In this document: positions 1-64,000 of the stretch, in pieces
Numbering within the stretch: position 1 is the first letter of the stretch
Layout: every line of letters begins with the position of its first letter
Assembly (NCBI RefSeq): GCF_026011795.1
Contig: NZ_BRVS01000009.1
Span: 1-64,000, forward strand
Reading direction: 5' to 3'
Length of the DNA stretch: 64,000 nt
DNA from: Arthrobacter mangrovi
GTDB lineage: Bacteria > Actinomycetota > Actinomycetes > Actinomycetales > Micrococcaceae
Notes under the pieces: model-generated
The model's database searches: none
What the model was told of the DNA's origin: nothing
Seen by the model: only the letters and a program-made list of their open reading frames with translations
Translations under genes and position numbers: made by a program

Positions 1-357
1 ATGCGCCACCCGCCCGAATGGCTCAAACGAGAAATCCGGCTACGCGACGGGACCTGCCGCGGGCTGGGCTGCCGCACCCACTGGAAGCACTGCGAACTCG
101 ACCACACCCTGGCCTGGGAACACGGCGGCAAAACCGAACTCGATAACCTCGCCCTGCGCTGCAAGCCCGACCACCTGGCCAAACACAACGATGACTGGCA
201 CACCACCCAGCAACCCCACGGCGTCATCCGCCACCAAACCAGGACCGGCCAAACCTACACCAGCTACCCCGACGGCTCCTGGATCAACAACGGCCTCCAA
301 CCACCCCCACCCCCGCCGCCAGACCCCTACAACGACACCACCCCACCACCCTTCTGA
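1..357 (+). CDS. HNH endonuclease-domain protein, 3' end only (DUF222/HNH type)
   Basis: This is the last 118 residues of a protein whose start lies before the window. The first codon is ATG but falls inside the expected HNH domain, so it is probably not the start. The HNH core is visible: a CRGLGC cysteine pair, then ELDH, then an Asn in ELDN and a closing CKPDH. The tail is proline-rich. In actinobacteria this domain usually follows a DUF222 region of about 300 residues and the proteins occur in many copies. Whether they act as nucleases in defence, mobile elements or repair is unknown. The gene is convergent with the LacI-type gene. Confidence 0.85.
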   Translation: MRHPPEWLKREIRLRDGTCRGLGCRTHWKHCELDHTLAWEHGGKTELDNLALRCKPDHLAKHNDDWHTTQQPHGVIRHQTRTGQTYTSYPDGSWINNGLQPPPPPPPDPYNDTTPPPF

Positions 358-459
358 GGCTGTGTGCGCCGTTGGAAATCTTAGGGCCGGGGACGGACCC
401 TGCCCACGTGGAGGTGCGTGCAACTGCTGCGAAATTGCGCCCTAATGGGACTAACTCAT

Positions 460-1485
460 TCACGGCCAGACCGGGATGTTGTGCGGTGTGATGATGTCGA
501 TCTTCGAGGCCTCTCCGGAGGGATCTTCGGGCAGCGCCCCGTGGTGGTGCAGCAGGATGCGGCAGCACCGGTTCACATCCAGCCGCAGGTCGTGGTGCAG
601 CAGGGCACTGATCCTGCCGGCCCGCAGCAGCTCGAGGTTGTCGGCGTTCAGGTCGTGTCCGATGAATACCTCAGGCTCCCGGCCGACTGCCTCGAACGCG
701 GCCAGCAGCCCCCGGTTGCCTCCGCCGGACGAATACACCCCGGCCGGCGGCTGCTCCCCTGCGAGCGCGCGCCCCATGATCTCCCGGGCGCTGTCGTCGA
801 GCCCGTCCGATCCGTCCAGGTAGAGCACCGGCCGCTCGGGGTCCAGCTTGCGCATGGCGGCGCGGAAACCCATTTCCCGCTCCTCCTCGCCGCGGAACGC
901 GTCATTGCTCACCGTCACCGCGACGCCGCCCGGCCGCCCGCGCAGCCACTGCGAGACCAGGTAGGCCGCCGTCGCCCCGGCCGAGCGGTTGTCGATCCCG
1001 ACGTAGGCCAGCCGGCGGCTGAGCGGCACGTCGGTGACCAGCGTGACCACCGGGATGCCAAGGGCCAGCAGGCGGTCGACGGCGGCGGCGACCTCGGGCA
1101 CGTCGGGCGCCTTGAGCACGACGCCGTGGCTGCCCTGCGAGCCGATGCGGTCCAGCTGCGCGACGCATGCGGCGGCGCCCCAGAGTTCGTGCAGGTGGAA
1201 GCGCGCCCTAAAGACGGCCGGGCGCAGCAGGGGCAGCTCGGCTTCCAGCGCCGTCCGAACGGCGAGGTGGAACCGGGCGGGCGCATCGGCGACGACGTCG
1301 ATCATGAACCGGCGGCCGGTCAGTTCCAGCTGCTGCCGCTGCGCCTCGAGCTCCTGGATGGCCCGCTTTACCTGGCCGGTCGTGGCGGCGCGCACGCCGG
1401 GGCGGTTGTGCAGCACCCGGTCGACCGTCGCATCGCTGACGCCGGCCTGGCGGGCGATCTCCCGCACGGTGAACGGATGGGCCAC
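460..1485 (-). CDS. LacI-family transcriptional regulator with sugar-binding domain
   Basis: A 341-residue regulator. An N-terminal LacI helix-turn-helix (TVREIARQAGVSDATVDRVL, about residues 5-24) is followed by a periplasmic-binding-protein-like effector domain (motifs YVGIDNRSAG and FIGHDLNADN). I chose the GTG at 1485 because GGAGG lies five bases upstream at 1490-1494 and the HTH follows at once; longer in-frame extensions have no ribosome site. It is divergent from the PhyH gene, and three 11-bp repeats stand just upstream of its start, a natural place for autoregulation. Its position beside inositol genes suggests a polyol effector, which is inference. It is not the GntR/DeoR-type IolR described elsewhere. 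Confidence 0.88.
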   Translation of the reverse strand: MAHPFTVREIARQAGVSDATVDRVLHNRPGVRAATTGQVKRAIQELEAQRQQLELTGRRFMIDVVADAPARFHLAVRTALEAELPLLRPAVFRARFHLHELWGAAACVAQLDRIGSQGSHGVVLKAPDVPEVAAAVDRLLALGIPVVTLVTDVPLSRRLAYVGIDNRSAGATAAYLVSQWLRGRPGGVAVTVSNDAFRGEEEREMGFRAAMRKLDPERPVLYLDGSDGLDDSAREIMGRALAGEQPPAGVYSSGGGNRGLLAAFEAVGREPEVFIGHDLNADNLELLRAGRISALLHHDLRLDVNRCCRILLHHHGALPEDPSGEASKIDIITPHNIPVWP

Positions 1486-1509
1486 GCTGCCTCCGGTGGT
1501 CTGGTACTG

Positions 1510-1559
1510 ACGGATCCGTGACGTATCCGTGATGGATCCGGGCTGGGTTCGGATCGATT
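1510..1559. promoter_or_regulatory. Three 11-bp tandem repeats with palindrome between divergent LacI and PhyH genes
   Basis: In the 277-bp gap between the divergent genes, ggatccgtgac (1512-1522), gtatccgtgat (1523-1533) and ggatccgggct (1534-1544) follow one another with an exact 11-bp period, and a further ggatcgatt begins at 1551. The first overlaps the perfect palindrome acggatccgt (1510-1519). One-turn phasing next to a LacI-family gene is what an operator array would look like. The role is inferred. Confidence 0.5.
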
Positions 1560-1762
1560 GCCGCCAGCATCGCACGGCAGCGAACGGCACGGCAAGGCCA
1601 CCAGCAGCATCCGGCCCGCCCTCGACGCTGAGGGGTTTTTGAGGTACTTGCCCCCTTGCCGGCCCCTGGGTGCGGCGGAAGACTGGATCCAGTGCAGCCG
1701 GCCTGCACGCCATGGATTTCCTTACCTCTTCTGCTCCACTCTTCCTCGAAAAGGAGTTCCCT

Positions 1763-2968
1763 ATGTCCACCACAGCCCAGCCCGGAACGGTCGGCCTCCG
1801 CCATGACGTCCAGTGGTTCAGCGCGGCCGACTGCCGGCTCGACGACTTCGTTCGCATCGTCGAGGCGGAGACCCGGCGCGAAGACTACCCCTTCGCGGCG
1901 GGTGTCGAGCGCAACGTCCTCATCTACGGGCCGGACCTGCAGCACCGGGCCGCGAACCCGGCTGTCCGGCGCGAAATCCAGGCGGAACTCGTGCGGGCCC
2001 TGACCGAAGGCCCGGGCATCGTGGTCTTCAAGCGCGCCTTCGCGGACACGGCCGTCGTCGACCGCGCCACGGAGGCCTTCAACCGGCTGATCGAGGACCA
2101 GCGGGCGGCGGGCACGGCCGGCGGGGACCACTTCGCCAAGCCCGGGGCAAACGACCGGGTCTGGGGCGCCCTGGACAAGCTGGCCGTCGCGGCGCCCGGG
2201 GTCTTCGCGGACTACTACGCCAACGATGTCCTCGCCCTCATTTCCCAGGCCTGGCTCGGCCCCAACTACCAGGTCACCTCGCAGGTCAACGTGGTCAATC
2301 CCGGCGGTGCAGCGCAGACGGCCCACCGCGATTACCACCTCGGCTTCATGGGGCTTGAGGAGGCCCAGGCCTACCCGGCGCACGTGCACCTGCTCTCCCC
2401 CGCCCTGACCCTGCAGGGAGCGGTGGCGCACTGCGACATGCCGGTCGAGTCCGGACCGACCCTGTACCTGCCGCACTCGCACAAGTATCCGGCGGGCTAC
2501 ATCGCCTTCCACCGGCCGGAGTTCACCGAATACTTCGAGCAGCACTACGTCCAGCTGCCGCTGGAGAAGGGCGACGCCGCCTTCTTCAACCCGGCGCTCT
2601 TCCACGGGGCCGGCCACAACCGCAGCGCCGGCATCCGGCGGATGGCCAACCTCCTGCAGGTCTCGTCCGCCTTCGGCCGCGCCATGGAAACGGTGGACCG
2701 GACCGGCATGTGCAGGGCGCTCTACCCCGTCCTGCGGCAACGCCTCGCCGCCGGGGCAGGCCCGGAGTGGATCCGCAACGTCGTCGCCGCGGCCGCCGAG
2801 GGCTACGCGTTTCCGACCAACCTCGACCGGGACCAGCCGATCGGAGGCATCGCCCCGGAGAGCCAGGCCGCGCTGGTGCTGCGCGCGCTGGAATCCGGGC
2901 TGGACGACGCGGCGTTCGAGACCGAGCTGTCGGCCCAGCAGCAGCGCCGCGGCAGCGGAGCCGCCTGA
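1763..2968 (+). CDS. Phytanoyl-CoA dioxygenase (PhyH) family Fe(II)/2-oxoglutarate oxygenase
   Basis: A 401-residue PhyH-family protein. The metal-binding HxD is seen in AHRDYHLG (about H188, D190), and the distal His plus 2-oxoglutarate-binding Arg in FHGAGHNRS (about H281, R287), so the facial triad looks complete. The ATG at 1763 has AAGGAG at 1751-1756; an upstream in-frame ATG at 1670 has none. Family members hydroxylate or demethylate small molecules and lipids using O2 and 2-oxoglutarate. The substrate here is unknown. It is followed by an SDR on the same strand and sits beside an inositol operon, which hints at oxidation of an inositol or polyol derivative. That link is inference only. 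Confidence 0.85.
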   Translation: MSTTAQPGTVGLRHDVQWFSAADCRLDDFVRIVEAETRREDYPFAAGVERNVLIYGPDLQHRAANPAVRREIQAELVRALTEGPGIVVFKRAFADTAVVDRATEAFNRLIEDQRAAGTAGGDHFAKPGANDRVWGALDKLAVAAPGVFADYYANDVLALISQAWLGPNYQVTSQVNVVNPGGAAQTAHRDYHLGFMGLEEAQAYPAHVHLLSPALTLQGAVAHCDMPVESGPTLYLPHSHKYPAGYIAFHRPEFTEYFEQHYVQLPLEKGDAAFFNPALFHGAGHNRSAGIRRMANLLQVSSAFGRAMETVDRTGMCRALYPVLRQRLAAGAGPEWIRNVVAAAAEGYAFPTNLDRDQPIGGIAPESQAALVLRALESGLDDAAFETELSAQQQRRGSGAA

Positions 2969-2994
2969 CATGGGAGCGGACCGCAACTGCGAAG

Positions 2995-3029
2995 CCCGGA
3001 GGCCCCGGCTCCCCGCCGGGGCCTCCGGG
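2995..3029 (+). terminator. Perfect 14-bp hairpin between PhyH and SDR genes
   Basis: The arms at 2995-3008 and 3016-3029 are perfectly complementary over 14 bases, mostly G and C, around a 7-base loop. No T-run follows and the SDR ribosome site (GGAAGGAG, 3044-3051) comes soon after. It may be a partial terminator or mRNA-stability element that lowers expression of the downstream gene. The structure is read directly; the role is inferred. Confidence 0.55.
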
Positions 3030-3058
3030 CCCGCTGCCGCAACGGAAGGAGTATCGGC

Positions 3059-3847
3059 ATGGCCCTCGACCACCTGATGCGGGGCAAGGTCCTGCTCGTC
3101 AGCGGCGGCACGCAGGGGGTCGGCGCCGGCGTCGCCCTCGCCGCCGCGCAGCAGGGCGCGGAGGCCATCGCCGTCGTCGGCCGCAGCGATGACAAAGGCC
3201 GGCGGTCGGTGGACGCCCTGGAGGCGGCCGGAACCGAGGCGTGCTTCATCCGGGCCGACCTGGCGGACCACGCCCAGGTTGGCACCGTGGTGGACACCGC
3301 CGTCGCACGCTTTGGCCGGGTGGATGCGCTGGTCAACGCCGCCGGGCTGACGACGCGCGGGACCATGCTGGATACCACCGGGGAACTCTTCGACGCCCAC
3401 ATCGCGGTCAACCTGAAGGCGCCGTTCTTCCTCATGCAGCAGGCCATCGCCCACCTGCGCGGCCGCGGCGCACCCGGCACCATCGCCAACATCATCACGA
3501 TGAGTTCGCACGGCGGCCAGCCCTATCTGGCGCCGTACGTGGCGGCTAAGGCCGGGCTGGCCGGACTGACGAAGAACGCCGCCCACGCGCACCGCCGGGA
3601 CCGGATCCGGATCAACGGCATCAACATCGGCTGGACCGCGACGGAAGGCGAGGACGGCATCCAGCGCCGCTTCCACGGGGCCGGCGACGACTGGCTCGAG
3701 CGGGCCGGCGCGTCCCAGCCGATGGGCAAACTGGGCCAGGTCGACGAGATTGCGGACTTCGGCGTGTTCCTGCTCTCCGAGCGCTCCGGCGTGGTCACCG
3801 GCTCCGTGATCGACTGGGACCAGCAGGTCCCCGGGGCCTACGACTAA
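3059..3847 (+). CDS. SDR-family NAD(P)-dependent oxidoreductase
   Basis: A 262-residue classical short-chain dehydrogenase. The cofactor loop is SGGTQGVGAG near the N-terminus, NAAG follows strand 4, and the catalytic Ser and Tyr/Lys are in MSSHGG and YVAAK. A strong GGAAGGAG site precedes the ATG. The likely reaction is reversible oxidation of a secondary alcohol, perhaps the product or a relative of the substrate of the upstream PhyH oxygenase. The C-terminus (VIDWDQQVPGAYD) is typical of SDRs annotated near sugar and polyol pathways. The gene is convergent with iolH, with a strong hairpin between them. Confidence 0.88.
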   Translation: MALDHLMRGKVLLVSGGTQGVGAGVALAAAQQGAEAIAVVGRSDDKGRRSVDALEAAGTEACFIRADLADHAQVGTVVDTAVARFGRVDALVNAAGLTTRGTMLDTTGELFDAHIAVNLKAPFFLMQQAIAHLRGRGAPGTIANIITMSSHGGQPYLAPYVAAKAGLAGLTKNAAHAHRRDRIRINGINIGWTATEGEDGIQRRFHGAGDDWLERAGASQPMGKLGQVDEIADFGVFLLSERSGVVTGSVIDWDQQVPGAYD

Positions 3848-3855
3848 CGCCACGC

Positions 3856-3899
3856 GCCGGACCCGCCCTGCCCGGCTATGCGGGGAGGGCGGGTCCGGC
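3856..3899. terminator. Bidirectional terminator-like hairpin
   Basis: 14-bp perfect arms at 3856-3869 and 3886-3899 enclose a 16-base GC-rich loop, exactly in the gap between the convergent SDR and iolH genes. It lacks a clear T-run on either strand. Confidence 0.65.
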
Positions 3900-3907
3900 A
3901 GGCCGCG

Positions 3908-4780
3908 TTACTGGAAGCCGCCGACGAACTCCTTCATGGTGTCCAGCTGGTAGCGGGCAACCTCGCGGGCGTGCTCGTTCTCGGCGAAGACGCTGGAAAC
4001 CATCACGGTCTCCGGCCGGTCCAGGAAGCCGTTCTCGGCCAGCGAGCCGAAGAACTCCTGCCAGTCCACGTCGCCGTCGCCGATTTTCAGGTGCTGGTGC
4101 ACCCGCACCGGGTTGCCCGGCGGGTTGGTGATGTAGCGCAGCCCGTGGGAAGCATGGTGGTCCATGGTGTCGGCCACGTGGACCACCCGCAGCCGGTCCC
4201 CGACGGCCTCCATGATCCGCCCCGGGTCGTCCTTCATGTGGAAGGTGTGCGCCGCGACGTACACGAAGCCGAGGTTGGGCGAATTGACGCCGCGGATGAC
4301 GCGCCAGGCGGCCAGGCCCTCCTCGACGAAGTCGTCCGGGTGCGGGTCGATGGCGACGTGGACGCCCTCGCGTTCGAAGAGCGGCACGAGCTCCTCCATC
4401 GAGCGGTAGAACGCGGCCTCGGACTCTTCCGGCAGCTCCGGCCGGCCGCTGAACTCGGTGTTCATCTGCGTCACGCCGAGGTCGACGGCGATCTGCACCG
4501 CGCGCTTCCAGTAGCGGACGGCGGCCTCCCGGAGGTTCTCGTCCGGTGACGACCAGCGCAGGACCGGCAGCACCGAGGCGATTTCGACTTCCGCCTCGGC
4601 GCAGGCCTTCTTCAGGCCGGCGACCAGCGCGTCGTCGGCCTTCGGGTGGGTGAAGAACGGCAGGAAGTCCTGGTGCGGGGTGAGCTGGAGGTACTTGTAG
4701 CCCAGTTCTGCCGCCAGCTTAGGAAACTCCAGCAGCGAGTGGGTGTGGTGGAACGGGGTGGGATCAAGCGCGATCTTCAT
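3908..4780 (-). CDS. iolH: IolH-like sugar phosphate isomerase/epimerase (TIM barrel)
   Basis: A 290-residue xylose-isomerase-like TIM-barrel protein starting MKIALDPTPFHHTHSLLEFP. It keeps the family's acidic and histidine metal ligands in segments such as AIDPHPDDFVEE, HTFHMKDDPG and VHVADTMDHHASHG. IolH proteins are conserved in inositol loci but their exact reaction is not firmly settled; they are related to inosose dehydratase and epimerases. It is the last gene of the minus-strand iol operon, 49 bp after iolG. The ribosome site is weak. The name rests on sequence style and operon position. Confidence 0.8.
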   Translation of the reverse strand: MKIALDPTPFHHTHSLLEFPKLAAELGYKYLQLTPHQDFLPFFTHPKADDALVAGLKKACAEAEVEIASVLPVLRWSSPDENLREAAVRYWKRAVQIAVDLGVTQMNTEFSGRPELPEESEAAFYRSMEELVPLFEREGVHVAIDPHPDDFVEEGLAAWRVIRGVNSPNLGFVYVAAHTFHMKDDPGRIMEAVGDRLRVVHVADTMDHHASHGLRYITNPPGNPVRVHQHLKIGDGDVDWQEFFGSLAENGFLDRPETVMVSSVFAENEHAREVARYQLDTMKEFVGGFQ

Positions 4781-4829
4781 TGTTGGCGCCCTTCGTTGGC
4801 TCGATTCATGGCTCGATTGTCTGCCGGCC

Positions 4830-5843
4830 CTAGCTGTACAGCGCGGGCTTGTCGTTCAGCCGGACCTGGACCTTGGCGCCGGTCTTCTGGGCCTCGACCC
4901 CCGCCTCGCAGCACGCTGCGGTGGCATAGCCGTCCCAGGCGCTCGGGCCGCCGATCCGGTCCTCCAGAGCCGCGTCGACCCAGGCCTGCAGCTCCACGTC
5001 GTAGGCCGCGGCGAAGCGCTCCACGAACCCGGGCGTCACCTGCCCGCCCCAGCGCCCCTGGGTGCGGACGTAGGGTCCGGAATCGCTGCCGATGCTGACC
5101 ACGCCCTGCTCGAAGGAGGCCTGGGTGGCCACCTCGTAGCCGAACTGGGCGTTGACGTAGATTTCCACATCGGCCAGCACCCCGGAAGCCGTCTCCAGCA
5201 GCACGTGCTGCGGATCGTGCTGGCCCTCGGGCGCGTTGCGGGTGCGCTTGCCCAGCCGCACCTGCACGGAGGTGATCTCCTCACCGGTGAAGAAGCGCAC
5301 GGCGTCGAACTCGTGCACCACCGAGTCGTTGATCAGCATCTCATTGGTGAAGCCGGGCGGCGTCGTCGGGTTGCGGTGCTGGTGGTGCAGGACCAGCAGC
5401 TCCCCCAGCTCGCCGCTGCGGATGATCCGGCCCAGCTGCGCGTACTCCGCGTCGTAGCGGCGCATGAAGCCGACCTGGATCCGCTGGCGGCCCAGCTTCT
5501 CCTCGGCCTGGACCACCCGCCAGGAGGACTCGGCATCCGGGGTCAGCGGCTTCTCGCACAGGATCGGGATGTCCCTTTCGAGTGCCGCGTGCAGGATCTC
5601 CTCGTGCAGGAAACCCGGCGTGGCGATCAGCACGGCGTTGATGTCCGGCCGCTCCAGGGCCGCAGGCCCGTCGGTCAGCGCGAGGGCGCCGGGCACATCG
5701 GCGACGGCGGCGCGGGCGCGGTCCTCGTCGATGTCGACGACGGCGGCCACTTCCGCGCCGTGGATGCGGCGGTGCAGCCGCTGGATGTGGTCGATGCCCA
5801 TGCGGCCCGCTCCGATGACGGCCACGCGGAGGTTCTGGTTCAT
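4830..5843 (-). CDS. iolG: Gfo/Idh/MocA-family inositol 2-dehydrogenase
   Basis: A 337-residue NAD-dependent dehydrogenase predicted to oxidise myo-inositol to 2-keto-myo-inositol (scyllo-inosose), the first catabolic step. The N-terminal Rossmann motif is AVIGAGRMGIDHIQRL. The EKP motif of the family appears as CEKPLTP, and the C-terminal domain carries NDSVVHEFDAVRFF with the catalytic-site Asp/His region. AAGGAACC upstream of the ATG is a good ribosome site. It lies inside the iol operon between iolE and iolH. Related dehydrogenases for scyllo- or chiro-inositol look similar, so the exact stereoisomer is not proved. Confidence 0.88.
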   Translation of the reverse strand: MNQNLRVAVIGAGRMGIDHIQRLHRRIHGAEVAAVVDIDEDRARAAVADVPGALALTDGPAALERPDINAVLIATPGFLHEEILHAALERDIPILCEKPLTPDAESSWRVVQAEEKLGRQRIQVGFMRRYDAEYAQLGRIIRSGELGELLVLHHQHRNPTTPPGFTNEMLINDSVVHEFDAVRFFTGEEITSVQVRLGKRTRNAPEGQHDPQHVLLETASGVLADVEIYVNAQFGYEVATQASFEQGVVSIGSDSGPYVRTQGRWGGQVTPGFVERFAAAYDVELQAWVDAALEDRIGGPSAWDGYATAACCEAGVEAQKTGAKVQVRLNDKPALYS

Positions 5844-5856
5844 AGCGGTTGGTTCC

Positions 5857-6777
5857 TTACTGGACGCGGGTGCGGGAGCCGCACGAGAGCAGGTACTTGC
5901 AGGTGCGCTGTGCGATGGGCATCGGCACGCCGAAGTCGGCCACCGGATACATGTCCTGCTCCACGATGCCGAAGATCGGCTTGTCCAGCCGTTCGACGGC
6001 GTCGATCACCTTGGACAGGTCGGGCAGGCCGTTGGGCGGTTCGATCATGACGCCGGCGGTGTTGGCCGCGGCGAAGGTCAGGTTCTGCTCGCGCACGGTC
6101 TTGAGCACCTCGGGGTCGACCTGCTTCAGGTGCAGGTAGCCGATCCGCTCCGGGTACTTCTCGATCAGCTCCACGCTGCTGGCCCCGCCGTACTCCGCGT
6201 GCCCGGTGTCCAGGCAGAGCGTGACCAGCTCCGGGTCCGTGTGCTCCAGGAACCGCTCGATGTCCGCCTGCACGCAGACGTGGGAGTCCGCGTGGGAGTG
6301 GAACTGCTGTGCCAGCCCATACTCCTCGGCCAGCACCTTGCCCAGCCGGTTGTGCCCGTTGAACAGGTCGTCCCACTGCTGCACCGTCAGCTCGCCGTTC
6401 TCCACAGCCTCGCCGGTGACGTCGTCGCGCCACATGGCCGGAATGACCACGATGTGCTTGCCGCCCATCGCTGCCGTCAGCTCCGCGACCCGGCGGGCCG
6501 GTTCCCAGGCCTCGTCCCACTGGCCGACGCCGCGGTGGAAGGCGGTGAACACCGTCCCGGCGGAGACCTTGAGGTCCCGCTGGGCCAGTTCGTCGGCCAG
6601 CTTGGCCGGGTCCGTCGGCAGGTACCCGTACGGCCCGAGCTCGATCCACTTGTAGCCGGACTCGGCCACTTCGTCGAGGAACCGCTGCCACGGCGTCTGC
6701 TTCGGGTCATCGGCGAACCAGACTCCCCACGAATCGGGGGCCGTGCCAATGATCAGCTTGTTCTCAACTTCGGACAT
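5857..6777 (-). CDS. iolE: Inosose dehydratase-type sugar phosphate isomerase/epimerase
   Basis: A 306-residue TIM-barrel protein with N-terminal GTAPDSWGVWF, a hallmark of actinobacterial IolE-type proteins, and metal-binding segments HSHADSHV, CLDTGHAEYGG, YLHLKQVD and IVEQDMYP. It is expected to dehydrate 2-keto-myo-inositol to the trihydroxycyclohexane-dione that IolD cleaves. It lies 13 bp upstream of iolG and 41 bp downstream of iolA in the same operon. Since two barrel paralogues (this and iolH) sit here, assignment of the dehydratase to this one follows its motif and length. Confidence 0.83.
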   Translation of the reverse strand: MSEVENKLIIGTAPDSWGVWFADDPKQTPWQRFLDEVAESGYKWIELGPYGYLPTDPAKLADELAQRDLKVSAGTVFTAFHRGVGQWDEAWEPARRVAELTAAMGGKHIVVIPAMWRDDVTGEAVENGELTVQQWDDLFNGHNRLGKVLAEEYGLAQQFHSHADSHVCVQADIERFLEHTDPELVTLCLDTGHAEYGGASSVELIEKYPERIGYLHLKQVDPEVLKTVREQNLTFAAANTAGVMIEPPNGLPDLSKVIDAVERLDKPIFGIVEQDMYPVADFGVPMPIAQRTCKYLLSCGSRTRVQ

Positions 6778-6818
6778 TCTTCCAGGTCCTTTCAGTGCGA
6801 GTGGTGCGGCGGGACGGG

Positions 6819-8315
6819 TCAGTTGGACGGGAAGGCGAAGGAGGCGCCGGAGGCCTGCTTCGGTTCGGGCCAGCGCTGGGTGACGACCTTGCCGCGGGTG
6901 TAGAAGCGGATGCCGTCCGGGCCGTAGATGTGGTGGTCGCCGAACAGCGAGTCCTTCCAGCCGCCGAAGGAGTGCCAGGCCACCGGCACCGGCAGCGGGA
7001 TGTTCACGCCGACCATGCCGACCTTGACGCCGCGGGTGAACGCGCGGGCGTACGCGCCGGACGAGGTGAAGATGGCGGTGCCGTTGCCGTACGGGTTCGA
7101 GTTGATGATCTCCAGTGCCTCGTCGATGCTGGCCACCCGCACCACGGCGAGCACCGGGCCGAAGATCTCCTCGCGGTAGGCGCTCATCTCGCGGCGGACG
7201 TGGTCGATCACGGTCGGGCCGACGAAGAAACCGTTCTCGTGGTCCTTGACCACCAGGTCCCGTCCGTCGACCACCAGCGCGGCGCCGTCTTCCTGGGCCT
7301 CGCCGACGATCTTCTGCAGCCGCGCCTTGGACTGCGGGGTGATGACCGGGCCCATGTCGGCGTCCGGCTCCATCCCGTTGGCGACCTTGACCGCCTCTGC
7401 GCGTTCCTTGAGCTTGGCGACCAGGCCCTCGGCGGCGTCACCGACGGCCACGGCGACCGAGATGGCCATGCAGCGCTGGCCGGCGGAGCCGAAGGCGGCC
7501 GCGTTGATGTGGTCCGCGGCCAGGTCCATGTCGGCGTCCGGCATCACCACGGCGTGGTTCTTCGCCCCGCCGAGCGCCTGCACGCGCTTGCCGTGCTGCG
7601 TGCCGGTCTCGTACACGTACCGGGCGATCGGGGTGGAGCCGACGAAGGAGATGCCGTCCACGTCCGGGTGGGTCAGCAGGCCGTCCACGGCCTCCTTGTC
7701 ACCCTGCAGGACGTTGAAGACGCCGTCCGGCAGGCCGGCCTCCTTCCACAGCCGGGCCAGGAACAGGCTCGCGGAGGGGTCCCGCTCGGAGGGCTTGAGA
7801 ATGAAGGCATTGCCGGTCACGATCGCCACCGGGGCCATCCACAGCGGCACCATCACCGGAAAGTTGAACGGAGTGATGCCGGCGACCACGCCGAGCGGCT
7901 GGCGGAACGAGAACACGTCGATGCCGCCGGAGACCTGGTCCGAGTATTCGCCCTTCAGCGACTGCGCGGCGCCGCAGGCATATTCCACGACCTCCAGCCC
8001 GCGGCCCACCTCGCCGGCTGCGTCGGAGACGACCTTGCCGTGCTCGCTGGTAACAACCTTTGCCAGCTCCTGGACGTTCTCCGCGAGCAGTTCGCGGAAC
8101 TTGAACAGCACCGCCACGCGCTTGGTCAGCGACGTCTCGGCCCAGGATTCGGAGGCGGTCTTGGCGGCGGCGACGACGTCGTCGATGTCCGCGCGGTTGG
8201 CCAGCCGCAGCTCGCCCGTGGCCTCGCCGGTCGCCGGGTTGTAGACGGGCTGGGTCCGGTCCCCGGATCCCACGGTTTCCGCGCCGTTGATGAAGTGGGT
8301 GATGGTCGTGCTCAT
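6819..8315 (-). CDS. iolA: CoA-acylating methylmalonate-semialdehyde dehydrogenase
   Basis: A 498-residue aldehyde dehydrogenase that converts malonate or methylmalonate semialdehyde to acetyl- or propionyl-CoA, the last inositol step. Motifs: ITPFNFPVMVPLWM, FVGSTPIARYVYETG, and the catalytic cysteine in GSAGQRCMAIS. The NHAV sequence where most ALDHs have a catalytic Glu (ALGGAKNHAVV) is the known mark of the CoA-acylating subgroup. The start at 8315 is set by AAGGAG just upstream; the reading frame stays open far into iolD on the same strand, but that extension is antisense-like filler in another frame of iolD. Confidence 0.93.
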   Translation of the reverse strand: MSTTITHFINGAETVGSGDRTQPVYNPATGEATGELRLANRADIDDVVAAAKTASESWAETSLTKRVAVLFKFRELLAENVQELAKVVTSEHGKVVSDAAGEVGRGLEVVEYACGAAQSLKGEYSDQVSGGIDVFSFRQPLGVVAGITPFNFPVMVPLWMAPVAIVTGNAFILKPSERDPSASLFLARLWKEAGLPDGVFNVLQGDKEAVDGLLTHPDVDGISFVGSTPIARYVYETGTQHGKRVQALGGAKNHAVVMPDADMDLAADHINAAAFGSAGQRCMAISVAVAVGDAAEGLVAKLKERAEAVKVANGMEPDADMGPVITPQSKARLQKIVGEAQEDGAALVVDGRDLVVKDHENGFFVGPTVIDHVRREMSAYREEIFGPVLAVVRVASIDEALEIINSNPYGNGTAIFTSSGAYARAFTRGVKVGMVGVNIPLPVPVAWHSFGGWKDSLFGDHHIYGPDGIRFYTRGKVVTQRWPEPKQASGASFAFPSN

Positions 8316-8356
8316 GGGTGCTCCTTGAAATCGTGCAGGTCTGGATTCGTGCAGGT

Positions 8357-10318
8357 CTAGCCGAGCAGCGGCTTCTGCCGGGACTTCTGGTCTGTGTAGG
8401 TGCGGTAGGCGTGCTGCGTGGACTCGAGCTCGGAGGCGCCGGAGACCGGCACGTCCCACCAGGACTCGGAATCCGGCGCGTCGAGCAGCGGATCGGACTC
8501 GATATGGATGAGCACCGGACCGCTGCCCTCGGGCTCGGCCTTCGCCTTGGCCACGGCGGCCTCCAGGTCCGCGATGACGTCCTCGCCCGGCTCCACGCGG
8601 ATGACCCGGACGCCGAGGGACTCGGCGTTGGCGGCGAGGTCGATCGGCAGCTTTTCCCCGTCGTCGAAGGTGTGGTGCTTGCGGTCCAGGGTCCGGTACT
8701 TCGTGCCGAAGCGCTGCGAGCCGAGCGATTCGGAGAGCGCCCCGATGGAGGCGTACCCGTGGTTCTGGATGAGGACCGTGATCAGTTTGAGGCCCTCGGC
8801 CACGGCGGTGACCAGTTCTGTGTGCATCATCAGGTAGGAGCCGTCGCCGACCATAACGACGACGTCGCGCGGCCGGGCTTCGGCGGACCCTTCGGCCGCG
8901 CGGTCCGCCTCGTCCGCGGCCGCCCGCTTCACGCCCAGGCCTCCGGGGATCTCGTAGCCCATGCAGGAGTAGGCGTACTCCACGTGGTAGCCGAACGGGT
9001 CCCGGACCCGCCACATCTTGTGCAGGTCGCCGGGCAGCGAACCGGCGGCGCAGATCACGACGTCGCGTTCGTCCATCGCGCGGTTCACGGCACCGATGAT
9101 TTCGTTCTGGCTCGGCAGCGGGGTGTGCCGCGTGTCGAAGGCTTCGTCCACGGTCCGGTTCCAGCGGTCCTTCTCCGCCGCGGCGAGCTGCGCCAGGTCG
9201 GCGCCGACGCGGTAGCCCGAGAGCCCCGAGGCCAGCTTCGCCAGCGTCTTCCGGGCGTCGGCGACGATCGGCAGGCTGGTGCCGTGCTTGTAGGCGTCGA
9301 TCGGGGCGACGTTGATGTTGACGAACCGGACGTCCGGGTTCTGGAAGGCGGTGCGCGACGCCGTCGTGAAGTCCTCGTAGCGCGTCCCGACGCCGATGAT
9401 CAGGTCCGCTTCGCGCGCGACGGCGTTGGCCGCCGTCGTTCCCGTGGAACCGATGGCGCCGAGGCAGTAGGGCGCGTCCCACGGCAGGACGCCCACGCCC
9501 GCCTGGGTGTAGGCCACGGGGATGCCGGTCAGTTCGGCGAGTTCGGCCAGCTGCTCGGTGGCGAAGGCGTAGAGCACGCCGCCGCCGGCGATGATCAGCG
9601 GGCGCTTGGCCGCGCGGATCAGCTCCACCGCACGGCGGATGTCCTGCTCCTCGGGCTCGGGGCGGCGGATCCGCCAGTCCCGCTCGGCGAGGAATTCCTC
9701 GGGGACGTCGAAGACCTCGGCCTGCACGTCCTGCGGCAGCGAGATGGTCACGGCGCCGGTCTCCGCCGGATCGGTCAGCACGCGCAGGCCGTGGTGCAGG
9801 GCGGAGAACAGCTGCTCCGGGCGGGAGACGCGGTCGAAGTACTTCGACAGCGGGCGGAACGCGTCGTTGACCGTGATGTCGTAGGCCTCGGGCCGCTCCA
9901 GTTGCTGCAGCACCGGATCCGCGGCCCGCGTGGCGAAGGTGTCCGAGGGCAGCAGCAGGACCGGCAGGCGGTTGGCCGTGGCCAGCGCTGCGCCCGTGAG
10001 CAGGTTGGACGAGCCCGGGCCGATCGAGGTGGAGACCGCGAACGTGGCACGACGCCGGTTGTGCCGGGCGTAGCCGACGGCCTGGTGCGACTGCGCCTGC
10101 TCGTTGCGGCCCTGGTAGTAGGGCATCAGCGCCGGATCCTTGGCCTGCCACTGCTTCAGCGCCTGTCCCACCCCGGCGACGTTGCCGTGGCCGAAGATGC
10201 CGAACATGCCCGGGATGAGCCGGCCGCGGTAGTCCTCCCCGCCGACGCTGTCCACCAGGTACTGCCTGCCCAGGAACTCTACGACCGCCTGGGCGACGGT
10301 CATTCTGCGGGTAGCCAT
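8357..10318 (-). CDS. iolD: 3D-(3,5/4)-trihydroxycyclohexane-1,2-dione hydrolase (ThDP enzyme)
   Basis: A 653-residue thiamine-diphosphate enzyme that opens the ring of the inositol-derived dione to 5-deoxy-glucuronate. The N-terminus carries GIFGHGNVAGVGQAL, with the region that activates ThDP, and the C-terminal ThDP/Mg motif begins MVGDGSYLMMHTEL and ends NHGYASIG. A central domain has the pyruvate-oxidase-like fold (AGGGVLYA, GVGTRYEDF). The start ATG shares one base with the stop of the aldolase gene (TGATG), so translation is probably coupled. The length fits the family. Confidence 0.93.
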   Translation of the reverse strand: MATRRMTVAQAVVEFLGRQYLVDSVGGEDYRGRLIPGMFGIFGHGNVAGVGQALKQWQAKDPALMPYYQGRNEQAQSHQAVGYARHNRRRATFAVSTSIGPGSSNLLTGAALATANRLPVLLLPSDTFATRAADPVLQQLERPEAYDITVNDAFRPLSKYFDRVSRPEQLFSALHHGLRVLTDPAETGAVTISLPQDVQAEVFDVPEEFLAERDWRIRRPEPEEQDIRRAVELIRAAKRPLIIAGGGVLYAFATEQLAELAELTGIPVAYTQAGVGVLPWDAPYCLGAIGSTGTTAANAVAREADLIIGVGTRYEDFTTASRTAFQNPDVRFVNINVAPIDAYKHGTSLPIVADARKTLAKLASGLSGYRVGADLAQLAAAEKDRWNRTVDEAFDTRHTPLPSQNEIIGAVNRAMDERDVVICAAGSLPGDLHKMWRVRDPFGYHVEYAYSCMGYEIPGGLGVKRAAADEADRAAEGSAEARPRDVVVMVGDGSYLMMHTELVTAVAEGLKLITVLIQNHGYASIGALSESLGSQRFGTKYRTLDRKHHTFDDGEKLPIDLAANAESLGVRVIRVEPGEDVIADLEAAVAKAKAEPEGSGPVLIHIESDPLLDAPDSESWWDVPVSGASELESTQHAYRTYTDQKSRQKPLLG

Positions 10319-11235
10319 CAGCTGGCGACCTCCTGTCCGGTGTGTGCGTTCAGCAACGAAGCGGCGGCGGCAACGGCCTCCTCGACCGTCCCCTCCTTGG
10401 GGTAGAGCAGGGCCCGCCCGACCGTCAGGCCCTGGACGCCGGGCAGCTTGAGGGCGGCGCCCCAGCTGGCGAAGACCTCTTCCGGCGAGCCGGACGGGTC
10501 CCCGCCCAGGAGCACGGTGGGCAGCGTGGTGGCGGCCATGACTCGTTCCATCTCCGCCACGACCGGCAGCTTCATCCAGGTGTAGGCGCTGGTGGACCCG
10601 AGGCCCGAGGCGATGGCGACGGACTTGATCACCGCGTCGGCGCTGAGGTCGTTGCGCACCCGGCCGTTGTCCCAGACGGAGATGAACGGCTCCACCATGG
10701 CGACCAGCCGGCGCTCGGCCAGGCTGTCGATCGCCTTCGCGGTCGATTCGAGCGTGGCGACCGTGGCCGGGTCGCCCAGGCAGATGCGGGTGAGCATCTT
10801 GCCGCCGTTGGCGCCCAGCGCTTCGAGGGCCTCGGCGGTGTGGCCGGTGAACCGGTCGTCCATCTCGTTGACGAAGCCGGACAGGCCTCCGCGGTTCATC
10901 GAGCCGAAGAGGAGCTTACCGTCCAGGGCGCCGAGCAGCAGCAGGTCGTCCATGATGTCCGGGCTGGCCAGCACGCCGTCGACGGCGGGGTTGGCCAGGG
11001 CGGCCTGCAGCCGGTCGAGCAGGTCGCGCCGGTCCGCCATCGCCGTTTTGTTGTCGCCGACGGCGAGCGCGCCGCGGGCGGGATGGTCGGCGGCGACGAT
11101 GAAGTTCTGCTCGCCGAGCTTCAGGCCGGGGTGGGGGCGGCGGACCGCGGCGGCCCGCGAGACCGCGTCCGGGTCCTCCAGCCGGATCCGCGAGAGGTGT
11201 TCGTAGCGGCGCGGGTTGTCGTCGAAACGGCTCAT
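10318..11235 (-). CDS. Cgl0159-type (beta/alpha)8 aldolase, probable inositol-pathway aldolase
   Basis: A 305-residue class-I-aldolase-like barrel (MSRFDDNPRRYEHLSRIRLE at the N-terminus; motifs DGVLASPDIMDDLLLL and VLLGGDPSGSPEEVF). It resembles the DeoC/LacD-like proteins that sit between iolC and other iol genes in corynebacteria and arthrobacters. In that position it is the best candidate for cleaving 2-deoxy-5-keto-gluconate 6-phosphate to malonate semialdehyde and DHAP, the job of IolJ in Bacillus. Its ATG overlaps the iolC stop by four bases (ATGA) and its stop touches the iolD start. The family call is firm; the substrate is inference from context. Confidence 0.78.
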   Translation of the reverse strand: MSRFDDNPRRYEHLSRIRLEDPDAVSRAAAVRRPHPGLKLGEQNFIVAADHPARGALAVGDNKTAMADRRDLLDRLQAALANPAVDGVLASPDIMDDLLLLGALDGKLLFGSMNRGGLSGFVNEMDDRFTGHTAEALEALGANGGKMLTRICLGDPATVATLESTAKAIDSLAERRLVAMVEPFISVWDNGRVRNDLSADAVIKSVAIASGLGSTSAYTWMKLPVVAEMERVMAATTLPTVLLGGDPSGSPEEVFASWGAALKLPGVQGLTVGRALLYPKEGTVEEAVAAAASLLNAHTGQEVAS

Positions 11236-12224
11236 CGGACGGCCTCCACGGTCCCGGGCAGGGCGCGCCCGCGTTCGGCCAGCAGCGCGTTGACTTCCTC
11301 CGGGGTCGGCATCGCATCGGCGCACGAGAGCCGCGATGCCACCAGCGCACCGGAGGCGTTGGCATAGTCGAGCACGGCGGCCAGCGGCCAGCCGGCCAGC
11401 AGTCCGTGGCAGAAGGCTCCGCCGAAGGCGTCCCCGGCGCCCAGCCCGTTCAGCGTCTCCACGGGGACCGGGGCGGACACCACCCGCTCGGTGCGGGTCT
11501 TGGCCATGACGCCGTCGGGCCCCAGCTTCACGACGGCGATCTCCACTCCCGCGTCCAGCAGGCGGTCCGCCTGTTCGTCCGGAGTCCCCTCGCCGACGGC
11601 GACGGCGCACTCCTTGTCGTTGCCGATGGCGACGGTGACGTGCGGCAGGATCACCGACACCTGTTCGCGGGCTTCCTCCTCGGACGCCCAGAACATCGGC
11701 CGGTAGTCGAGGTCCAGCACCGTGTACTGCCCCGGACGCAGGCCCTCGCGCGGCCGCGCCTCATGCGCCGCCAGGTGGGCCGAGCGGCTGGGCTCCTGGC
11801 TGAGGCCGGTCACAGTCGACCAGAAGATCCCGGCGTCGCGGATGGCTTCCCGGTCCAGCTCACCGGCGGCGATCTGCAGGTCGGGGGCCGTCGGGAACCG
11901 GCCGTAGAAGTAGAGCGGGAAATCGTCCGGCGGGAGGATGGCGCAGAACGTCGCCGGGGTCTGCAGTCCCGGCACCGACGTCACGAAGCCGTCGTCCACC
12001 CCGAACTTCCGCAGTTCGCGGTGCAGGTACTCTCCGAACGGATCCTCGCCGGTGCGGGTGATGACCGCCGACCGCCGGCCATGCCGGGCCGCCGCCACCG
12101 CGACGTTGGAGGGCGAACCGCCCAGGTATTTGCCGAAGCTGTTGACATCCGCCAGCCCGACCCCGACGTCATTCGGGTAGATGTCGACGCTGATCCGTCC
12201 CATGGTAAGCAAGTCGTGAGCCAC
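11232..12224 (-). CDS. iolC: 5-dehydro-2-deoxygluconokinase (PfkB family)
   Basis: A 330-residue ribokinase-like sugar kinase. It starts MAHDLLTMGRISVDIYP, has the PfkB first signature region YLGGSPSNVAVAAARHG and the second signature with the anion hole and catalytic Asp in LNGLGAGDAFGGAF. It is expected to phosphorylate 2-deoxy-5-keto-gluconate. It is the first gene of the seven-gene minus-strand iol operon, so the promoter should lie in the gap 12225-12415. The intergenic distances in the operon are short or negative from here to iolD, consistent with one transcript. Confidence 0.9.
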   Translation of the reverse strand: MAHDLLTMGRISVDIYPNDVGVGLADVNSFGKYLGGSPSNVAVAAARHGRRSAVITRTGEDPFGEYLHRELRKFGVDDGFVTSVPGLQTPATFCAILPPDDFPLYFYGRFPTAPDLQIAAGELDREAIRDAGIFWSTVTGLSQEPSRSAHLAAHEARPREGLRPGQYTVLDLDYRPMFWASEEEAREQVSVILPHVTVAIGNDKECAVAVGEGTPDEQADRLLDAGVEIAVVKLGPDGVMAKTRTERVVSAPVPVETLNGLGAGDAFGGAFCHGLLAGWPLAAVLDYANASGALVASRLSCADAMPTPEEVNALLAERGRALPGTVEAVR

Positions 12225-12313
12225 TAGAGATCATCGGCCTTTCTGTTCGGGGCGAGCCGCCTGGCCGCCTGCCTGGCAGGCTGTGAGCCGAGCCACATTC
12301 ATACTTTGCCTGA

Positions 12314-12355
12314 AGGACTTTGTCCTGTCAAACCTTTGTACTGACATATTTACAA
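12314..12355. promoter_or_regulatory. Divergent promoter region between iolC and glucokinase with two inverted repeats
   Basis: The gap holds aggac-ttt-gtcct (12314-12326) and ttgta-N10-tacaa (12336-12355). On the minus strand a perfect TTGACA (12331-12326) points to iolC; a TATGAA-like -10 follows at a slightly long spacing. The AT-rich stretch contrasts with the flanking GC-rich DNA. These are candidate operators; the regulator is unknown. Confidence 0.45.
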
Positions 12356-12415
12356 GATCGGTTGATGCGGTCTAGCTGCGAACTGCGGTCCTGTCCGGCC
12401 CCTACTATGGAACCG

Positions 12416-13486
12416 ATGAGAATCTACGACCCCTCGCAACCGCGCGCGGCCGGGGGCAGGGCGCCCGCCTTCCGCCATGTCCGGAGCAGCCTGCTACGCC
12501 CGGGCGTTCGGCTGCCGGTCCGGCTCGCCCGGCGCGGACTGGCCATCGGCATCGACATCGGCGGCACCAAGGTTGCCGCGGGCGTGGTCGACGGCGAGGG
12601 GCGGATCCTGGCCGAACGCTACCGGGACACCCCGGGGCATGACCCCCGCGAGGTGGAGCAGGTCATCGTCTCGCTGGTGCGCGAGCTGTCCGCCGAGTTC
12701 AGGGTGTTGTCCGTCGGCATCGGAGCCGCCGGGTGGATGGACCGCAGCGGCAGCACAGTCCTCTTCAGCCCGCATCTGGCCTGGCGGAACGAGCCGGTTC
12801 GGATGAACCTGGAGAAGCTCCTCCACCGCCGCGTCGCGGTGTCCAACGACGCCGACGCGGCCGCGTGGGCGGAGTTCCGCTTCGGCGCAGGCATGGGACA
12901 GGACCGGCTCGTCTGCATCACCCTCGGCACGGGCATCGGCGGCGGCATCGTCATCGACGGGCGGATCGAACGCGGCAACTGGGGCGTGGCGGGCGAGTTC
13001 GGCCACCAGATCATCGTGCCGCAGGGCCACCGCTGCGAATGCGGCAACCGGGGGTGCTGGGAACAGTACGCCTCGGGCAACGCCGTCGGCCGGGAAGCCC
13101 GCGAACTCGCCGCGGCCAACTCTCCGGTTGCCCAGGAGTGGCTGCGCGCCGCCGGCGGAGACGCGGACCGGATCACCGGAGCCATCGTCACCGCCCTGGC
13201 CCGCGAGGGCGACACCGCCAGCATCAACCTGCTCGAGGACATCGGCGAGTGGCTCGGCCTCGGCCTGGCCAACCTCGCGGCGGCGCTGGATCCCGGGATG
13301 TTCGTCATCGGCGGAGGGCTGTCCGAAGCCGGGGACCTCCTGCTCGGTCCCGCCCGCAGCGCCTTCAACCGCAACCTCACCGGGCGGGGCTTCAGGCCCG
13401 CCGCGCCGATCGAACGGGCCGCCCTGGGTCCGAAGGCCGGCCTCATCGGCGCCGCCGACCTGTCCCGCGTGATCGCCTGGCGCTGA
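12416..13486 (+). CDS. ROK-family glucokinase
   Basis: A 356-residue ROK kinase. The phosphate loop is GIDIGGTKVAAGVVDG, the catalytic Asp is in SNDADAAAW, and the zinc-binding ROK signature is complete (GEFGHQ, then HRCECGNRGCWEQYASG). No DNA-binding HTH precedes the kinase domain, so it is an enzyme rather than a NagC-type repressor. The start is uncertain: in-frame ATGs at 12407 and 12416 both lie about 40 codons before the kinase core, without a convincing ribosome site, and no closer start codon exists. It is divergent from the iol operon and likely phosphorylates glucose or a related sugar. Confidence 0.85.
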   Translation: MRIYDPSQPRAAGGRAPAFRHVRSSLLRPGVRLPVRLARRGLAIGIDIGGTKVAAGVVDGEGRILAERYRDTPGHDPREVEQVIVSLVRELSAEFRVLSVGIGAAGWMDRSGSTVLFSPHLAWRNEPVRMNLEKLLHRRVAVSNDADAAAWAEFRFGAGMGQDRLVCITLGTGIGGGIVIDGRIERGNWGVAGEFGHQIIVPQGHRCECGNRGCWEQYASGNAVGREARELAAANSPVAQEWLRAAGGDADRITGAIVTALAREGDTASINLLEDIGEWLGLGLANLAAALDPGMFVIGGGLSEAGDLLLGPARSAFNRNLTGRGFRPAAPIERAALGPKAGLIGAADLSRVIAWR

Positions 13487-13608
13487 CCGGGCGCTGACAC
13501 AGGGCGGGAGGCCGCGTTCCTTAGCTTCCGCCGCCCGCACCGCCGTCGTCAGTATGCTGGCCCTGAGCCGGCGCTCCGAGGCCGGCCGGGCCCGGAGCGG
13601 AGGAATAC

Positions 13609-14364
13609 ATGCCGATGTGGCTGCAGGCGCTGCTGTGGGGAACCCTCGCCGGCGCCGCGCTGGTCCTCGGTTCCGCGATCTCCTGGCGCTGGCGCATCAA
13701 CGCCAAGACCGTCTCGACAATCATGGCCTTCGGCGCCGGGGTCCTGATCTCGGCGCTGGCCTTCGAGCTGGTCGCCGAGGCCGAGAGCAACGGCGGCGTC
13801 GTGGCCACCGTAGCCGGCTTCCTCGTGGGGGCCGTCATCTTCGTCGCCGCCAACTTCGCACTCGCCCGCCGCGGGGCGAAGCACCGCAAGCGTTCGGGCT
13901 CCCAGCAGCCCAGCGAGCAGGATTCACCTGGCAGCGGGACGGCGATCGCCGTCGGCGCGCTGCTCGATGGCATTCCCGAATCCCTCGTCCTGGGCCTTGG
14001 CCTGATCAGTGCCGGCACCGTCAGCCCGGCCATGCTGGCCGCCGTCTTCATTTCCAACGTCCCCGAGGGCCTCTCCAGCTCCGCTGGCATGAAGAAGGCC
14101 GGCCGCAGCGCCGCCTACGTCTTCACCGTCTGGGGGTCCATCGCCGTCCTCAGCGGCGTCGCCGCCTGCCTCGGCTTCCTGGCGCTGGACCAGGCTCCCG
14201 CGGAACTCGTCGCCTTCATCACCGCCCTCGCGGCCGGCGCCATCCTCGCCATGCTGGCCGACACCATGATCCCGGAGGCGTTCGAGGAGCACCACCTGCT
14301 CACCGGCCTCACCGCGTCCGTCGGCTTCGTGACTGCGTTCGCGATCCATGTCGCCGGCGGCTAG
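13609..14364 (+). CDS. ZIP-family divalent metal transporter
   Basis: A 251-residue integral membrane protein with about eight hydrophobic segments. The amphipathic metal-binding helices of the ZIP family are present as ALLDGIPESLVLGL and FISNVPEGLSSS. A hydrophilic loop with Lys/Arg and Ser (about residues 85-105) lies between the third and fourth helices. It should import zinc or a related divalent metal across the plasma membrane. A GGAGG-like site precedes the ATG. Its last eight codons recur, slightly altered, at 16251-16274. Confidence 0.88.
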   Translation: MPMWLQALLWGTLAGAALVLGSAISWRWRINAKTVSTIMAFGAGVLISALAFELVAEAESNGGVVATVAGFLVGAVIFVAANFALARRGAKHRKRSGSQQPSEQDSPGSGTAIAVGALLDGIPESLVLGLGLISAGTVSPAMLAAVFISNVPEGLSSSAGMKKAGRSAAYVFTVWGSIAVLSGVAACLGFLALDQAPAELVAFITALAAGAILAMLADTMIPEAFEEHHLLTGLTASVGFVTAFAIHVAGG

Positions 14365-14412
14365 CTCCGCCCGCTGGCCGCTCGTGGTCGCCATTCCGGC
14401 ACGGGGCTGCAC

Positions 14413-14443
14413 GCACTTAGCAAGCATGCTTATGCTGAAGTGC
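14413..14443. promoter_or_regulatory. Long interrupted palindrome upstream of Cys-rich copper protein gene
   Basis: gcacttagca (14413-14422) pairs with tgct-g-aagtgc (14433-14443) with one bulged G, and the centre contains the perfect palindrome aagcatgctt (14422-14431). It lies 60 bases before the start codon of the DUF326 gene. It does not resemble the usual CsoR copper box. It may be an operator or a leader hairpin. Confidence 0.45.
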
Positions 14444-14503
14444 AGCGGGCCTTTTCCCGCAAATGTTCGGATCAAGAATCAACTGTGATTGGAGACGAGA
14501 ACC

Positions 14504-14911
14504 ATGAGCCATGTTCAGTCCATGCTGGATGCTTACCCCAAGGACCTCGGCGGCATCGACAAGGCCAAGCTCGCCGCCTGCATCGCGGCGTGCTTCGAGT
14601 GCGCCCAGACCTGCACGGCCTGCGCGGACGCCTGCCTCGGCGAGGAGCAGGTGGCGGACCTCGTCACGTGCATCCGCACCGACCTCGACTGCGCCGACAT
14701 CTGTGCGGCGACGGGCAATGTCCTGACGCGGCGCACCGGCGGCGATGCCGCGACGGTCCGGGCGCTTGTCGAAGCCTGCCGGACCGCCTGCCGGGCCTGC
14801 GCCGAGGACTGCGAGCGCCATGCCTCCATGCACGAGCACTGCCGCCTCTGCGCGGAGGCGTGCCGGCGCTGCGAGCAGGCCTGCAGCGACCTGCTCGGCG
14901 CCCTGGGCTGA
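14504..14911 (+). CDS. Cys-rich four-helix-bundle copper-binding protein (DUF326/Csp-like)
   Basis: A 135-residue cytosolic-looking protein with 18 cysteines, mostly in CxxxC spacings on predicted helices (ACFECAQTCTACADAC, CRTACRACAEDCERH, CRLCAEACRRCEQAC). This is the pattern of the DUF326 family and copper storage proteins, which line a four-helix bundle with thiolates to bind many Cu(I) ions. No signal peptide is seen, so storage or buffering in the cytoplasm is likely. GGAG at 14491-14494 supports the ATG at 14504 over an in-frame upstream codon. A ZIP metal transporter precedes it. Confidence 0.88.
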   Translation: MSHVQSMLDAYPKDLGGIDKAKLAACIAACFECAQTCTACADACLGEEQVADLVTCIRTDLDCADICAATGNVLTRRTGGDAATVRALVEACRTACRACAEDCERHASMHEHCRLCAEACRRCEQACSDLLGALG

Positions 14912-15002
14912 AGCCCAGGCGGGCGGCGTGCCGGCTTCGCGAACCATGCCGCCAAGCGCGGTTCCCCGAGGCCGCCGGCTCCCGCCCGTAAAGATGACCG
15001 TC

Positions 15003-16187
15003 ATGAAGGCGATCGTCGTGGGTGCCGGTATCGCCGGCCTGGTCACCGCCCGGCAGCTGGGCCTCGCCGGCTGGGAGGTCGATCTCGTGGAGAAGTCCGA
15101 CGGTCCCCGCCGGGACGGCTACATGATGGACTTCTTCGGCCCGGGCGTGGAGGCCTCCGAGCGGATCGGCCTGTATCCGCGCCTGGCCCGGGTGGCCTAC
15201 CGCGTGGATGGAGTCGAATATCTTGACGCCCGGGAACGGGTCCGGGCCCGCCTCGACTACGACCGGTTCGCCCGGCTCGCGGGCGGCAAAGTCCTTAGCC
15301 TGCTCCGCCCGGATCTGGAACGCGCCGCGCTGGGCGCCCTCGAGGACGTCCCGCACGGCCGGGTCCGCCTCCACTACGGAAACCGTGTCACCGGGGTCTC
15401 GATGCAGGACGACGGGGTGCGGGTCGCCGTCGACGGCCCCGCGGCAAGGCTGCCGGCAGCGGACGTTGTCGTCGGCGCCGACGGAATCCATTCCGAGGTC
15501 CGCGCCCGCGTCTTCGGCCCGGAGACGGACTACCTGCGCCCGCTGGGCATGCGGGCCGCCGCCTTCATCGTGCGGGAGGCCGAGCTGAATGCCCGCTTCC
15601 GGAACCGCTTCGTGCTCACCGACAGCCTCGACCGGACCGCGGGTCTCTACGGCCTCCGCACCGACAAAGTCGCGGCATTCCTCGTGTACCGCGACCCGCC
15701 CGCCGGTGCCGGCCGGGACACTTCCGCCCCGCGGGACAGGCTGCGGAACGAGTTCTCCGGCCTCCACCCGGCGGTCGACCGGCTATTGGACCTCTGCCCG
15801 GCCGACCCGTACGACGACGTCGTGGCGCAGATCGTGCTGCCGCATTGGTGGAAGGGGCGTGCCGTACTCGTCGGCGACGCCTGCGGAGCCGTCTCCCTCC
15901 TGGCCGGGCAAGGAGGTTCACTGGCGATCGCGGGCGCCGCGCTGCTGGGCGACACGCTCGGGAGGGTCACATCGGCCGACGGGATCGCGCCGGCCCTCAC
16001 GGAGTTCGAGCAGGCTTGGCAGCCCGTGGGGGCGCAGGCCCAGGCATCCGGACGGCGGGCTGCGTCCTCGTTCCTTCCCGCGAACCGGACCCAGCGCCTG
16101 CTGAGGCGCTGGGTCATCCGGGCCACGGCGCTGCCGGGAATCGACCGCCTCGTAGCCCGGCAGGTCCTGCGGAGCATTGCGAAATAG
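15003..16187 (+). CDS. FAD-dependent monooxygenase/oxidoreductase (PHBH fold)
   Basis: A 394-residue flavoprotein. The FAD-binding GxGxxG motif is at the very start (AIVVGAGIAGLVTARQL), the DG motif is VVVGADGIHSEVRARVF, and the GD motif is VLVGDACGAVSLLAGQG. The family includes group A aromatic hydroxylases and squalene-epoxidase-like enzymes; the substrate is unknown. In-frame ATGs lie at 14994 and 15003; I take the second because the Rossmann strand begins there. The C-terminal tail is rich in basic residues. It is 91 bp downstream of the copper protein, probably as an independent unit. Confidence 0.8.
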   Translation: MKAIVVGAGIAGLVTARQLGLAGWEVDLVEKSDGPRRDGYMMDFFGPGVEASERIGLYPRLARVAYRVDGVEYLDARERVRARLDYDRFARLAGGKVLSLLRPDLERAALGALEDVPHGRVRLHYGNRVTGVSMQDDGVRVAVDGPAARLPAADVVVGADGIHSEVRARVFGPETDYLRPLGMRAAAFIVREAELNARFRNRFVLTDSLDRTAGLYGLRTDKVAAFLVYRDPPAGAGRDTSAPRDRLRNEFSGLHPAVDRLLDLCPADPYDDVVAQIVLPHWWKGRAVLVGDACGAVSLLAGQGGSLAIAGAALLGDTLGRVTSADGIAPALTEFEQAWQPVGAQAQASGRRAASSFLPANRTQRLLRRWVIRATALPGIDRLVARQVLRSIAK

Positions 16188-16198
16188 ACCGCCCCGAC

Positions 16199-16225
16199 CT
16201 AGCCCCGGGCAGGACCGAACCAGCG
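16199..16225 (-). pseudogene. Relic copy of the 3' end of the Rox-like monooxygenase gene
   Basis: These 27 bases match the last nine codons of the monooxygenase gene (16744-16770) at 25 of 27 positions on the same strand, and both differences are silent third-base changes. The translation is RWFGPARG and stop in both. It stands alone in a spacer with no coding frame upstream, so it is a gene-end remnant from duplication or rearrangement. Confidence 0.6.
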
Positions 16226-16250
16226 GGCCCCCGAGGCCGCCAGCCCGCCT

Positions 16251-16274
16251 GCCATCCATATCGCCGGCGGCTAA
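16251..16274 (+). pseudogene. Relic copy of the 3' end of the ZIP transporter gene
   Basis: These eight codons read AIHIAGG and stop, against AIHVAGG and stop at the end of the ZIP gene (14341-14364); 21 of 24 bases agree. There is no homologous frame upstream. With the neighbouring monooxygenase relic it forms a tail-to-tail pair of gene ends. Confidence 0.5.
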
Positions 16275-16387
16275 GGGCAACCGTCGGAGTCGGACCGCCG
16301 GCCATCGATGCACCGCCCACGATCGACAGCTCGGCGAACGGCTCGTTAAAATCGACTTAGGGGTATTCCGAGGACGGAGGCGGCTCC

Positions 16388-16714
16388 ATGCCCGTTATCC
16401 TGTTCGTCCGGATCACGTCCGGACTCGATGCGCAGGAGTTTGAACGGCGGCTGCTGGAACGGCGGCCACGCTTCCGCGACGTTCCAGGTCTCCTGCAAAA
16501 GGTTCACGGCCGCGACAATGCAACCGGCGACGTGTGCGGCATCTACTTCTTCGAGAGCGAAGAGGCGCTCGACGCATTCCGGGAGACCGAACTCGCCCGC
16601 ACCATCCCCGTTGCCTACGAAGCTGTCGCGGTTCGCCGCGAGGTGTACGAGGTGCTCTACTCGTTGCGGCCCGACCGGGGGCCGTTCGCCGGGTCCAGCC
16701 ACCCGGCGGCGTGA
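16388..16714 (+). CDS. Small dimeric alpha/beta-barrel protein (YdhR/ABM monooxygenase-like)
   Basis: A 108-residue protein starting MPVILFVRITSGLDAQEFER, with a later GIYFFESEEALDAFRETELA segment. The pattern (beta strand, helix, beta-hairpin, IYFFESEEA, helix) is that of ferredoxin-like dimeric barrels such as YdhR and quinol monooxygenases. These act without cofactors on quinols or simply bind small aromatics. A GGACGGAGGCGG ribosome region precedes the ATG. It lies between two FAD monooxygenase genes, the second convergent, so a role in the same oxidation is possible but not shown. Confidence 0.6.
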   Translation: MPVILFVRITSGLDAQEFERRLLERRPRFRDVPGLLQKVHGRDNATGDVCGIYFFESEEALDAFRETELARTIPVAYEAVAVRREVYEVLYSLRPDRGPFAGSSHPAA

Positions 16715-16743
16715 GCCGTCGGCGGAATGCCCCGGGATTGGGG

Positions 16744-18198
16744 CTAGCCTCGGGCGGGACCGAACCAGCGCTCCAGCGCGTCCTCCAGCCCGTCGTGCGT
16801 TCCCTCTCCCACCCAGGCGACGTGGCCGTCGGGGCGGATCAGCACGGCCGCCGGAGCGCTGACCGGGCCAATCACCGGCAGCTCCCACCCGCCGTCGTAC
16901 GTGGCGTCCACGGTCCGCACCCGGTCGGCCCATGGCCCGGCGCCGATGCTGCCCGGCGCGCCGAGGTTGAGCAGGACGGGACGGGCAGGGTGCAGGAGGG
17001 CGGACACGCGCAGCGGGCCGTCGGCGGTGACGACGTCGGGGTCCGGCATGCGGCGTCCCAGCAGCGGGTGCCCCTCGCCGAGGTCGTAGCGGACATCCAG
17101 GCCGGAGATGAGCCCGGCCACGCGTTTCCGGGCCTCGTCGATGGCCAGCAGGTCGGTCACGGTGTCGGCGAGCGCGCCAATGCGCGGATCGGCCTTCTGC
17201 ATGACCGACTGCGCCATCGTGTGCTTCAGCGCGCGGGTCCCGGCGGGATGCCGCTCCTCGTGGTAGGTATCGAGCAGGCTGTCCGGCGCGCTGCCGTTGA
17301 CCACTTGGGCGAGCTTCCAGCCGAGGTTCACGGCGTCCTGGATGCCGAGCCCGATCCCCTGCCCGCCGGAGGGCGCGTGGATGTGCGCGGCGTCCCCGGC
17401 GAGCACCCGGCCGCTGCGGTAAGCCGCCGCCTGCCGCGTGGCGTCCGTGAACCGCGAGATCCAGGTGGGATTGCGGACGCCGAAATCCGTGTCGAAGACC
17501 TCCCTCAGCGCCCTGCCAAGGTCGGCCAGGGTCGGCTCGGCCGCCGGTCCGATCTCCTTCTCGGTCACGACGACGCGCGTGGTCCGCCCGTCCTCCATCA
17601 GGTGCAGTCCGTGGATCCCGACCTCGTCGATGCGGATTCCCGCCGGCGTCTCTTCGGTCACCTCCACCTCGGCGACCAGGCTGCTCCTCGTCGCATCCCA
17701 GCCGGGGAAATCGATGCCCGCCGCCTTGCGGATCGTGCTCCTGCCGCCGTCGGCGCCGACCAGGTACAGCGCGCGCAGCGGGCGCCCGCCGGCGAGCATC
17801 ACGTCGACGCCGCTCTCGTCCTGGTCGAAGCCGGCCACCTCGAGTCCGCGGTGGACCGGCACCCCCAGTTCCTCGATCCAGCCGATCAGGATCCGCTCAA
17901 TGTGGTTCTGCCACAGGCCGAGCGTGTAGGGATGCCGCGTCGGGAAATCGCTGACATCCAGCATCATGTTCCCGAAGAACGCAGCCTGGACCGGCTTGCC
18001 CTCGGCCAGGAACCGGCCGGCGATCCCGCGCTGGTCGAGGATCTCAATCGTGCGCGAATGGAACCCGCCCGCCCGCGAGCCGGCCAGCTCCGGAGTCGGG
18101 CGGCGCTCCACAATCGCCACGTCAACCTCGGCCAGCCTCAGCTCGCCGGCCAGCATCATCCCGGTCGGACCTCCGCCGGCAACAATCACCTCGACCAT
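16744..18198 (-). CDS. Rifampicin-monooxygenase-like FAD aromatic hydroxylase (PHBH class)
   Basis: A 484-residue group A flavin monooxygenase. It starts VEVIVAGGGPTGMMLAGELR, has YLVGADGGRSTIRKAAGIDFPG (DG motif) and RVLAGDAAHIHAPSGGQGIG (GD motif), and ends with a thioredoxin-like C-terminal domain (VLIRPDGHVAWVGEG). The overall architecture and many motifs match Streptomyces rifampicin monooxygenase Rox from memory. The group also holds many hydroxylases of phenols and polyketides, so antibiotic inactivation is only one option. It is convergent with the small barrel protein, 29 bp away. Confidence 0.82.
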   Translation of the reverse strand: MVEVIVAGGGPTGMMLAGELRLAEVDVAIVERRPTPELAGSRAGGFHSRTIEILDQRGIAGRFLAEGKPVQAAFFGNMMLDVSDFPTRHPYTLGLWQNHIERILIGWIEELGVPVHRGLEVAGFDQDESGVDVMLAGGRPLRALYLVGADGGRSTIRKAAGIDFPGWDATRSSLVAEVEVTEETPAGIRIDEVGIHGLHLMEDGRTTRVVVTEKEIGPAAEPTLADLGRALREVFDTDFGVRNPTWISRFTDATRQAAAYRSGRVLAGDAAHIHAPSGGQGIGLGIQDAVNLGWKLAQVVNGSAPDSLLDTYHEERHPAGTRALKHTMAQSVMQKADPRIGALADTVTDLLAIDEARKRVAGLISGLDVRYDLGEGHPLLGRRMPDPDVVTADGPLRVSALLHPARPVLLNLGAPGSIGAGPWADRVRTVDATYDGGWELPVIGPVSAPAAVLIRPDGHVAWVGEGTHDGLEDALERWFGPARG

Positions 18199-18432
18199 TA
18201 CAGCCCCTGCCTATTCGCGCCGTCCGAGCACCTCGTCATCGCACGTCCGGCCTAGTTTGCGCCCTGGCGGGGGCCTTGCCGCAAGCCCCCGTGGCCGCGA
18301 TAAATTGGAACTGTCGGGACGCCGCGATCCGATCCCGGCCAACCCCTTCTGCCGGTCCGGCCCCGGCACTAGCGTGGAGATAGCCGGGCATCCCCCGCAG
18401 CCCCGGCAGCCGACCAGGCAAAGGAGATTTCC

Positions 18433-18783
18433 ATGGGACTCGGAGACAAGATCAAGCACGCCGCGGACGAGCTGCTCCACGGCCACGGCAAGCCCCGGCA
18501 GGACGCCGACGATACCCGGGACCCCTCGGAGTTTCCCGAAGCCGAGCCCCTCGGTGCCCGGGCGACCGGCCCGGATGGCGACCCGTTCGAGGACCCCGAT
18601 GTCGACCCGGACTCGGACGAACCGCCGAGCAGCGAGCCGGACCTCGACCCCGATGAGCCTCCCCTGGACGACGCGCATGACCCCGACGGCGAAACGACCG
18701 GCGGCTCCTTCAGCGGCCCCGTCCCGGACGACCCGGTGGAGCGCATCGCCAGCCCCCGCGAGGACAAGCCCCCGGCCCTCTGA
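18433..18783 (+). CDS. Acidic, low-complexity CsbD-like protein
   Basis: A 116-residue protein. The N-terminal 20 residues (MGLGDKIKHAADELLHGHGK) look like the start of CsbD/YjbJ-type stress proteins, with an amphipathic helix. The rest is an Asp/Pro/Glu-rich disordered tail (repeated D-P-D, D-P-D-E-P pieces). AAGGAG precedes the ATG. No enzymatic motif is present. A general-stress or hydration role is a guess from the family resemblance. The acidic composition makes it a plausible real gene rather than a chance frame, as does the ribosome site. Confidence 0.6.
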   Translation: MGLGDKIKHAADELLHGHGKPRQDADDTRDPSEFPEAEPLGARATGPDGDPFEDPDVDPDSDEPPSSEPDLDPDEPPLDDAHDPDGETTGGSFSGPVPDDPVERIASPREDKPPAL

Positions 18784-18945
18784 CCGGGCTTCCGTCTAGG
18801 GCAGCCTCACGCAGTTTTCCGGCCGCAGCATCGGCCGGATCCCCCCGCCCGTCTTCCGGCAGCGCAGGTTTATCCATTATCCTGTTGGCGGTCTCTTGGC
18901 TCCGCCGAACCGTCAAAGCGAGCCGACTCCCCGGGGGAAACACCA

Positions 18946-20409
18946 ATGCCAGTCTCCAGCCGCCCTGTGTTCAAAGCCGCCGCCCGCATCGCCAGGCGGG
19001 CCTCGGCCGCCGCCGTCGCCGCCACTGTGCTCGCCGGCTCCGCGACCCTGGCCGCACCGGCCCACGCGGCGCCGGCCAACGCCACGCCGGCCCTCGCGGC
19101 GACCGTCCAGCCTGCCGCCGCCACCAGCAACGTCCTCAACGACAGCAACCGCGCACAGGTCCAGCAGGTCTTCGACGGAATCAACGCCTTCCGGAAGTCG
19201 AAGGGCCTGAAACCGGTGCGCTTCTACGTGAACGCCGCCAAGGTCTCGCAGGACTGGTCCATCACGATGGCCAACACCGGGGTCTTCAAGCACAATCCCG
19301 GCTACACCGAGGACCCGCGCATCGCCGGGTGGAACCGGGCCGGGGAGATCATCGCTGCCCGGTCCGACCGCCAGGGCCAGGGCCTCGTGGACCAGTGGAT
19401 CAAGTCCCCTGGCCACAACGCCATCATGTCCGACCCGAACTACAGCGTGATCGGCGTCGGCATCGCCTTCTCCGACGAGGGCGGCGGCCGCTACGAGATG
19501 TACGGGACGGCCAACTTCTTCCGCTACTCGTCCGAGCCCTCGGGCACGTATTCCTCGCCCAACGCGTACTACGCCACCCTCGCCGCGCCGGCACCGGCAG
19601 TCCAGCCCATCGCCCAGTGCACCGCCGTCGCCGGCGCACCCGCGGCCGGCAGGGACCTCTCCCGCGCCAGCATCAAGAGCGCCGCGGACTACGTCGCCGC
19701 GGACTCGGCCGGCCGCCTCTGGCGCTACCCGGAGAAGTCCAGCCGCGCGCTCGGCAGCCGGGTGCTGATCGGTAGCAGCGGCTGGCAGCACGCCCGCTCC
19801 ACCTCGGTCACCGACTGGAACAACGACGGCTACCTCGACATCGTCGCCCACTGGTCGGACGGCAAGGTCCGCGTCTACAAGGGCAAAGCCACCGGCGGAT
19901 TCTCCACCTGGTTCAGCGCCGGCAGCATCTCGGCGTCCTCCACCGTCATCGCCGACCGCCTCTGCGCCAACAACCCGTTCCCCGGGCTGGTCGCCAAGGA
20001 CGCCGGCGGCAACCTCTCGCTCTACCAGAATCTCAGGGGCGCCGCTTTCTACGCCGCCCCCAACAAGTTCAACACCGGCTGGAGCAACTACAGCATCGCC
20101 CTGACCGACTTCGACCAGGACGGCCGCAAGGACATTCTCGGCGCCAACAAAACCAACGGCGTCCTGAAGCTCTACCGCACCAACGGCAAGGGCGCCCTCA
20201 TCCCCGAAACCCGCCCGACCGTGGGCCGCTCCGGATGGTCCACCGCCGCCACCTTCACCGACGCCCCCGGATTCGGCGCCGGCAGCGCCAACGGCATGAC
20301 CGTCAAATTCCGCAACGGCACCGTCCGCTATTACGAGCTCCCCGCCGGCCGGGTCGGCACCGCCAAGCAGATCGGCACCGGCTTCGGCACCTACAACACC
20401 TTCTCCTGA
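18946..20409 (+). CDS. Secreted CAP/SCP-domain protein with VCBS/FG-GAP-like C-terminus
   Basis: A 487-residue secreted protein. A basic N-terminus, hydrophobic core and AHA cleavage-like site form a signal peptide (about 1-42). A CAP domain follows (about 62-205: NAFRKSKGLKPVRFYVNAAKV, FKHNPGY, WIKSPGHNAIM). The C-terminal half (about 235-487) contains VCBS/FG-GAP-like repeats such as DWNNDGYLDIV and DFDQDGRKDIL, probably a propeller binding calcium or a polymer. The same C-terminal module ends two other secreted proteins in this window. Role: cell-wall or extracellular, unknown. Confidence 0.85.
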   Translation: MPVSSRPVFKAAARIARRASAAAVAATVLAGSATLAAPAHAAPANATPALAATVQPAAATSNVLNDSNRAQVQQVFDGINAFRKSKGLKPVRFYVNAAKVSQDWSITMANTGVFKHNPGYTEDPRIAGWNRAGEIIAARSDRQGQGLVDQWIKSPGHNAIMSDPNYSVIGVGIAFSDEGGGRYEMYGTANFFRYSSEPSGTYSSPNAYYATLAAPAPAVQPIAQCTAVAGAPAAGRDLSRASIKSAADYVAADSAGRLWRYPEKSSRALGSRVLIGSSGWQHARSTSVTDWNNDGYLDIVAHWSDGKVRVYKGKATGGFSTWFSAGSISASSTVIADRLCANNPFPGLVAKDAGGNLSLYQNLRGAAFYAAPNKFNTGWSNYSIALTDFDQDGRKDILGANKTNGVLKLYRTNGKGALIPETRPTVGRSGWSTAATFTDAPGFGAGSANGMTVKFRNGTVRYYELPAGRVGTAKQIGTGFGTYNTFS

Positions 20410-20487
20410 CCGGCCGGCGTCTCCGGTGTGACCTCACCCTGCCCGACCTGCTAGCCTCGGGAACTCAGCCGGAAACGGAAGGACTTT

Positions 20488-21273
20488 ATGTCGAGCAACA
20501 AATGGCTAGTGGCAATCGCTGTCGCCGGAGCCGTGACCCTCACGGCCTGCGGCGGAGCAACCGAAGCCGGCAGCGCAGGCCAGACGCAGCAGGCGTCGCC
20601 CAGTGCAAGCGGCCAAGCACAGGACCCCGCGGCCGGCCAGCAGGAAATGCCGAAGCCGGACCTGAATGGAATTCCCGACGTCGTTGCCGAAGTCAACGGC
20701 ACCAAGATTTCGAAGGAAGACTTCACCACCGCCTACGAGGCGCAGTTCCAGCAGATGGCGATGCAGTCCCAGATGATGGGCCAGGAAGTCGACCAGGCCA
20801 AGCTCAAGAAGCAGACCGCCGAAGGGATCGTCGGCACCGAGCTGCTCATCCAGGAAGCCGGCAAGCGCGACCTCACCGCCTCCGACAAGGAGACGGACAA
20901 GGCCCTCGACGAGATCGTGAAGTCCAACCAGCTCAAGTCCACGGACGAGTTCATGGCCGAGATGAAGAAGCAGGGCATGGACGAGGCCAAGGTGACGGAA
21001 GAGCTCAAGAACCAGGTCATGGTCGAGAAGCTGATCGCCGAGGAGGCCGGCGACACCAAGCCGACCGACAAGGAGCTCAAGGCCGCCTACGACGAGGCCA
21101 AGAAGCAGCAGGAAGCCATGGCCAAGCAGGGCGGCCAGGCCGCCGAAATGCCGTCCTTCGAGGAGGCCAAGCCGCAGCTCGAGGAGCAGGTCAAGTCGCA
21201 GAAGGAAGGCGAGATCGTGCAGAAGCTCGCCAAGGATCTGCGCGCCAAGGCGGACGTCAAGATCAACGTCTAG
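20488..21273 (+). CDS. SurA N-terminal-domain lipoprotein (extracytoplasmic chaperone)
   Basis: A 261-residue lipoprotein. The signal peptide ends in the lipobox LTACGG, giving lipidation at about Cys17-18. A Gln/Pro-rich linker is followed by a SurA_N domain (VAEVNGTKISKEDFTTAYEA onward) and a Lys/Glu/Gln-rich helical C-terminus. There is no complete parvulin proline-isomerase domain, so it is likely a chaperone without isomerase activity that helps secreted proteins fold outside the membrane. That fits its position among many secreted enzymes. AACGGAAGGA precedes the ATG, and a strong terminator follows. Confidence 0.82.
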   Translation: MSSNKWLVAIAVAGAVTLTACGGATEAGSAGQTQQASPSASGQAQDPAAGQQEMPKPDLNGIPDVVAEVNGTKISKEDFTTAYEAQFQQMAMQSQMMGQEVDQAKLKKQTAEGIVGTELLIQEAGKRDLTASDKETDKALDEIVKSNQLKSTDEFMAEMKKQGMDEAKVTEELKNQVMVEKLIAEEAGDTKPTDKELKAAYDEAKKQQEAMAKQGGQAAEMPSFEEAKPQLEEQVKSQKEGEIVQKLAKDLRAKADVKINV

Positions 21274-21296
21274 CCAGCGGTTTCCAGGAACGACGG

Positions 21297-21330
21297 CGGG
21301 TGGCCGGCTTTGCAGCCGGCCACCCGTTTT
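21297..21330 (+). terminator. Rho-independent terminator
   Basis: cgggtggccggc (21297-21308) pairs perfectly with gccggccacccg (21315-21326), with a 6-base loop and TTTT at 21327-21330, just after the SurA_N lipoprotein gene. Its left side carries the cgacggcgggtgg sequence shared by other intergenic palindromes here. Confidence 0.9.
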
Positions 21331-21457
21331 AGTGTCCGGGCCAGCCGGACGAAGAGGGGGTGCTGGCATCTGTACGCCTTCGGGGTCCGGGCGTAACCTT
21401 TAGTCGAGTCGACTTCGCAGGTTCAGCGGGCGCGACCGCAGATTGCTCAGGCGCGAG

Positions 21458-22627
21458 ATGCATCCACATGGCCATCATCCTCTTGCCGCTGTCGTTGCGG
21501 CGGCAGGCCTTTCCCTGATCGCGGGCTGCGGGATTGGCGCGCGGGAGGGCGCGCCGGACTCGACGGATACCCAAGGACCGGCCGGATCCGAAAACCCCAT
21601 GGCGACGACGGGGACACCGGGCGCCGGCGAGGGTACCGGGTCCGGCAATAATCCGGGTTCCGGCGGGCAGTCCCCGCCTGTGCCGACGCAGGGCGGTCCC
21701 GACGACGGCCAGTTCGTGCCGCCTGGGCCGGCGGCTCCCGGTGGTCCGCCCGCGGGCGCCGGCGCACCGGTTATCAGCTGGCTGCCGGTCGGACCGGTGG
21801 GCCGGGGCGATCCGACCTGGTACCTCTACCTGAAGAGCGGGAACTGCGACCAGCTCGTGGAACCGGGCGAGCAGCCTCAGACGGTGCAGGATGTGGCGAA
21901 GGTGTTCTGCCTTGCCGTGGCCGGCGACGAGGCGGCCTGGGCCCAGGGAGCGGAACTGTTGGCCGGGCTTCCCGTCCCGGACTCGGACTGCTGGTCGAGC
22001 ACCGCCAATTCGGTACTCCGGTCGGTCGTGGATTTCCGGCAGCGGAACCCCGGCGTTGCCTATGAGCTCGTCGAAGGCAGCGGACTGGCCTGCGATCCGA
22101 CGTTCTACGAGCTGGACGACGACGGAAGCGACAACAACGGCCGGAACCCGCAGGCCTCGGTGTGCGGCGGCACGCAGATGCACATGGTCGGCACGCTGGG
22201 AGGCCTTCCCGCCGGGAGCATCCGCAGCGTCGTCGTCGGTTCGCAGCCGGAGCCGGTCACCGTGCCGGTTGAACCGCTTGGGCCGGACTTCGTCTTCATG
22301 GCCCCGCCGTCCACCCAGGCAGGTTCGACGACGGTGAGCGTCGCCGACGGCGATTTCCTCGTCACCGAATCGGTCGACCTGGAATATGTCGGCGACCCGA
22401 ATACCTGTCCAGGCGTCGAGCCTCCCCCGGACAACGGCCCCTCCGCCAATCCCGGCGAACCCGGTCCGGCCCCTGGCGAACCCGGCCCCGTCGAACCGGA
22501 CAACGGTCCCTCCGTCACCCCCGGCGAACCCGGCGAACCCGGTCCCGGTCCGAGCGGCCTGCCGCCGTCGGCCGCTGCCCGTGCCGATCGGACACCGGCA
22601 GGTGTCCCTGCGGGCCTGTTCCGGTGA
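21458..22627 (+). CDS. Proline/glycine-rich lipoprotein of unknown function
   Basis: A 389-residue exported protein. The N-terminus has a hydrophobic stretch ending LIAGCG, a lipobox. A Gly/Pro/Thr-rich linker (about 30-110) leads to a globular middle with six or more cysteines and an IPT-like beta segment (FVFMAPPSTQAGSTTVSVAD). The C-terminus has collagen-like PGEPGP repeats. I do not recognise the globular domain. ATG 21458 is taken as start. Its last four bases overlap the GTG of the next gene, so the two are probably translated together and may work together at the membrane. Confidence 0.7.
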   Translation: MHPHGHHPLAAVVAAAGLSLIAGCGIGAREGAPDSTDTQGPAGSENPMATTGTPGAGEGTGSGNNPGSGGQSPPVPTQGGPDDGQFVPPGPAAPGGPPAGAGAPVISWLPVGPVGRGDPTWYLYLKSGNCDQLVEPGEQPQTVQDVAKVFCLAVAGDEAAWAQGAELLAGLPVPDSDCWSSTANSVLRSVVDFRQRNPGVAYELVEGSGLACDPTFYELDDDGSDNNGRNPQASVCGGTQMHMVGTLGGLPAGSIRSVVVGSQPEPVTVPVEPLGPDFVFMAPPSTQAGSTTVSVADGDFLVTESVDLEYVGDPNTCPGVEPPPDNGPSANPGEPGPAPGEPGPVEPDNGPSVTPGEPGEPGPGPSGLPPSAAARADRTPAGVPAGLFR

Positions 22628-23487
22628 CCGACTCTCCCGACGAAGGACGCTCGCTCTGGTCGCGTGTCCTCGGCGTCATCTCCGCCGTCGGCCCGCCCGT
22701 CACCGTGGTGACCGCGCTGCTGTTCTATTTCGGCTGGGCCCGTGCGGATGCCCAGGCCAGCAGCATGGGGCTGGACGAGAGCCTCTTTGGCTACGCCGCC
22801 CAGGACTACATCCTGATCAGCATCAGCGCCCTATATTTGCCATTGGTGCTGCTCCTGATCGTCGGCATCATCTGGTTTGCCCTCGACAGGTGGCTGCGCC
22901 GCCAGATCGACGAAGACCGCCACCGGACTCTGGCGGCCAAGGTCGCCGGGAGCGCGGCGGTAGTCGCCGTCGTTATTGCCTCCGGCGCCCTGCTGGTGGC
23001 CTTCCTCCAACCGGCCAGGACAGCGATCTTCGCGCCGTATGTGATGGCAGGCGGCGTCCTCGTCGCGGCCTGGGGCCTCCGGCTGAGGCGCCACGCCCGG
23101 GCAGGGCATGCTCCGGTCCTCAGGGCGGAAGAGCGCGCCGTCGAAGCGACCCTCGTGCTGAGCATCGTCACCCTGCTGCTGTTCTGGGGCACCGCTGACT
23201 ATGCGCAGGCCGTGGGACGCGGACTCGCCGCCAATTTCGAACAGAACGTCCAGTCCCTGCCCCGCGCCGAGGTCTACAGCCCGCAACCGCTCGGGATAGG
23301 AGCCGATGCAGTCACGGTGAGCGACGTGGGCACCAAGGAGCAGCCCCTGTACCGGTATGACGGCCTGCGCTTCCTGGTCCTGAGCGGCGGCCGCTTCTTT
23401 TTCCTGCACGACGGCTGGACCACGGAGAACGGCACCGTGGTGGTGCTCCCGGACGACAACTCAATCCGCGTCGAGTTCAGCAGGTGA
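22624..23487 (+). CDS. Membrane protein of unknown function, five predicted helices
   Basis: A 287-residue protein, GTG start overlapping the upstream lipoprotein stop (GTGA). Hydrophobic segments are seen at about 15-38, 58-83, 100-122, 130-150 and 174-197, followed by a soluble C-terminal part of about 90 residues (LPRAEVYSPQPLGIG onward) likely outside the cell. No known catalytic motif is seen. Its 3' end overlaps the 3' end of the convergent NERD gene by 27 bases, confirmed by both stop codons, so each transcript carries antisense to the other. Confidence 0.75.
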   Translation: MTDSPDEGRSLWSRVLGVISAVGPPVTVVTALLFYFGWARADAQASSMGLDESLFGYAAQDYILISISALYLPLVLLLIVGIIWFALDRWLRRQIDEDRHRTLAAKVAGSAAVVAVVIASGALLVAFLQPARTAIFAPYVMAGGVLVAAWGLRLRRHARAGHAPVLRAEERAVEATLVLSIVTLLLFWGTADYAQAVGRGLAANFEQNVQSLPRAEVYSPQPLGIGADAVTVSDVGTKEQPLYRYDGLRFLVLSGGRFFFLHDGWTTENGTVVVLPDDNSIRVEFSR

Positions 23488-24513
23488 CTGCACGACGGCG
23501 GGCGGCTGGGGCTGCTCCGGGGCTGCGTTCCGCTGGCCGAGGCTCCCCGAAATGTTCCAGGCCGTGACGGCGATGACTGCGAGCACAATCAGGCGGAGCA
23601 CGTCGGCGCGGCGGCTTCTCGCGGCACGCCTCCGTCCGCCGCTTCCCTTGCGCCTGTTGCCGGAGGATGTCCCGTATTCACCGGGTTGCTGCCGCCGGCG
23701 GCCCTTGGCGGACCGGCGTCCCTTCGCCGCCGCGGCGGACGGCTGTCCGGCAGTCGCGGCAGGAGCGGATGAACCGGAAGCCGGTGCCGCGGCCGGCTGG
23801 CCCGTTGGCACATGAGCCTGCAGGTTCCTACGCGGTGCCCGCTCCGGCGCAGGAACCTGGGCAGGTTCCGGCGAATAGTCCGGCCGGAGACCAGGCACGC
23901 CCGCGGCGCCGCTGTTCAGCAGCTGCGGGCTGCGGGGTCCAAGCAGCAGCTGCCGCAGGTAGTGGAAGACAATCTCGACTTCGGCCGGGTCGAGGACCGG
24001 GGGCAGGCTGCTGACCGCGAACCGGAGCGATGCGAGTCCCACGACCCTCACGCCGTCCGCGGTTTCGGACCGCAGCTCCGGATGGTTGACCAGGCAGATC
24101 CAGCCCTGGACGAGCCGCCGGTGCTGGGGTTCCAGGACAGCAGCGACGGCCGCGCCCTGCTCCAGCGCACCCGTGGTCTCCCGGAGCCGCGAGTAGCCGT
24201 TCTGCGTCAGCCGCCCGTTACGCAGCTCGACCCGGCCGGTCCAGTTCTTCGCGTCGATCACCAGGATCCCGCCCGGCCCCACCAGCACATGGTCCAGGTT
24301 GGCCTTCGGCCGTCCCGGCCAGTGGGCGTCGTTCAGGAGCCGCCAGCCGCGGGCTTCCAATTCCCGGAGCTCCGCCGCCACCTGCACTTCCCCGGCGGCG
24401 CCTGCCGCCCAGGCCCTCGCGCTCCGCTCCGCCTGCTCGGCTTGGCGCCGTAGCTTCGCCGCCCGCTCGCCGGCCAGCCGCGACTGTTCCGCGGCCCTCT
24501 CCCCTGCCGTCAT
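23461..24513 (-). CDS. NERD-domain protein with C-terminal membrane helix
   Basis: A 350-residue protein. An N-terminal charged helix (about 1-35) precedes a NERD nuclease-related domain (about 38-190) with the conserved pieces GAAGEVQVAAEL, LDHVLVGPGGILVIDAKNW. The Glu, Asp and Asp/Lys there match the restriction-like catalytic pattern. A long Pro/Ala-rich and then Arg/Lys-rich disordered stretch leads to one hydrophobic segment (LRLIVLAVIAVTAWNISGS) near the C-terminus. Membrane attachment with cytoplasmic nuclease is likely. NERD proteins are thought to act on DNA; the biological role is not known. Confidence 0.8.
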   Translation of the reverse strand: MTAGERAAEQSRLAGERAAKLRRQAEQAERSARAWAAGAAGEVQVAAELRELEARGWRLLNDAHWPGRPKANLDHVLVGPGGILVIDAKNWTGRVELRNGRLTQNGYSRLRETTGALEQGAAVAAVLEPQHRRLVQGWICLVNHPELRSETADGVRVVGLASLRFAVSSLPPVLDPAEVEIVFHYLRQLLLGPRSPQLLNSGAAGVPGLRPDYSPEPAQVPAPERAPRRNLQAHVPTGQPAAAPASGSSAPAATAGQPSAAAAKGRRSAKGRRRQQPGEYGTSSGNRRKGSGGRRRAARSRRADVLRLIVLAVIAVTAWNISGSLGQRNAAPEQPQPPAVVQSPAELDAD

Positions 24514-24547
24514 GTTTCCCCCGGTTGATATGCAGTTGTCGAAAAAA

Positions 24548-27244
24548 TCAGGACCCGAGCCGAAGCGTCTCCCAGCCCCCGACGCCGATGACGGAGCGCT
24601 TCTGGATCCGGTTGGTGCTGACGCCGTAGTGGTACAGGTTGCCGTTCCGGTCGCCCGCGAGGATGCCCGGTTGGCCGGCGGCCACGTGGTCGGAGATGCC
24701 CGAAAGGTGCGTCATCGCGTTCCAGCCGGAGCTGCCGACCACCCGGCGGTCCTCCGCGAGGAAGCGGCCGGCTCCGTTGGAGCGGTAGAGCTTCAGCTGC
24801 CCCGCCGCGGTCCTGGCCACGAGGTCCATCTTGTGGTCACGGTCGTAGTCCATGGCCATGACCTTCAGGTCGCGCCAGCCGGAGGAGCCGATCAGTGTCC
24901 GGGCTCCGTGGCCGGCGCCGGCCGGATTGGCGTAGGCGTAGAGCTTGCCCTCGGCGAGGTTCTTGGCGACGATGCCCGGGAACTGGTCGGACTGGCGCCA
25001 GTTCGTCACGAGGATCTCGTAGCCCTGCCAGCCGGAGCGGCCGATCTCCGTGCGCTTGAACCCGCCGGCGGCCTTCCCGAAGTCCACGGTCAGTTTGCCG
25101 GACTTCCAGTTGGCGACGAGGTCCTGGACGCCGTCCTTGTTCCAGTCTGCAACGTCCACCGAGACGGCGGACTGCCAGCCGCTTGAGACGAAGCTTCGCA
25201 GGGCCAGATCCCCGCCCTTCGCGGACGGGTAGACGTAGAGCGAGCCGCCCGCGTCGACCGCCGCGATGTCGCCGGCGAGCACCTTGGCAGACGCGTTGGC
25301 GGGCAGCATTTTGTCCGGCAGCACCCGCAGGTCGCGGGCCAGCAGGGCGGGCATGTCGTAGGTGTAGTGGGTGACGCCGGGAAGCACCGTCATCGTGGTC
25401 TTCGTGAAGCCGAGGCCCGCGTACATGGTCCGGGAGTACTTCGCGGTGTCCAGCGCCGACCAGGTGGCAAGCGTCGTGCCGCCAAGCCCGTCGAGGCTGC
25501 CGGAGATCCAGTTGAGGTTCATTGCCTTGACCGCCGCGGTCGGCGCCGTCGGCACGCCGCGCCATCCGCCGCCGCCCACGATCGTCGCGCCGCCGCCCTT
25601 GATCCAGCCCTGCCGGTCGGCCAGTACCTCGAAAGTGATGAACTCGGCTCCGCCGGAATAGCCGTGCAGCCAGACCCGGCTCGCGTCGACTCCGTACTTG
25701 GAAATGACCATCGCGGCCAGGGCGCGGAAGTAGTCGCCGTTCTTGTCCACGTCCTCCCACCAGGTGATGCCGCCCTTCTTGTCGGGCGTGACCACCGGGA
25801 CCATGATCATGTTCTTCTTGGCGGCCTCGGCCGCCATCGCCTTCATCACGGCGCCGTTGGGCTGGTGCACGTAGGACTGCGCCGGGTAGCTGTAGTCGCC
25901 GTGGAAGACGAACAGCACGCCGACCTTCTGCGAGCGGTCCACGTTGTTGCCGTAGACGTGGTACTGGCCGGTCAGTCCGTTCGGCGCGGTGAAGGACTGG
26001 TAGGTCGCATCCGACGGCGCCGGGGCGTACGCGGCGGCCGCGGTCTGCGCGGTGGTTACTGTGGCGGACAGGTAGTTGGTCTTCGTCGCCGTGATCTTCA
26101 CCGACAGCCTGAGCCCGAGGTCGGCGGTGGTCACCTTGTAGGTGGCCAGGGTCGCCCCTGTGATGGCCCTGCCGCCGCGCAGCCACTGGTACTTCAGCGT
26201 GGCGCCGGACGTCCAGCTGCCCTTGGCGGTGAGGGTGCTGCCCACGTAGGCGCTTCCGCCGACGCTCGCGGCGACGGTGTTGGCCACCGTCCCGAGGACA
26301 GCCTTGGCCGTGGCGGCCGACGTCGCGGTCGCGGAGGTCATGCCGGCCTTGGCACCCGTGACGCGCACGCTCAGCCGCTTGCCGGCGTCCGCGGTGCCGA
26401 CGGTGTAGGTCGCGGCGGTCGCGGCGCTGATCGGCTGGCCGTCGCGCAGCCACTGGTAGGTGAGCGTCGCGCCGGTGGTCCAGGTTCCCGGCGCAGCGGT
26501 GAGCTTCTGGCCCAGCACCGCGCTGCCCGAAATCGTCGGGACGGCAATGTTCCGGACCGGCTGCGGCTCGGCCTGCGCCGTTACCGGCGCCTCGGTCGGG
26601 GCGGGCTTCGGCGTGGACGACGCCGTCGGAGCAGGAGCCGGTGCGGCGGAGACCGTCGGAGCCGGGGTTTTCGTCGGCGAGGGGGTCGCGGTCGGGACCG
26701 GCGACGGCATAGGCGTCGGCGTCGGCGTCGCCGAGGCGGTCGGGGCCGTTGCAGCCGTCGCCCGGGCCAGGTCTGCCTCGACCGTCTCGGAGACGGCGGT
26801 GGTGCCGACGACGGCGGCGCGGTACTTCAGCATGCCGGTCGCCGTGAGCTTCTGGGTGTGTTCGAAGTCGGCGTCACCGGAGGCCAGCGGGTCCGAGACC
26901 CACAGTTCCTGCCACTTGGCGTCCTGGTAGACCTCCAGCCGGACCGTCTTCCCCGCCGCGTTGACCGCGCGGCCTTCGAATCTGAGCTCGGGGTCGCCGG
27001 CCTTGCGGGCCAGGAGGTCCAGCTCCACGGCCGGCGCCGTCGCGGTCGCGGTCGCCAGGGCGGACGCCGTGGCGAGGGACGGCGCCGCAGCCGAAGTACT
27101 CCCCGCCGAAGGCGCCCCGCCGGACGGGGCCTGCCCCGCCGCCGTCGTTGTTTCCTCCGCGGCAGCGGCAGGACCGGCGACGGGCATGACGGACCCGGCC
27201 ACCAGGATTCCGGCGGCCATCAGCGCAGCAAGACGTTGTTTCAC
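24548..27244 (-). CDS. Secreted multidomain esterase (PHB-depolymerase-like) with Ig-like and VCBS-like repeats
   Basis: An 898-residue secreted protein. The GTG at 27244 follows GGGGGA and begins a signal peptide (VKQRLAALMAAGILVAG). Domains: an N-terminal beta domain (about 70-160), a Thr/Pro/Ala linker, two Ig-like repeats each with a YQWLR core and an xTYxV segment (about 225-400), an alpha/beta hydrolase (about 415-640) with VLFVFHGDYSY and nucleophile elbow HGYSGGAEF, then VCBS/FG-GAP-like repeats (about 660-898; DWNKDGVQDLV, DYDRDHKMDLV). It probably cleaves an extracellular polyester or acetylated polysaccharide; the binding modules hold it to the polymer. Confidence 0.83.
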   Translation of the reverse strand: MKQRLAALMAAGILVAGSVMPVAGPAAAAEETTTAAGQAPSGGAPSAGSTSAAAPSLATASALATATATAPAVELDLLARKAGDPELRFEGRAVNAAGKTVRLEVYQDAKWQELWVSDPLASGDADFEHTQKLTATGMLKYRAAVVGTTAVSETVEADLARATAATAPTASATPTPTPMPSPVPTATPSPTKTPAPTVSAAPAPAPTASSTPKPAPTEAPVTAQAEPQPVRNIAVPTISGSAVLGQKLTAAPGTWTTGATLTYQWLRDGQPISAATAATYTVGTADAGKRLSVRVTGAKAGMTSATATSAATAKAVLGTVANTVAASVGGSAYVGSTLTAKGSWTSGATLKYQWLRGGRAITGATLATYKVTTADLGLRLSVKITATKTNYLSATVTTAQTAAAAYAPAPSDATYQSFTAPNGLTGQYHVYGNNVDRSQKVGVLFVFHGDYSYPAQSYVHQPNGAVMKAMAAEAAKKNMIMVPVVTPDKKGGITWWEDVDKNGDYFRALAAMVISKYGVDASRVWLHGYSGGAEFITFEVLADRQGWIKGGGATIVGGGGWRGVPTAPTAAVKAMNLNWISGSLDGLGGTTLATWSALDTAKYSRTMYAGLGFTKTTMTVLPGVTHYTYDMPALLARDLRVLPDKMLPANASAKVLAGDIAAVDAGGSLYVYPSAKGGDLALRSFVSSGWQSAVSVDVADWNKDGVQDLVANWKSGKLTVDFGKAAGGFKRTEIGRSGWQGYEILVTNWRQSDQFPGIVAKNLAEGKLYAYANPAGAGHGARTLIGSSGWRDLKVMAMDYDRDHKMDLVARTAAGQLKLYRSNGAGRFLAEDRRVVGSSGWNAMTHLSGISDHVAAGQPGILAGDRNGNLYHYGVSTNRIQKRSVIGVGGWETLRLGS

Positions 27245-27433
27245 GGTTCCCCCAATATCAGCGGAACCGCGGGCCGGCTCCGAGCCACAGGACTGTGCCC
27301 GGCAAGCCGCGGCCATTCCCCCGCGAAAAGAGTAATCGCTAAGTGAAAGCTTTCATACCCCAGTACGACCCTAGTTTTTCCTTGGGGTACGACGGCGGGC
27401 GGTTGACAAAGTGCCGACCGCGGCGGATGCGTC

Positions 27434-29638
27434 CTACTGCTCGGCGATGCGGTAGCTGCCCCAGCCGGTGCCGATAAGGCTCCTGGCAGCCCAGCGCTTC
27501 CGGTCCGCCTGGTAGTACCAGAGCTTGCCGGCGGCGTCACGGGCGATCAGGCCGGTGGTGCCCGCTCCCCCGAATCCGTTGGAGCTGACGATGTTGCCCA
27601 TCTGGTCCCAGCCGGAGCGGCCGATGACCAGCCGGAACTCGCTGATGAAGCCGCCCTCGCCGTCGCCGCGGAAGAGCTTCAGCTGGCCGGCTGGCGTCCT
27701 GGCCACGAGGTCCTTGCGCCCGTCCTTGTCCCAATCGAGGGCGGCCAGCGCGTACTGCGCCCAGCCCCTGCTGCCCAGCAGGTAGCGGGGCGAGAGGCGC
27801 GACCCGGCAGGGTTGCCGTACACGTAAAGTCTTCCGGTCCTGCGGTCCTTGGCGATGATCGACGGGTAGTCGTCCCCGCTCTTCCACCGCACCACGGTCA
27901 GGTCCAGCGGCCCCCACCCGCTGCTGCCGATCGTCGAGCGGGAGAATCCGCCGGCGGCCCGCGCGGTGTAGAGGTAGAGCCGCCCGGCCTTGGACTTGGC
28001 GACGATGTCCGTGTACCCGTCGTCGTTCCAGTCCGCCGTGTGGAGTTCGTCCATCGTGGTCCACCCGGACCCACCGATCAGCTTCCGGGTGGAGGCCGAC
28101 CCGCTCTTGCCGTAGTTCCAGAGCTGGCCGCGGGCGTCGTAGGCCACGAGGTCCCCGGGCCGGATCGACGGCGTGGCCCGCGGCGCCGACGGCGTCACGC
28201 CGGTGAGCGCAGCGGCGGCGTCCACCAGCCCGGCCCCGCAGCCCGCCGCACACCCCGAGGCCAGCGGCCGGGCCGTCGCCTTCAACCGCTGCTCCACCGC
28301 CGCCGGCGAGAGGGATCCGCCGGCGGGTGACATCAGCAGCGCCGCCACCGCGGACACGTGCGGCGCCGCCATCGAGGTGCCCTCCGCGTAGGCGTAGGAT
28401 TCGGCCCCCGCCGCACTGACCCCGCCGTTGGAGGTGGACGGAATCCCGTTGGCTTCCGCCGCGGCCATGTCCCCGCCCGGCGCCGTGACATCCAGCAGCG
28501 ATCCGTAGTTCGAGTAGGCCGCCCGGCGCCCGTCGCGCCCGCTGGCCCCGACGGTGATGACGTTGCGGCAGTTGCCCGGGCTCGCATTCGCCGCATCCAC
28601 ATGCTCGTTGCCCGCCGCCACCACCACGGCGGTGCCGGCGCCGTAGGCGTAGCTGATCGCCTCCTGCGTGGTCGACGAGCACAGCCCTCGGTTGCCGAGC
28701 GACAGGTTGACCACCTGCGCCGGATTCGCGTTCAGCGGGGCGCCGTCCACCGCCCCGCCGGCGGCCCAGACGATCGCGTCCGCGATGTCCGACATGAAGC
28801 CGCCGCAGGCGCCGAGCACCCGCACCGGCAGGATCATCGCGCCCGGGGCCACGCCCGCCACGCCCTTCGCGTTGCCGGCGACCGCGGCGACCGTCCCGGC
28901 CACGTGCGTTCCGTGCCAGGACGAGCCTTCACCGTCCTGGTTGTCGCCGCACTCGAGCGGCCCGAACCAGTCCCCCTCGTCCCGCGGGTCGGCGTCCCGG
29001 CCGTCACCGTCGCGCGCCATCTCCGCCTCGGAGACCATGTCGTAGCCCGGCAGCACTTGGCCGGCCAGGTCGCTGTGCGGCGTGATGCCGGTATCGACGA
29101 CGGCGACCACCGCGCCTTCTCCGGTGCCCACGTCCCAAGCCCCCGGCACCCGCAGCCCGGCCCGGTCCTCCCACAGATTCCACTGCAGGCGGTACAGCTC
29201 ATCGTTGGGCGCGGCGGCCAGCGGCCGCATCAGCCTGTCCGGTTCCACGTACGCGACGTCGGGGTGCGCCTCGAGCGCGGACACCAGGTCTGCGGCCTGG
29301 GCGCTGTCGAGCGGCTCCTCCGCCGCCACCACCCGGGCGCCCGTCGCCGTCGCCCTGACCTCCTCGACCCCGACCCCGAGCGCCTGCGCCGCCCGCCCGT
29401 ACGCCTTGCTCCGGCCGGCCGAACTGTGCCCGGCCCGCTCCTTGAACTTGACGATGAAGCGCCCCGCCGCCGGTCCCCCATCGCCGGTTTCGGGCTGCTC
29501 CGCCGGCCGGACCGATGCGGCCGGGCGGCCCGGCTGCTCCGCCGCCCCCGCGGGCACGGCGGCCAAACTGCCGGCCAGCACGGCGGCACAAATGGCCGCG
29601 GTGCCGAACACGGCTCGGGAGGGACGGAAGACGGGCAT
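27434..29638 (-). CDS. Secreted S8 subtilisin-like serine protease with VCBS-like C-terminus
   Basis: A 734-residue exported protease. Signal peptide about 1-32; inhibitor I9 propeptide about 58-135 (RFIVKFKERAG); peptidase S8 domain with catalytic Asp182 (VAVVDTGI), His242 (WHGTHVAGT) and Ser422 (EGTSMAAPHVSA); then a C-terminal repeat module (about 493-734; DWNDDGYTDIV, DWDKDGRKDLV). The start at 29638 is supported by AAGGA upstream; longer frames add no signal. It lies upstream of the esterase on the same strand, 190 bp apart. Substrates are extracellular proteins. Confidence 0.92.
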   Translation of the reverse strand: MPVFRPSRAVFGTAAICAAVLAGSLAAVPAGAAEQPGRPAASVRPAEQPETGDGGPAAGRFIVKFKERAGHSSAGRSKAYGRAAQALGVGVEEVRATATGARVVAAEEPLDSAQAADLVSALEAHPDVAYVEPDRLMRPLAAAPNDELYRLQWNLWEDRAGLRVPGAWDVGTGEGAVVAVVDTGITPHSDLAGQVLPGYDMVSEAEMARDGDGRDADPRDEGDWFGPLECGDNQDGEGSSWHGTHVAGTVAAVAGNAKGVAGVAPGAMILPVRVLGACGGFMSDIADAIVWAAGGAVDGAPLNANPAQVVNLSLGNRGLCSSTTQEAISYAYGAGTAVVVAAGNEHVDAANASPGNCRNVITVGASGRDGRRAAYSNYGSLLDVTAPGGDMAAAEANGIPSTSNGGVSAAGAESYAYAEGTSMAAPHVSAVAALLMSPAGGSLSPAAVEQRLKATARPLASGCAAGCGAGLVDAAAALTGVTPSAPRATPSIRPGDLVAYDARGQLWNYGKSGSASTRKLIGGSGWTTMDELHTADWNDDGYTDIVAKSKAGRLYLYTARAAGGFSRSTIGSSGWGPLDLTVVRWKSGDDYPSIIAKDRRTGRLYVYGNPAGSRLSPRYLLGSRGWAQYALAALDWDKDGRKDLVARTPAGQLKLFRGDGEGGFISEFRLVIGRSGWDQMGNIVSSNGFGGAGTTGLIARDAAGKLWYYQADRKRWAARSLIGTGWGSYRIAEQ

Positions 29639-29782
29639 GGAGATCCTTGCGAGAGGCGCGAGACTGAGCGGGCGCTCTGCAAAGACCATCCTTCGCGCCC
29701 GGTCTGATCATAACGGTTAACCAAGCGTTAGGCTCAGGGTTTTCCACAGGCGCTTCGTCCGGCTCGCTTCAATTAGTTGTAC

Positions 29783-29795
29783 GCAATCGAATTGC
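29783..29795. promoter_or_regulatory. Probable OhrR operator
   Basis: gcaat-cga-attgc is a short inverted repeat in the AT-rich stretch just upstream of the ohrR GTG. It resembles the AATT-centred operators bound by OhrR-type MarR repressors. The site would let OhrR control its own operon. Confidence 0.5.
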
Positions 29796-29811
29796 ACGCT
29801 ACTGTTTACGG

Positions 29812-30261
29812 GTGCCAGACTCTCCGACCCTCAGCCAGCAGGTGTGCTTCGCCCTGTACTCGGCCTCGCGCGCCACCACGGCCCTCTACCGGGCGGTGCT
29901 CAAGGAACTCAACCTGACGTATCCGCAGTACCTGGTGATGCTCGTGCTCTGGGACGGCGACGGGCTGGAGGTCCGGGAGCTGGGCCGGGAACTCCAGCTG
30001 GACAGCGGCACGCTCTCCCCGCTGCTGAAGCGGCTGGAACACCTCGGCCTCGTCGAGCGCAGCCGCCTTGCCGAGGACGAACGCCGCGTCCTGGTCCGGC
30101 TCACTCCCGCCGGCCGCGGACTCCAGGCCAAGGCCGTCGATGTTCCGGGCCGGATCGCCGCGGCCACCGGCCTGGACGAAGAAGAACTGATCGCCCTGCG
30201 CGAGACCTTGCACCGGATCTCCGCCACCTTGCAGACAACCGAAAGCGAGACCACCTCATGA
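29812..30261 (+). CDS. ohrR: MarR-family organic-peroxide-sensing repressor OhrR
   Basis: A 149-residue MarR protein with the reactive cysteine near the N-terminus (QQVCFALYSASR, Cys12), which in OhrR proteins is oxidised by organic hydroperoxides to release DNA. The winged helix is at about 45-100 (LSPLLKRLEHLGLVERS, then DERRVLVRLTPAG). GTG start at 29812. The gene overlaps ohr by four bases (ATGA), so both are made together and repression is likely relieved by peroxide. Only one conserved N-terminal Cys is seen; the C-terminal region has none, which fits the one-cysteine OhrR class. Confidence 0.9.
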   Translation: MPDSPTLSQQVCFALYSASRATTALYRAVLKELNLTYPQYLVMLVLWDGDGLEVRELGRELQLDSGTLSPLLKRLEHLGLVERSRLAEDERRVLVRLTPAGRGLQAKAVDVPGRIAAATGLDEEELIALRETLHRISATLQTTESETTS

Positions 30262-30680
30262 CTGCCCTGTACACCGCCGAGGCGCTGGCCACCGGCGACG
30301 GCCGCAACGGACGCACCCGCTCCGCCAACGGCCGCCTCGACTTCAAGCTGGATGCCCCCGTCGAACTCGGCGGCAGCGGCGTCGGCACCAACCCGGAAGA
30401 GCTCTTCGCCGCCGGCTATGCGGCCTGCTTCCACTCCGCCCTGCAGCTCGTGGCCCGCCAGGCCAAGGCCGACCTCACCGACTCGGCGGTTGGCGCGCAG
30501 GTCAGCCTGGGCCGGCAGGACGGCGGCGGCTTCGGGCTCGCGGTCGTTCTGGAAGCCTCGCTCCCCAACGTGCCCGCCGAGCAGGCGCAGGCGCTGCTGG
30601 AACAGGCGCACCAGGTGTGCCCGTACTCCACCGCCACCCGCGGGAACATCGACGTCGAGATCCGCCTCGCCGAGGACTGA
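30258..30680 (+). CDS. ohr: Organic hydroperoxide reductase Ohr
   Basis: A 140-residue OsmC/Ohr protein. Both redox cysteines are present: Cys57 in AACFHSAL and Cys121 in QVCPYSTATRGN, the latter in the Ohr signature. It reduces organic and lipid hydroperoxides in the cytoplasm with dihydrolipoyl donors. Its start overlaps the ohrR stop. It has the usual family length, with no truncation. Confidence 0.94.
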   Translation: MTALYTAEALATGDGRNGRTRSANGRLDFKLDAPVELGGSGVGTNPEELFAAGYAACFHSALQLVARQAKADLTDSAVGAQVSLGRQDGGGFGLAVVLEASLPNVPAEQAQALLEQAHQVCPYSTATRGNIDVEIRLAED

Positions 30681-30747
30681 TCCGCGTCCGCCGGTCCTCG
30701 GCGGAACACCGCCCGGTAGAATCCGAAAACCGGCAGGAAGGCCCGAC

Positions 30748-31401
30748 GTGATCGACATGCTGCTTCGCCGCCCGGACGGGCCCTCCGCCCGGATCGCCGA
30801 CGGCCTGCGCGCGCTCGGGCTGCTCAGCGTCCTCGCCGCGTTCATCGGCTGGGGCCTGGTCGAGGTCCTGCTGTTCCTGCTGGTCCTGCTGGGCCAACTG
30901 CTCACCCGGGCCGCCGGGACGCATCCCGTCCTCGACGGCGCCACCAGTGCCGTGCTGCTGCTGGCCTCGTGGAGCGCGGTCCTGGCCTGGTACGCGGCCG
31001 TCCCGGCGCTGGACCTCGCCGTGCACTTCGCCGCCACCGGGGTCCTGGCCGCCCTGGCCTTCCGCCTCTGGCTGCGCTGGCCCGAACCGGCGCCGCAGCC
31101 CGCGGCAGGAGCACGGGCCGTCCTGCACGTCCTGTCCCTCGGCGCCCTGCTGAGCGTCCTGTGGGAATTCGGCGAATGGTTCGGCTACTACCTGGTCAGC
31201 AGCGAGATCAACGTGGGCTACGACGACACGGTCGGCGACCTCGCCGCCGGCCTGCTCGGCTCGCTCGCCGCCGGAATCCTGCTGGCCCTGCGCCGTCCCG
31301 CTGCGGATGTAGCCGGAGGCGCCGGCCCCCATGCCGGCGCCTCCGGCGGCTCTTCCGGCCGCCCGGGCGGTTCCTACTTCCCGCCCGCGGACGAGGGGTA
31401 G
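30748..31401 (+). CDS. DUF2238-like integral membrane protein, 3' end read through a hairpin
   Basis: A 217-residue membrane protein with about six hydrophobic segments and the motif LWEFGEWFGYYLVSSEINV followed by GYDDTVGDLAAGLLGS, which recalls DUF2238/YjdF proteins of unknown function. GTG start with AGGAAGG upstream. The last 30 residues (Gly/Ser-rich, ending FPPADEG) are encoded by a perfect 15-bp hairpin and then by sequence antisense to the end of the RidA gene. A TAG lies out of frame at 31310-31312, just before the hairpin, so the tail could come from a one-base frameshift. The start and core are better supported than the C-terminus. Confidence 0.65.
   Translation: MIDMLLRRPDGPSARIADGLRALGLLSVLAAFIGWGLVEVLLFLLVLLGQLLTRAAGTHPVLDGATSAVLLLASWSAVLAWYAAVPALDLAVHFAATGVLAALAFRLWLRWPEPAPQPAAGARAVLHVLSLGALLSVLWEFGEWFGYYLVSSEINVGYDDTVGDLAAGLLGSLAAGILLALRRPAADVAGGAGPHAGASGGSSGRPGGSYFPPADEG
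31312..31347. terminator. Perfect 15-bp hairpin at convergent gene ends
   Basis: 31312-31326 and 31333-31347 are perfect inverted copies separated by six bases. It sits inside the annotated 3' end of the membrane-protein gene and just beyond the stop of the convergent RidA gene, where it could end both transcripts. No T-run follows. Confidence 0.6.
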
Positions 31402-32048
31402 GCCGCGTCCACCTCCACCTCGACCAGCCAGCCGTCCACCGGCAGGTTTTCGATCTCCAGCGCGAACCTGGACGGACGCGCCGGATTGGCCACCAGCGGC
31501 TCTGCCGGCTCCGCGGTGCCCAGCCGCACCGGCACCGGCTTGCCGGTCGCCACGCTGGTGTTCGCGAAGTACTGCCGGTAGGCCCGGTTCCAGCCGGCGA
31601 AATCCATCTGCTCCTCGCCGTCCGGGTTCTGCAGGAACACGCGCATGGTGATGACGTCGTCGTACGACAACCCCGCCCGCTCCAGGTTCTCCCCGATGCG
31701 CGCCAGCACGTTGATCCCCTGGGCCTCCGTGATGGTGACGCCCGCCGGCAGCTCCCCGCCGGGGAAGACGTCCGTGTCGATGTAGCGTTCCTCGCTGCCG
31801 GCCGGCGCCGCCGTATTCATCGCCGCCGGACCGAGCCCGCTGCTCTTGTAGATGGCGGTATTGGCCCCGATCGCCACGCCCTCGGCAATCATCGGATTCT
31901 CCTGCCCCTCGGGCAGCATGGACACGGTCTCGGTGGGCTTCGGTCCGCCGAATTTCTTCGCGATTTCCGGGGCGGCCACCGCGGCGGTGGCGGAGAGGGA
32001 AACAACGACGACGGCGGCGGCCATCGCCGGCAGCTTGCGGCGGGTCAT
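31374..32048 (-). CDS. Exported RidA-family (YjgF/UK114) protein
   Basis: A 224-residue protein. The RidA domain occupies the C-terminal half (motifs INVLARIGENLERAGLSYDDVITMRVFLQ and, later, VEVEVDAAYPSS). An N-terminal stretch (MTRRKLPAMAAAVVVVSLSATAAVAAPE) is a clear Sec signal peptide with an AVAAPE cleavage region. GAAAGGAA supports this start. RidA proteins hydrolyse reactive enamines and imines in the cytoplasm; an exported one is unusual. It is 53 bp downstream of an exported amine oxidase on the same strand, so it may deal with that enzyme's imine product. Confidence 0.8.
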   Translation of the reverse strand: MTRRKLPAMAAAVVVVSLSATAAVAAPEIAKKFGGPKPTETVSMLPEGQENPMIAEGVAIGANTAIYKSSGLGPAAMNTAAPAGSEERYIDTDVFPGGELPAGVTITEAQGINVLARIGENLERAGLSYDDVITMRVFLQNPDGEEQMDFAGWNRAYRQYFANTSVATGKPVPVRLGTAEPAEPLVANPARPSRFALEIENLPVDGWLVEVEVDAAYPSSAGGK

Positions 32049-32101
32049 GGGATTCCTTTCGGGGACGTGCGGATGGGTACGGGCGGGGCGGATGCGGCGC
32101 A

Positions 32102-33700
32102 TCATGCGGCCATCACCCGGCTGTGCAGCGCGGTGACGCTGGCGCGCGCCGAGACCATGGCGCCGTGCTGCCAGGCGATGGCGTGGCTGAGGTGGTCGCC
32201 GGCGAAGTAGATGTTGCCTTCGGGTTCCAGCAGCCTCTTGTAACTGTCGTCGGTCTGCGACGGCCAGCCCACCCAGGCGCCCTCGGAGTGCTCCACGTTC
32301 TTCCAGTCCACCGAGAAGGACGAGGCGACGTCCTGGCCGTAGACGGGGCCGTGGATCTGCGCCCCCTTTTCCAGCGCCGAGGCCAGCCGGCCGGCCGGCT
32401 TCATGGCACCGTAGGTCCGGGCGCTGGCGCCGGTGTTGTAGTAGCCGATCATCGTGCCGCGTTCACCGTGGAAGCCGCTGGAGGGGTACCACATGTTGCC
32501 CAGTCCGGTGGTGGTGTTGGTGATGCCGCCGTAGATCCGGTGGTCCAGTTCCCACCAGCGCCGGCTGTATTCGATGCCGATCTTGCCCGCGTCGGCCGGC
32601 TGCGCGTAGGCGAGGGCCGCGACGGCCTCGGCCGACAGGTTCCCCGGGACCTTGGCGGCGATGTGCGGCGGCAGCGCGCAGATCGCGAAGTCCGCCTCGA
32701 GCACCTTGGACTGCCCGCCCGGATTCGTGTAGGCGACCTCGACGCCGGCAGGGGTGTTGCGCAGGTCGAGCACCTTGGCGCCGTACTTGATCTTGTCCAG
32801 CCCGATGGCCTTTTCGAACGCGTAGGGAATCCGGTCCATGCCGCCGACCGGCTGGAACATCATCATGGCCTGGTCCCAGCCGAACTCGAACGAGAAGTAG
32901 TTGCCCACGCCGCTGGCCAGCACATCGCTCAGCGGATAGGGCGGCAGCGGCGTTCCTGCCTCCAGCCCGGCCCCGGGCTCGACCTCGTAGCCGCGCCGCC
33001 CGGTACCGGTGTATTTGTAGCTGGCGGCGGCATCGCCGGAGACCTTCGGGCCGATGGCGCCGAAGCTGCTCAGGAAGGACATCAGCGCCTCCTTATCGGC
33101 CGCCGTGAGGTAACCGTCCAGCGAGCCCTGGTCGGTCGCCTTGGCCAACAGCTCCGACACGTAGCCGTAGACGTCCGCCTTGGCCGCCCGGTGCCGAACC
33201 GCTGTGTTGGACAGCGCCGTGCTCCCCTCCCGGTAGAGGTAGGCATCGGCGTTCTGGTTCACGAACGGCTCGATCGCGACCCCGAGTTCGCGGCAGTAGT
33301 CCAGGGTCACGTGGTGCTGCGGGATCCGGCCCGGCCCGGCGTTCATGTACTCGCCCTTGGTGAACTTCGCCGTCTGGCTGATGCCTTTCAGGTCCGTCTC
33401 GCTGGTTCCCCCGCGGACCGTCCAGTTCCGCCCGCCGGGCCGGTTGCGCGCCTCCAGCACGGTCACCTTGTAGCCGGCCTTGCCGAGTTCGTAGGCCGCG
33501 GTCAGCCCGGCGATGCCGCCGCCGAGCACGGCCACGGACTTCCGGCCGCGGCCGCGCAGGTCACCCGCGTTGGGCGCCGTATACGCCGGCGTTTCCGCCG
33601 CCGCCGGAGCCAGACCCATCGCGCTCATCGTGCCGTACATGACGCCGGCTCCCCCGGCGATGCCTACATATCTCAGAAAATCCCTGCGGGTGTTGGGCAA
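32102..33700 (-). CDS. Exported flavin-containing monoamine/L-amino-acid oxidase
   Basis: A 532-residue FAD amine oxidase. The N-terminus NTRRDFLRYVGIAGGAG has twin Arg before a hydrophobic run, a Tat signal, which fits export of a folded flavoprotein. The FAD site is VAVLGGGIAGLTAAYELG and EARNRPGGR; the C-terminal part (NIYFAGDHLSHAIAWQHGA) completes the FAD-binding domain. It oxidises an amine or L-amino acid to an imine plus H2O2. The partner gene downstream encodes an exported RidA. The substrate is unknown. Likely located outside the membrane. Confidence 0.87.
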   Translation of the reverse strand: MPNTRRDFLRYVGIAGGAGVMYGTMSAMGLAPAAAETPAYTAPNAGDLRGRGRKSVAVLGGGIAGLTAAYELGKAGYKVTVLEARNRPGGRNWTVRGGTSETDLKGISQTAKFTKGEYMNAGPGRIPQHHVTLDYCRELGVAIEPFVNQNADAYLYREGSTALSNTAVRHRAAKADVYGYVSELLAKATDQGSLDGYLTAADKEALMSFLSSFGAIGPKVSGDAAASYKYTGTGRRGYEVEPGAGLEAGTPLPPYPLSDVLASGVGNYFSFEFGWDQAMMMFQPVGGMDRIPYAFEKAIGLDKIKYGAKVLDLRNTPAGVEVAYTNPGGQSKVLEADFAICALPPHIAAKVPGNLSAEAVAALAYAQPADAGKIGIEYSRRWWELDHRIYGGITNTTTGLGNMWYPSSGFHGERGTMIGYYNTGASARTYGAMKPAGRLASALEKGAQIHGPVYGQDVASSFSVDWKNVEHSEGAWVGWPSQTDDSYKRLLEPEGNIYFAGDHLSHAIAWQHGAMVSARASVTALHSRVMAA

Positions 33701-34025
33701 CTTCGTCTCCTCATCAAGGCCGTTCGCTGAACTGACACTGGTGAAACTATTCAGTCCTCGTTTCCGGGCGTGGCCGGCAAGATGCCGGCCGCGTTAAGCC
33801 ACAAACCGCGCAGGTAAACTCCGTTGCAGCGCGGTAAACCGGCACCCGGACCCTCGACAATCCCGACGCTGCCGCCTAGGATGACCCGCCGCCGTCGGGC
33901 CCTGCCGCTGCGGCGCCACCGGCGAACACGCCGTGGAAATTAAACGCCACCTGACCATTGACTCTTTCAATCGTTCGAATAAGCATTAGTTGTCCGATTA
34001 AACGATCTAACAGTCAGGTTCCCCA
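33701..34025. other. 325-bp divergent intergenic region, AT-rich at its right end
   Basis: No gene is seen here. The stretch lies between the divergent amine oxidase and secreted hydrolase genes. At its right end is a TTGACT (33958-33963) that could serve as a -35 for the hydrolase gene, and atcgtt (33970-33975) with aacgat (34001-34006), an inverted repeat about three turns apart. The middle has no motif I recognise. Confidence 0.4.
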
Positions 34026-35432
34026 ATGACCCGCACTTTGCGTCAAAGCTGCCGCACGATTGTTTCCGCCACCGCCCTCTCGGCCGTCCTCGCAGCCGCC
34101 GCACTCCCCGCCGCGGTTGCCGCTCCCCAGGCCACAAACGGCTCCTCTCCCGCGGCCCCCGCCCAAGCCGCCCCCTCGGTCGCCACCGGCGCCCTGGCCA
34201 ACGGCGCCACCTGGCGCGCCGAGGTCCCCGCCGACTGGAACGGCAAGCTGGTCCTGTTCGCGCACGGGTTCCGCGCCGGCCCCGCCAACCCGGCCTGGGA
34301 CAACAGCTTCGCGCCCACCGCCAGCGAACTGGTCAAGCGCGGCTACGCCGTGGCCTCGTCGTCGTACGCCGCGACCGGCTGGGCGCTCGAGACCGCCGCG
34401 CAGGACCAGCTGGACACCCTCGCCGCCTTTGAAGAACAGTTCGGCGAGGCGGAGCGCGTGATCGCCATGGGCCGCTCCATGGGCGGCCTCGTGACCAGCA
34501 TGATGGCCGAGATTCCGGACGCCGGCATTGACGGCGCCGTCAGCACCTGCGGACTGGTCGGCGGCGGCGTCGCCCTGAACAACTACCAGCTGGACGCCGC
34601 CTACGCCGCGGCCGAGCTCCTGCTCCCGGGCCAGGACGTCCGGCTCACTGGCTTCACCACGCCCGAGCAGTCGGACGCCACCATCGCCAGCCTCAAGGCG
34701 GCGCTGCAGCAGGCCACCGAATCGGCGGAAGGCCGGGCCCGGATCGCCCTCGTCGCCGCGCTGCTGAACACCCCCACGGAACTGCACGGCGTCGACGTCG
34801 GCAATCCCGATACCCTTGCCGCCGCCCAGGCGCAGCTGGTGCTCAACACCCTGCCCACCGTGATCGAGCGGCGCCACACCATCGTCAACGCGGCCGGCGG
34901 CGACAGCGGCTGGACCGCCGGCGTCGACTACGCCAAGGTCCTGCGCGCCTCCGCGCAGCGCCCGCAGGTCGAGCACATGTACCGGCTCGCCGGCCTGGAC
35001 CTCTCGAAGGACCTGGGCACGCTGACCGCCAACGCCGACATCGCCCCGGACGAGGCCGGCCTCGCCTGGATGCAGCGCACCTCCACCCCGACCGGCGAGC
35101 TGCAGGTCCCGCTGCTGGCCACGCACACGCTCGTCGACCTGCTCGCGCCCGTCGAATACCAGGAGGAGTATGCCGAGACCGTCCGCCGGGCCGGCGAAAA
35201 CGCGCTCTTCCGCCAGGCCTTCGTGGACCGCGAGGGGCACTGCAGCTTCACCGTGGCGGAGAACGTCGCGTCGGTCGAAGCCATGGACCGGCGCCTGGAC
35301 ACCGGCCGCTGGGCCGACTCCGCCAAGACCTCGGTCCTGCAGCAGAGCGCCGAATCGCTCGGCCTGGACGGGGCCGCCTTCGTGGACTTCCGGCCCGCGG
35401 AGTTCATCAACGACCGTATCTGGAACGGCTAA
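34026..35432 (+). CDS. Secreted alpha/beta hydrolase
   Basis: A 468-residue exported hydrolase. Signal peptide about 1-33 (ending AVAAPQ). The fold begins at KLVLFAHGFRAGPANP (oxyanion region), has the nucleophile elbow in MGRSMGGLV and a late His in DREGHCSFTVAE. The region between (about 170-330) is a large helical cap. It resembles actinobacterial secreted proteins of the tannase/feruloyl-esterase-like or DUF6351-like kind, but I cannot name the substrate. The next gene starts 10 bases after its stop and is also exported, so they are one operon. Confidence 0.75.
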   Translation: MTRTLRQSCRTIVSATALSAVLAAAALPAAVAAPQATNGSSPAAPAQAAPSVATGALANGATWRAEVPADWNGKLVLFAHGFRAGPANPAWDNSFAPTASELVKRGYAVASSSYAATGWALETAAQDQLDTLAAFEEQFGEAERVIAMGRSMGGLVTSMMAEIPDAGIDGAVSTCGLVGGGVALNNYQLDAAYAAAELLLPGQDVRLTGFTTPEQSDATIASLKAALQQATESAEGRARIALVAALLNTPTELHGVDVGNPDTLAAAQAQLVLNTLPTVIERRHTIVNAAGGDSGWTAGVDYAKVLRASAQRPQVEHMYRLAGLDLSKDLGTLTANADIAPDEAGLAWMQRTSTPTGELQVPLLATHTLVDLLAPVEYQEEYAETVRRAGENALFRQAFVDREGHCSFTVAENVASVEAMDRRLDTGRWADSAKTSVLQQSAESLGLDGAAFVDFRPAEFINDRIWNG

Positions 35433-35442
35433 GGGAGCGGAC

Positions 35443-36027
35443 ATGACCAACACCATCCAGCGCCGCGCCATGCTCGGCGCGGGCCTCGCCGCCGCAGCCG
35501 GCCTCGCCACCGCGGGCTCGGCGGCCGCCGCCGACAGCAAGGGCACCCAGCCGACACTCACGGACAAGAAGTTCGGCGACCTGCTCGCCAGCATCCCGAT
35601 GGACCAGGTCGGCACCGAGCTCGCCTTCGAGGCCGTCGTCGACATCGCGCCCAGCGAAGACCTCGGCGCCGGCCCGCTCGGCGGGCGCCGCATCGTGCCC
35701 ATCACCGGCGGCCGGTTCCGCGGGCCGCGGATCAGCGGCACCATCGAGGCCGGCGGCGCGGACCGCCAGCTCATCCGCGGCGACGGCATCCGCATGCTCG
35801 AAGCCACCTACGAGCTGCGCGCCGATGACGGCACCGTCCTCAACGTGGTCCACAACGTCCTGATCGACCAGCCCGCCCCGGACAACCGCTACGCCCGCTC
35901 GTTCCTGACGGTCACCGCGCCGACCGGCCCGCACGACTGGCTGAACCGGCGCATCCTCGTCGGCACGCTGAACTCCTTGAAGCCGGCCCGGGACGCCGTC
36001 CTCGTGCGCGTCTTCGTCCTCACCTAG
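35443..36027 (+). CDS. Exported DUF3237-domain protein
   Basis: A 194-residue protein. The N-terminus (MTNTIQRRAMLGAGLAAAAGL) has an Arg-Arg pair before a hydrophobic stretch, a Tat-like signal. The remainder is a DUF3237 beta-barrel-like domain (GGRFRGPRISGTIEAGG, RQLIRGDGIRMLEATYEL, VLNVVHNVLIDQP). The function of DUF3237 is unknown. GGGAGCGG precedes the ATG. Its coupling to the secreted hydrolase suggests that the two act on the same extracellular compound. Confidence 0.8.
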   Translation: MTNTIQRRAMLGAGLAAAAGLATAGSAAAADSKGTQPTLTDKKFGDLLASIPMDQVGTELAFEAVVDIAPSEDLGAGPLGGRRIVPITGGRFRGPRISGTIEAGGADRQLIRGDGIRMLEATYELRADDGTVLNVVHNVLIDQPAPDNRYARSFLTVTAPTGPHDWLNRRILVGTLNSLKPARDAVLVRVFVLT

Positions 36028-36054
36028 GTCACCGGGGCCAGGGCAATAACGACG

Positions 36055-36084
36055 GCGGTGGCCGGCTTTCCTGCCGGTCACCGC
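36055..36084. terminator. Bidirectional hairpin terminator
   Basis: gcggtggccggc (36055-36066) pairs with gccggtcaccgc (36073-36084) apart from one mismatch, in the gap between the DUF3237 gene and the convergent universal stress gene. It shares the acgacggcgg start with other intergenic palindromes in the window. Confidence 0.75.
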
Positions 36085-36100
36085 CTTTGTCCGTGCTTGC

Positions 36101-36571
36101 TTAGGGTTCGGCGTGCTCGCGGCCGCCGCGGGTGTGGACCTTGCCGTGCTCGTGCAGCACCAGGACGGGGCAGGCGGCATGGGCCACGCAGGCCGAACTC
36201 ACGGAACCGAGGTGCATGCCGCGGAACCCGCCGTGGCCCCGCCGGCCGACCACCAGGAGCGCGGCCTCCTCGCCGGCCTGCACCAGCAGTTCGGGCGCGG
36301 GGCCGCGCATCAATTCCGTGGTCAGGCCCGCCGGCTGGTCGTTGCCGAAGGCCTGCTGCAGCGCCGCCTCCAGCTTTTCCTTGGCCGAGGCCTCGAAGGC
36401 TTCGAAGTCCGGCGGCACGTAGCCTTCGTAGATGCGCGGGAAATGCCAGCACGCTATCGCGTGGATCCCGGTATCCAGCGCGGGCGCCAGCCTCGCCGCC
36501 ATCCTCAGCGCCTCCACCGAGGACTCGGAACCGTCCACGCCTACAACGATCTTGCCGTTCGACAACGCCAT
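36101..36571 (-). CDS. Universal stress protein (UspA family, ATP-binding type)
   Basis: A 156-residue single-domain Usp. KIVVGVDGSESSVEALRMA begins the fold, and the ATP-binding G-x2-G-x9-G-S motif appears as GRRGHGGFRGMHLGSVS near the C-terminus. A GGAGG site 7 bases upstream sets the start at 36571. A last His-rich, charged tail (HEHGKVHTRGGREHAEP) is odd. Role: general stress or energy-state response. No neighbour suggests a specific partner. Confidence 0.9.
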   Translation of the reverse strand: MALSNGKIVVGVDGSESSVEALRMAARLAPALDTGIHAIACWHFPRIYEGYVPPDFEAFEASAKEKLEAALQQAFGNDQPAGLTTELMRGPAPELLVQAGEEAALLVVGRRGHGGFRGMHLGSVSSACVAHAACPVLVLHEHGKVHTRGGREHAEP

Positions 36572-36664
36572 CCTGCCCTCCAAGTGTTCGCCTGCAGGAC
36601 CCCACCATGGCACGTGACAGGTCGGGCGGGTAAGGGAACAAAGCCCCGAATCAGATGGCGGGGA

Positions 36665-37624
36665 TCAGGACCAGGCACCGCCTCGCTGGACCAGGTTCTC
36701 CGGCTCGGCGCCGCTGCCCAGTGCAGCCAGCTGCCGCTTCAGCAGCCGCACGATCCGCGGCTGGAACGCGGAAGTATCGCCTCCGACGTGCGGAGTGATC
36801 AGGGCGTTCTCCGCCTGCCACAGGGGATGCTCTTCCGGGATCGGCTCGGGATCGAACACATCGATGGCGCAGCTGATCCGGCCCGAGACCACTTCGCGGG
36901 TCAAGGCGTCGGAGTCGACCACGGCGCCGCGCGCCACGTTGACCACGAGCGCCCCGTCCGGCAGGGCCGCCAACACGTCAGCATCAATCAGGCCGCGCGT
37001 CGCGTCGGTCAGCGGCGTAATGACGATCAATACCTCGGCCTCCCGCGCCAGCTCGACCAACTCGTCGCTGCCGTGCACGTGGCCGTGTTCGTCCTCCCGC
37101 GCCTTGCTGCCGACCCGCGTCAGCTCCACCTCGAACGGCAGCAGGCGCTTGGAAATCTCCGCGCCGATGCCGCCAACCCCGACCAGCAGGACCTTCCGGT
37201 CGGCCAGGGACAGCCTGCGCTCGTGCCGCCACCGGGCGTCTCGCTGGTCCCGCGCCGCCGCATCGATGCCCCGCAGCGAGGCAAGCGCCAATCCAACGGC
37301 AAGCTCCGCCGTCGACGCCGCATGCACGCCCGCCGCACTCGCAATGGCAACATCGCTGCCCACCGCCTCAGCCACGCCGTCGACCCCGGTGGTCTGCGCC
37401 TGAACCAGCTTCAGGTTGGTGGCGCGGGAGAGCACGTCCAGGATGTCCTGCGCGTTCAGGTACGGCAGCACCACGGCGTCGATATCGGCCACGTCCACGT
37501 CAGCCGGATCGCCCCGGAAATCCCACACGGTCCCGCGCAACCCGTCCGGCAGCGGCCGCACCGCCTCCAGCAGGTCCTGGTCGGGAAAGCTGATCGTCTT
37601 GATCGCAGCTGCAGAGTCGCTCAT
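36665..37624 (-). CDS. D-isomer-specific 2-hydroxyacid dehydrogenase
   Basis: A 319-residue NAD(P)-dependent dehydrogenase. The nucleotide loop is VLLVGVGGIGAEISKRL; catalytic Arg, Glu and His are in NVARGAVVD, DVFDPEPIPEEHP and ALITPHVGGDT. Substrates could be glyoxylate, hydroxypyruvate, or a phosphoglycerate-like acid. It is on the minus strand with the GntR gene 37 bp upstream, so the two may be cotranscribed, which would tie it to sugar-acid metabolism. Confidence 0.85.
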   Translation of the reverse strand: MSDSAAAIKTISFPDQDLLEAVRPLPDGLRGTVWDFRGDPADVDVADIDAVVLPYLNAQDILDVLSRATNLKLVQAQTTGVDGVAEAVGSDVAIASAAGVHAASTAELAVGLALASLRGIDAAARDQRDARWRHERRLSLADRKVLLVGVGGIGAEISKRLLPFEVELTRVGSKAREDEHGHVHGSDELVELAREAEVLIVITPLTDATRGLIDADVLAALPDGALVVNVARGAVVDSDALTREVVSGRISCAIDVFDPEPIPEEHPLWQAENALITPHVGGDTSAFQPRIVRLLKRQLAALGSGAEPENLVQRGGAWS

Positions 37625-37661
37625 GGAACCTCCGGGTGGTGTCTTCTTCTACGGACAAGTC

Positions 37662-38399
37662 TTAGTTTTCAGCCGCCGACGGAACATGCGTCAGGGGCGA
37701 CCCTGCCGACCTTAGCGGTCGATGGGCGGGATCGCCTTCTTCGAACGCCTGGGCGAAGCGCATATAGGCAAGGGACAGGTGCTGGCGCATCGCTTCCTCC
37801 GCCCCCATGGGGTCACAGTCCCTGATGGCCTGCCATACCTGGCGGTGTTCCTCGAGGGTTATGGCACCGCCGATGTCCGCGGGGTAAAGGCGGAAGATGT
37901 GAAGGTGACAGTGCGTCTGGCTGTACGCGTTACGAACTACGTCGTTCCGGGTCGCCGACATAATCAGGTCATGGAATCTCGTATCGTGGCTCACCAGGTC
38001 ACCACGGATATCCGCTGCTGATTCGGTGGCCTCTTCGAACTGCGCCAACTCTTTTTCCAGGCGACGGGCTGGATTCTCCAGCCGGTCAACCGCCGCCGAC
38101 CGGGCGGCCCACGGTTCGATGAGTAGCCTGAATTCGAAAAGGTCGCGCAACTCTGCCAGGTCCAGCAGGGCAGTCGTGCTGTAGCCGCGGCCGGAGGTGG
38201 CCACTACGAGGTTGTCCCCCTGCAGCCGATGCAGCGCCTCGCGGACGGGTGTCGGCGAGACGCCGAGTTGGCGGGCGACAGCTTCAATGTTGACCCTGCT
38301 CCCCGGCGGGATCCGATTCTCCAGAATCTGGGCGCGCAACTGTTCGTAGACCTCGCCAGCGGACAGCTTGATCCTGATTGACTCCTGGGACTCTCCCAC
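37662..38399 (-). CDS. GntR-family (FadR/FCD subfamily) transcriptional regulator
   Basis: A 245-residue regulator. The winged helix is at about 12-75 (VYEQLRAQILENRIPPGSRV, VARQLGVSPTPVREALHRLQ) and the C-terminal FCD domain (LFEFRLLIEPWAARS, HDTRFHDLIM, with metal-ligand-like Asp/His residues) binds small acids. The GTG at 38399 follows GAAGGAACCGC; an upstream ATG at 38489 has no ribosome site. It is divergent from the sugar-acid operon and a palindrome lies between them, so it very likely represses that operon until the acid is present. Confidence 0.88.
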   Translation of the reverse strand: MGESQESIRIKLSAGEVYEQLRAQILENRIPPGSRVNIEAVARQLGVSPTPVREALHRLQGDNLVVATSGRGYSTTALLDLAELRDLFEFRLLIEPWAARSAAVDRLENPARRLEKELAQFEEATESAADIRGDLVSHDTRFHDLIMSATRNDVVRNAYSQTHCHLHIFRLYPADIGGAITLEEHRQVWQAIRDCDPMGAEEAMRQHLSLAYMRFAQAFEEGDPAHRPLRSAGSPLTHVPSAAEN

Positions 38400-38501
38400 G
38401 CGGTTCCTTCCGTCCTTTGACAGGTCGCCTCCTGCCCTCGGCCTGCCGGCAGTGCGCCTCTTCAATCTCTTGAGTAGCACCCCTTGCATTGTTGTTTAAA
38501 T

Positions 38502-38529
38502 CATATAGGGTTTTCACGAATCCTATATG
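38502..38529. promoter_or_regulatory. Probable operator of the GntR regulator
   Basis: catatagg (38502-38509) and cctatatg (38522-38529) form a perfect inverted repeat, 20 bp centre to centre (two turns), in the AT-rich gap between the divergent GntR and Ldh2 genes. The right arm overlaps an ATG at 38527 that is therefore unlikely to be the Ldh2 start. Confidence 0.7.
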
Positions 38530-38550
38530 GAACGTTACGGAGAACACATT

Positions 38551-39600
38551 TTGGAACCCACTCGCTACTCCACCGAAGAACTGGTCCGTTTCTCTTCAGC
38601 AGCCCTCCAGCACGTCGATGTGCCGGCTCCCGACGCCGATCTCACCTCGCGTTCACTGGTCGAGGCAGACATGCGCGGCATCAATTCCCATGGCCTGCTG
38701 CGCCTGCCGCTCTACGTCTCAGCTATTGAGCAGGGCGGCATCAATCCGAATCCCCAGTTGGACTGGCGCGCTGACACAGGGTCGGCTGCACTGCTTGACG
38801 CGGACGGCGCCCTTGGCCAGATCGCGATGCGAGCCGCTACCGACTACGCGCGATCGCATGCCTCCGACCGCGGCGTAGTTGCGGTCGCCGTGCAGAACAG
38901 CAGCCACTTCGGCGCAGGCATCTTCTGGTCCGACCGCCTGGCTGCCGCCGGGCTGATCGCCTTCCTCACCTCCACCACTGGTCCCACCGTGGCACCCTAT
39001 GGCGGCGTCGCCAAGGTCTTCGGAACCAACCCGCTGACGATTGCAGCCCCCAGCGCGGCGGGCCATCCCCTGACGGCCGACATGGCCACCAGTACCGGCG
39101 CCTACGGCAAGGTAATTGCTGCCAAGAACGAGGGGGCCGCGATCCCGGAGGGGTGGGCTGTTGATCCCGCCGGGGAGCCGACAACCGATCCCGTTCAGGC
39201 CATGGCCGGTGCACTCATACCGTTCGGGGGACATAAAGGTTCGGCCGTGTCGGCTCTCCTCGAAGCCGTCGCCGCGTCCCTGGGCACCGGTACTTTCGCC
39301 CACGAGACCGAAGACATCTGGTCCAATCCCGCGTCCCGCATGAATACTGGACACCTGCTCGTCGCCCTCGATCCGGCGGCGTTCACGGGCAGGCGGCATA
39401 CCGAAGAACGCGTCGCCCGGCTTCAGGACCGCATCCGGAAATCCGGCGCAAACGGCGCATCCGTCCACGCTCCCGGGGACCTCGAGTACGCAAGGGGCCA
39501 GGCGAACCGGGAGGTCGTGGCGCTGGCGCCCTCCACGACCCAACTGCTGAACCGACTGGCGGAGCACTTGGGCCTTCCCCCGGCCGAACGCGCTGCCTGA
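38551..39600 (+). CDS. Ldh2-family (malate/L-lactate-type) NAD(P)-dependent oxidoreductase
   Basis: A 349-residue Ldh2/MdhC-type dehydrogenase. Motifs: EADMRGINSHGLLRLP, QNSSHFGAGIFW, YGGVAKVFGTNPL and IPFGGHKGSAVS. The TTG at 38551 has CGGAG at 38538-38542; the ATG at 38527 has none and sits in the operator. The family reduces 2-oxo acids and related compounds such as 2,3-diketogulonate. It is the first gene of the sugar-acid operon. Whether it acts on the substrate acid, on lactate or on an intermediate is unknown. Confidence 0.83.
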   Translation: MEPTRYSTEELVRFSSAALQHVDVPAPDADLTSRSLVEADMRGINSHGLLRLPLYVSAIEQGGINPNPQLDWRADTGSAALLDADGALGQIAMRAATDYARSHASDRGVVAVAVQNSSHFGAGIFWSDRLAAAGLIAFLTSTTGPTVAPYGGVAKVFGTNPLTIAAPSAAGHPLTADMATSTGAYGKVIAAKNEGAAIPEGWAVDPAGEPTTDPVQAMAGALIPFGGHKGSAVSALLEAVAASLGTGTFAHETEDIWSNPASRMNTGHLLVALDPAAFTGRRHTEERVARLQDRIRKSGANGASVHAPGDLEYARGQANREVVALAPSTTQLLNRLAEHLGLPPAERAA

Positions 39601-39659
39601 TCCACCAGCACCTCACTTGCCGTAAAGAAAACGCATCAACAGCCAAAGGAGAATCAACA

Positions 39660-40721
39660 ATGTCCAGTTCACGAACAACGGGAAACCCAGCACAGCAGTC
39701 AAAGAGCGGCCGGAAGAAAGTGCTTGGACTGTCCCTAGCGGCCGCGGCCACGGTCATGCTGGCCGGGTGCGGGGTCGGCGGTCCGGTGCAGGCCGGCGGG
39801 TCCAACGCCGCCGGCGCCAACGGAGACAAGGTCCTTCGGCTGGCCCACGTCTACGAGGCGGGGCATCCGGTCGAGAAATGCGGCGTCGGAACGCTCAAGG
39901 AGGAGCTTGAAGGTAGCGGCATCACGGTAGAGAGTTACCCGGCAGCCCAGCTCGGGAGCGAGGCCGAATCCCTCGAGCAGGTAGCCACCGGCGGACTCGA
40001 CATGGCGATTGCAGGTCCTTCCTTCCTGGGAGTCTGGCACGAGCCCGCCGCCGTCCTGGACGGCGCCTACCTCTTCAAGGACGTCGACCACTTCGTGGAA
40101 ACCATCGAAGGTCCGGTGATGAAGAAGGTCTACGACGACATGAACGCCGAGACGGGAATCAAGGTTCTCTCCGGCTGGTACTACGGCACCCGGCATGTCA
40201 CCTCCAACAAGGAGATCAAAGGCCCCGAAGACATGCAGGGCATCAAGATCCGCACGCCCGACGCTCCCCTGTATTTGACCAACACCAAGATCATGGGCGG
40301 CACAGCGACCCCGATGGCTCTGGACGAGGTCTACCTCGCCCTGCAGCAGGGTGTGATCGACGCGCAGGAGAACCCTGTTCCGACCATTGCCTCCGCAAAG
40401 CTCAACGAGGTCCAGGAGTACATCAACTTGACCGGTCACATGATCCAAGGCGTCAATATCGTGACCGGCTCCGCCCTGTACGACTCCCTGCCCGATGACC
40501 AGAAGACCGCGCTCGATTCGGCCATGGACGCCGCCTCGGACAAGGTCCGCGAGTGCGTCGAGACGGAGGAGAAGGAGACCCTCGAGGAGTGGAAGAAGGG
40601 CAGCGGCATCAAAGTCAACGAGGATGTCGACCGCGACGTCTTCGCGGAGCGCGCCCGCGACATGCTGCCCAGCGAAGTTTCGTGGGGCGACCTCTACAAG
40701 CAGATCCAGGATGCCAAATGA
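39660..40721 (+). CDS. dctP: TRAP transporter substrate-binding lipoprotein (DctP family)
   Basis: A 353-residue binding protein. The signal peptide ends in the lipobox LAGCGV (lipid-attached, as in Gram-positives). The TRAP fold shows GWYYGTRHVTSNKEIKGPED and MQGIKIRTPDAPLYLT, where the conserved Arg binds the carboxylate of the ligand. AAAGGAG upstream. The last four bases overlap dctQ (ATGA). TRAP transporters take up organic and sugar acids with sodium, so the likely ligand is an aldonic acid used by the enzymes downstream. Confidence 0.9.
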   Translation: MSSSRTTGNPAQQSKSGRKKVLGLSLAAAATVMLAGCGVGGPVQAGGSNAAGANGDKVLRLAHVYEAGHPVEKCGVGTLKEELEGSGITVESYPAAQLGSEAESLEQVATGGLDMAIAGPSFLGVWHEPAAVLDGAYLFKDVDHFVETIEGPVMKKVYDDMNAETGIKVLSGWYYGTRHVTSNKEIKGPEDMQGIKIRTPDAPLYLTNTKIMGGTATPMALDEVYLALQQGVIDAQENPVPTIASAKLNEVQEYINLTGHMIQGVNIVTGSALYDSLPDDQKTALDSAMDAASDKVRECVETEEKETLEEWKKGSGIKVNEDVDRDVFAERARDMLPSEVSWGDLYKQIQDAK

Positions 40722-41269
40722 TTCCGGAACATCCCGATGAACCTGACTTCCTCGAGTCCCGCAGCCCGCTGCTGCGAACCGTAGTCAACGCCGAGCGGGT
40801 GGCGGCAGCAGCGCTGCTGAGCCTCACCCTCGTCCTGGTGCTGATTCAGGTGATCAGCCGCTACGTCTTCTCCAGCCCGCTGTCGTGGACGGAAGAACTC
40901 GCCCGCTTCGCCCTGGTGTGGCTGACGTTCATTTCGGCCGGATTCGTCATGGCCCGGCGACTGCACGTCACGGTCGATCTGGTAGCGGCGAAGCTCAGCA
41001 AGCGCGCGGCCGTGCTGATGGATGCCTTCGCCATGCTGGTGGTCCTCGTCGTCTCGGCTGCCATGACGGTGGCGGGAACCCAGTTCGCCCTTTCGGCTGC
41101 CCGTCTGCACGCACCTGCTACGGACATTCCCATGAGCGTGGTTTACACCGCAGCTGTCCTCGGCTTCGCACTGATTTTCCTGCACGGCGTGCTGAACACC
41201 TTCGTCAATCTCAGGCACCCGGAAAAAGTACCGGAGGCCATGGAAAACCTCGAAAAAGAAGCCATCTGA
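40718..41269 (+). CDS. dctQ: TRAP transporter small permease (DctQ)
   Basis: A 183-residue protein with four hydrophobic segments. The DctQ signature around SPLSWTEELARFALVWLTF is clear. Its ATG overlaps the dctP stop by four bases. It forms the membrane complex with DctM. A short charged C-terminus (EKVPEAMENLEKEAI) follows the last helix. Confidence 0.9.
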   Translation: MIPEHPDEPDFLESRSPLLRTVVNAERVAAAALLSLTLVLVLIQVISRYVFSSPLSWTEELARFALVWLTFISAGFVMARRLHVTVDLVAAKLSKRAAVLMDAFAMLVVLVVSAAMTVAGTQFALSAARLHAPATDIPMSVVYTAAVLGFALIFLHGVLNTFVNLRHPEKVPEAMENLEKEAI

Positions 41270-41279
41270 GGGAACACTC

Positions 41280-42560
41280 ATGACACTGACCTTAATGCTC
41301 GTGGGCCTGCTGGTCCTGCTCGCCCTCCGGGTCCCCGTGGCCATCGCGCTGCTGGTGCCGTCCCTCATCTACGTCACCATGGACCCCACGGCCTCGCTGG
41401 GCATCGCCGTCCAGCAGACCACCTCCGGCGTCAACAGCTTTGCCATCCTCGCCGTCCCCCTGTTCATCCTCCTAGGCAACGTGGCGAACGTCTCCGGTGT
41501 TTCGGACCGGCTCTACTCCACGGCCGTCGCCTACCTCGGCCACATCCGCGGCAGCCTCGGCTACGTCAACATCGCCACCAGCTTCGGATTCTCCTGGATG
41601 AGCGGCGCCGCCATCGCAGACGCCGCGGCCATGGGCAAGATCCAGGTTCCCGCCATGAAGCAGCGCGGGTACAAGGAGGAATTCAGCCTGGGCATCACCG
41701 GTGCGTCGTCGCTCATCGCCCCGATGATTCCGCCCAGCATCCCCGCCATCATCTACGCCGTCACGGCAGGGGTCTCGGTCGGAGCGCTCTTCATGGCGGG
41801 TATCATTCCGGCGATGGTGCTGATCCTGTGCCTGACCTTCATGGTCTGGTGGCTGACCCGCAAGGACCACCACCTCATCATGCCGAAGGCATCCTGGAGC
41901 GAGCGCGGCCGGGCCCTCCTGGGGGCGCTGCCGGCCTTCGGCGCCGGCGTGGTCATCCTCGGCGGCATCCTCAGCGGCATTTTCACGCCGACCGAAGCGT
42001 CCGGCATCGGGGTGCTCTACATCTTCATCCTCGCGCTGATCTACGGGTCCCTGACCTGGCGGAAGACGTACCGGATCCTGCTTGGATCGGTGGAAACTTC
42101 GGGGTCGGTCCTGCTGATCGTTGCCGCAGCCGCCCTGTTCGGGTGGGTTTTGGCCCGTGAACAGGCGCCCCAGCTGGCAGCGGACTTCATCCTGAACTTC
42201 ACGAACCACCCGATCGTGTTCCTCATCCTCGTGAACGTCCTGCTGCTGATCATCGGCTGCGTGCTGGAGCCGACGGCCGCCATCCTGATCCTCGTTCCCG
42301 TCCTCGGACCTGTCGCCGAGACCTTCGGCCTCAGCCCGATCCATTTCGGCGTCATCGTCATCTTCAACCTGCTGATCGGGCTGCTCACGCCGCCGGTGGG
42401 ACTGGTCCTGTTCGTGCTCTCCAGCGTGACAAGCATTCCCGTCCCCAAGGTCATCAAGGGCGTACTGCCCTTCTTCATCCCCATGCTGGCCACGCTCCTG
42501 GTCATCACCTTTGTCCCGGCCCTCAGCCTCTGGCTACCGTCCCTGCTCGGCTTCGCCTAA
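41280..42560 (+). CDS. dctM: TRAP transporter large permease (DctM)
   Basis: A 426-residue channel subunit with about 12 hydrophobic segments. Motifs GFSWMSGAAIADAAAMGKI and SLIAPMIPPSIPAIIYAV are typical of DctM. It starts 10 bases after dctQ with GAGGGA upstream. It completes a P-Q-M set followed immediately by the sugar-acid enzymes, so the transporter and pathway are one unit. Confidence 0.92.
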   Translation: MTLTLMLVGLLVLLALRVPVAIALLVPSLIYVTMDPTASLGIAVQQTTSGVNSFAILAVPLFILLGNVANVSGVSDRLYSTAVAYLGHIRGSLGYVNIATSFGFSWMSGAAIADAAAMGKIQVPAMKQRGYKEEFSLGITGASSLIAPMIPPSIPAIIYAVTAGVSVGALFMAGIIPAMVLILCLTFMVWWLTRKDHHLIMPKASWSERGRALLGALPAFGAGVVILGGILSGIFTPTEASGIGVLYIFILALIYGSLTWRKTYRILLGSVETSGSVLLIVAAAALFGWVLAREQAPQLAADFILNFTNHPIVFLILVNVLLLIIGCVLEPTAAILILVPVLGPVAETFGLSPIHFGVIVIFNLLIGLLTPPVGLVLFVLSSVTSIPVPKVIKGVLPFFIPMLATLLVITFVPALSLWLPSLLGFA

Positions 42561-42580
42561 ACACACGAAAGGCATTTACC

Positions 42581-43909
42581 TTGTCGAAAATCACCTCTGT
42601 CCGCACCGAAGACATCCGCTTCCCCACCTCGCTGGATCTGGACGGTTCCGACGCCGTCAATGTCGATCCGGACTACTCCGCCGCCTACGTCAGCATCAAC
42701 ACGGATGACGAATCCGGCCACGGCTTCGTCTTCACCTGCGGCCGCGGCAACGAGATCATCACCGCAGCCATCGAATCGTACGGTCAGCTGCTGGTAGGCC
42801 GTGACCTGGACGAACTCGTCAGCGACCTTGGCGAATCCTCGCGTCGGCTGATCCATGATTCCCAGCTGCGCTGGCTCGGTCCCGAGAAGGGTGTCTCGCA
42901 CATGGCCGCCGGAGCGCTGGTTAACGCCCTGTGGGACATCCGTGCCAAGCGCGAGCAGAAGCCGCTGTGGCGGCTGCTCAGCGAGATGCCGGCCGAGGAA
43001 GTCGTCAACGCAGTCGACTTCACGCACATCAGGAACGCCCTCACTCCCGACGAGGCCCTCGAGATCCTGCGCCGCGGCGAAAACGGAAAGGCAGGGCGGA
43101 TCGAAGAGCTGCAGCGCTCCGGTTACCCCGCGTACACCACCACGCCGGGCTGGCTCGGCTACAGCGACGAAAAGCTGGTCCGCCTCAGCAGGGAAGCCGT
43201 CGCCGATGGGTTCGGCATGATCAAGCTCAAGGTCGGCGGGGACCTGAACGAGGACCGGCGCCGAATGAAGTTGGCCCGGGAGGCGGTAGGCGAGAACGTC
43301 AAGATTTCCATCGACGCCAACCAGCGTTGGGAAGTCCAGGAGGCCATCGACTGGGTCAACGAACTGGCCGAATTCAATCCGTGGTGGATTGAAGAACCCA
43401 CCAGCACGGACGAGATCCTCGGCCATGCCGCGATCCGCCGGGGTGTTGCCCCCGTCAAGGTCGCCACCGGTGAAGCCGTCGCCAGTCGAATCATTTTCAA
43501 GCAACTGCTCCAGGCCGGCGCCATCGACGTCATGCAGATCGATTCCACGCGCGTGGCAGGTGTCAACGAAAACATCGCCAACCTGCTCCTGGCGGCCCGG
43601 TTCGATACGCCCGTATGCCCGCACGCCGGAGGCGTCGGTCTGTGCGAACTGGTGCAGCACTTCTCCTTCTTCGACTACGCCGCAGTCAGCGGCAGCATGG
43701 AAAACCGGATGATCGAATTCGTCGACCACCTGCACGAGCACTTCATTGAACCGGTACGTGTGGAAGGCGGCCGCTACCTTGCGCCCCAAAAGCCGGGCAC
43801 AGGAGCCGAAATGCTCAAGGACTCGCGTGACCGCTGGACGTTCCCATCCGGCTCGGGCTGGCAGCAGGTCGGGGACCGGGCTGCAGTAACCGGGAGCAGC
43901 AACCGATGA
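42581..43909 (+). CDS. L-fuconate dehydratase-type enolase-superfamily enzyme
   Basis: A 442-residue mandelate-racemase-group enolase. The full set of L-fuconate dehydratase segments is present: RFPTSLDLDGSDAVNVDPDY near the N-terminus, the KxK acid/base motif in MIKLKVGG, metal ligands in ISIDANQRW, IEEPTS and ATGEAVASR, and the His base in CPHAGGVGLCE. TTG start with GAAAGG upstream. It dehydrates L-fuconate and, in known homologues, also D-arabinonate to 2-keto-3-deoxy acids. Its stop overlaps the next gene (ATGA). The substrate acid should enter through the TRAP system. Confidence 0.88.
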   Translation: MSKITSVRTEDIRFPTSLDLDGSDAVNVDPDYSAAYVSINTDDESGHGFVFTCGRGNEIITAAIESYGQLLVGRDLDELVSDLGESSRRLIHDSQLRWLGPEKGVSHMAAGALVNALWDIRAKREQKPLWRLLSEMPAEEVVNAVDFTHIRNALTPDEALEILRRGENGKAGRIEELQRSGYPAYTTTPGWLGYSDEKLVRLSREAVADGFGMIKLKVGGDLNEDRRRMKLAREAVGENVKISIDANQRWEVQEAIDWVNELAEFNPWWIEEPTSTDEILGHAAIRRGVAPVKVATGEAVASRIIFKQLLQAGAIDVMQIDSTRVAGVNENIANLLLAARFDTPVCPHAGGVGLCELVQHFSFFDYAAVSGSMENRMIEFVDHLHEHFIEPVRVEGGRYLAPQKPGTGAEMLKDSRDRWTFPSGSGWQQVGDRAAVTGSSNR

Positions 43910-45375
43910 CGACTACCTCAGCAGAACAGGCCGCCGCGCAGATCGAGGCCGCCCACAAGGCCTACGAGCAGTCCCGGGATGAAACACCGCAGACCCGCGC
44001 CGCCTGGCTCGAGGCCCTCGCCGGCGGGCTGGAACAGCATGCCGACGAACTGGTCGGAATCGCAGCACGCGAGACCCATCTGGCAGAGGGCCGGCTCCGC
44101 TTCGAACTCCAGCGCTCCGTCTTCCAGTTGCGGCTCTTCGGTGACGAAGTGTTCCGCGGCGAGAACCTGGACGCGACCATCGACCACGCCGACCCCGAGT
44201 GGGGCATGGGCCCCCGGCCGGACATCCGCAGGATCAATGTGCCGCTCGGCGTCGTCGGCGTCTTTGGCGCCTCCAACTTCCCCTTCGCCTTCAGCGTCAT
44301 GGGCGGCGACAGCGCCTCGGCCCTGGCGGCAGGCTGTGCCGTTGTGCATAAGATCCACGACGGCCACATCGAGCTGGGCCTTCGCACCGGGGAAATCGCC
44401 GCCGAAGCACTGGCCGCGGCGGGCGCGCCCACCGGTCTTTTCTCGACGGTCAGCGGCCGGGCGGCCGCCGAGGCCCTGGTGGACCACCCTCTCGTGACGG
44501 CCATCGGCTTCACCGGATCCACGGCCGGAGGACGGGCGCTGTTTGACCGGGCATCCCGGCGGCCGGTCCCCATCCCGTTCTACGGTGAACTCGGCAGCAT
44601 CAATCCGGTCTTTGTCACCGAGGAAGCCTGGAACCGGCGCAGCGAAGAGATCCTCGCCGGTTATGCGGGCTCATTCACCATGGGCATGGGACAGTTCTGC
44701 ACCAAGCCGGGACTGCTGTTCGCACCCGCCGGCAGTTCGGAGGAGATCGCGCAGGTCCTCGGCCGCGAGCTCGCCGGCAAGCCCATGGCTCCCCTGCTCA
44801 GCCCCCGGCTCCGCGAGGGCTTCGACGAGGCTCTCGCAGGCGTCCGGAACGCCGAAGGCGTGGATGTGCTCATCGACGGGGACGGAGCCGAAGCACCCTC
44901 TCCCACCGTGCTCCTGACCACGTCCGATGCCGTCCGCGAGCAGCCCGGGCTGCTGGAGCAGGAGATGTTCGGGCCAGCCACCCTGATCATCCAGTACAAA
45001 CCGGGAACCGACCTGGCGGAACTGGCGACGCTTCTCCAGGGGCAGCTGACGGCGACCGTCCAGGCGGAACCGGATGAAGACCTCGCGGCATTGCTGACGG
45101 TCCTGCGCGAAAGGAGCGGCCGTGTGCTCTGGAACGCTTGGCCAACAGGGGTCACCGTGACCTATGCGCAGCAGCACGGCGGTCCCTATCCGGCGACGAC
45201 GGCCCCCAACACGACCTCCGTGGGAACCGCCGCCATCCGACGGTTCATGCGGCCCGTTGCCTACGATTCCTTCCCGTCCGCCCAGCTGCCCCGGGCGCTG
45301 CAGGATGGGAACCCCTGGGCAATCGGGCGGCGCGTGGACGGTCGCTGGGAGCACCCTGCTGAAGGAGGCAACTGA
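43906..45375 (+). CDS. 2-oxoglutarate semialdehyde (2,5-dioxopentanoate) dehydrogenase
   Basis: A 489-residue aldehyde dehydrogenase of the KGSADH subgroup: GVFGASNFPFAFSVMGGD, GFTGSTAGGRALFDRA, PFYGELGSINPV (catalytic Glu) and GMGQFCTKPG (catalytic Cys). This group oxidises 2-oxoglutarate semialdehyde to 2-oxoglutarate in pentose, uronate and aldarate pathways. Its presence beside a fuconate dehydratase shows that a pentonate branch is likely used too. ATG overlaps the dehydratase stop. The length matches the family. Confidence 0.83.
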   Translation: MTTTSAEQAAAQIEAAHKAYEQSRDETPQTRAAWLEALAGGLEQHADELVGIAARETHLAEGRLRFELQRSVFQLRLFGDEVFRGENLDATIDHADPEWGMGPRPDIRRINVPLGVVGVFGASNFPFAFSVMGGDSASALAAGCAVVHKIHDGHIELGLRTGEIAAEALAAAGAPTGLFSTVSGRAAAEALVDHPLVTAIGFTGSTAGGRALFDRASRRPVPIPFYGELGSINPVFVTEEAWNRRSEEILAGYAGSFTMGMGQFCTKPGLLFAPAGSSEEIAQVLGRELAGKPMAPLLSPRLREGFDEALAGVRNAEGVDVLIDGDGAEAPSPTVLLTTSDAVREQPGLLEQEMFGPATLIIQYKPGTDLAELATLLQGQLTATVQAEPDEDLAALLTVLRERSGRVLWNAWPTGVTVTYAQQHGGPYPATTAPNTTSVGTAAIRRFMRPVAYDSFPSAQLPRALQDGNPWAIGRRVDGRWEHPAEGGN

Positions 45376-45376
45376 T

Positions 45377-46573
45377 ATGGAACGCTTCGCTCCGCAAGAC
45401 ATATTGCCGAAGGATTCCGTCCCGGCCCGGCTGGTCGGCCGGGTCTGGGATCCGGAATCGGGCGGCCCCCGAGTCGTCGCGGTCAGGGGGGAAGACGTCT
45501 ACGACATCACCGGCCACGCCCGCACCGTCGCGGATCTCATGGAACAGGCCGATCCCGGCCGGATCGTGGCGGGGGCCCTGGACCGGCCGCGCTGGAAACT
45601 GGCCGAGCTGGTCGAGGCTTCATGGAACAAGGACACCGATCGCCCGCACCTGCTGGCTCCGGTAGACCTCCAGGTCATCAAGGCCTGCGGCGTGACCTTC
45701 GTGGAAAGCATGGTCGAGCGCGTTATCGAGGAACGCTGCGCCGGCGATGCCAACAAGGCCGCCGAGGTCCGGGAACTGGTCGGCAAGGCGTTGGGCGGCA
45801 GCATATCCTCGCTCCGGCCCGGTTCGGAAGCGGCCATGCAGGCCAAGAAGGTGCTGCTCTCCGAAGGCATGTGGTCCCAGTATCTCGAAGTCGGCATCGG
45901 CCCGGATCCGGAAGTATTCACCAAGGCTCCGGTGCTGTCCGCTGTTGGTTTCGGCACCGACGTCGGCCTGCCGACCTTCTCCTCGTGGAACAATCCCGAG
46001 CCGGAATTGGTCCTCATCGTCGACTCGCGCGGCAGCGTCCGCGGGGCAACCCTCGGCAACGACGTCAACCTGCGGGACGTCGAGGGGCGCAGCGCTTTGC
46101 TGCTCGGCAAAGCCAAGGACAACAACGCTTCCACCGCATTGGGCCCCTTCATCCGGCTCTTCGACGGGGACTTCACCCTGGACACCCTCCGCCAGGAGGA
46201 AATAACCCTCGAGGTGCGGGGACAGGACGGCTATCTCCTGGAGGGCCGCAACAACGTCGCAAAGATCAGCCGGCCCTTCGAGGAACTGGTCCGCGCCGCC
46301 TGCGGCCGCCACCACCAGTATCCTGACGGCTTTGCCCTCTTTACCGGCACGCTGTTCGCCCCGACCCAGGACCGGGACGCGTCCGGCCAAGGCTTCACGC
46401 ATCACCCCGGCGACACGGTAGCTATCAGGAGTGAGCACCTTGGAGCGTTGGTCAACCGCACCGGCGTGACGGAAGAGCTGCCGCCGTGGACCTACGGCAT
46501 CAGGGATCTGTTCGCCTATCTCCAAAGCCCGGCAGCAGCTGGCACACCTCAACAGGCTGGAAGGAACTCATGA
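45377..46573 (+). CDS. FAH-family 2-keto-3-deoxy-pentonate dehydratase-like enzyme
   Basis: A 398-residue fumarylacetoacetate-hydrolase-fold protein, longer than the hydrolases. It carries GNDVNLRDVEGRSALLLGKAK, which recalls Caulobacter XylX and archaeal KdaD, enzymes that dehydrate 2-keto-3-deoxy-xylonate or -arabinonate to 2-oxoglutarate semialdehyde. Acidic metal ligands lie in EPELVLIVDSRG and GNDVNLRD. AAGGAGG sets the ATG at 45377. Its product would be the substrate of the dehydrogenase just upstream. Its stop overlaps the next gene by four bases. Confidence 0.75.
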   Translation: MERFAPQDILPKDSVPARLVGRVWDPESGGPRVVAVRGEDVYDITGHARTVADLMEQADPGRIVAGALDRPRWKLAELVEASWNKDTDRPHLLAPVDLQVIKACGVTFVESMVERVIEERCAGDANKAAEVRELVGKALGGSISSLRPGSEAAMQAKKVLLSEGMWSQYLEVGIGPDPEVFTKAPVLSAVGFGTDVGLPTFSSWNNPEPELVLIVDSRGSVRGATLGNDVNLRDVEGRSALLLGKAKDNNASTALGPFIRLFDGDFTLDTLRQEEITLEVRGQDGYLLEGRNNVAKISRPFEELVRAACGRHHQYPDGFALFTGTLFAPTQDRDASGQGFTHHPGDTVAIRSEHLGALVNRTGVTEELPPWTYGIRDLFAYLQSPAAAGTPQQAGRNS

Positions 46574-47430
46574 AACTCGTACGCTACGGCGCCCCCGGTG
46601 CGGAAAAACCCGCCGTCATCGCCATGAACGGCGACGGCACCGAGCACGCCTATGATCTGTCACCCGTGACCGACGACATCACGGGTGAATTCCTGGCCGC
46701 GGATGGCCTCGCGGCCGCCAAGAGGGCCCTCGACGCCGGCGACCTGCCAACGGTCGAGCTCGACGGCCAGCGCCTGGGCGCACCCATCGCCCGTCCGTCG
46801 GCCATCATCTGCGTCGGCATGAACTACGCCGAACACGCCGCCGAGTCCGGATCGGCGCCGCCCACCGTGCCGATCATCTTCTTCAAGACCCCGAACACCG
46901 TGGCCGGGCCGGACGATGAAGCCTTCATCCCCCGCAACAGCACCAAGACGGACTGGGAAGTCGAACTCGGCGTCGTCATCGGCAAGCGTGCCAGCTACCT
47001 CGAATCCCCGGAGCAGGCTGCCGGGCACATCGCCGGTTACCTGACGGCCAACGATCTCTCGGAGCGCACCTTCCAGATCGAAGATTCCGGCGGCCAATGG
47101 TCGAAGGGCAAGTGCGCCCCGGGGTTCTCGCCCCTTGGCCCGTGGCTGGTGCCGGCCGAGAACGTAGATGCCAACAATCTGCGGCTGCGCAGCTGGGTGA
47201 ACGGCGAGCCGCGCCAGGATTCCACCACCGCCGACATGATTTTTCCGGTCGACTTCCTGGTCCACCACCTGAGCCAGTACCTGACCATGGAGCCGGGCGA
47301 CGTGATCCTCACGGGAACACCCCAAGGCGTGGCCTTGTCCGGCAAGTACCCGTACCTGAAGGCCGGCGACATAGTCGAGATCGAGATCGAGGGACTCGGC
47401 CGCCAGCGCCAGGCATTCGCCCAGGCATGA
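46570..47430 (+). CDS. FAH-family diketo-acid hydrolase (2,4-diketo-3-deoxy-L-fuconate hydrolase-like)
   Basis: A 286-residue FAH hydrolase. Metal ligands and the catalytic His are in CVGMNYAEHAAES, and the two Glu in TDWEVELGVVIG; GYLTANDLSERTFQ and VILTGTPQGVALSG are family hallmarks. Short FAH proteins of this type split 2,4-diketo-3-deoxy acids into pyruvate and a second acid (L-lactate from the fucose series). ATGA overlap with the upstream FAH dehydratase. Having two FAH enzymes of different length side by side supports two separate reactions. Confidence 0.8.
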   Translation: MKLVRYGAPGAEKPAVIAMNGDGTEHAYDLSPVTDDITGEFLAADGLAAAKRALDAGDLPTVELDGQRLGAPIARPSAIICVGMNYAEHAAESGSAPPTVPIIFFKTPNTVAGPDDEAFIPRNSTKTDWEVELGVVIGKRASYLESPEQAAGHIAGYLTANDLSERTFQIEDSGGQWSKGKCAPGFSPLGPWLVPAENVDANNLRLRSWVNGEPRQDSTTADMIFPVDFLVHHLSQYLTMEPGDVILTGTPQGVALSGKYPYLKAGDIVEIEIEGLGRQRQAFAQA

Positions 47431-47456
47431 GCAATCATCGGCAGGAAAGGAGCGGC

Positions 47457-48212
47457 ATGACCAAGGAAATGGAAGGCCTGGTCGCCCTCGTGACCGGAGG
47501 TGCCTCCGGTATCGGCGCGGCTACCGCGGACAGGCTCGCAGACCTGGGTGCACACGTCGCCGTACTCGACCTGGCCCCGGAGTCAGCCAGCAAACGGCAC
47601 TTGGCCGTGCGGTGCGACGTATCGGACGATGCCTCCGTGCGGGCGGCGGTCCAAACCGTCGTCGAACACTTTGGCCGGCTGGACGTCGTCGTCAATAACG
47701 CGGGCGTCGGCGCGCAGGGAACAGTGGAAGACAACGACGACGACGAATGGCACCGCGTCTTCGACATCAACGTCATCGGGATGGTCCGGGTGAGCCGCGC
47801 GGCGTTGCCGCACCTCCGGAAGTCGCCCGCGGCCGCCATCGTCAACACCTGTTCCATTGCGGCCACGGTCGGGCTGCCGGCCCGGGTTCTCTATGGCGCG
47901 TCGAAGGGTGCCGTCCTGTCGATGACCATGGCGATGGCCGCAGACCACCTGCGCGAGGGCATCAGGGTCAACTGCGTCAAACCCGGGACGGCGGACACTC
48001 CCTGGATTGGCCGGTTGCTGGAGAAGGCCGAGGACCCCCAGGCGGAGCGCACGGCCCTCGAGGCGCGACAGCCGCACGGCCGGCTGGTGCAGCCGGACGA
48101 GGTAGCGGCCGCCGTGGCCTACCTGGCCTCCCCCGCCGCCGGGTCCACGACCGGTACCGCGCTGGAGGTCGACGGCGGCATGCAGGCCCTGAGGCTTCGG
48201 CCCGCCGGCTAA
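47457..48212 (+). CDS. SDR dehydrogenase, probable 2-keto-3-deoxy-L-fuconate dehydrogenase
   Basis: A 251-residue short-chain dehydrogenase. TGGASGIG cofactor loop, NNAGVGAQG, catalytic Ser in NTCSIAATVG and YGASKGAV. AAAGGAG precedes the ATG. SDRs of this size in L-fucose and L-rhamnose non-phosphorylating pathways oxidise C4 of 2-keto-3-deoxy acids, giving the substrate for the hydrolase upstream. It is the last gene of the operon, followed by a hairpin. The assignment rests on operon logic; SDR specificity cannot be read from the sequence alone. Confidence 0.78.
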   Translation: MTKEMEGLVALVTGGASGIGAATADRLADLGAHVAVLDLAPESASKRHLAVRCDVSDDASVRAAVQTVVEHFGRLDVVVNNAGVGAQGTVEDNDDDEWHRVFDINVIGMVRVSRAALPHLRKSPAAAIVNTCSIAATVGLPARVLYGASKGAVLSMTMAMAADHLREGIRVNCVKPGTADTPWIGRLLEKAEDPQAERTALEARQPHGRLVQPDEVAAAVAYLASPAAGSTTGTALEVDGGMQALRLRPAG

Positions 48213-48223
48213 GGACACGGGTT

Positions 48224-48255
48224 GGGCGGCGCCCTGCGACAGCGCGGCGCCGCCC
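48224..48255 (+). terminator. Hairpin terminator at the end of the sugar-acid operon
   Basis: gggcggcgcc (48224-48233) and ggcgccgccc (48246-48255) pair perfectly over 10 bases around a 12-base loop, directly after the SDR stop. It has no T-run. Confidence 0.65.
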
Positions 48256-48422
48256 TATCCAGGCTCGGTGCATAAAACGGTTAACACCAGGAGGGCGATG
48301 CGTTACGGGCGGGTGGCAGGGCGGGCATCCGGGCGTCGGTTCCCGTTCATCCGGCTGGGCAACAGTTGGTGGTGCCGGCCCACCCCAACTGGCCGGCGAT
48401 CACTCGACCGGAGGTTCCATTC

Positions 48423-50249
48423 GTGCACCTGTCCATGTCCACCCGACAAAGATCAACCTGGCTGTCCCGCCCGCTGCGCCTGACCGCGGGCGCCCTGGCC
48501 CTGCTGGCCACCGGCGCGCTGGCCGGCCCCGCTGCCACCGCCTCGCCTGCCCAGCCCGAATCCGACTGGGCCGCCACCGCCTACCGCGGAGGCGTCGACG
48601 TCGTTAAGTCCGCGGACGCGGACCAGCAGACCCTCGACGGCACCGCCTTCGACGACAAGAACAAGAACTCGAAGCAGGAATCCGGCGAGCCCGGCCTGCC
48701 CGGGGTAAAGGTGTCCAACGGCCGCGACATCGTGGCCACCGACGGCCAGGGCCGCTATGAGCTGCCGGCCTTCGACAACATGACCGTGTTCGTCACCCAG
48801 CCGCGCGGCTACCAGGTCCCGGTGGACGAGCACAACGTGGCGCAGTTCTTCTACAACCACCTGCCCGAGGGTTCCCCCGAGCTGAAGTTCGGCGGGCTGG
48901 AGCCGACCGGCGCGCTCCCGGACAAGGTGAACTTCCCGCTGGCCCAGAGCCAGCTGACGCAGTCGCCGGAGCAGCACTGCGCTGTGGGCGCCGACGTCCA
49001 GACCTATGACCAGGAGGAGGTCGGCTTCGCGCAGAACGGCGCTTTCGCGGACCTGGCCGCGCGGACCGACTATGCCGGCTGCGGCGCCCTCTTCATCGGG
49101 GACATCGTCGGCGACGACCTCTCGCTGTACCCGCAGACCCGCGAGCTGACTTCGATGCTCAACGGCCCGGCCCGCTTCCTGCCCGGCAACCACGACCTCG
49201 ATTTCGACGCCCTCGACGGCGAGCACGAGTTCGACAGCTACCGCGCCCAGTTCGGCCCGGAGTACTACTCCTACGACGCCGGCAAGACCCACGTCGTCGC
49301 GCTGAGCAACATCACCTACCCCACGCAGATCCCGGCGAAGAAGGGCAGCTACGCCTACGGCCTCGGCGAGCGCCAGCTCGAGTGGCTGCGCCAGGACGTC
49401 GCGTCCGTGCCCAAGGACCGGGCCATCGTCATCGCCTCGCACGCGCCGCTGACCGAGTTCTACTACTCGAACACCTACAGCCACGCGCAGATCCAGGAGA
49501 TCTACGAAATCCTCGAGGGCCGCGAAGTCGTCTCGGTCGCCGGGCACACCCACATGTCCGAGAACCTCCGCAAGGGCGACCTGATGGCGGGCTGGACCGA
49601 CACGTTCGGCGAGGCCGGCCTGCCGTTCACCCACCTGACGGCCCCGGCGGTTTCCGGCCAGTGGTACAACGGCCGGGTCCTCGAGGAGGGCTTCCCCACC
49701 GCCATCCAGCGCGACGGCACCCCGCCCGGCGTGCTGACCCTGGACATCAAGAACACCAGGATCAGCGAGCGCTTCACCGCCACCGGCGACGACGGTTCGG
49801 ACCAGATGGCCCTGGGCATCAACTCGCCCGCCTACCGCGCCTGGTTCGACGAGTACAAGAACCAGCGCGGCAAGGCTCCGGCCCCGGAGAACCCGAACGC
49901 CGTGGCGAAGGGCGAACTCGGCGGGACCTGGCTGACCACCAACTTCTGGATGGGCGCCACCGGCTCCACCGTGCAGGTGTCCATCGACGGCGGCGCGGCC
50001 ACCGAGGCCACGCGCACCCAGTCGATGACCGCCGACGACGTCCCCCGGATTGGCGCCGAGTACACCGATCCGTCCGCCACCCTTGAGCAACTGGTGCACG
50101 GCGGCGGCCTCCACGACCGGACCTCGCACCTGTGGCGCCTGCAGCTGCCGGCCGACCTGGCCGTCGGCGAGCACACCGCCACGGTCACCGCCACCGACGT
50201 GCACGGCCGCGAGTCCACCGAGACCCTCACCTTCGAGGTCATCGAGTAG
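48423..50249 (+). CDS. Secreted calcineurin-like phosphoesterase
   Basis: A 608-residue exported metallophosphoesterase. The GTG at 48423 has GGAGG at 48410-48414; a signal peptide follows (WLSRPLRLTAGALALLATG). An SdrD/CNA-B-like N-terminal beta domain (GTAFDDKNKNSKQESGEPG, about 75-150) precedes the catalytic domain, with GDIVGDD, PGNHDLDFD, SHAPLTE and AGHTHMS as metal ligands. A C-terminal MetallophosC-like beta domain (about 450-608) completes it. It likely removes phosphate from an extracellular ester or wall polymer. No signature of nucleotidase specificity is seen. Confidence 0.87.
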   Translation: MHLSMSTRQRSTWLSRPLRLTAGALALLATGALAGPAATASPAQPESDWAATAYRGGVDVVKSADADQQTLDGTAFDDKNKNSKQESGEPGLPGVKVSNGRDIVATDGQGRYELPAFDNMTVFVTQPRGYQVPVDEHNVAQFFYNHLPEGSPELKFGGLEPTGALPDKVNFPLAQSQLTQSPEQHCAVGADVQTYDQEEVGFAQNGAFADLAARTDYAGCGALFIGDIVGDDLSLYPQTRELTSMLNGPARFLPGNHDLDFDALDGEHEFDSYRAQFGPEYYSYDAGKTHVVALSNITYPTQIPAKKGSYAYGLGERQLEWLRQDVASVPKDRAIVIASHAPLTEFYYSNTYSHAQIQEIYEILEGREVVSVAGHTHMSENLRKGDLMAGWTDTFGEAGLPFTHLTAPAVSGQWYNGRVLEEGFPTAIQRDGTPPGVLTLDIKNTRISERFTATGDDGSDQMALGINSPAYRAWFDEYKNQRGKAPAPENPNAVAKGELGGTWLTTNFWMGATGSTVQVSIDGGAATEATRTQSMTADDVPRIGAEYTDPSATLEQLVHGGGLHDRTSHLWRLQLPADLAVGEHTATVTATDVHGRESTETLTFEVIE

Positions 50250-50260
50250 GCAAACCCTGG

Positions 50261-50313
50261 TACGACGGCGGGTGGCTGCGCTGAGGTTTCGGGCGCAACC
50301 ACCCGCCGTCGTA
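50261..50313. repeat. Dispersed palindromic element, copy A
   Basis: The left arm tacgacggcgggtggctgcg (50261-50280) and its inverted copy (50294-50313, one mismatch) flank 13 bases, 11 bp after the phosphoesterase stop. The same arms recur at 51076-51114 and partly at 63335-63368, 36055 and 21291. It probably terminates transcription. Confidence 0.75.
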
Positions 50314-50458
50314 CTTCCCCGCTGCGCCGCCGCGAACTGGTCAGGATCGCACCCAAACCCGATGTCCGCAAGGGGGTTCCACTGCCCGCCGCGGCGCCTG
50401 TAGCGTCCCTTACGTGGCTGCCGGACGGCAGCCGCCCTGAGGAAAGGAGAGAACGCCC

Positions 50459-51007
50459 GTGCGCAAAACCATCTTTGCTGTAGGAATGTCTGCGGCGTTC
50501 GTCGCCCTGTCGGCGGGACCTGCGTCGTCGGCAAGCTTCGATTCGGTCGAGACCGACGATGCCATCATCCGCCTGGCCCACGTCAGCGACGGTGTGCCCA
50601 CCATGGGTCCCGCCGCGTTCGCCATCGATGCCAAGGACCCGAGCCAGGCAGCGAACGACGACGCGGAGGGGACCATCACCTACGACCTCCTCGACGCCAA
50701 CGGCGGGAAGACCGGAACCGGCGGTACTGCCGACGTCATTTGCGTCGCCGCGGAAGAGTCCGGCTCCAGCCGGAATGCGACAGTCTGGGGCTGGCTGGAC
50801 AAGCCCGAAGGCGCCACCACGGCCGTCGCCATCACCGTCTCGGACCTCGACAAGGACGGCGTCTACGACCGGGCGACGGCGGGCGAAGTTGCCGGGGCAC
50901 CGTCACGCGAGGCCATCTCGGCAGCCTGCGCCCACTCCAGTGCGACGGGAACCCCGCTCATCGGCGGAACCCTGGCAGTCGTCGACGGCGTAACGCCCGC
51001 TCCCTGA
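50459..51007 (+). CDS. Small secreted protein of unknown function
   Basis: A 182-residue protein. GTG start with GAAAGGAG upstream, then a signal peptide (RKTIFAVGMSAAFVALSAG; cleavage near SSASFD). The mature part has two cysteines (DVICVAAE and SAACAHSS) that could form a disulfide, and acidic turns such as SDLDKDGVYD that may bind calcium. I do not recognise the family. It stands alone between two copies of the dispersed palindrome. Confidence 0.7.
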   Translation: MRKTIFAVGMSAAFVALSAGPASSASFDSVETDDAIIRLAHVSDGVPTMGPAAFAIDAKDPSQAANDDAEGTITYDLLDANGGKTGTGGTADVICVAAEESGSSRNATVWGWLDKPEGATTAVAITVSDLDKDGVYDRATAGEVAGAPSREAISAACAHSSATGTPLIGGTLAVVDGVTPAP

Positions 51008-51075
51008 CCCGAACCGCAGCGGCAGCCAGCCGCGTCCGCGGCCTGGGAGCCCGCGGAGTAACCATGACCCACGCC

Positions 51076-51114
51076 CGACGGCGGGTGGCTGCGTTGCGCA
51101 GCCACCCGCCGTCG
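51076..51114. repeat. Dispersed palindromic element, copy B
   Basis: cgacggcgggtggctgcg (51076-51093) and its exact inverse (51097-51114) form 18 perfect base pairs around a 3-base loop, between the convergent small secreted protein and the ABM-like gene. It is the best copy of the element. Confidence 0.85.
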
Positions 51115-51137
51115 TCGGCGTTCTGCACTGCGGAGCC

Positions 51138-51434
51138 CTACTGGAGGAGGTTGTAGACCTCCATCTCCGTTGCCTCGGGCATCGTAGTGAAGCCTCCTTC
51201 GACTCCGGCCTGCAGCTTCGGCATCAGCGTCCCATCGCGGAAGGCCTCCCAGCTTTCCTTCGAGTCGTGGACGGCGATGACCCGCCAGCCGCCGTCGGAC
51301 GGGCCGGCCGCATGGAAGATCTGGCCGGGCGGACGCTGGCCGGGGCCGGGATGGACGGCCGCCACGGATGCCTCGTACTGTTCCTTGGTGCCGCCGGGGA
51401 AGAAGTGCACGATCGCATAGGCCGAGTTGTTCAT
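51138..51434 (-). CDS. Small ABM-like (antibiotic biosynthesis monooxygenase fold) protein
   Basis: A 98-residue protein, MNNSAYAIVHFFPGGTKEQ at the start, with a GWRVIAVHDSKESWEAF segment and a later EMEVYNLLQ strand. This beta-alpha-beta pattern is that of ferredoxin-like dimeric barrels. AAGGAG lies just upstream. No function can be assigned. Confidence 0.65.
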   Translation of the reverse strand: MNNSAYAIVHFFPGGTKEQYEASVAAVHPGPGQRPPGQIFHAAGPSDGGWRVIAVHDSKESWEAFRDGTLMPKLQAGVEGGFTTMPEATEMEVYNLLQ

Positions 51435-51505
51435 GATGGGCTCCTTCGAAGATCGAACACCATCATGGTGGTCCCGCGGCCCGGGCAGGACCAGAGGCTT
51501 TCCGC

Positions 51506-51823
51506 TCAGTCTTCGTCCCGGATGTCGTACGGGTCCTGCCAGGCCGACTCGTGCCGCTCGATCCGCCGCACCCAGGCCGCGGGAACCCAGCGCGTGTGCA
51601 TCCGGTAGTCGGCATCCTGCCACTTCAGGTGGACGTGCTCGCGCGTCCAGCCAATAGCCTTGGCGTCCACCGTCGCCGCGCCCTTCGCATCCAGCCGGGC
51701 GCGCACATAGGGCTCCCGGCCGTAGGGCGCGCGCGTCGGCGGGAACCGCTTGAAATCCGGGTGCCCGGAACTCTCCTGCTGCAGCAGCCCGCGGGCCTTG
51801 GTGCGGTCCACCTTATAGAACAT
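51506..51823 (-). CDS. Conserved-looking hypothetical protein, 105 residues
   Basis: MFYKVDRTKARGLLQQESSG begins a basic protein with several Trp (GWTREHVHLKWQDADY, TRWVPAAWVRRIERHESAW). Such composition suggests a nucleic-acid or RNA-associated role, but no known domain is visible. It is followed downstream by the small ABM-like gene on the same strand, 71 bp away. The next upstream region is a 166-bp gap with a weak GGGCC-TTTT-GGCCC hairpin at 51864-51877. Confidence 0.6.
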   Translation of the reverse strand: MFYKVDRTKARGLLQQESSGHPDFKRFPPTRAPYGREPYVRARLDAKGAATVDAKAIGWTREHVHLKWQDADYRMHTRWVPAAWVRRIERHESAWQDPYDIRDED

Positions 51824-51989
51824 GTGCTCTATTATCGGACTATTCGCCCGAACATAGGTGCCCGGGCCTTTTGGCCCTAGGGGCTCCCCTGCTTAATCGT
51901 TACCGTTGTGTAACGCACCGGCGGCGCCGCCGGATGGGGAGGATGCGGCGGCGCTGGTGCCGGGTTGGGGGTATTGATGTGGAGCCCGG

Positions 51990-54116
51990 TCAGGGGAACG
52001 ACGGGCTCCACACAGCCCCCGGTTTCGGTTCCGCGCCTTCCAGCACACCCGGCTTCTCCGGCGTATACAGCCACATGTCGAACAGCGGGCCCAGGTCCTT
52101 CCCGGACACCCCCTCGGCGAGCGCGATGAACTCCCCGATCGTGGCGTCGCCGCCGCCCTGCTCGTCCGGCCACCGCCGCAGGATCGTGAAGAAGTCGTCG
52201 TCACCCACGGCCTGCCGCAGCGCGTGCACCGCCATCGCCCCGCGTTCGTAGACCGCAGGGTCAAAGAGCGCGGCCGCGCCCGGATCCCCGATCACCACTT
52301 TCCAGAAGGGGTCCGACGCCGGAATCGCGGCCCGGACGTCGAAGAGCTGCTGCGCAGTGTCGAGGCCTTCCTCCTCGCTCCACAGCCATTCGGCATAGGA
52401 GGCGAAGCCCTCGTTCAGCCAGATCTCCCGCCAGTCGGCCACCCTCACGCTGTCCCCGTACCACTGGTGCGCCAGCTCGTGCACCACCACTCCGTCGGCC
52501 AGCGGCTGGGCGTAGAAGAAGTCTTTCGCATAGACCGGCCGCGTCTGGTTCTCCAGCGCGAAGCCGACTCCGGACAGGTCGTCTACGATCCCGCCGGCGT
52601 CGCGGAACGGATAGTCGCCGAAGTAGCCTTCGAGGAATCCGAGGATCTCGGGCTCCCGGGCCAGCGACGCCTCAGTGCGGGCACCGACAGTCGGCGGCGG
52701 TTCCTCGGTCGCGGTCCAGCTTTCCCCGATTTCGGGACTCCCCGCGGGCGGAGGTGCGGCCGCCCACCCGTCCCACGTGTCGCCGTCGTCCTCGAAGGAC
52801 GTGCGGCCCTTCCCCGTGGACGCCGCGATGTCATCGACGAACAGCCCGTTGTAGGCCACCTTGGCGTCGGAGGCGTAGGTGATGGAAAGTTCGACGTCGG
52901 TGCCCGCGTAGGCGGAGAGGTCCACCTTCCACTGTTCCCACGTCTCGCCGGCGTCGGTCGCGGCGTTCCACGTGCCGGAGGAGCCCTTGGGCGCGCACAT
53001 GCCGTCCGGCTTCGCCGCCAGGTAGTGCTTCAGGAACGGATGGAGCTTCAGCCAGTCCGCGCAGGCCCTGCCGGCCGCGGCGGAGGTATGCCCGTTCAGA
53101 TCCGGCAGGGTCGTCCAGTCCTGCCGCCCCGCCGTCCGGGCCTCGACGAACGCGAAGTCCCGGCCGCGCTGCAGCTCCCGGTTCACCCAGAAGGACAGTT
53201 CGGCCCCGCCAGCCGGCACTGCAAGGGTCCGGGTCAGCCGCTTGTACGCCGCGTCGCCGGCCTGCGCGGTCGCGAACTGCCGGCCGCCATGGGCTGTGAG
53301 CGGCGTGAACAGGTCCGGATCGTACGCGTCGACGAACTTCAGCTCGTCCGCACGGTACTCGTCCAGGTCGAAGTGGCCGACGTTAAACGTGGCCAGGTAG
53401 GACGCCATCGGCTCCTCGGCCTCCCACACCCACCGGCTCCTGCCGCCCACGGTCTCCTCGTCCGCCAGCCGGCCGTTGGCCACCACCTGCAGCCCCGCCG
53501 GCACGGTCACCTCGAAGGTGTAGCCGGCTGGGTCGGACGGATGGTCGTTCACCGGGAACCAGGTCGCTGCGACGTGCGGCTCGCCGATCACCAGCGCGCC
53601 GTCATCTGTGTGGAAGAACCCGGACAGCCCGAAGGCGTCCTTGATGGTTTTCGGCACGCCGTGGTACGTGACGACGCTCTCGAAGCCCTCGCCGTCGTCA
53701 ATCCCCGCCGAGGGAATGACCGTCAACTCGCCGCCCGCCCGCCTGAACGCGGCCTTCTCCCCGTCCACCTCCACCGCGTCGACCGTCAGCCCGTCCAGGT
53801 CCAGGTTGAACCGGCTCAGGTTCTGCGTGGCCTCCGCGCGCATCTCCGCCCTGCCCGTCAGCACGTCGGTCGCCGGCTCGTAGCCCACCTCCAGCGCATA
53901 GTGGAGCGCGTCATAGCCGCCGTTGCCGTCCTTGGGGTAGTACGGATCCCCCAGTCCCGGCGCCCCGGGGGTGTACGACGGCGGGGCCTCGCCGGGGTTT
54001 CGGGCGTCGACTGGGGCGGTGGTCAGCAAGGCGACCGAACACGCGAGCGCACAGACCGCCGCTCCGCGCGAACGCAGCGATTCCGAACGGCCAACCCGGC
54101 TGGACTTCTTCATCAT
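51990..54116 (-). CDS. Secreted M1-family zinc metallopeptidase with central beta-sandwich insertion
   Basis: A 708-residue exported aminopeptidase-like enzyme. Signal peptide about 1-38 (MMKKSSRVGRSESLRSRGAA, hydrophobic run). The M1 N-terminal beta domain is about 50-270. The zinc site is VVHELAHQWYGD (about 546) with the third ligand in WLNEGFASYAE. Between them (about 290-470) lies a beta-rich insertion (LSFWVNRELQRGRDFAFVEA, WEQWKVDLSAYAGTDVELS, YNGLFVDDIAAS) that looks like the MAM/immune-inhibitor-A type of binding domain. It replaces the usual direct link to the catalytic domain. Confidence 0.87.
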   Translation of the reverse strand: MMKKSSRVGRSESLRSRGAAVCALACSVALLTTAPVDARNPGEAPPSYTPGAPGLGDPYYPKDGNGGYDALHYALEVGYEPATDVLTGRAEMRAEATQNLSRFNLDLDGLTVDAVEVDGEKAAFRRAGGELTVIPSAGIDDGEGFESVVTYHGVPKTIKDAFGLSGFFHTDDGALVIGEPHVAATWFPVNDHPSDPAGYTFEVTVPAGLQVVANGRLADEETVGGRSRWVWEAEEPMASYLATFNVGHFDLDEYRADELKFVDAYDPDLFTPLTAHGGRQFATAQAGDAAYKRLTRTLAVPAGGAELSFWVNRELQRGRDFAFVEARTAGRQDWTTLPDLNGHTSAAAGRACADWLKLHPFLKHYLAAKPDGMCAPKGSSGTWNAATDAGETWEQWKVDLSAYAGTDVELSITYASDAKVAYNGLFVDDIAASTGKGRTSFEDDGDTWDGWAAAPPPAGSPEIGESWTATEEPPPTVGARTEASLAREPEILGFLEGYFGDYPFRDAGGIVDDLSGVGFALENQTRPVYAKDFFYAQPLADGVVVHELAHQWYGDSVRVADWREIWLNEGFASYAEWLWSEEEGLDTAQQLFDVRAAIPASDPFWKVVIGDPGAAALFDPAVYERGAMAVHALRQAVGDDDFFTILRRWPDEQGGGDATIGEFIALAEGVSGKDLGPLFDMWLYTPEKPGVLEGAEPKPGAVWSPSFP

Positions 54117-54404
54117 GACGGTTCCTGATCGAACGTCTGGTTTGTCCGCGGCGTGTCCGCGGAAGGGACACGCGGTCGGGAGCGGCACGGCTCCCCTCGG
54201 AATACCCGGCTCGTCGGCACCTCGGACTCACCCGCCAACCGGGCCTGTGGGACATTACGCTCCTCCCGAAGCAGGCCGCCGTCAAGGCGGAAGACCGAGG
54301 ATCAGTAGCGCCGTCTTCCCAAGGTTCTTTAAGCATTTACCTCGTACTTTTGCCCTGGTAGTTCCAGGCTGGAACGGGCACTCGAGGGGGAGGCGGTTCA
54401 GGAA

Positions 54405-55103
54405 ATGGCAGCTAACACATGGCAGTTGCAGCTCATTGACGGTTGGCGTCTGCGCTCCGGCGGCCGGGACGTGAAAGTAGGCCTGCGCCAGCAGCGGCTG
54501 ATTGCCGCCCTGGCGCTGCTGGGCAGCCAGCCGCGTTCCTTCCTGTCCGGGCTGCTGTGGCCGGAGAGCACCGAGAAGCAGGCATCGGGCAGCCTGCGCG
54601 CGGCAGTGTGGACAATCTCGCAGCAACTCCCCGGCCTGCTGGTCACAGACAACAACAGGCTGGAGCTGGCGGAATCAGTGCAGGTGGACGTGTCCGGCTT
54701 CCTGCGCGAAACGCCCGGCCCGACGGCCAGGGCTTTGGGAACCCGGCTGGACGCGCTGGCCCGGGCCGAGCTGCTGCCCGGATGGTACGACGACTGGGTC
54801 CTCGAAGAACAGGAACAATTCCAGCGCCGCCGGCTCGCCTTCCTGGAGACCACGGCCGAAAACATGCTGGCCCTCGGCGAATCAGCCGGTGCACTGGAAG
54901 CGGCCTGGGCCGCGCTGCGGATCGATCCGCTGCACGGCACCGCCATGCGCCTGCTCCTGCGCGCACAGCTCCAGGAAGGAAACCACGCCGGCGTCCTCTC
55001 CGCCTACCGGGACTTCAGCTCCCGCATGCGCACCGAGTTCGGCGCCCGCCTCCCCGCGGACATCACCGCAATCGTCTCCCCGCTGCTCACCGGCGCCGTC
55101 TGA
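54405..55103 (+). CDS. BTAD-domain transcriptional regulator (SARP-like, small)
   Basis: A 232-residue regulator. An OmpR-type winged helix (about 5-85; RSFLSGLLWPESTEKQASGS) is followed by a BTAD helical-repeat domain (LEEQEQFQRRRLAFLETTA, LEAAWAALRIDPLHGTAMRL, LSAYRDFSSRMRTEFG). There is no ATPase or TPR extension. No biosynthetic cluster is near, so it may control a neighbouring secreted peptidase or a distant target. The ATG has CAGGAA just upstream. Confidence 0.85.
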   Translation: MAANTWQLQLIDGWRLRSGGRDVKVGLRQQRLIAALALLGSQPRSFLSGLLWPESTEKQASGSLRAAVWTISQQLPGLLVTDNNRLELAESVQVDVSGFLRETPGPTARALGTRLDALARAELLPGWYDDWVLEEQEQFQRRRLAFLETTAENMLALGESAGALEAAWAALRIDPLHGTAMRLLLRAQLQEGNHAGVLSAYRDFSSRMRTEFGARLPADITAIVSPLLTGAV

Positions 55104-55158
55104 AAGAGCTTCGCAGGGTCGTCTTTCGCCTTCCATGCGTCGGATCTCATGCGTCGGA

Positions 55159-56124
55159 TCAGCTTCTGGTGCTCGCCAGCGGCGAGGTCAAGCGGGTCAG
55201 GAACGCTGTGGCCGTCCAGTCAAGGAAGTTGGAGGCGGCCGCATCAAGAGCTTCGAGCATGTCAGGAAGCAGCGGGTTGGGATCGGTGCAGCGCCGGACG
55301 CCGTAAATGCGGCGCCGCGGCGGAGCGCCGGAGAGCCGCTGCATTTTGATGTTCCGGTCGATGCCGAGGGCGAGGGCTGGAACGAGCGCCACGGCGAGCT
55401 GTTCACTGACGAGACCGCGGATGACGTCGAAGTCGTTGCTGTTGAACCGGATCCGCGGGCTGAAACCCGCCTCGGCGCACAGCAGTTGCAGCACCTGCTC
55501 GCTGTCCGAACCGCTGGCATTCGTTGACCAGACTTCCTCGGCGAGGGCTTCCAGGCCGACCCGCTCATCCCGTTCCGTGTTGGGCCCGCCTCTGAGGATC
55601 ACCATCTCCTCATCCAGCACCAGCCGGTATTTCAGGTCCGGATGCCGCTTCGCAGGGAGCAGCGGGTATTCGTAAACGATCCCGAGGTCGACCTCGCCGC
55701 TGAGGACCGCATCCGGTAGGTCGGCCGACTGGATGTCCTCCACGCGGAGCTCGGCTTCCGGGCGCCTGTCCAGGATGCGTGCCATTGCCTTCGGAAGAAG
55801 CTGTGCGGCGACGGTTCCGGACGCGCCGACTTTCAGTCGGCCCCGGTCGCCGTGCGCGTAGGAGGACATTTCGTCTTCCGCGTGGGCCAGTTGGGTAAGG
55901 AGGGTGCGGGCGTGCCTTGCCATCGCCACGCCGGCAGGCGTCGGCCACAGGTTCCGGGCACCGCGTTCAAAAAGGGCTACGCCCAGGGCCTTTTCCAGCG
56001 CGGCAACCTGCTGGGAGACGGCAGAAGTCGTGTAGCCGAGCTCCTTCGCGGCGGCGCTGTGCGAGCCGGCTTCGAGCACGGCCAGCAAGGTCCGCAGGTG
56101 AACAAAGCTATTGGTGCTGCTCAT
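55159..56124 (-). CDS. LysR-family transcriptional regulator
   Basis: A 321-residue LysR protein. HTH about 15-65 (GSHSAAAKELGYTTSAVSQQ, VAALEKALGVALFERG), then a substrate-binding domain (LKVGASGTVAAQLLP, DLGIVYEYPLLP). ATG 56124 is taken; an ATG at 56133 is also possible. It is the last gene of a minus-strand run after the racemase gene, 52 bp downstream of it. Its stop falls in a 14-bp tandem duplication. It probably controls the dehydrogenase operon in response to the substrate. Confidence 0.88.
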   Translation of the reverse strand: MSSTNSFVHLRTLLAVLEAGSHSAAAKELGYTTSAVSQQVAALEKALGVALFERGARNLWPTPAGVAMARHARTLLTQLAHAEDEMSSYAHGDRGRLKVGASGTVAAQLLPKAMARILDRRPEAELRVEDIQSADLPDAVLSGEVDLGIVYEYPLLPAKRHPDLKYRLVLDEEMVILRGGPNTERDERVGLEALAEEVWSTNASGSDSEQVLQLLCAEAGFSPRIRFNSNDFDVIRGLVSEQLAVALVPALALGIDRNIKMQRLSGAPPRRRIYGVRRCTDPNPLLPDMLEALDAAASNFLDWTATAFLTRLTSPLASTRS

Positions 56125-56176
56125 GTTCTGCATTCTGCCTGCATTCCCGGGGCTAGCGGTGCTTGGCGACAACTCG

Positions 56177-56833
56177 TTACGGCGCTGCCTTGAGCAGGTC
56201 GAGGCAGAGGGTTGTCGAGTCGTAGACAGGCAGGCCCGAGACCTCGCGCACCATCGCCGCATAGGGCGGCAGGTTAGTGCATTCCAGCACGATGGCGCCC
56301 AGCCCTCGATGTTCGCGCAGCAGCGATGACGCCACCTCCGCCACTTCCCGCTCCACCGCCTGCTCGTCCAGGTCAGCGGTCCCTTCGACAATCGCGGAAG
56401 TGAAGGCCGGACTCGTGTCCATACCCGCGACGGCGGCAGGAAGACCACGGCAGCCGGCACCCAGGAAGTGGGCCCCGGTCAGGCTGGCCCTGCGGGCCGT
56501 CAGCACTCCGACCTGGCCGTGCCGCCGCTCCGCCTCCGGGACTTGCAGGAGGCTCGACGCGGCGAAGGGCACCGAGAGCTGCGCCTGGATCTCGGACTGG
56601 AAGAGTGCCAGGAAGCCGCAGCTGGTGGAGATGGCCTTCGCGCCGCGGCGCTCCAAGAGGCGGCCCGCCGCCACGAACTCGTTGATGAGCAGGCGGTCGG
56701 GTTCCTTGACGACCCTGTGCACAGAGGCTTTTGGCACCGTTTCGTAGAGGACGGGGAACGGAAAGGTCAGCGGGTTGCCGATATCCCCCACCGGGCGCCG
56801 GAACGACGTTGCCAGCATGAGTACGCCGAGCAT
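56177..56833 (-). CDS. Aspartate/glutamate-racemase-family protein
   Basis: A 218-residue member of the Asp/Glu/hydantoin racemase superfamily. The two catalytic cysteines are in STSCGFLALFQ and LECTNLPPYA, one in each lobe, so racemase or isomerase activity is plausible. Three bases separate it from the permease stop. Racemisation of an L-amino acid to the D-form for the dehydrogenase below is an attractive role but is inference; maleate isomerase or decarboxylase members share the fold. Confidence 0.8.
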   Translation of the reverse strand: MLGVLMLATSFRRPVGDIGNPLTFPFPVLYETVPKASVHRVVKEPDRLLINEFVAAGRLLERRGAKAISTSCGFLALFQSEIQAQLSVPFAASSLLQVPEAERRHGQVGVLTARRASLTGAHFLGAGCRGLPAAVAGMDTSPAFTSAIVEGTADLDEQAVEREVAEVASSLLREHRGLGAIVLECTNLPPYAAMVREVSGLPVYDSTTLCLDLLKAAP

Positions 56834-56836
56834 GGG

Positions 56837-58348
56837 TCAGATAAACCAGACCAGCAGGCCAACGGCGAGGAAGTACAGCGAATTGGGCAAGGCCAGGATC
56901 ATCACCCTGACCGGATCCACCTTGGTGTTCAGGGCGGAACCGACGAGGCCACAGACTACGAATGCGGTCAGCCCGACGGGCGGCATGTTCTGGCCTGCCG
57001 CAGCGATATGCGAGGCGCCCAAGGCAGCGTTGACCGGGTCCATGCCGAGGTTGACGAGGATAGGTCCGAGGAAGGTGACCAGGACGGTCTGCGCCGCGGT
57101 CTGGGATCCGGTCAGCATGCCGATCGCGACGATGCCGGCCGCTCCGCCGAGCTTGAGTCCGGGCCCCGACAATGATTCCGCGGCCGCCGCGACGATGTCG
57201 ATCGCCCCCACTGCATAGAAGATGCCGATCATGGCCGCGGCGCAGAGCTGGATCTGGACGGTGCCACTGACCTTGCCGAGCCCTGTGGTGACCGTTCCCC
57301 GGGAATCCCGCCTCACGCTCTTGAAGAAGAAGCTCACCAGGATGGCAACGATGATCGCAAGCACCACGGGGAAGGCGATGCCTTTCAGCACCGGCACCGA
57401 CCCCATCCAGGCAACGGCGGAGCCGAGCACGGGAGTTTCCGTGAAGACGTCGAAACCGAACCCTGCCTTTGCAAGCACGATCACCACCAGCACCGCCAGG
57501 GGGATCAGGGTCTTCCACCGCTCGCGCATGAGTCCGGCGAACGCTTTGAATCCGGTGGCATCCAGCGGCGCAGCGTCCGGCCCCGCCGGACCGCTTCCGA
57601 ATCCGGCCTGGCCATCCGTGTTCCCGGCCCGGCCTGACGGAGTGCTGACTTTCCCGGCACGGCCGGACGGCGCACCCGCCGTGGGTCCACCGGCCGTCTG
57701 GACTGCCGGAACCAGGCTGCTGCCCAGACCGCGCTTGGCCCTGACAAACCGGAAAGATTCCAAGATGGCGAAGACTGCACCAACGCCCACGGTCAGGTAG
57801 GCAAGACTGGTGACGGGCGTCGGATCAATACCTACGAGGGAAGCCGACAGGAAGACGCCCTGCGAGATGGGCGGCATGATCGAGCCGATCGACGCACCGA
57901 GGAGGATCATCATGCCTATTTGGACAGGCTTGATCCGCAGTTCGCTCAGCGCGTGGATCACCAGGAAGCCGATGACCGTCGCGGCGGCGATGGCATCTCC
58001 GAGCAGCGACCCGGCAAGGATCAGGGTCACGAAGACGGCGGCAATCAAGCCTTTCGGCGACTTGCCGAACAGCGCACGCAGTCCGAAGAGCGTTGTTTCC
58101 ATAGCACCCAGGCGGACCTGGGCTTCGGCGTAGATACTGCCGAACAGCGATAGGGCAATGACCCAGGCCAGGCGATCCACGCCGTCGACAATCGCCAGGG
58201 CCCACTCCGCCGGAGCCAGGCCGCCGATCAGGCCGGCGGAGACGGCAGCGGCCAGCAGCGCGGCGCGGATGTCACCGCCGATCCAAGGGATCTTCTTGAT
58301 GAGGGCGATGGCGAACAGCAGCACCAGGGGGACGATAACTACCAGCAT
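56837..58348 (-). CDS. Stand-alone DctM-like (TRAP large-permease) membrane transporter
   Basis: A 503-residue membrane protein with about 12 hydrophobic segments; GSLLGDAIAAATVIGFLV and ASIGSIMPPISQGVFLSASL are DctM-type reentrant motifs. No dctP or dctQ is adjacent. A hydrophilic insertion of about 50 residues (about 215-265) is Gly/Pro/Ser-rich and repeats PSGRAGK and PSGRAGN. It should import the organic substrate of the neighbouring dehydrogenase. It lies 27 bp after the oxidase gene. Confidence 0.8.
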   Translation of the reverse strand: MLVVIVPLVLLFAIALIKKIPWIGGDIRAALLAAAVSAGLIGGLAPAEWALAIVDGVDRLAWVIALSLFGSIYAEAQVRLGAMETTLFGLRALFGKSPKGLIAAVFVTLILAGSLLGDAIAAATVIGFLVIHALSELRIKPVQIGMMILLGASIGSIMPPISQGVFLSASLVGIDPTPVTSLAYLTVGVGAVFAILESFRFVRAKRGLGSSLVPAVQTAGGPTAGAPSGRAGKVSTPSGRAGNTDGQAGFGSGPAGPDAAPLDATGFKAFAGLMRERWKTLIPLAVLVVIVLAKAGFGFDVFTETPVLGSAVAWMGSVPVLKGIAFPVVLAIIVAILVSFFFKSVRRDSRGTVTTGLGKVSGTVQIQLCAAAMIGIFYAVGAIDIVAAAAESLSGPGLKLGGAAGIVAIGMLTGSQTAAQTVLVTFLGPILVNLGMDPVNAALGASHIAAAGQNMPPVGLTAFVVCGLVGSALNTKVDPVRVMILALPNSLYFLAVGLLVWFI

Positions 58349-58375
58349 GTGTTGGACTCCTCGGCCTGAGTGATC

Positions 58376-59548
58376 TTACGCGGGGATGGGCACGGCAAAG
58401 CGGTTGACGGTCAGCGCGTGCAGGAACGGGCCGGTTTTTCCGTCCACCAGGTCGCGGACCAGTATGCCGGTGATGGGTGCCAGCGCGATCCCGTCGCCTT
58501 CATGTCCAGCCGCAATGACGTAACCCCCAAGCTCCGGGGCGCGGTCGATGATGGGCAGGCCGTCGCCGGTGTACGGGCGGAAGCCGGTCATGGAACGGAT
58601 GATCCGTATCTTGGCCAGCGCCGGCACGATACGAATGGCGTGCCCGGCAATCGCGGCCATGACGTCCGGCCCGGAAGCCTTCTCGAAGCCGGCGAACTCC
58701 CTGCTGCCGCCGATGAGCAGGTTGCCCGACTCGGTCTGCCCCAGCGAGAGGCCGATTCCGTACGGCGGCACGTTCCCGGAGCCGACGGCGGCAAGGTGCT
58801 TGGCGGCAATGTACTGGGCGCACAGCATGCTCCCGTTGACCATCGGCTCCACGGCCTCGGAAATCAGGATGGTGCCCCGGCGCGGCTTGACCGGCACGTG
58901 CACACCGGCCAGCTGGCCGACCTGTCCTGCGAAGGGACCGGCGGCGTTGATCACCAGCGGCGTGGAGATGCTGCCGCGGCGTGTTTCCACAGCGGTGACC
59001 CGACCGGCGGAGGCGCGGATGCCTGTGACCTCGCAGTGCGTCATTGTCTGTGCTCCGTGCCGCGCCGCCGCGCGGAACAGGGCCGTATTGAGGGCCAGCG
59101 GGTTGACCTCGGCGTCGTCGGGGCTGAAGGAAGCGCCGAGCACGTGCGGGGACAGGCACGGCTGGCGCCTTCTGGCCTCGTTCCCGTCCAACAGCTCAAC
59201 CGCAATGCCGGCGTCCCGCTGCTTGCGGACGAAATCCCGCATGAAATCCAGATGTTCCGGCGTCTCGATGGCGACCATTCCGCCGTCGTTCTTCAGTTCC
59301 AGGTCCGCTTCCAGTTCCGCCTCGAGCGTGTCGTACATGCGCCGGCTAGCGAGCGCCAACTCCATGTGGATGCCGGGGCGCTTCGACTGCAGGAAGATTG
59401 CCTTGTCGCACGAGCCGGAGGCGCCTGCCCCGGGGCCGGCCTTCTCGACGAGGACGACCTTCCGCCCCTGCTCGGCCAGCCGGAAGGCGATCGATGAGCC
59501 GATCACGCCGGCACCGATGACCACCGCGTCCGCTGTTTTTATGCCCAT
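58376..59548 (-). CDS. FAD-dependent amino-acid/opine dehydrogenase, DAO-like catalytic subunit
   Basis: A 390-residue DAO-fold flavoprotein. AVVIGAGVIGSSIAFRLAEQ binds FAD; later GFRPYTGDGLPIIDRAPE and YVIAAGHEGDGIALAPI are typical of DadA-, hydroxyproline- and opine-type dehydrogenases. It is expected to oxidise a secondary or primary amino acid and to hand electrons to the iron-sulfur partners. ATG 59548 overlaps the upstream subunit gene by 10 bases. Substrate unknown. Confidence 0.85.
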   Translation of the reverse strand: MGIKTADAVVIGAGVIGSSIAFRLAEQGRKVVLVEKAGPGAGASGSCDKAIFLQSKRPGIHMELALASRRMYDTLEAELEADLELKNDGGMVAIETPEHLDFMRDFVRKQRDAGIAVELLDGNEARRRQPCLSPHVLGASFSPDDAEVNPLALNTALFRAAARHGAQTMTHCEVTGIRASAGRVTAVETRRGSISTPLVINAAGPFAGQVGQLAGVHVPVKPRRGTILISEAVEPMVNGSMLCAQYIAAKHLAAVGSGNVPPYGIGLSLGQTESGNLLIGGSREFAGFEKASGPDVMAAIAGHAIRIVPALAKIRIIRSMTGFRPYTGDGLPIIDRAPELGGYVIAAGHEGDGIALAPITGILVRDLVDGKTGPFLHALTVNRFAVPIPA

Positions 59549-60759
59549 GCCTGTGCCTCCGCCTGCTGGTGGGTGCCCGCCGCGGCCCACAGCTCCCCTG
59601 CCTTGCGCCGGCCTTCGCCGACGTTCGGCAGGAAGGTGATCGGGCTGGTGCGGCGCACGTCGTCGACGGAGGCGATGGCGTCCCTGAGCCGCGCCGGTTC
59701 GGCCAAACCCAGCCGTGCCGCCACGGCCAGCCCGGCGACCGTCCCCTGTGCCATCGCGACCTTCGCGCCCTCGATACCGGTCACGTTGCCGGCCACGAAC
59801 ACGTTCTTCAGGGTGGTTTCCATTTCCTCGCTGTGCAGCGGCACCTGTCCCCCCAGTTCATCGATCCGGGCCGCGGCGCACCCTCCCGTCAGCTCCTGCA
59901 CCGGATAGAGACCACCGGAGAGGCAAACGCAATCCACCTCCAGCAAACGGGTACGGCCTTTCGGCCGGCCCTGCGCGTCGATGTCGGTCACTTCGACCGC
60001 CCGGACGCGTTCATCGCCCTCGATGGCGGTGATGCTCTGCTTCAGCTTGAGCGGGACGCCGAGCACGGGAACGCCCGATTCCGGATACAGCCGGGCCGCT
60101 GCCTTCCGGGCGACGGGGTTCCGGACGAGGCCGGCAGCCGCGCGCAGGAACGCATTGGGAGCCAGACTGGCCAGGCCCGACAGGTAGCCGAGGTTGTGGC
60201 CGGGATGGCCGCCTTGCCCGCTCAACTTACTGAGCGGCGGCAGGAAAATGCCCACGACGTCCGCACCTGCCATCTTCAGCTCATGCGCGACGGTGAGCGA
60301 CAGCGGGTCCACCCCGACGACGGCGATCCTCTGCCCGGGGCGCACCCGGTAGAAATTCGTGAGGGTCTGCGCAGCGCCGACGGTCATCACGCCGGGGAGC
60401 GTCCAGCCCGGAATAGGCATGGCCCGCTCGGCAGCGCCGGAAGCCAGCACGACATGCGGCGCCGAGATAGTGTCTCCTCCGTCCAGGGCCAGGAACCACC
60501 CGGGGTGCATACCCCACACTTCCCGTCCGCAGAACAGCTCCACTCCGGCAGCGGCAGCCCTCTCCCCCAACCCCGCGGCGACCTTTTGGCCGATCCACCA
60601 ACTGTCCTTGGACTCCTGGTGCAGCTGGCCGAGGAGGCGGCCTCCAGGCACGCGGTTCTCGTCAACGACGGCAACGCGTCCACCGGCTTCTGCCGCCGCG
60701 ATCGCCGCGGACAGACCCGCCGGCCCGGCCCCGACGATGGCAACGTCGAACGCCGTCAC
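59539..60759 (-). CDS. NAD(P)/FAD-dependent oxidoreductase subunit (HcnB/OoxA-type)
   Basis: A 406-residue flavoprotein with an N-terminal FAD site (VAIVGAGPAGLSAAIAAAE), a second dinucleotide site (IAVVGVDPLSLTVAHELK) and NVFVAGNVTGIEGAKVAMAQ near the C-terminus. In opine oxidase, hydrogen cyanide synthase and D-hydroxyproline dehydrogenase this subunit pairs with a DAO-like one. GTG start overlaps the ferredoxin-like gene stop (GTGA). The iron-sulfur BFD piece often fused at the C-terminus is here a separate gene. Confidence 0.85.
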   Translation of the reverse strand: MTAFDVAIVGAGPAGLSAAIAAAEAGGRVAVVDENRVPGGRLLGQLHQESKDSWWIGQKVAAGLGERAAAAGVELFCGREVWGMHPGWFLALDGGDTISAPHVVLASGAAERAMPIPGWTLPGVMTVGAAQTLTNFYRVRPGQRIAVVGVDPLSLTVAHELKMAGADVVGIFLPPLSKLSGQGGHPGHNLGYLSGLASLAPNAFLRAAAGLVRNPVARKAAARLYPESGVPVLGVPLKLKQSITAIEGDERVRAVEVTDIDAQGRPKGRTRLLEVDCVCLSGGLYPVQELTGGCAAARIDELGGQVPLHSEEMETTLKNVFVAGNVTGIEGAKVAMAQGTVAGLAVAARLGLAEPARLRDAIASVDDVRRTSPITFLPNVGEGRRKAGELWAAAGTHQQAEAQAWA

Positions 60760-61067
60760 GGGCGTGCCTCCGCCGGGGCCGGCCCCGGCTTCACCACCAT
60801 GCCGTCCGCCACCGGCGTGATACAGGCCCGGACGCTGGACTTCCCGTCCACGGTGACCCGGCACTCGTAGCAGTGGCCGATGCCGCAGTAGATGCCCCGG
60901 GGTTCGCCTGCCTGCTTGGAACGGCGCAGGGTGCGGATACCGCAGGCCAACAGGGCGGAGGCAACGGAGTCACCCTCGATTGCGGGATAGACGATGCCGT
61001 CGAACTCGAAGGAGATCGGTTGCCCGCCAAGCGGACCCAGGACGGGATGTTCGGTCAGCCGCTGCAC
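60756..61067 (-). CDS. 2Fe-2S ferredoxin-like subunit (Fer2_4/HcnA type)
   Basis: A 103-residue [2Fe-2S] protein. FDGIVYPAIEGDSVASALLA begins the domain, and the cluster cysteines are in GIYCGIGHCYECRVTVDG plus VRACITPV. The GTG at 61067 has GGAGG 7 bases upstream, and it overlaps the BFD gene. It is the small electron-transfer subunit of the dehydrogenase. Confidence 0.88.
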   Translation of the reverse strand: MQRLTEHPVLGPLGGQPISFEFDGIVYPAIEGDSVASALLACGIRTLRRSKQAGEPRGIYCGIGHCYECRVTVDGKSSVRACITPVADGMVVKPGPAPAEARP

Positions 61068-61357
61068 CGGGTTGCCTCCCCTCCGCCATTGGACGCGAAG
61101 CGGGCCAAGTCTGCCAGGACAAGGGGCCGGACCGGCTGGTTCCTCACCAGGCCTGCGTCCTGCGGCAGTCCGCGGCCGGTGGAATCGACGAGGGCTGCCA
61201 GCAGGGGCAGGCAGGTACGGCCTTGGCAGATCCCCATCCCGGCACGGGTCTGCAGCTTCACTTCCCGCAAGGACACCTCGGTGCCGCCGGCCGCGAGGCA
61301 GTCTTCGAGCTGGCGGAGGGTCACGTCCTCGCACCTGCAGATCGTCGGATTGTTCAT
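61055..61357 (-). CDS. BFD-like [2Fe-2S] subunit
   Basis: A 100-residue protein, MNNPTICRCEDVTLRQLED at the start, with C-x-C and a second pair in GMGICQGRTC, the bacterioferritin-associated-ferredoxin-like cluster site. In related enzymes this domain is usually fused to the FAD subunit, so a split gene is notable. It is the first gene of the six-gene operon. The stop overlaps the ferredoxin start by 13 bases. The ribosome site is weak. Confidence 0.82.
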   Translation of the reverse strand: MNNPTICRCEDVTLRQLEDCLAAGGTEVSLREVKLQTRAGMGICQGRTCLPLLAALVDSTGRGLPQDAGLVRNQPVRPLVLADLARFASNGGGEATRCSG

Positions 61358-61377
61358 CGGGTCTACCGTTCCAAGAA

Positions 61378-61411
61378 GTTGAATTGCTCCAACACATTTC
61401 CAGCATTCAAC
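61378..61411. promoter_or_regulatory. Inverted repeat in the promoter of the dehydrogenase operon
   Basis: gttgaat (61378-61384) and attcaac (61405-61411) form a perfect 7-base inverted repeat with a 20-base spacer in the AT-rich gap between the divergent operon and the flavin-reductase gene. It is a plausible binding site for the LysR protein at the end of the operon. Confidence 0.5.
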
Positions 61412-61515
61412 ATGTGCGGACAATAGCCCGAGTTACAGAACCCGTTCACTCCCCATCCAGCAAAACTATTGCTCGGCTGCTTTGGCCTGACCACCTTTGA
61501 TGGTGCGCTATAACC

Positions 61516-62142
61516 ATGTCCCGTCCAGCCACACCGAACCCCGAGGACCCCGCCGGCAGTTTCGGCGAGCGCGTGGAGCTCGGTCCCGGCGACTGGCTCG
61601 CTGTAACCAGGCCGACGTCTGCGCTTTCCATCGTCACGACCGTCGATGCCGATGGCCGTCCTAACGCCGCTCCCTTCGCCACCGTCGTCCGCGTTAGCCA
61701 AGAGCCCCTGCAGCTTGCCTTCACCTGCACCGAGGGCAGCGATACCTGCGCCAACGTCCAGGCAACCGGGCAGTTCATGCTGAATCTCGTGTCCCACGGC
61801 GAGGACCTGCTTCGGCGCGTCGTCATCACCGCAGAGCCCCTGCCCTCCGGAATCGACGAAGCCGCCCACGCCGGTCTGACGCCCTTGCCCGCAATCAGGA
61901 TCCGGCCGCCCCGCCTGCTTGAGTGCTATGCGCATCTGGAACTGGAAACGGAATGGCTCAAGTCCTGGTCCGGCCGCTGCATGGTCGTCGGCCGGGTCGT
62001 CGCTGCCTCCGCCCGCCGTGACTGCCTCGGCCCGGACAACGAACTCGTCTGGAAAGAGGCCCGGCCAGTGCACTACTGGGGCGGTACCGGGGGCCATTCC
62101 TTCACGCCGTTGGGCACACCGATGCCGGTCGTTGCGGATTGA
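61516..62142 (+). CDS. Flavin reductase-like (FMN-binding split barrel) protein
   Basis: A 208-residue protein. The split-barrel fold shows SALSIVTTVDADGRPNAAPF and FMLNLVSHGEDLLRRV, with late GRVVAASA and KEARPVHYWGG. Family members bind FMN and act as flavin reductases or oxidoreductases. The ATG at 61516 has no clear ribosome site. It is divergent from the dehydrogenase operon, so it may supply reduced flavin or act on the same compound. Confidence 0.78.
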   Translation: MSRPATPNPEDPAGSFGERVELGPGDWLAVTRPTSALSIVTTVDADGRPNAAPFATVVRVSQEPLQLAFTCTEGSDTCANVQATGQFMLNLVSHGEDLLRRVVITAEPLPSGIDEAAHAGLTPLPAIRIRPPRLLECYAHLELETEWLKSWSGRCMVVGRVVAASARRDCLGPDNELVWKEARPVHYWGGTGGHSFTPLGTPMPVVAD

Positions 62143-62411
62143 CCGGTCGCTCTTTCGACCTTCATGCACCAGGCAAAGGGCCGGGCAGGCCCCGCCTGAA
62201 CACTCGCGCCACTGCTGTCAACGCCTAGATTGGGGTGTTGGAGCCGTTTTTTGCTCGTCCTTAAAATGTCATTACCGCATCACATCTGATGGTGCGTGGG
62301 GCGAGCTTGGGGAAGCTAAATCCAGAAAACTGGAATCAATAAACAACGTTCATAGTTCATGCTCCCGAACTATCGCATCTGGTTCTTTTGGGTTCCCTAA
62401 GGATGACTGAG

Positions 62412-63305
62412 ATGACACGTCGTCAAGGCAGTACGCAATCGTCGCTCCTCAAGGGAACGAAACCAATCCTCTTATCCGCCCTCGCACTGGGCCTCCTAGG
62501 GATCCCCACAACAGCACCAGCCGAGGGCTTTCAAAATGAACGGGCAGCCGAACCAACGGCAACCTACGACAGCGCCGTCCTGGCCGACAAACCGTCGGCC
62601 TATTGGACGATGGGCAGCCCGTTCCGATCCACCGAAAAGGACCGCACCGGGCGTGGCCACACCGGAACCTATTTCGGGCGCCCGAGTGCAGCGAAGCTGC
62701 CGAACGGCGACACCGCAGCCGACTTCGACGGCGGCCGGGAGTATCTACAGGTCGCAGACTCCGCTGCACTCAGCCCGGCCACCAGGGGTCTGCTTACGCT
62801 CGAAGCCTGGATGCGGCCGGACACTGTGACCTTCCCGGGCGAGGGCGGCAGCAGCCACTATGTGCACTGGATGGGAAAAGGCGAGCCCGGCAACCACGAG
62901 TACGTGGCACGGTTCTACTCAAAGGATGATCCGGACCGCCCCAACCGCATCTCCGGCTATCTGTTCAACTCCTCTGGAGGCAAGGGTGCAGGGGCCTACT
63001 TCCAGGAGAAAGTCAGCGCCGGCAAGTGGATCCATTACGTCTTCGTGATCAATGCAAACGCAAAGTCCGACACGTATCCGAACGGCTACAGCAAGATCTA
63101 TCGGGACGGAGTGCTCAAGAAGACCGTGGATCTCAGTTACCGCGGCAGCGCGGTAGTGCCGACGAAAGGCAACGCGCCGCTTCGGGTAGCCACCAGGGAC
63201 GGCGGTTCATTCTTCAACGGTGCGATCGGAAAGGTTGCCGTCTACACCAAGGAGCTGTCAGGCAAGCGCATCGCTGCCCACTACGATGCGATGACCCGGA
63301 AATAG
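62412..63305 (+). CDS. Secreted LamG/concanavalin-like lectin-domain protein
   Basis: A 297-residue exported protein. Signal peptide about 1-35 (PILLSALALGLLGIPTTAPA). The mature part is one LamG-like beta sandwich (SAYWTMGSP, DRTGRGHTGTYFG, LTLEAWMRPD, GKWIHYVFVI, GAIGKVAVYTKELSG). AAGGA at 62399-62403 supports ATG 62412 over 62403. It probably binds carbohydrate outside the cell. Codon use is slightly less GC-extreme than in neighbours, and the 269-bp gap upstream is AT-rich, which may mark acquired DNA. Confidence 0.82.
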   Translation: MTRRQGSTQSSLLKGTKPILLSALALGLLGIPTTAPAEGFQNERAAEPTATYDSAVLADKPSAYWTMGSPFRSTEKDRTGRGHTGTYFGRPSAAKLPNGDTAADFDGGREYLQVADSAALSPATRGLLTLEAWMRPDTVTFPGEGGSSHYVHWMGKGEPGNHEYVARFYSKDDPDRPNRISGYLFNSSGGKGAGAYFQEKVSAGKWIHYVFVINANAKSDTYPNGYSKIYRDGVLKKTVDLSYRGSAVVPTKGNAPLRVATRDGGSFFNGAIGKVAVYTKELSGKRIAAHYDAMTRK

Positions 63306-63334
63306 GGTGCCGGCCGGAGGGCCGGACACCAACT

Positions 63335-63368
63335 GCGGGTGGCCGCGTTACGCAGCCACCCGCCGTCG
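63335..63368. repeat. Dispersed palindromic element, copy C
   Basis: gcgggtggccgcg (63335-63347) pairs with cgcagccacccgc (63351-63363) with one mismatch, and the right side continues as cgtcg. It lies between the convergent LamG and transporter genes, probably as a two-way terminator. Confidence 0.7.
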
Positions 63369-63395
63369 TCGTTCTACTCCTGGGGATCAAGCAGG

Positions 63396-64000
63396 CTACA
63401 GCCCCACGCCGAAGACCAGCGGCACCAGCGTCATCAGGACCACCGGGATGGTGACGATGCTGATGATGTTCAGCCACAGGCCGCCGCGCATCATGTTCCG
63501 CATCGAGACGTCGCCCACCGCGAAGGCCACGGCGTTCGACGGCGTGCCCACCGGCAGCATGTAGGAACCGGAGACCGCCAGCGTCACGGCGATGGCCATG
63601 ACCAGCGGGTCGATGCCCAGGCCTACGCCCACCGCGGTCATGATCGGCAGGAACGCCGCCGCCGTCGCGGTGTTGCTGGTGAGTTCGGTCAGGATGACCA
63701 GCAGGATGATCGCGATGACCATCAGCAGGAGGGTCGGCACGCCGGCGAGGCCGCCCACGCTGTCGCCGATCCACTCGCTCAGTCCGGTGGAGGTGAACTG
63801 GTCGGACAGAGAGAGGCCGCCGCCGAAGAGGATCAGCAGGCCCCACGGGACCTCCTTGGTCGCGCTCCACTCGAGCAGCGGCCCGTTGGCGACCTTGTCG
63901 CCCGGCACGATAAAGCAGAGCAGCGCCGCCGTGATGGCGATGGACGTGTCGTTGAAGTTGACCAGGAACGGCGCCGCCGCGGCCACGGCCGGGATTTCGG
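63396..64000 (-). CDS. SLC13/DASS anion transporter, C-terminal part
   Basis: The frame runs off the window at 64000, so only the last 200 or so residues are seen. The family marks are clear: the SNT site in ILTELTSNTATAAAFLPI and the second substrate loop SYMLPVGTPSNAVAF, with several hydrophobic helices around them. It imports dicarboxylates, citrate or sulfate with sodium. The in-frame GTG at 63986 is internal and not the likely start. Confidence 0.88.
   Translation of the reverse strand, partial: EIPAVAAAAPFLVNFNDTSIAITAALLCFIVPGDKVANGPLLEWSATKEVPWGLLILFGGGLSLSDQFTSTGLSEWIGDSVGGLAGVPTLLLMVIAIILLVILTELTSNTATAAAFLPIMTAVGVGLGIDPLVMAIAVTLAVSGSYMLPVGTPSNAVAFAVGDVSMRNMMRGGLWLNIISIVTIPVVLMTLVPLVFGVGL

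Follow-up and report, generated by a model that had tools for sequence, protein, structure and literature searches.

An actinobacterial TRAP-linked operon with one FucD-type dehydratase and two predicted exits for D-arabinonate and L-fuconate

Nine intact, co-directional genes in the window (the whole stretch of 64,000 nucleotides of Arthrobacter mangrovi DNA analysed here) fairly probably constitute one GntR-controlled operon fed by a TRAP importer, in which D-arabinonate and L-fuconate would be broken down through a single L-fuconate-dehydratase-type enzyme (FucD) and two different exits. The importer is proposed to take up sugar acids of C2-left, C3-right, C4-right configuration (D-arabinonate, L-fuconate), perhaps also their 2-keto forms or C2 epimers, and the FucD-type enzyme would dehydrate both acids. 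In the C5 branch, the resulting D-2-keto-3-deoxypentonate (D-KDP) would be converted by a long FAH protein to 2-oxoglutarate semialdehyde and by an aldehyde dehydrogenase to 2-oxoglutarate, whereas in the C6 branch L-2-keto-3-deoxyfuconate (L-KDF) would be oxidised at C4 by an SDR and the product split by a short FAH protein into pyruvate and L-lactate. L-KDF would be barred from the long-FAH exit because its dehydration would give a C5 ketone and no aldehyde, while the SDR may accept D-KDP too, yielding pyruvate and glycolate. The remaining enzyme, an Ldh_2 protein, would most likely act at C2 of the imported acid (2-keto reduction or epimer salvage), with L-lactate oxidation as runner-up.

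The operon occupies positions 38527-48212 of the + strand (ORF list, Pfam; Table 1), and one dehydratase gene is followed by those for the long FAH, aldehyde dehydrogenase, SDR and short FAH, so that by gene content both branches (Routes II and III) are represented. Every gene named in the sequence-only reading of this DNA was found intact on that strand, with families assigned by Pfam and PDB sequence matches (PDB matches only for the SDR), and the same gene set recurs both in further genomes and on a plasmid of Corynebacterium, which makes the operon more than a chance assembly. That reading overlooked, however, the Ldh_2 gene at the head of the operon, which its scheme leaves unaccounted for, as well as an adjoining divergent GntR/FCD regulator and D-2-hydroxyacid dehydrogenase. 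It also overstated the start-stop overlaps, held to join nearly all the genes: a 4-nt overlap occurs at just three of the eight junctions, the others being one 1-nt gap and four gaps of 10-59 nt. A promoter scan found none, and the terminator scan (9 predicted, shuffle mean 6.9) stayed at shuffle level.

Table 1. Coordinates of the operon genes, the divergent genes and the candidate operator
Feature	Position	Strand	Evidence and remarks
D-2-hydroxyacid dehydrogenase (2-Hacid_dh_C)	36665..37624	-	Behind regulator; motifs NVARG, DVFDPEP, PHVGG
GntR/FCD regulator	37662..38489	-	Divergent from operon; Pfam
Inverted repeat ATATAGG-N12-CCTATAT, candidate operator of GntR regulator	38503..38528	.	Conservation; binding predicted
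Ldh_2 (PF02615) L-2-hydroxyacid/2-keto-acid oxidoreductase	38527..39600	+	Heads operon; Pfam, PDB
TRAP solute-binding protein DctP	39660..40721	+	Pfam, NCBIfam, PDB
TRAP small permease DctQ	40718..41269	+	Pfam, NCBIfam
TRAP large permease DctM	41280..42560	+	Pfam, NCBIfam
Enolase-superfamily dehydratase, L-fuconate dehydratase type (FucD)	42581..43909	+	TTG start; PDB 2hxt/1yey E 8e-174
Aldehyde dehydrogenase, probable 2-oxoglutarate-semialdehyde dehydrogenase	43906..45375	+	PDB 1eyy, 3v4c; Cys/Glu motifs
Long FAH (COG3970 type), probable D-2-keto-3-deoxypentonate dehydratase	45377..46573	+	PDB 9kkt 2e-117, KdaD 2q18 4e-19
Short FAH, 2,4-diketo-3-deoxy-acid hydrolase type	46570..47430	+	PDB 8gsr 3e-63; HxxE motif
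SDR, putative type-2 L-KDF/D-KDP 4-dehydrogenase	47457..48212	+	Best PDB match 4dqx

The window FucD matches the X. campestris L-fuconate dehydratase at E 8e-174 and keeps its catalytic and metal-binding residues: KLK 215-217, D245, E271, E298, D321 and H348, which comprise the KxK motif, the metal ligands and the His, align with the solved enzyme. It is the only FucD of its genome, the next homologue being only 31% identical. An enolase-type FucD is reported to use D-arabinonate (PMC6336799), in line with the favoured reading. The long FAH retains the KdaD-type base glutamate and metal ligands (Glu179, Glu208, Glu210, Asp229, Lys247), invariant in 21/21 aligned sequences, and lacks the hydrolase HxxE, with GVTFVES in place of NYxxHxxE. 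These residues support a keto-deoxy-pentonate dehydratase of the COG3970/KdaD type, although of 131 long FAHs 32 did not match a strict motif for the base glutamate and 10 did not match the PEPE ligand motif. The aldehyde dehydrogenase had been labelled KGSADH-type; the family holds, but the KGSADH identity is drawn from gene context, since two curated NCBIfam KGSADH models gave 76.3 and 78.2 bits against cut-offs of 770 and 750. Its gene is present in 48 of 49 FucD loci (missing from L134) and also missing from L198. No column of FucD or the long FAH separates TRAP from non-TRAP loci at 90% in both groups, while three columns of the aldehyde dehydrogenase do.

In the C6 branch, the short FAH carries the hydrolase HxxE motif (NYAEHAAE), as do 20/20 orthologues, and its residues support a diketo-acid hydrolase; with 274.5 bits against a cut-off of 500 for NCBIfam NF053535, it is not classed as an L-rhamnonate-pathway equivalog. 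The SDR resembles type-2 L-KDF 4-dehydrogenases, its Arg143 and Arg204 corresponding to Arg170 and Arg231 of 4DQX, a structure named as close to type-2 L-KDFDH (PMC11199699, in extract), beside a triad S133-Y146-K150. An arginine stands at the Arg143 position in 19/19 orthologues, and 19/19 also have, sought anywhere in the sequence, an [ASL]-Arg-Gln motif resembling that of Arg204. What looks like a fusion of SDR and short FAH in L063 is an artefact of a reading frame that crosses a stretch of N. The SDR/short-FAH pair is missing from 29/32 FucD loci without TRAP genes, and the two genomes examined in this respect (G575, G781) have a separate FucD, SDR and short-FAH cluster, adjoined in G575 by alpha-L-fucosidase, aldo/keto reductase and amidohydrolase genes, which ties the pair to L-fuconate.

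The importer is complete (DctP, DctQ, DctM), and Arg178 of DctP, invariant in 15/15 sequences, aligns with Arg125 of VcSiaP. Most of the top structures in a fold search bind sialic acid (22-29% identity for the 50 matches listed), and the search, run on a moderate model (pLDDT 74.6), gave no indication of the ligand. Uptake of the acid itself, as first suggested, is plausible given the invariant Arg178 and a genome with a single operator site of fewer than 3 mismatches, and TRAP uptake of L-fuconate has been described (Vetting 2015, quoted in PMC5507952, in extract); D-arabinonate and L-fuconate appear the likeliest substrates.

The candidate operator, to which the GntR regulator would bind, lies between the two transcription units, and occurs within 3 mismatches in 21/21 TRAP and 30/32 non-TRAP FucD loci. 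With the window set aside, the remaining 20 TRAP loci gave 17 sites at ≤2 mismatches for a spacer of 12, against 0-1 for each spacer of 6-11 and 13-20. At this stringency the repeat is found in 45/53 FucD loci vs 0/87 long-FAH loci without FucD; at ≤3 mismatches 9/87 of these controls match, so an isolated site with 3 mismatches carries little weight. A regulator homologue (at least 44% identical) was present in 29/31 non-TRAP and 18/18 TRAP loci of a 49-locus comparison. One regulon joining separated branches is disfavoured, as 0/7 regions upstream of short-FAH genes located elsewhere (G781, G782, G630, G806, G821, G545, G575) contain the repeat within 3 mismatches.

The locus comparison covered 53 actinobacterial loci that have both this dehydratase and the long FAH, 21 with and 32 without TRAP genes, gene presence being called by identity cut-offs that we set. 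At E≤1e-40 the long FAH was found in 3/396 genomes of a phylum sample, the window genome included, and is therefore not general in the phylum; in a family sample it was found in 67/395. The SDR/short-FAH pair accompanies 16/21 TRAP loci, and a complete set lies on the mobilizable plasmid pCdes1 of Corynebacterium deserti. In the other five TRAP loci the second branch is incomplete or absent; four of these genomes were searched, and each encodes a short-FAH homologue (56-72%) at another place, without the operator. A single clade for the pairs inside FucD/long-FAH operons was rejected (AU p 4e-27; the SDR-only tree had been seen beforehand), and presence of the pair changes at least five times on the FucD tree (51/53 loci). 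Since the pairs do not form one clade, recruitment of the second branch probably happened more than once, and bacteria appear to have joined the two exits several times independently.

The chemistry of each exit is already known, and what is added here is the actinobacterial locus comparison. FucD, SDR and short FAH reportedly form the Xanthomonas-type L-fucose pathway of Yew (2006), leading to pyruvate and lactate. Clusters of this type in Pantoea (L197) and Ruegeria (L196) share these three genes with the window and carry L-rhamnose-mutarotase-type genes, a sugar transporter, and an aldo/keto reductase or second SDR plus an amidohydrolase; unlike the window, they lack the long FAH and aldehyde dehydrogenase in the annotated stretch. 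Clusters of Arthrobacter (L041) and Rhodococcus opacus PD630 (L195) have orthologous FucD, aldehyde dehydrogenase, long FAH, GntR regulator and operator, but in such non-TRAP clusters an MFS permease replaces TRAP and Ldh_2 (26/31 loci; also L195) and the SDR/short-FAH pair is usually missing. A Halomonas HL-48 locus (L182; PMC5507952, in extract, deals with this strain) resembles the window in its long FAH adjoining FucD, TRAP set, Ldh_2, SDR and FCD regulator, with proteins 33-57% identical, and additionally has an SBD_N sugar-binding-domain protein, PdxA, an HpcH aldolase and an FAD-linked oxidase. Related in logic is cluster 1 of Herbaspirillum huttiense (Watanabe 2019; PMC6336799, in extract), where a D-arabinonate dehydratase stands beside a COG3970 D-KDP dehydratase and an SDR acting as D-KDP/L-KDF 4-dehydrogenase, combining Routes II and III; its dehydratase is of the UxaA/GarD family rather than an enolase, and by locus tag the assayed hydrolase (C785_RS20550) lies outside the cluster. 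Herbaspirillum is not an actinobacterium, unlike the window host, which is of soil type. The first interpretation stands in placing two branches behind one FucD, but not in calling the arrangement undescribed, nor in strictly assigning C6 to the SDR and C5 to the long FAH, since the Herbaspirillum SDR oxidises both D-KDP and L-KDF.

That SDR activity also lends weight to a rather unlikely alternative in which D-arabinonate is the only substrate and both exits act on D-KDP, Route II giving 2-oxoglutarate and Route III pyruvate and glycolate, as Watanabe (2019) proposes for Herbaspirillum (PMC6336799, in extract). The FucD tree points the same way: the window FucD falls in a clade of long-FAH-linked FucDs from C5-branch clusters, apart from those of L-fucose clusters, so that L-fuconate may be used little or not at all. 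Yet the SDR/short-FAH pair is homologous to pairs of L-fucose clusters, the merged L047 pair has the L-fucose pair of its own genome as its sister, and D-KDP would have no need of a second exit. It is very unlikely that the imported acid is instead another of the same configuration (D-altronate, L-galactonate) or a 2-keto sugar acid, which would make the C5/C6 labels wrong. D-altronate and L-galactonate would give 2-keto-3-deoxyhexonates that retain a hydroxyl at C6 and are normally handled by phosphorylation or by an aldolase, but there is no kinase or aldolase among the nine genes. The best structural and sequence matches of DctP name no such ligand (titles partly incomplete). Against the favoured reading count the sialic-acid binders nearest to DctP and the NCBIfam scores of the aldehyde dehydrogenase and short FAH below cut-offs.

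Ldh_2 (start alternatively at TTG 38551, behind GGAGA) scores 239.7 bits against a cut-off of 500 for the L-sulfolactate dehydrogenase ComC model (NCBIfam NF040650). It is present in 20/21 TRAP and 0/32 non-TRAP loci, an association that amounts to about one change on the FucD tree (one independent pair, no significance) and so is a lead, not proof. An L-lactate dehydrogenase closing the C6 branch by returning L-lactate to pyruvate is possible, if doubtful. All 16 TRAP loci with the SDR/short-FAH pair have Ldh_2, and none of Ldh_2, SDR and short FAH is present in the cluster of the relative L107, whose genome has no Ldh_2 match but does have a short FAH elsewhere (58%). Conversely, the pair-bearing genomes G767, G610 and G575 gave no Ldh_2 match in a search that did yield matches in other genomes; Ldh_2 is kept in 4/5 TRAP loci without a complete pair (the three searched of these four genomes have a short FAH elsewhere); a full-length orthologue (at least 49%) sits in this cluster in 17/17 family-sample genomes that have one; and across four independent locus pairs differing in the SDR/short-FAH pair, too few for significance, Ldh_2 follows in one and is unchanged in three.

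A role of Ldh_2 at C2, which we prefer, could involve the divergent D-2-hydroxyacid dehydrogenase; both transcription units flank one operator. It is distinctly unlikely that the two (L- and D-specific, respectively) jointly epimerise sugar acids at C2, a scheme in which C2 epimers (D-ribonate, 6-deoxy-L-talonate), imported or arising from a FucD side reaction, would be oxidised to the 2-keto acid and this reduced to D-arabinonate or L-fuconate, dehydratable by FucD; an enolase-type FucD is reported to form D-ribonate as by-product from D-arabinonate. A parallel is the SlcC/ComC sulfolactate racemase, in which two dehydrogenases act in turn (PMC12421959, in extract), SlcC being of the D-2-hydroxyacid family (PMC6303947, in extract) and ComC of the Ldh_2 type (NCBIfam/PDB names), like the pair beside this operon, which would act on sugar acids instead. 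An orthologue of the D-2-hydroxyacid dehydrogenase (at least 60%), and with it the co-occurrence with Ldh_2, is confined to three same-genus loci of 53 (window, L094, L095); in the other loci Ldh_2 could reduce imported 2-keto acids. If the epimerase reading were true, the operon would cover both C2 epimers and salvage by-product D-ribonate, and the two dehydrogenases point to an upstream sugar-acid step of which the literature searched gave no description.

For the bacteria that carry it, the operon suggests that two known non-phosphorylating routes have come together more than once behind a single promiscuous dehydratase. Whether enzyme promiscuity drives operon fusion can thereby be put to the test in a bacterial family that is easy to grow, in which the operator offers a direct test of inducer identity.

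The cluster in the window is a genuine, conserved operon of nine plus-strand genes, set out in the table below, with junction gaps of, in order, 59, -4, 10, 20, -4, 1, -4 and 26 nt. The sequence-only reading, which proposed one TRAP-fed operon with two sugar-acid branches behind a single dehydratase, passed over the Ldh_2 gene lying inside its range. Translation of Ldh_2 may begin at TTG 38551 instead of ATG 38527, as GGAGA stands 7 nt 5' of the TTG and other orthologues begin nearby. The window's genome measures 4.43 Mb, and its nearest long-FAH (COG3970/KdaD-type) relatives in the named collection are from Arthrobacter and other Micrococcaceae.

Features of the operon and its flank
Feature	Position	Strand	Place
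Inverted repeat ATATAGG-N12-CCTATAT	38503-38528		
Ldh_2	38527-39600	+	first of nine
DctP, DctQ, DctM (TRAP)		+	second to fourth
FucD-type enolase, aldehyde dehydrogenase, long FAH, short FAH		+	fifth to eighth, in that order
SDR	end 48212	+	ninth, last
GntR/FCD regulator, D-2-hydroxyacid dehydrogenase			divergent from the operon

Against the solved L-fuconate dehydratase of X. campestris, the window FucD gives an E-value of 8e-174 and has its catalytic and metal residues in register; the long FAH matches both the solved FAH protein 9kkt (2e-117), for which no naming paper was found in the open-access literature searched, and S. solfataricus KdaD (4e-19). KdaD's base glutamate, its metal ligands and its lysine correspond to Glu179, Glu208, Glu210, Asp229 and Lys247, which are invariant across 21 aligned sequences; when 131 extracted long FAHs were matched to strict text motifs, the one for the base was missed in 32 sequences and that for the PEPE ligands in 10. 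The KdaD-type glutamate is discussed in PMC6336799, as is HxxE, the hydrolase pair, which is present in the window's short FAH and all 20 orthologues. The closest PDB entry to the SDR is 4DQX, which PMC11199699 places near its type-2 L-2-keto-3-deoxyfuconate (L-KDF) dehydrogenase. The arginines named there, 170 and 231, are Arg143 and Arg204 in the window; 19/19 orthologues have arginine at the first position, and 19/19 have a motif resembling the one around the second. The aldehyde dehydrogenase and short FAH both score below their NCBIfam equivalog cut-offs. The two-branch reading is most likely, all substrates being predicted ones.

The survey drew on 73 regions around long-FAH genes in the genome samples (71 of 72 further family-sample matches and two from the phylum sample), together with the top 80 among at least 584 named relatives; its 153 loci comprise 136 distinct genes for long FAH. 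A FucD orthologue sharing 65% identity or more accompanies 49 of the 136 and is missing from 87; with the window, L194 (C. deserti pCdes1), L195 (R. opacus PD630) and L198 (genome G806), there are 53 FucD loci. TRAP genes occur in 21 of these, and Ldh_2 in 20 of the 21 (L107 excepted) and in none of the 32 non-TRAP loci, where an MFS permease homologue occurs in 26 of 31 compared. The SDR and short-FAH pair is found in 16 TRAP loci (not in L073, which has the SDR alone, L075, L107, L134 or L198, with L134 and L198 also lacking the aldehyde dehydrogenase) and in three non-TRAP loci (L047, L096, L100). A more distant FucD (54-55%) occurs in the gammaproteobacterial L182, L188 and L190 (L182 and L190 from Halomonas), beside or near the long FAH and with TRAP and Ldh_2 homologues; in L182 and L188 an FAD-linked oxidase gene comes next. 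Corynebacterium deserti plasmid pCdes1 (NZ_CP009221.1, 31 kb, typed mobilizable) carries at 4946-15422 the complete set Ldh_2-TRAP-FucD-ALDH-long FAH-GntR-SDR-short FAH.

The pair appears to have joined such operons repeatedly. In a 38-row FucD tree the window's enzyme belongs to a clade of 32 long-FAH-linked members that has full support, and two FucDs from L-fucose clusters in the same bacterial family fall outside it. On the joined SDR and short-FAH tree the merged operons fall into several separate groups: the window's genus; a large group including the Corynebacterium plasmid; L072/L077 with a stand-alone pair of G821 (Nocardiopsis); L096/L100; and L047, its pair branching as sister to the L-fucose cluster from the same genome. 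A single grouping of 18 merged against three separate-cluster pairs was rejected (AU p 4e-27, with groups fixed by gene context and the SDR-only tree already seen beforehand). Across 51 loci on the FucD tree the pair requires at least five state changes, some of which may be losses, TRAP one and Ldh_2 two. Gene order also differs: the window has long FAH-short FAH-SDR, L062 has long FAH-GntR-SDR-short FAH, and in L072 FucD has SDR-short FAH on its other side.

The inverted repeat, its 12-nt spacer strict, recurs at up to three mismatches in 21/21 TRAP loci, where by coordinates it stands ahead of a unit's first gene, in 30/32 non-TRAP FucD loci and in 9/87 long-FAH loci without FucD; at up to two mismatches it marks 45/53 FucD loci against 0/87. 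Position and co-occurrence suggest that GntR would bind this candidate operator. Across the whole window genome the operon's site is the only one under three mismatches, and sites at three show no excess over the reversed control (11 versus 16 per strand), which points to a regulon probably confined to this locus; no sugar dehydrogenase or lactonase gene elsewhere would then share the operator, and this fits uptake of the acid itself. In L047 (7859), L096 (13204) and L100 (12402) a second site, at two mismatches, precedes a gene for an SBP_bac_3 ABC binding protein, and in L047 and L096 genes for a zinc alcohol dehydrogenase and for another SDR come after it; L057 (4891) has the permease homologue. 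An additional co-regulated importer may be encoded here.

D-Arabinonate and L-fuconate both have the L configuration at C2. PF02615 members, ComC among them, convert 2-hydroxy acids to 2-keto acids and back (PMC5695019). Ldh_2 could act on the imported acid or oxidise lactate; we prefer the former because of this chemistry, the shared C2 configuration, the confinement of full-length orthologues (at least 49% identity) to this cluster in 17/17 family-sample genomes, and three genomes that carry the pair without an Ldh_2 match anywhere. Against this preference counts the L107 cluster, devoid of both Ldh_2 and the pair, and phylogenetic evidence is thin, since TRAP changed only once on the FucD tree. 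An Ldh_2 homologue in two pieces in L202 (G721; 9473 and 9898), perhaps a broken copy, lies outside such a cluster, with other operon genes absent nearby. In L155 (Agrococcus MAG, 4136-12950) Ldh_2, long FAH and GntR adjoin a TctCBA importer, with no FucD within the stretch seen, an arrangement compatible with a 3-deoxy acid being oxidised directly to 2-keto-3-deoxypentonate (KDP), possibly a simpler way to reach the same intermediate. L203 and L204, from the same family, unite GntR, TRAP, a distant Ldh_2 (35-37%) and a D-2-hydroxyacid dehydrogenase (28-31%), like the vicinity of the window's operon.

Known routes comprise an aldolase (Route I), KDP dehydratase with semialdehyde dehydrogenase (Route II), and 4-dehydrogenase with hydrolase (Route III) (PMC6336799). 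Herbaspirillum cluster 1 combines a COG3970 D-KDP dehydratase, an SDR that uses both D-KDP and L-KDF as substrates, and a D-arabinonate dehydratase, the last from a different family than the window's enolase-type FucD, a type that uses D-arabinonate with partial epimerisation to D-ribonate (PMC6336799). For L-fuconate/L-galactonate, a TRAP system is predicted in Halomonas and a Chromohalobacter TRAP transporter is cited as having this dual specificity (PMC5507952). The joint occurrence of the two branches thus has precedent, as does uptake of L-fuconate by TRAP transporters. Word searches of the open-access literature, outside which most subscription papers fall, turned up no publication describing such operons in Actinobacteria. 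The chemistry is known and the gene combination a variant; what this analysis adds is its repeated assembly, the plasmid-borne copy and the operator.
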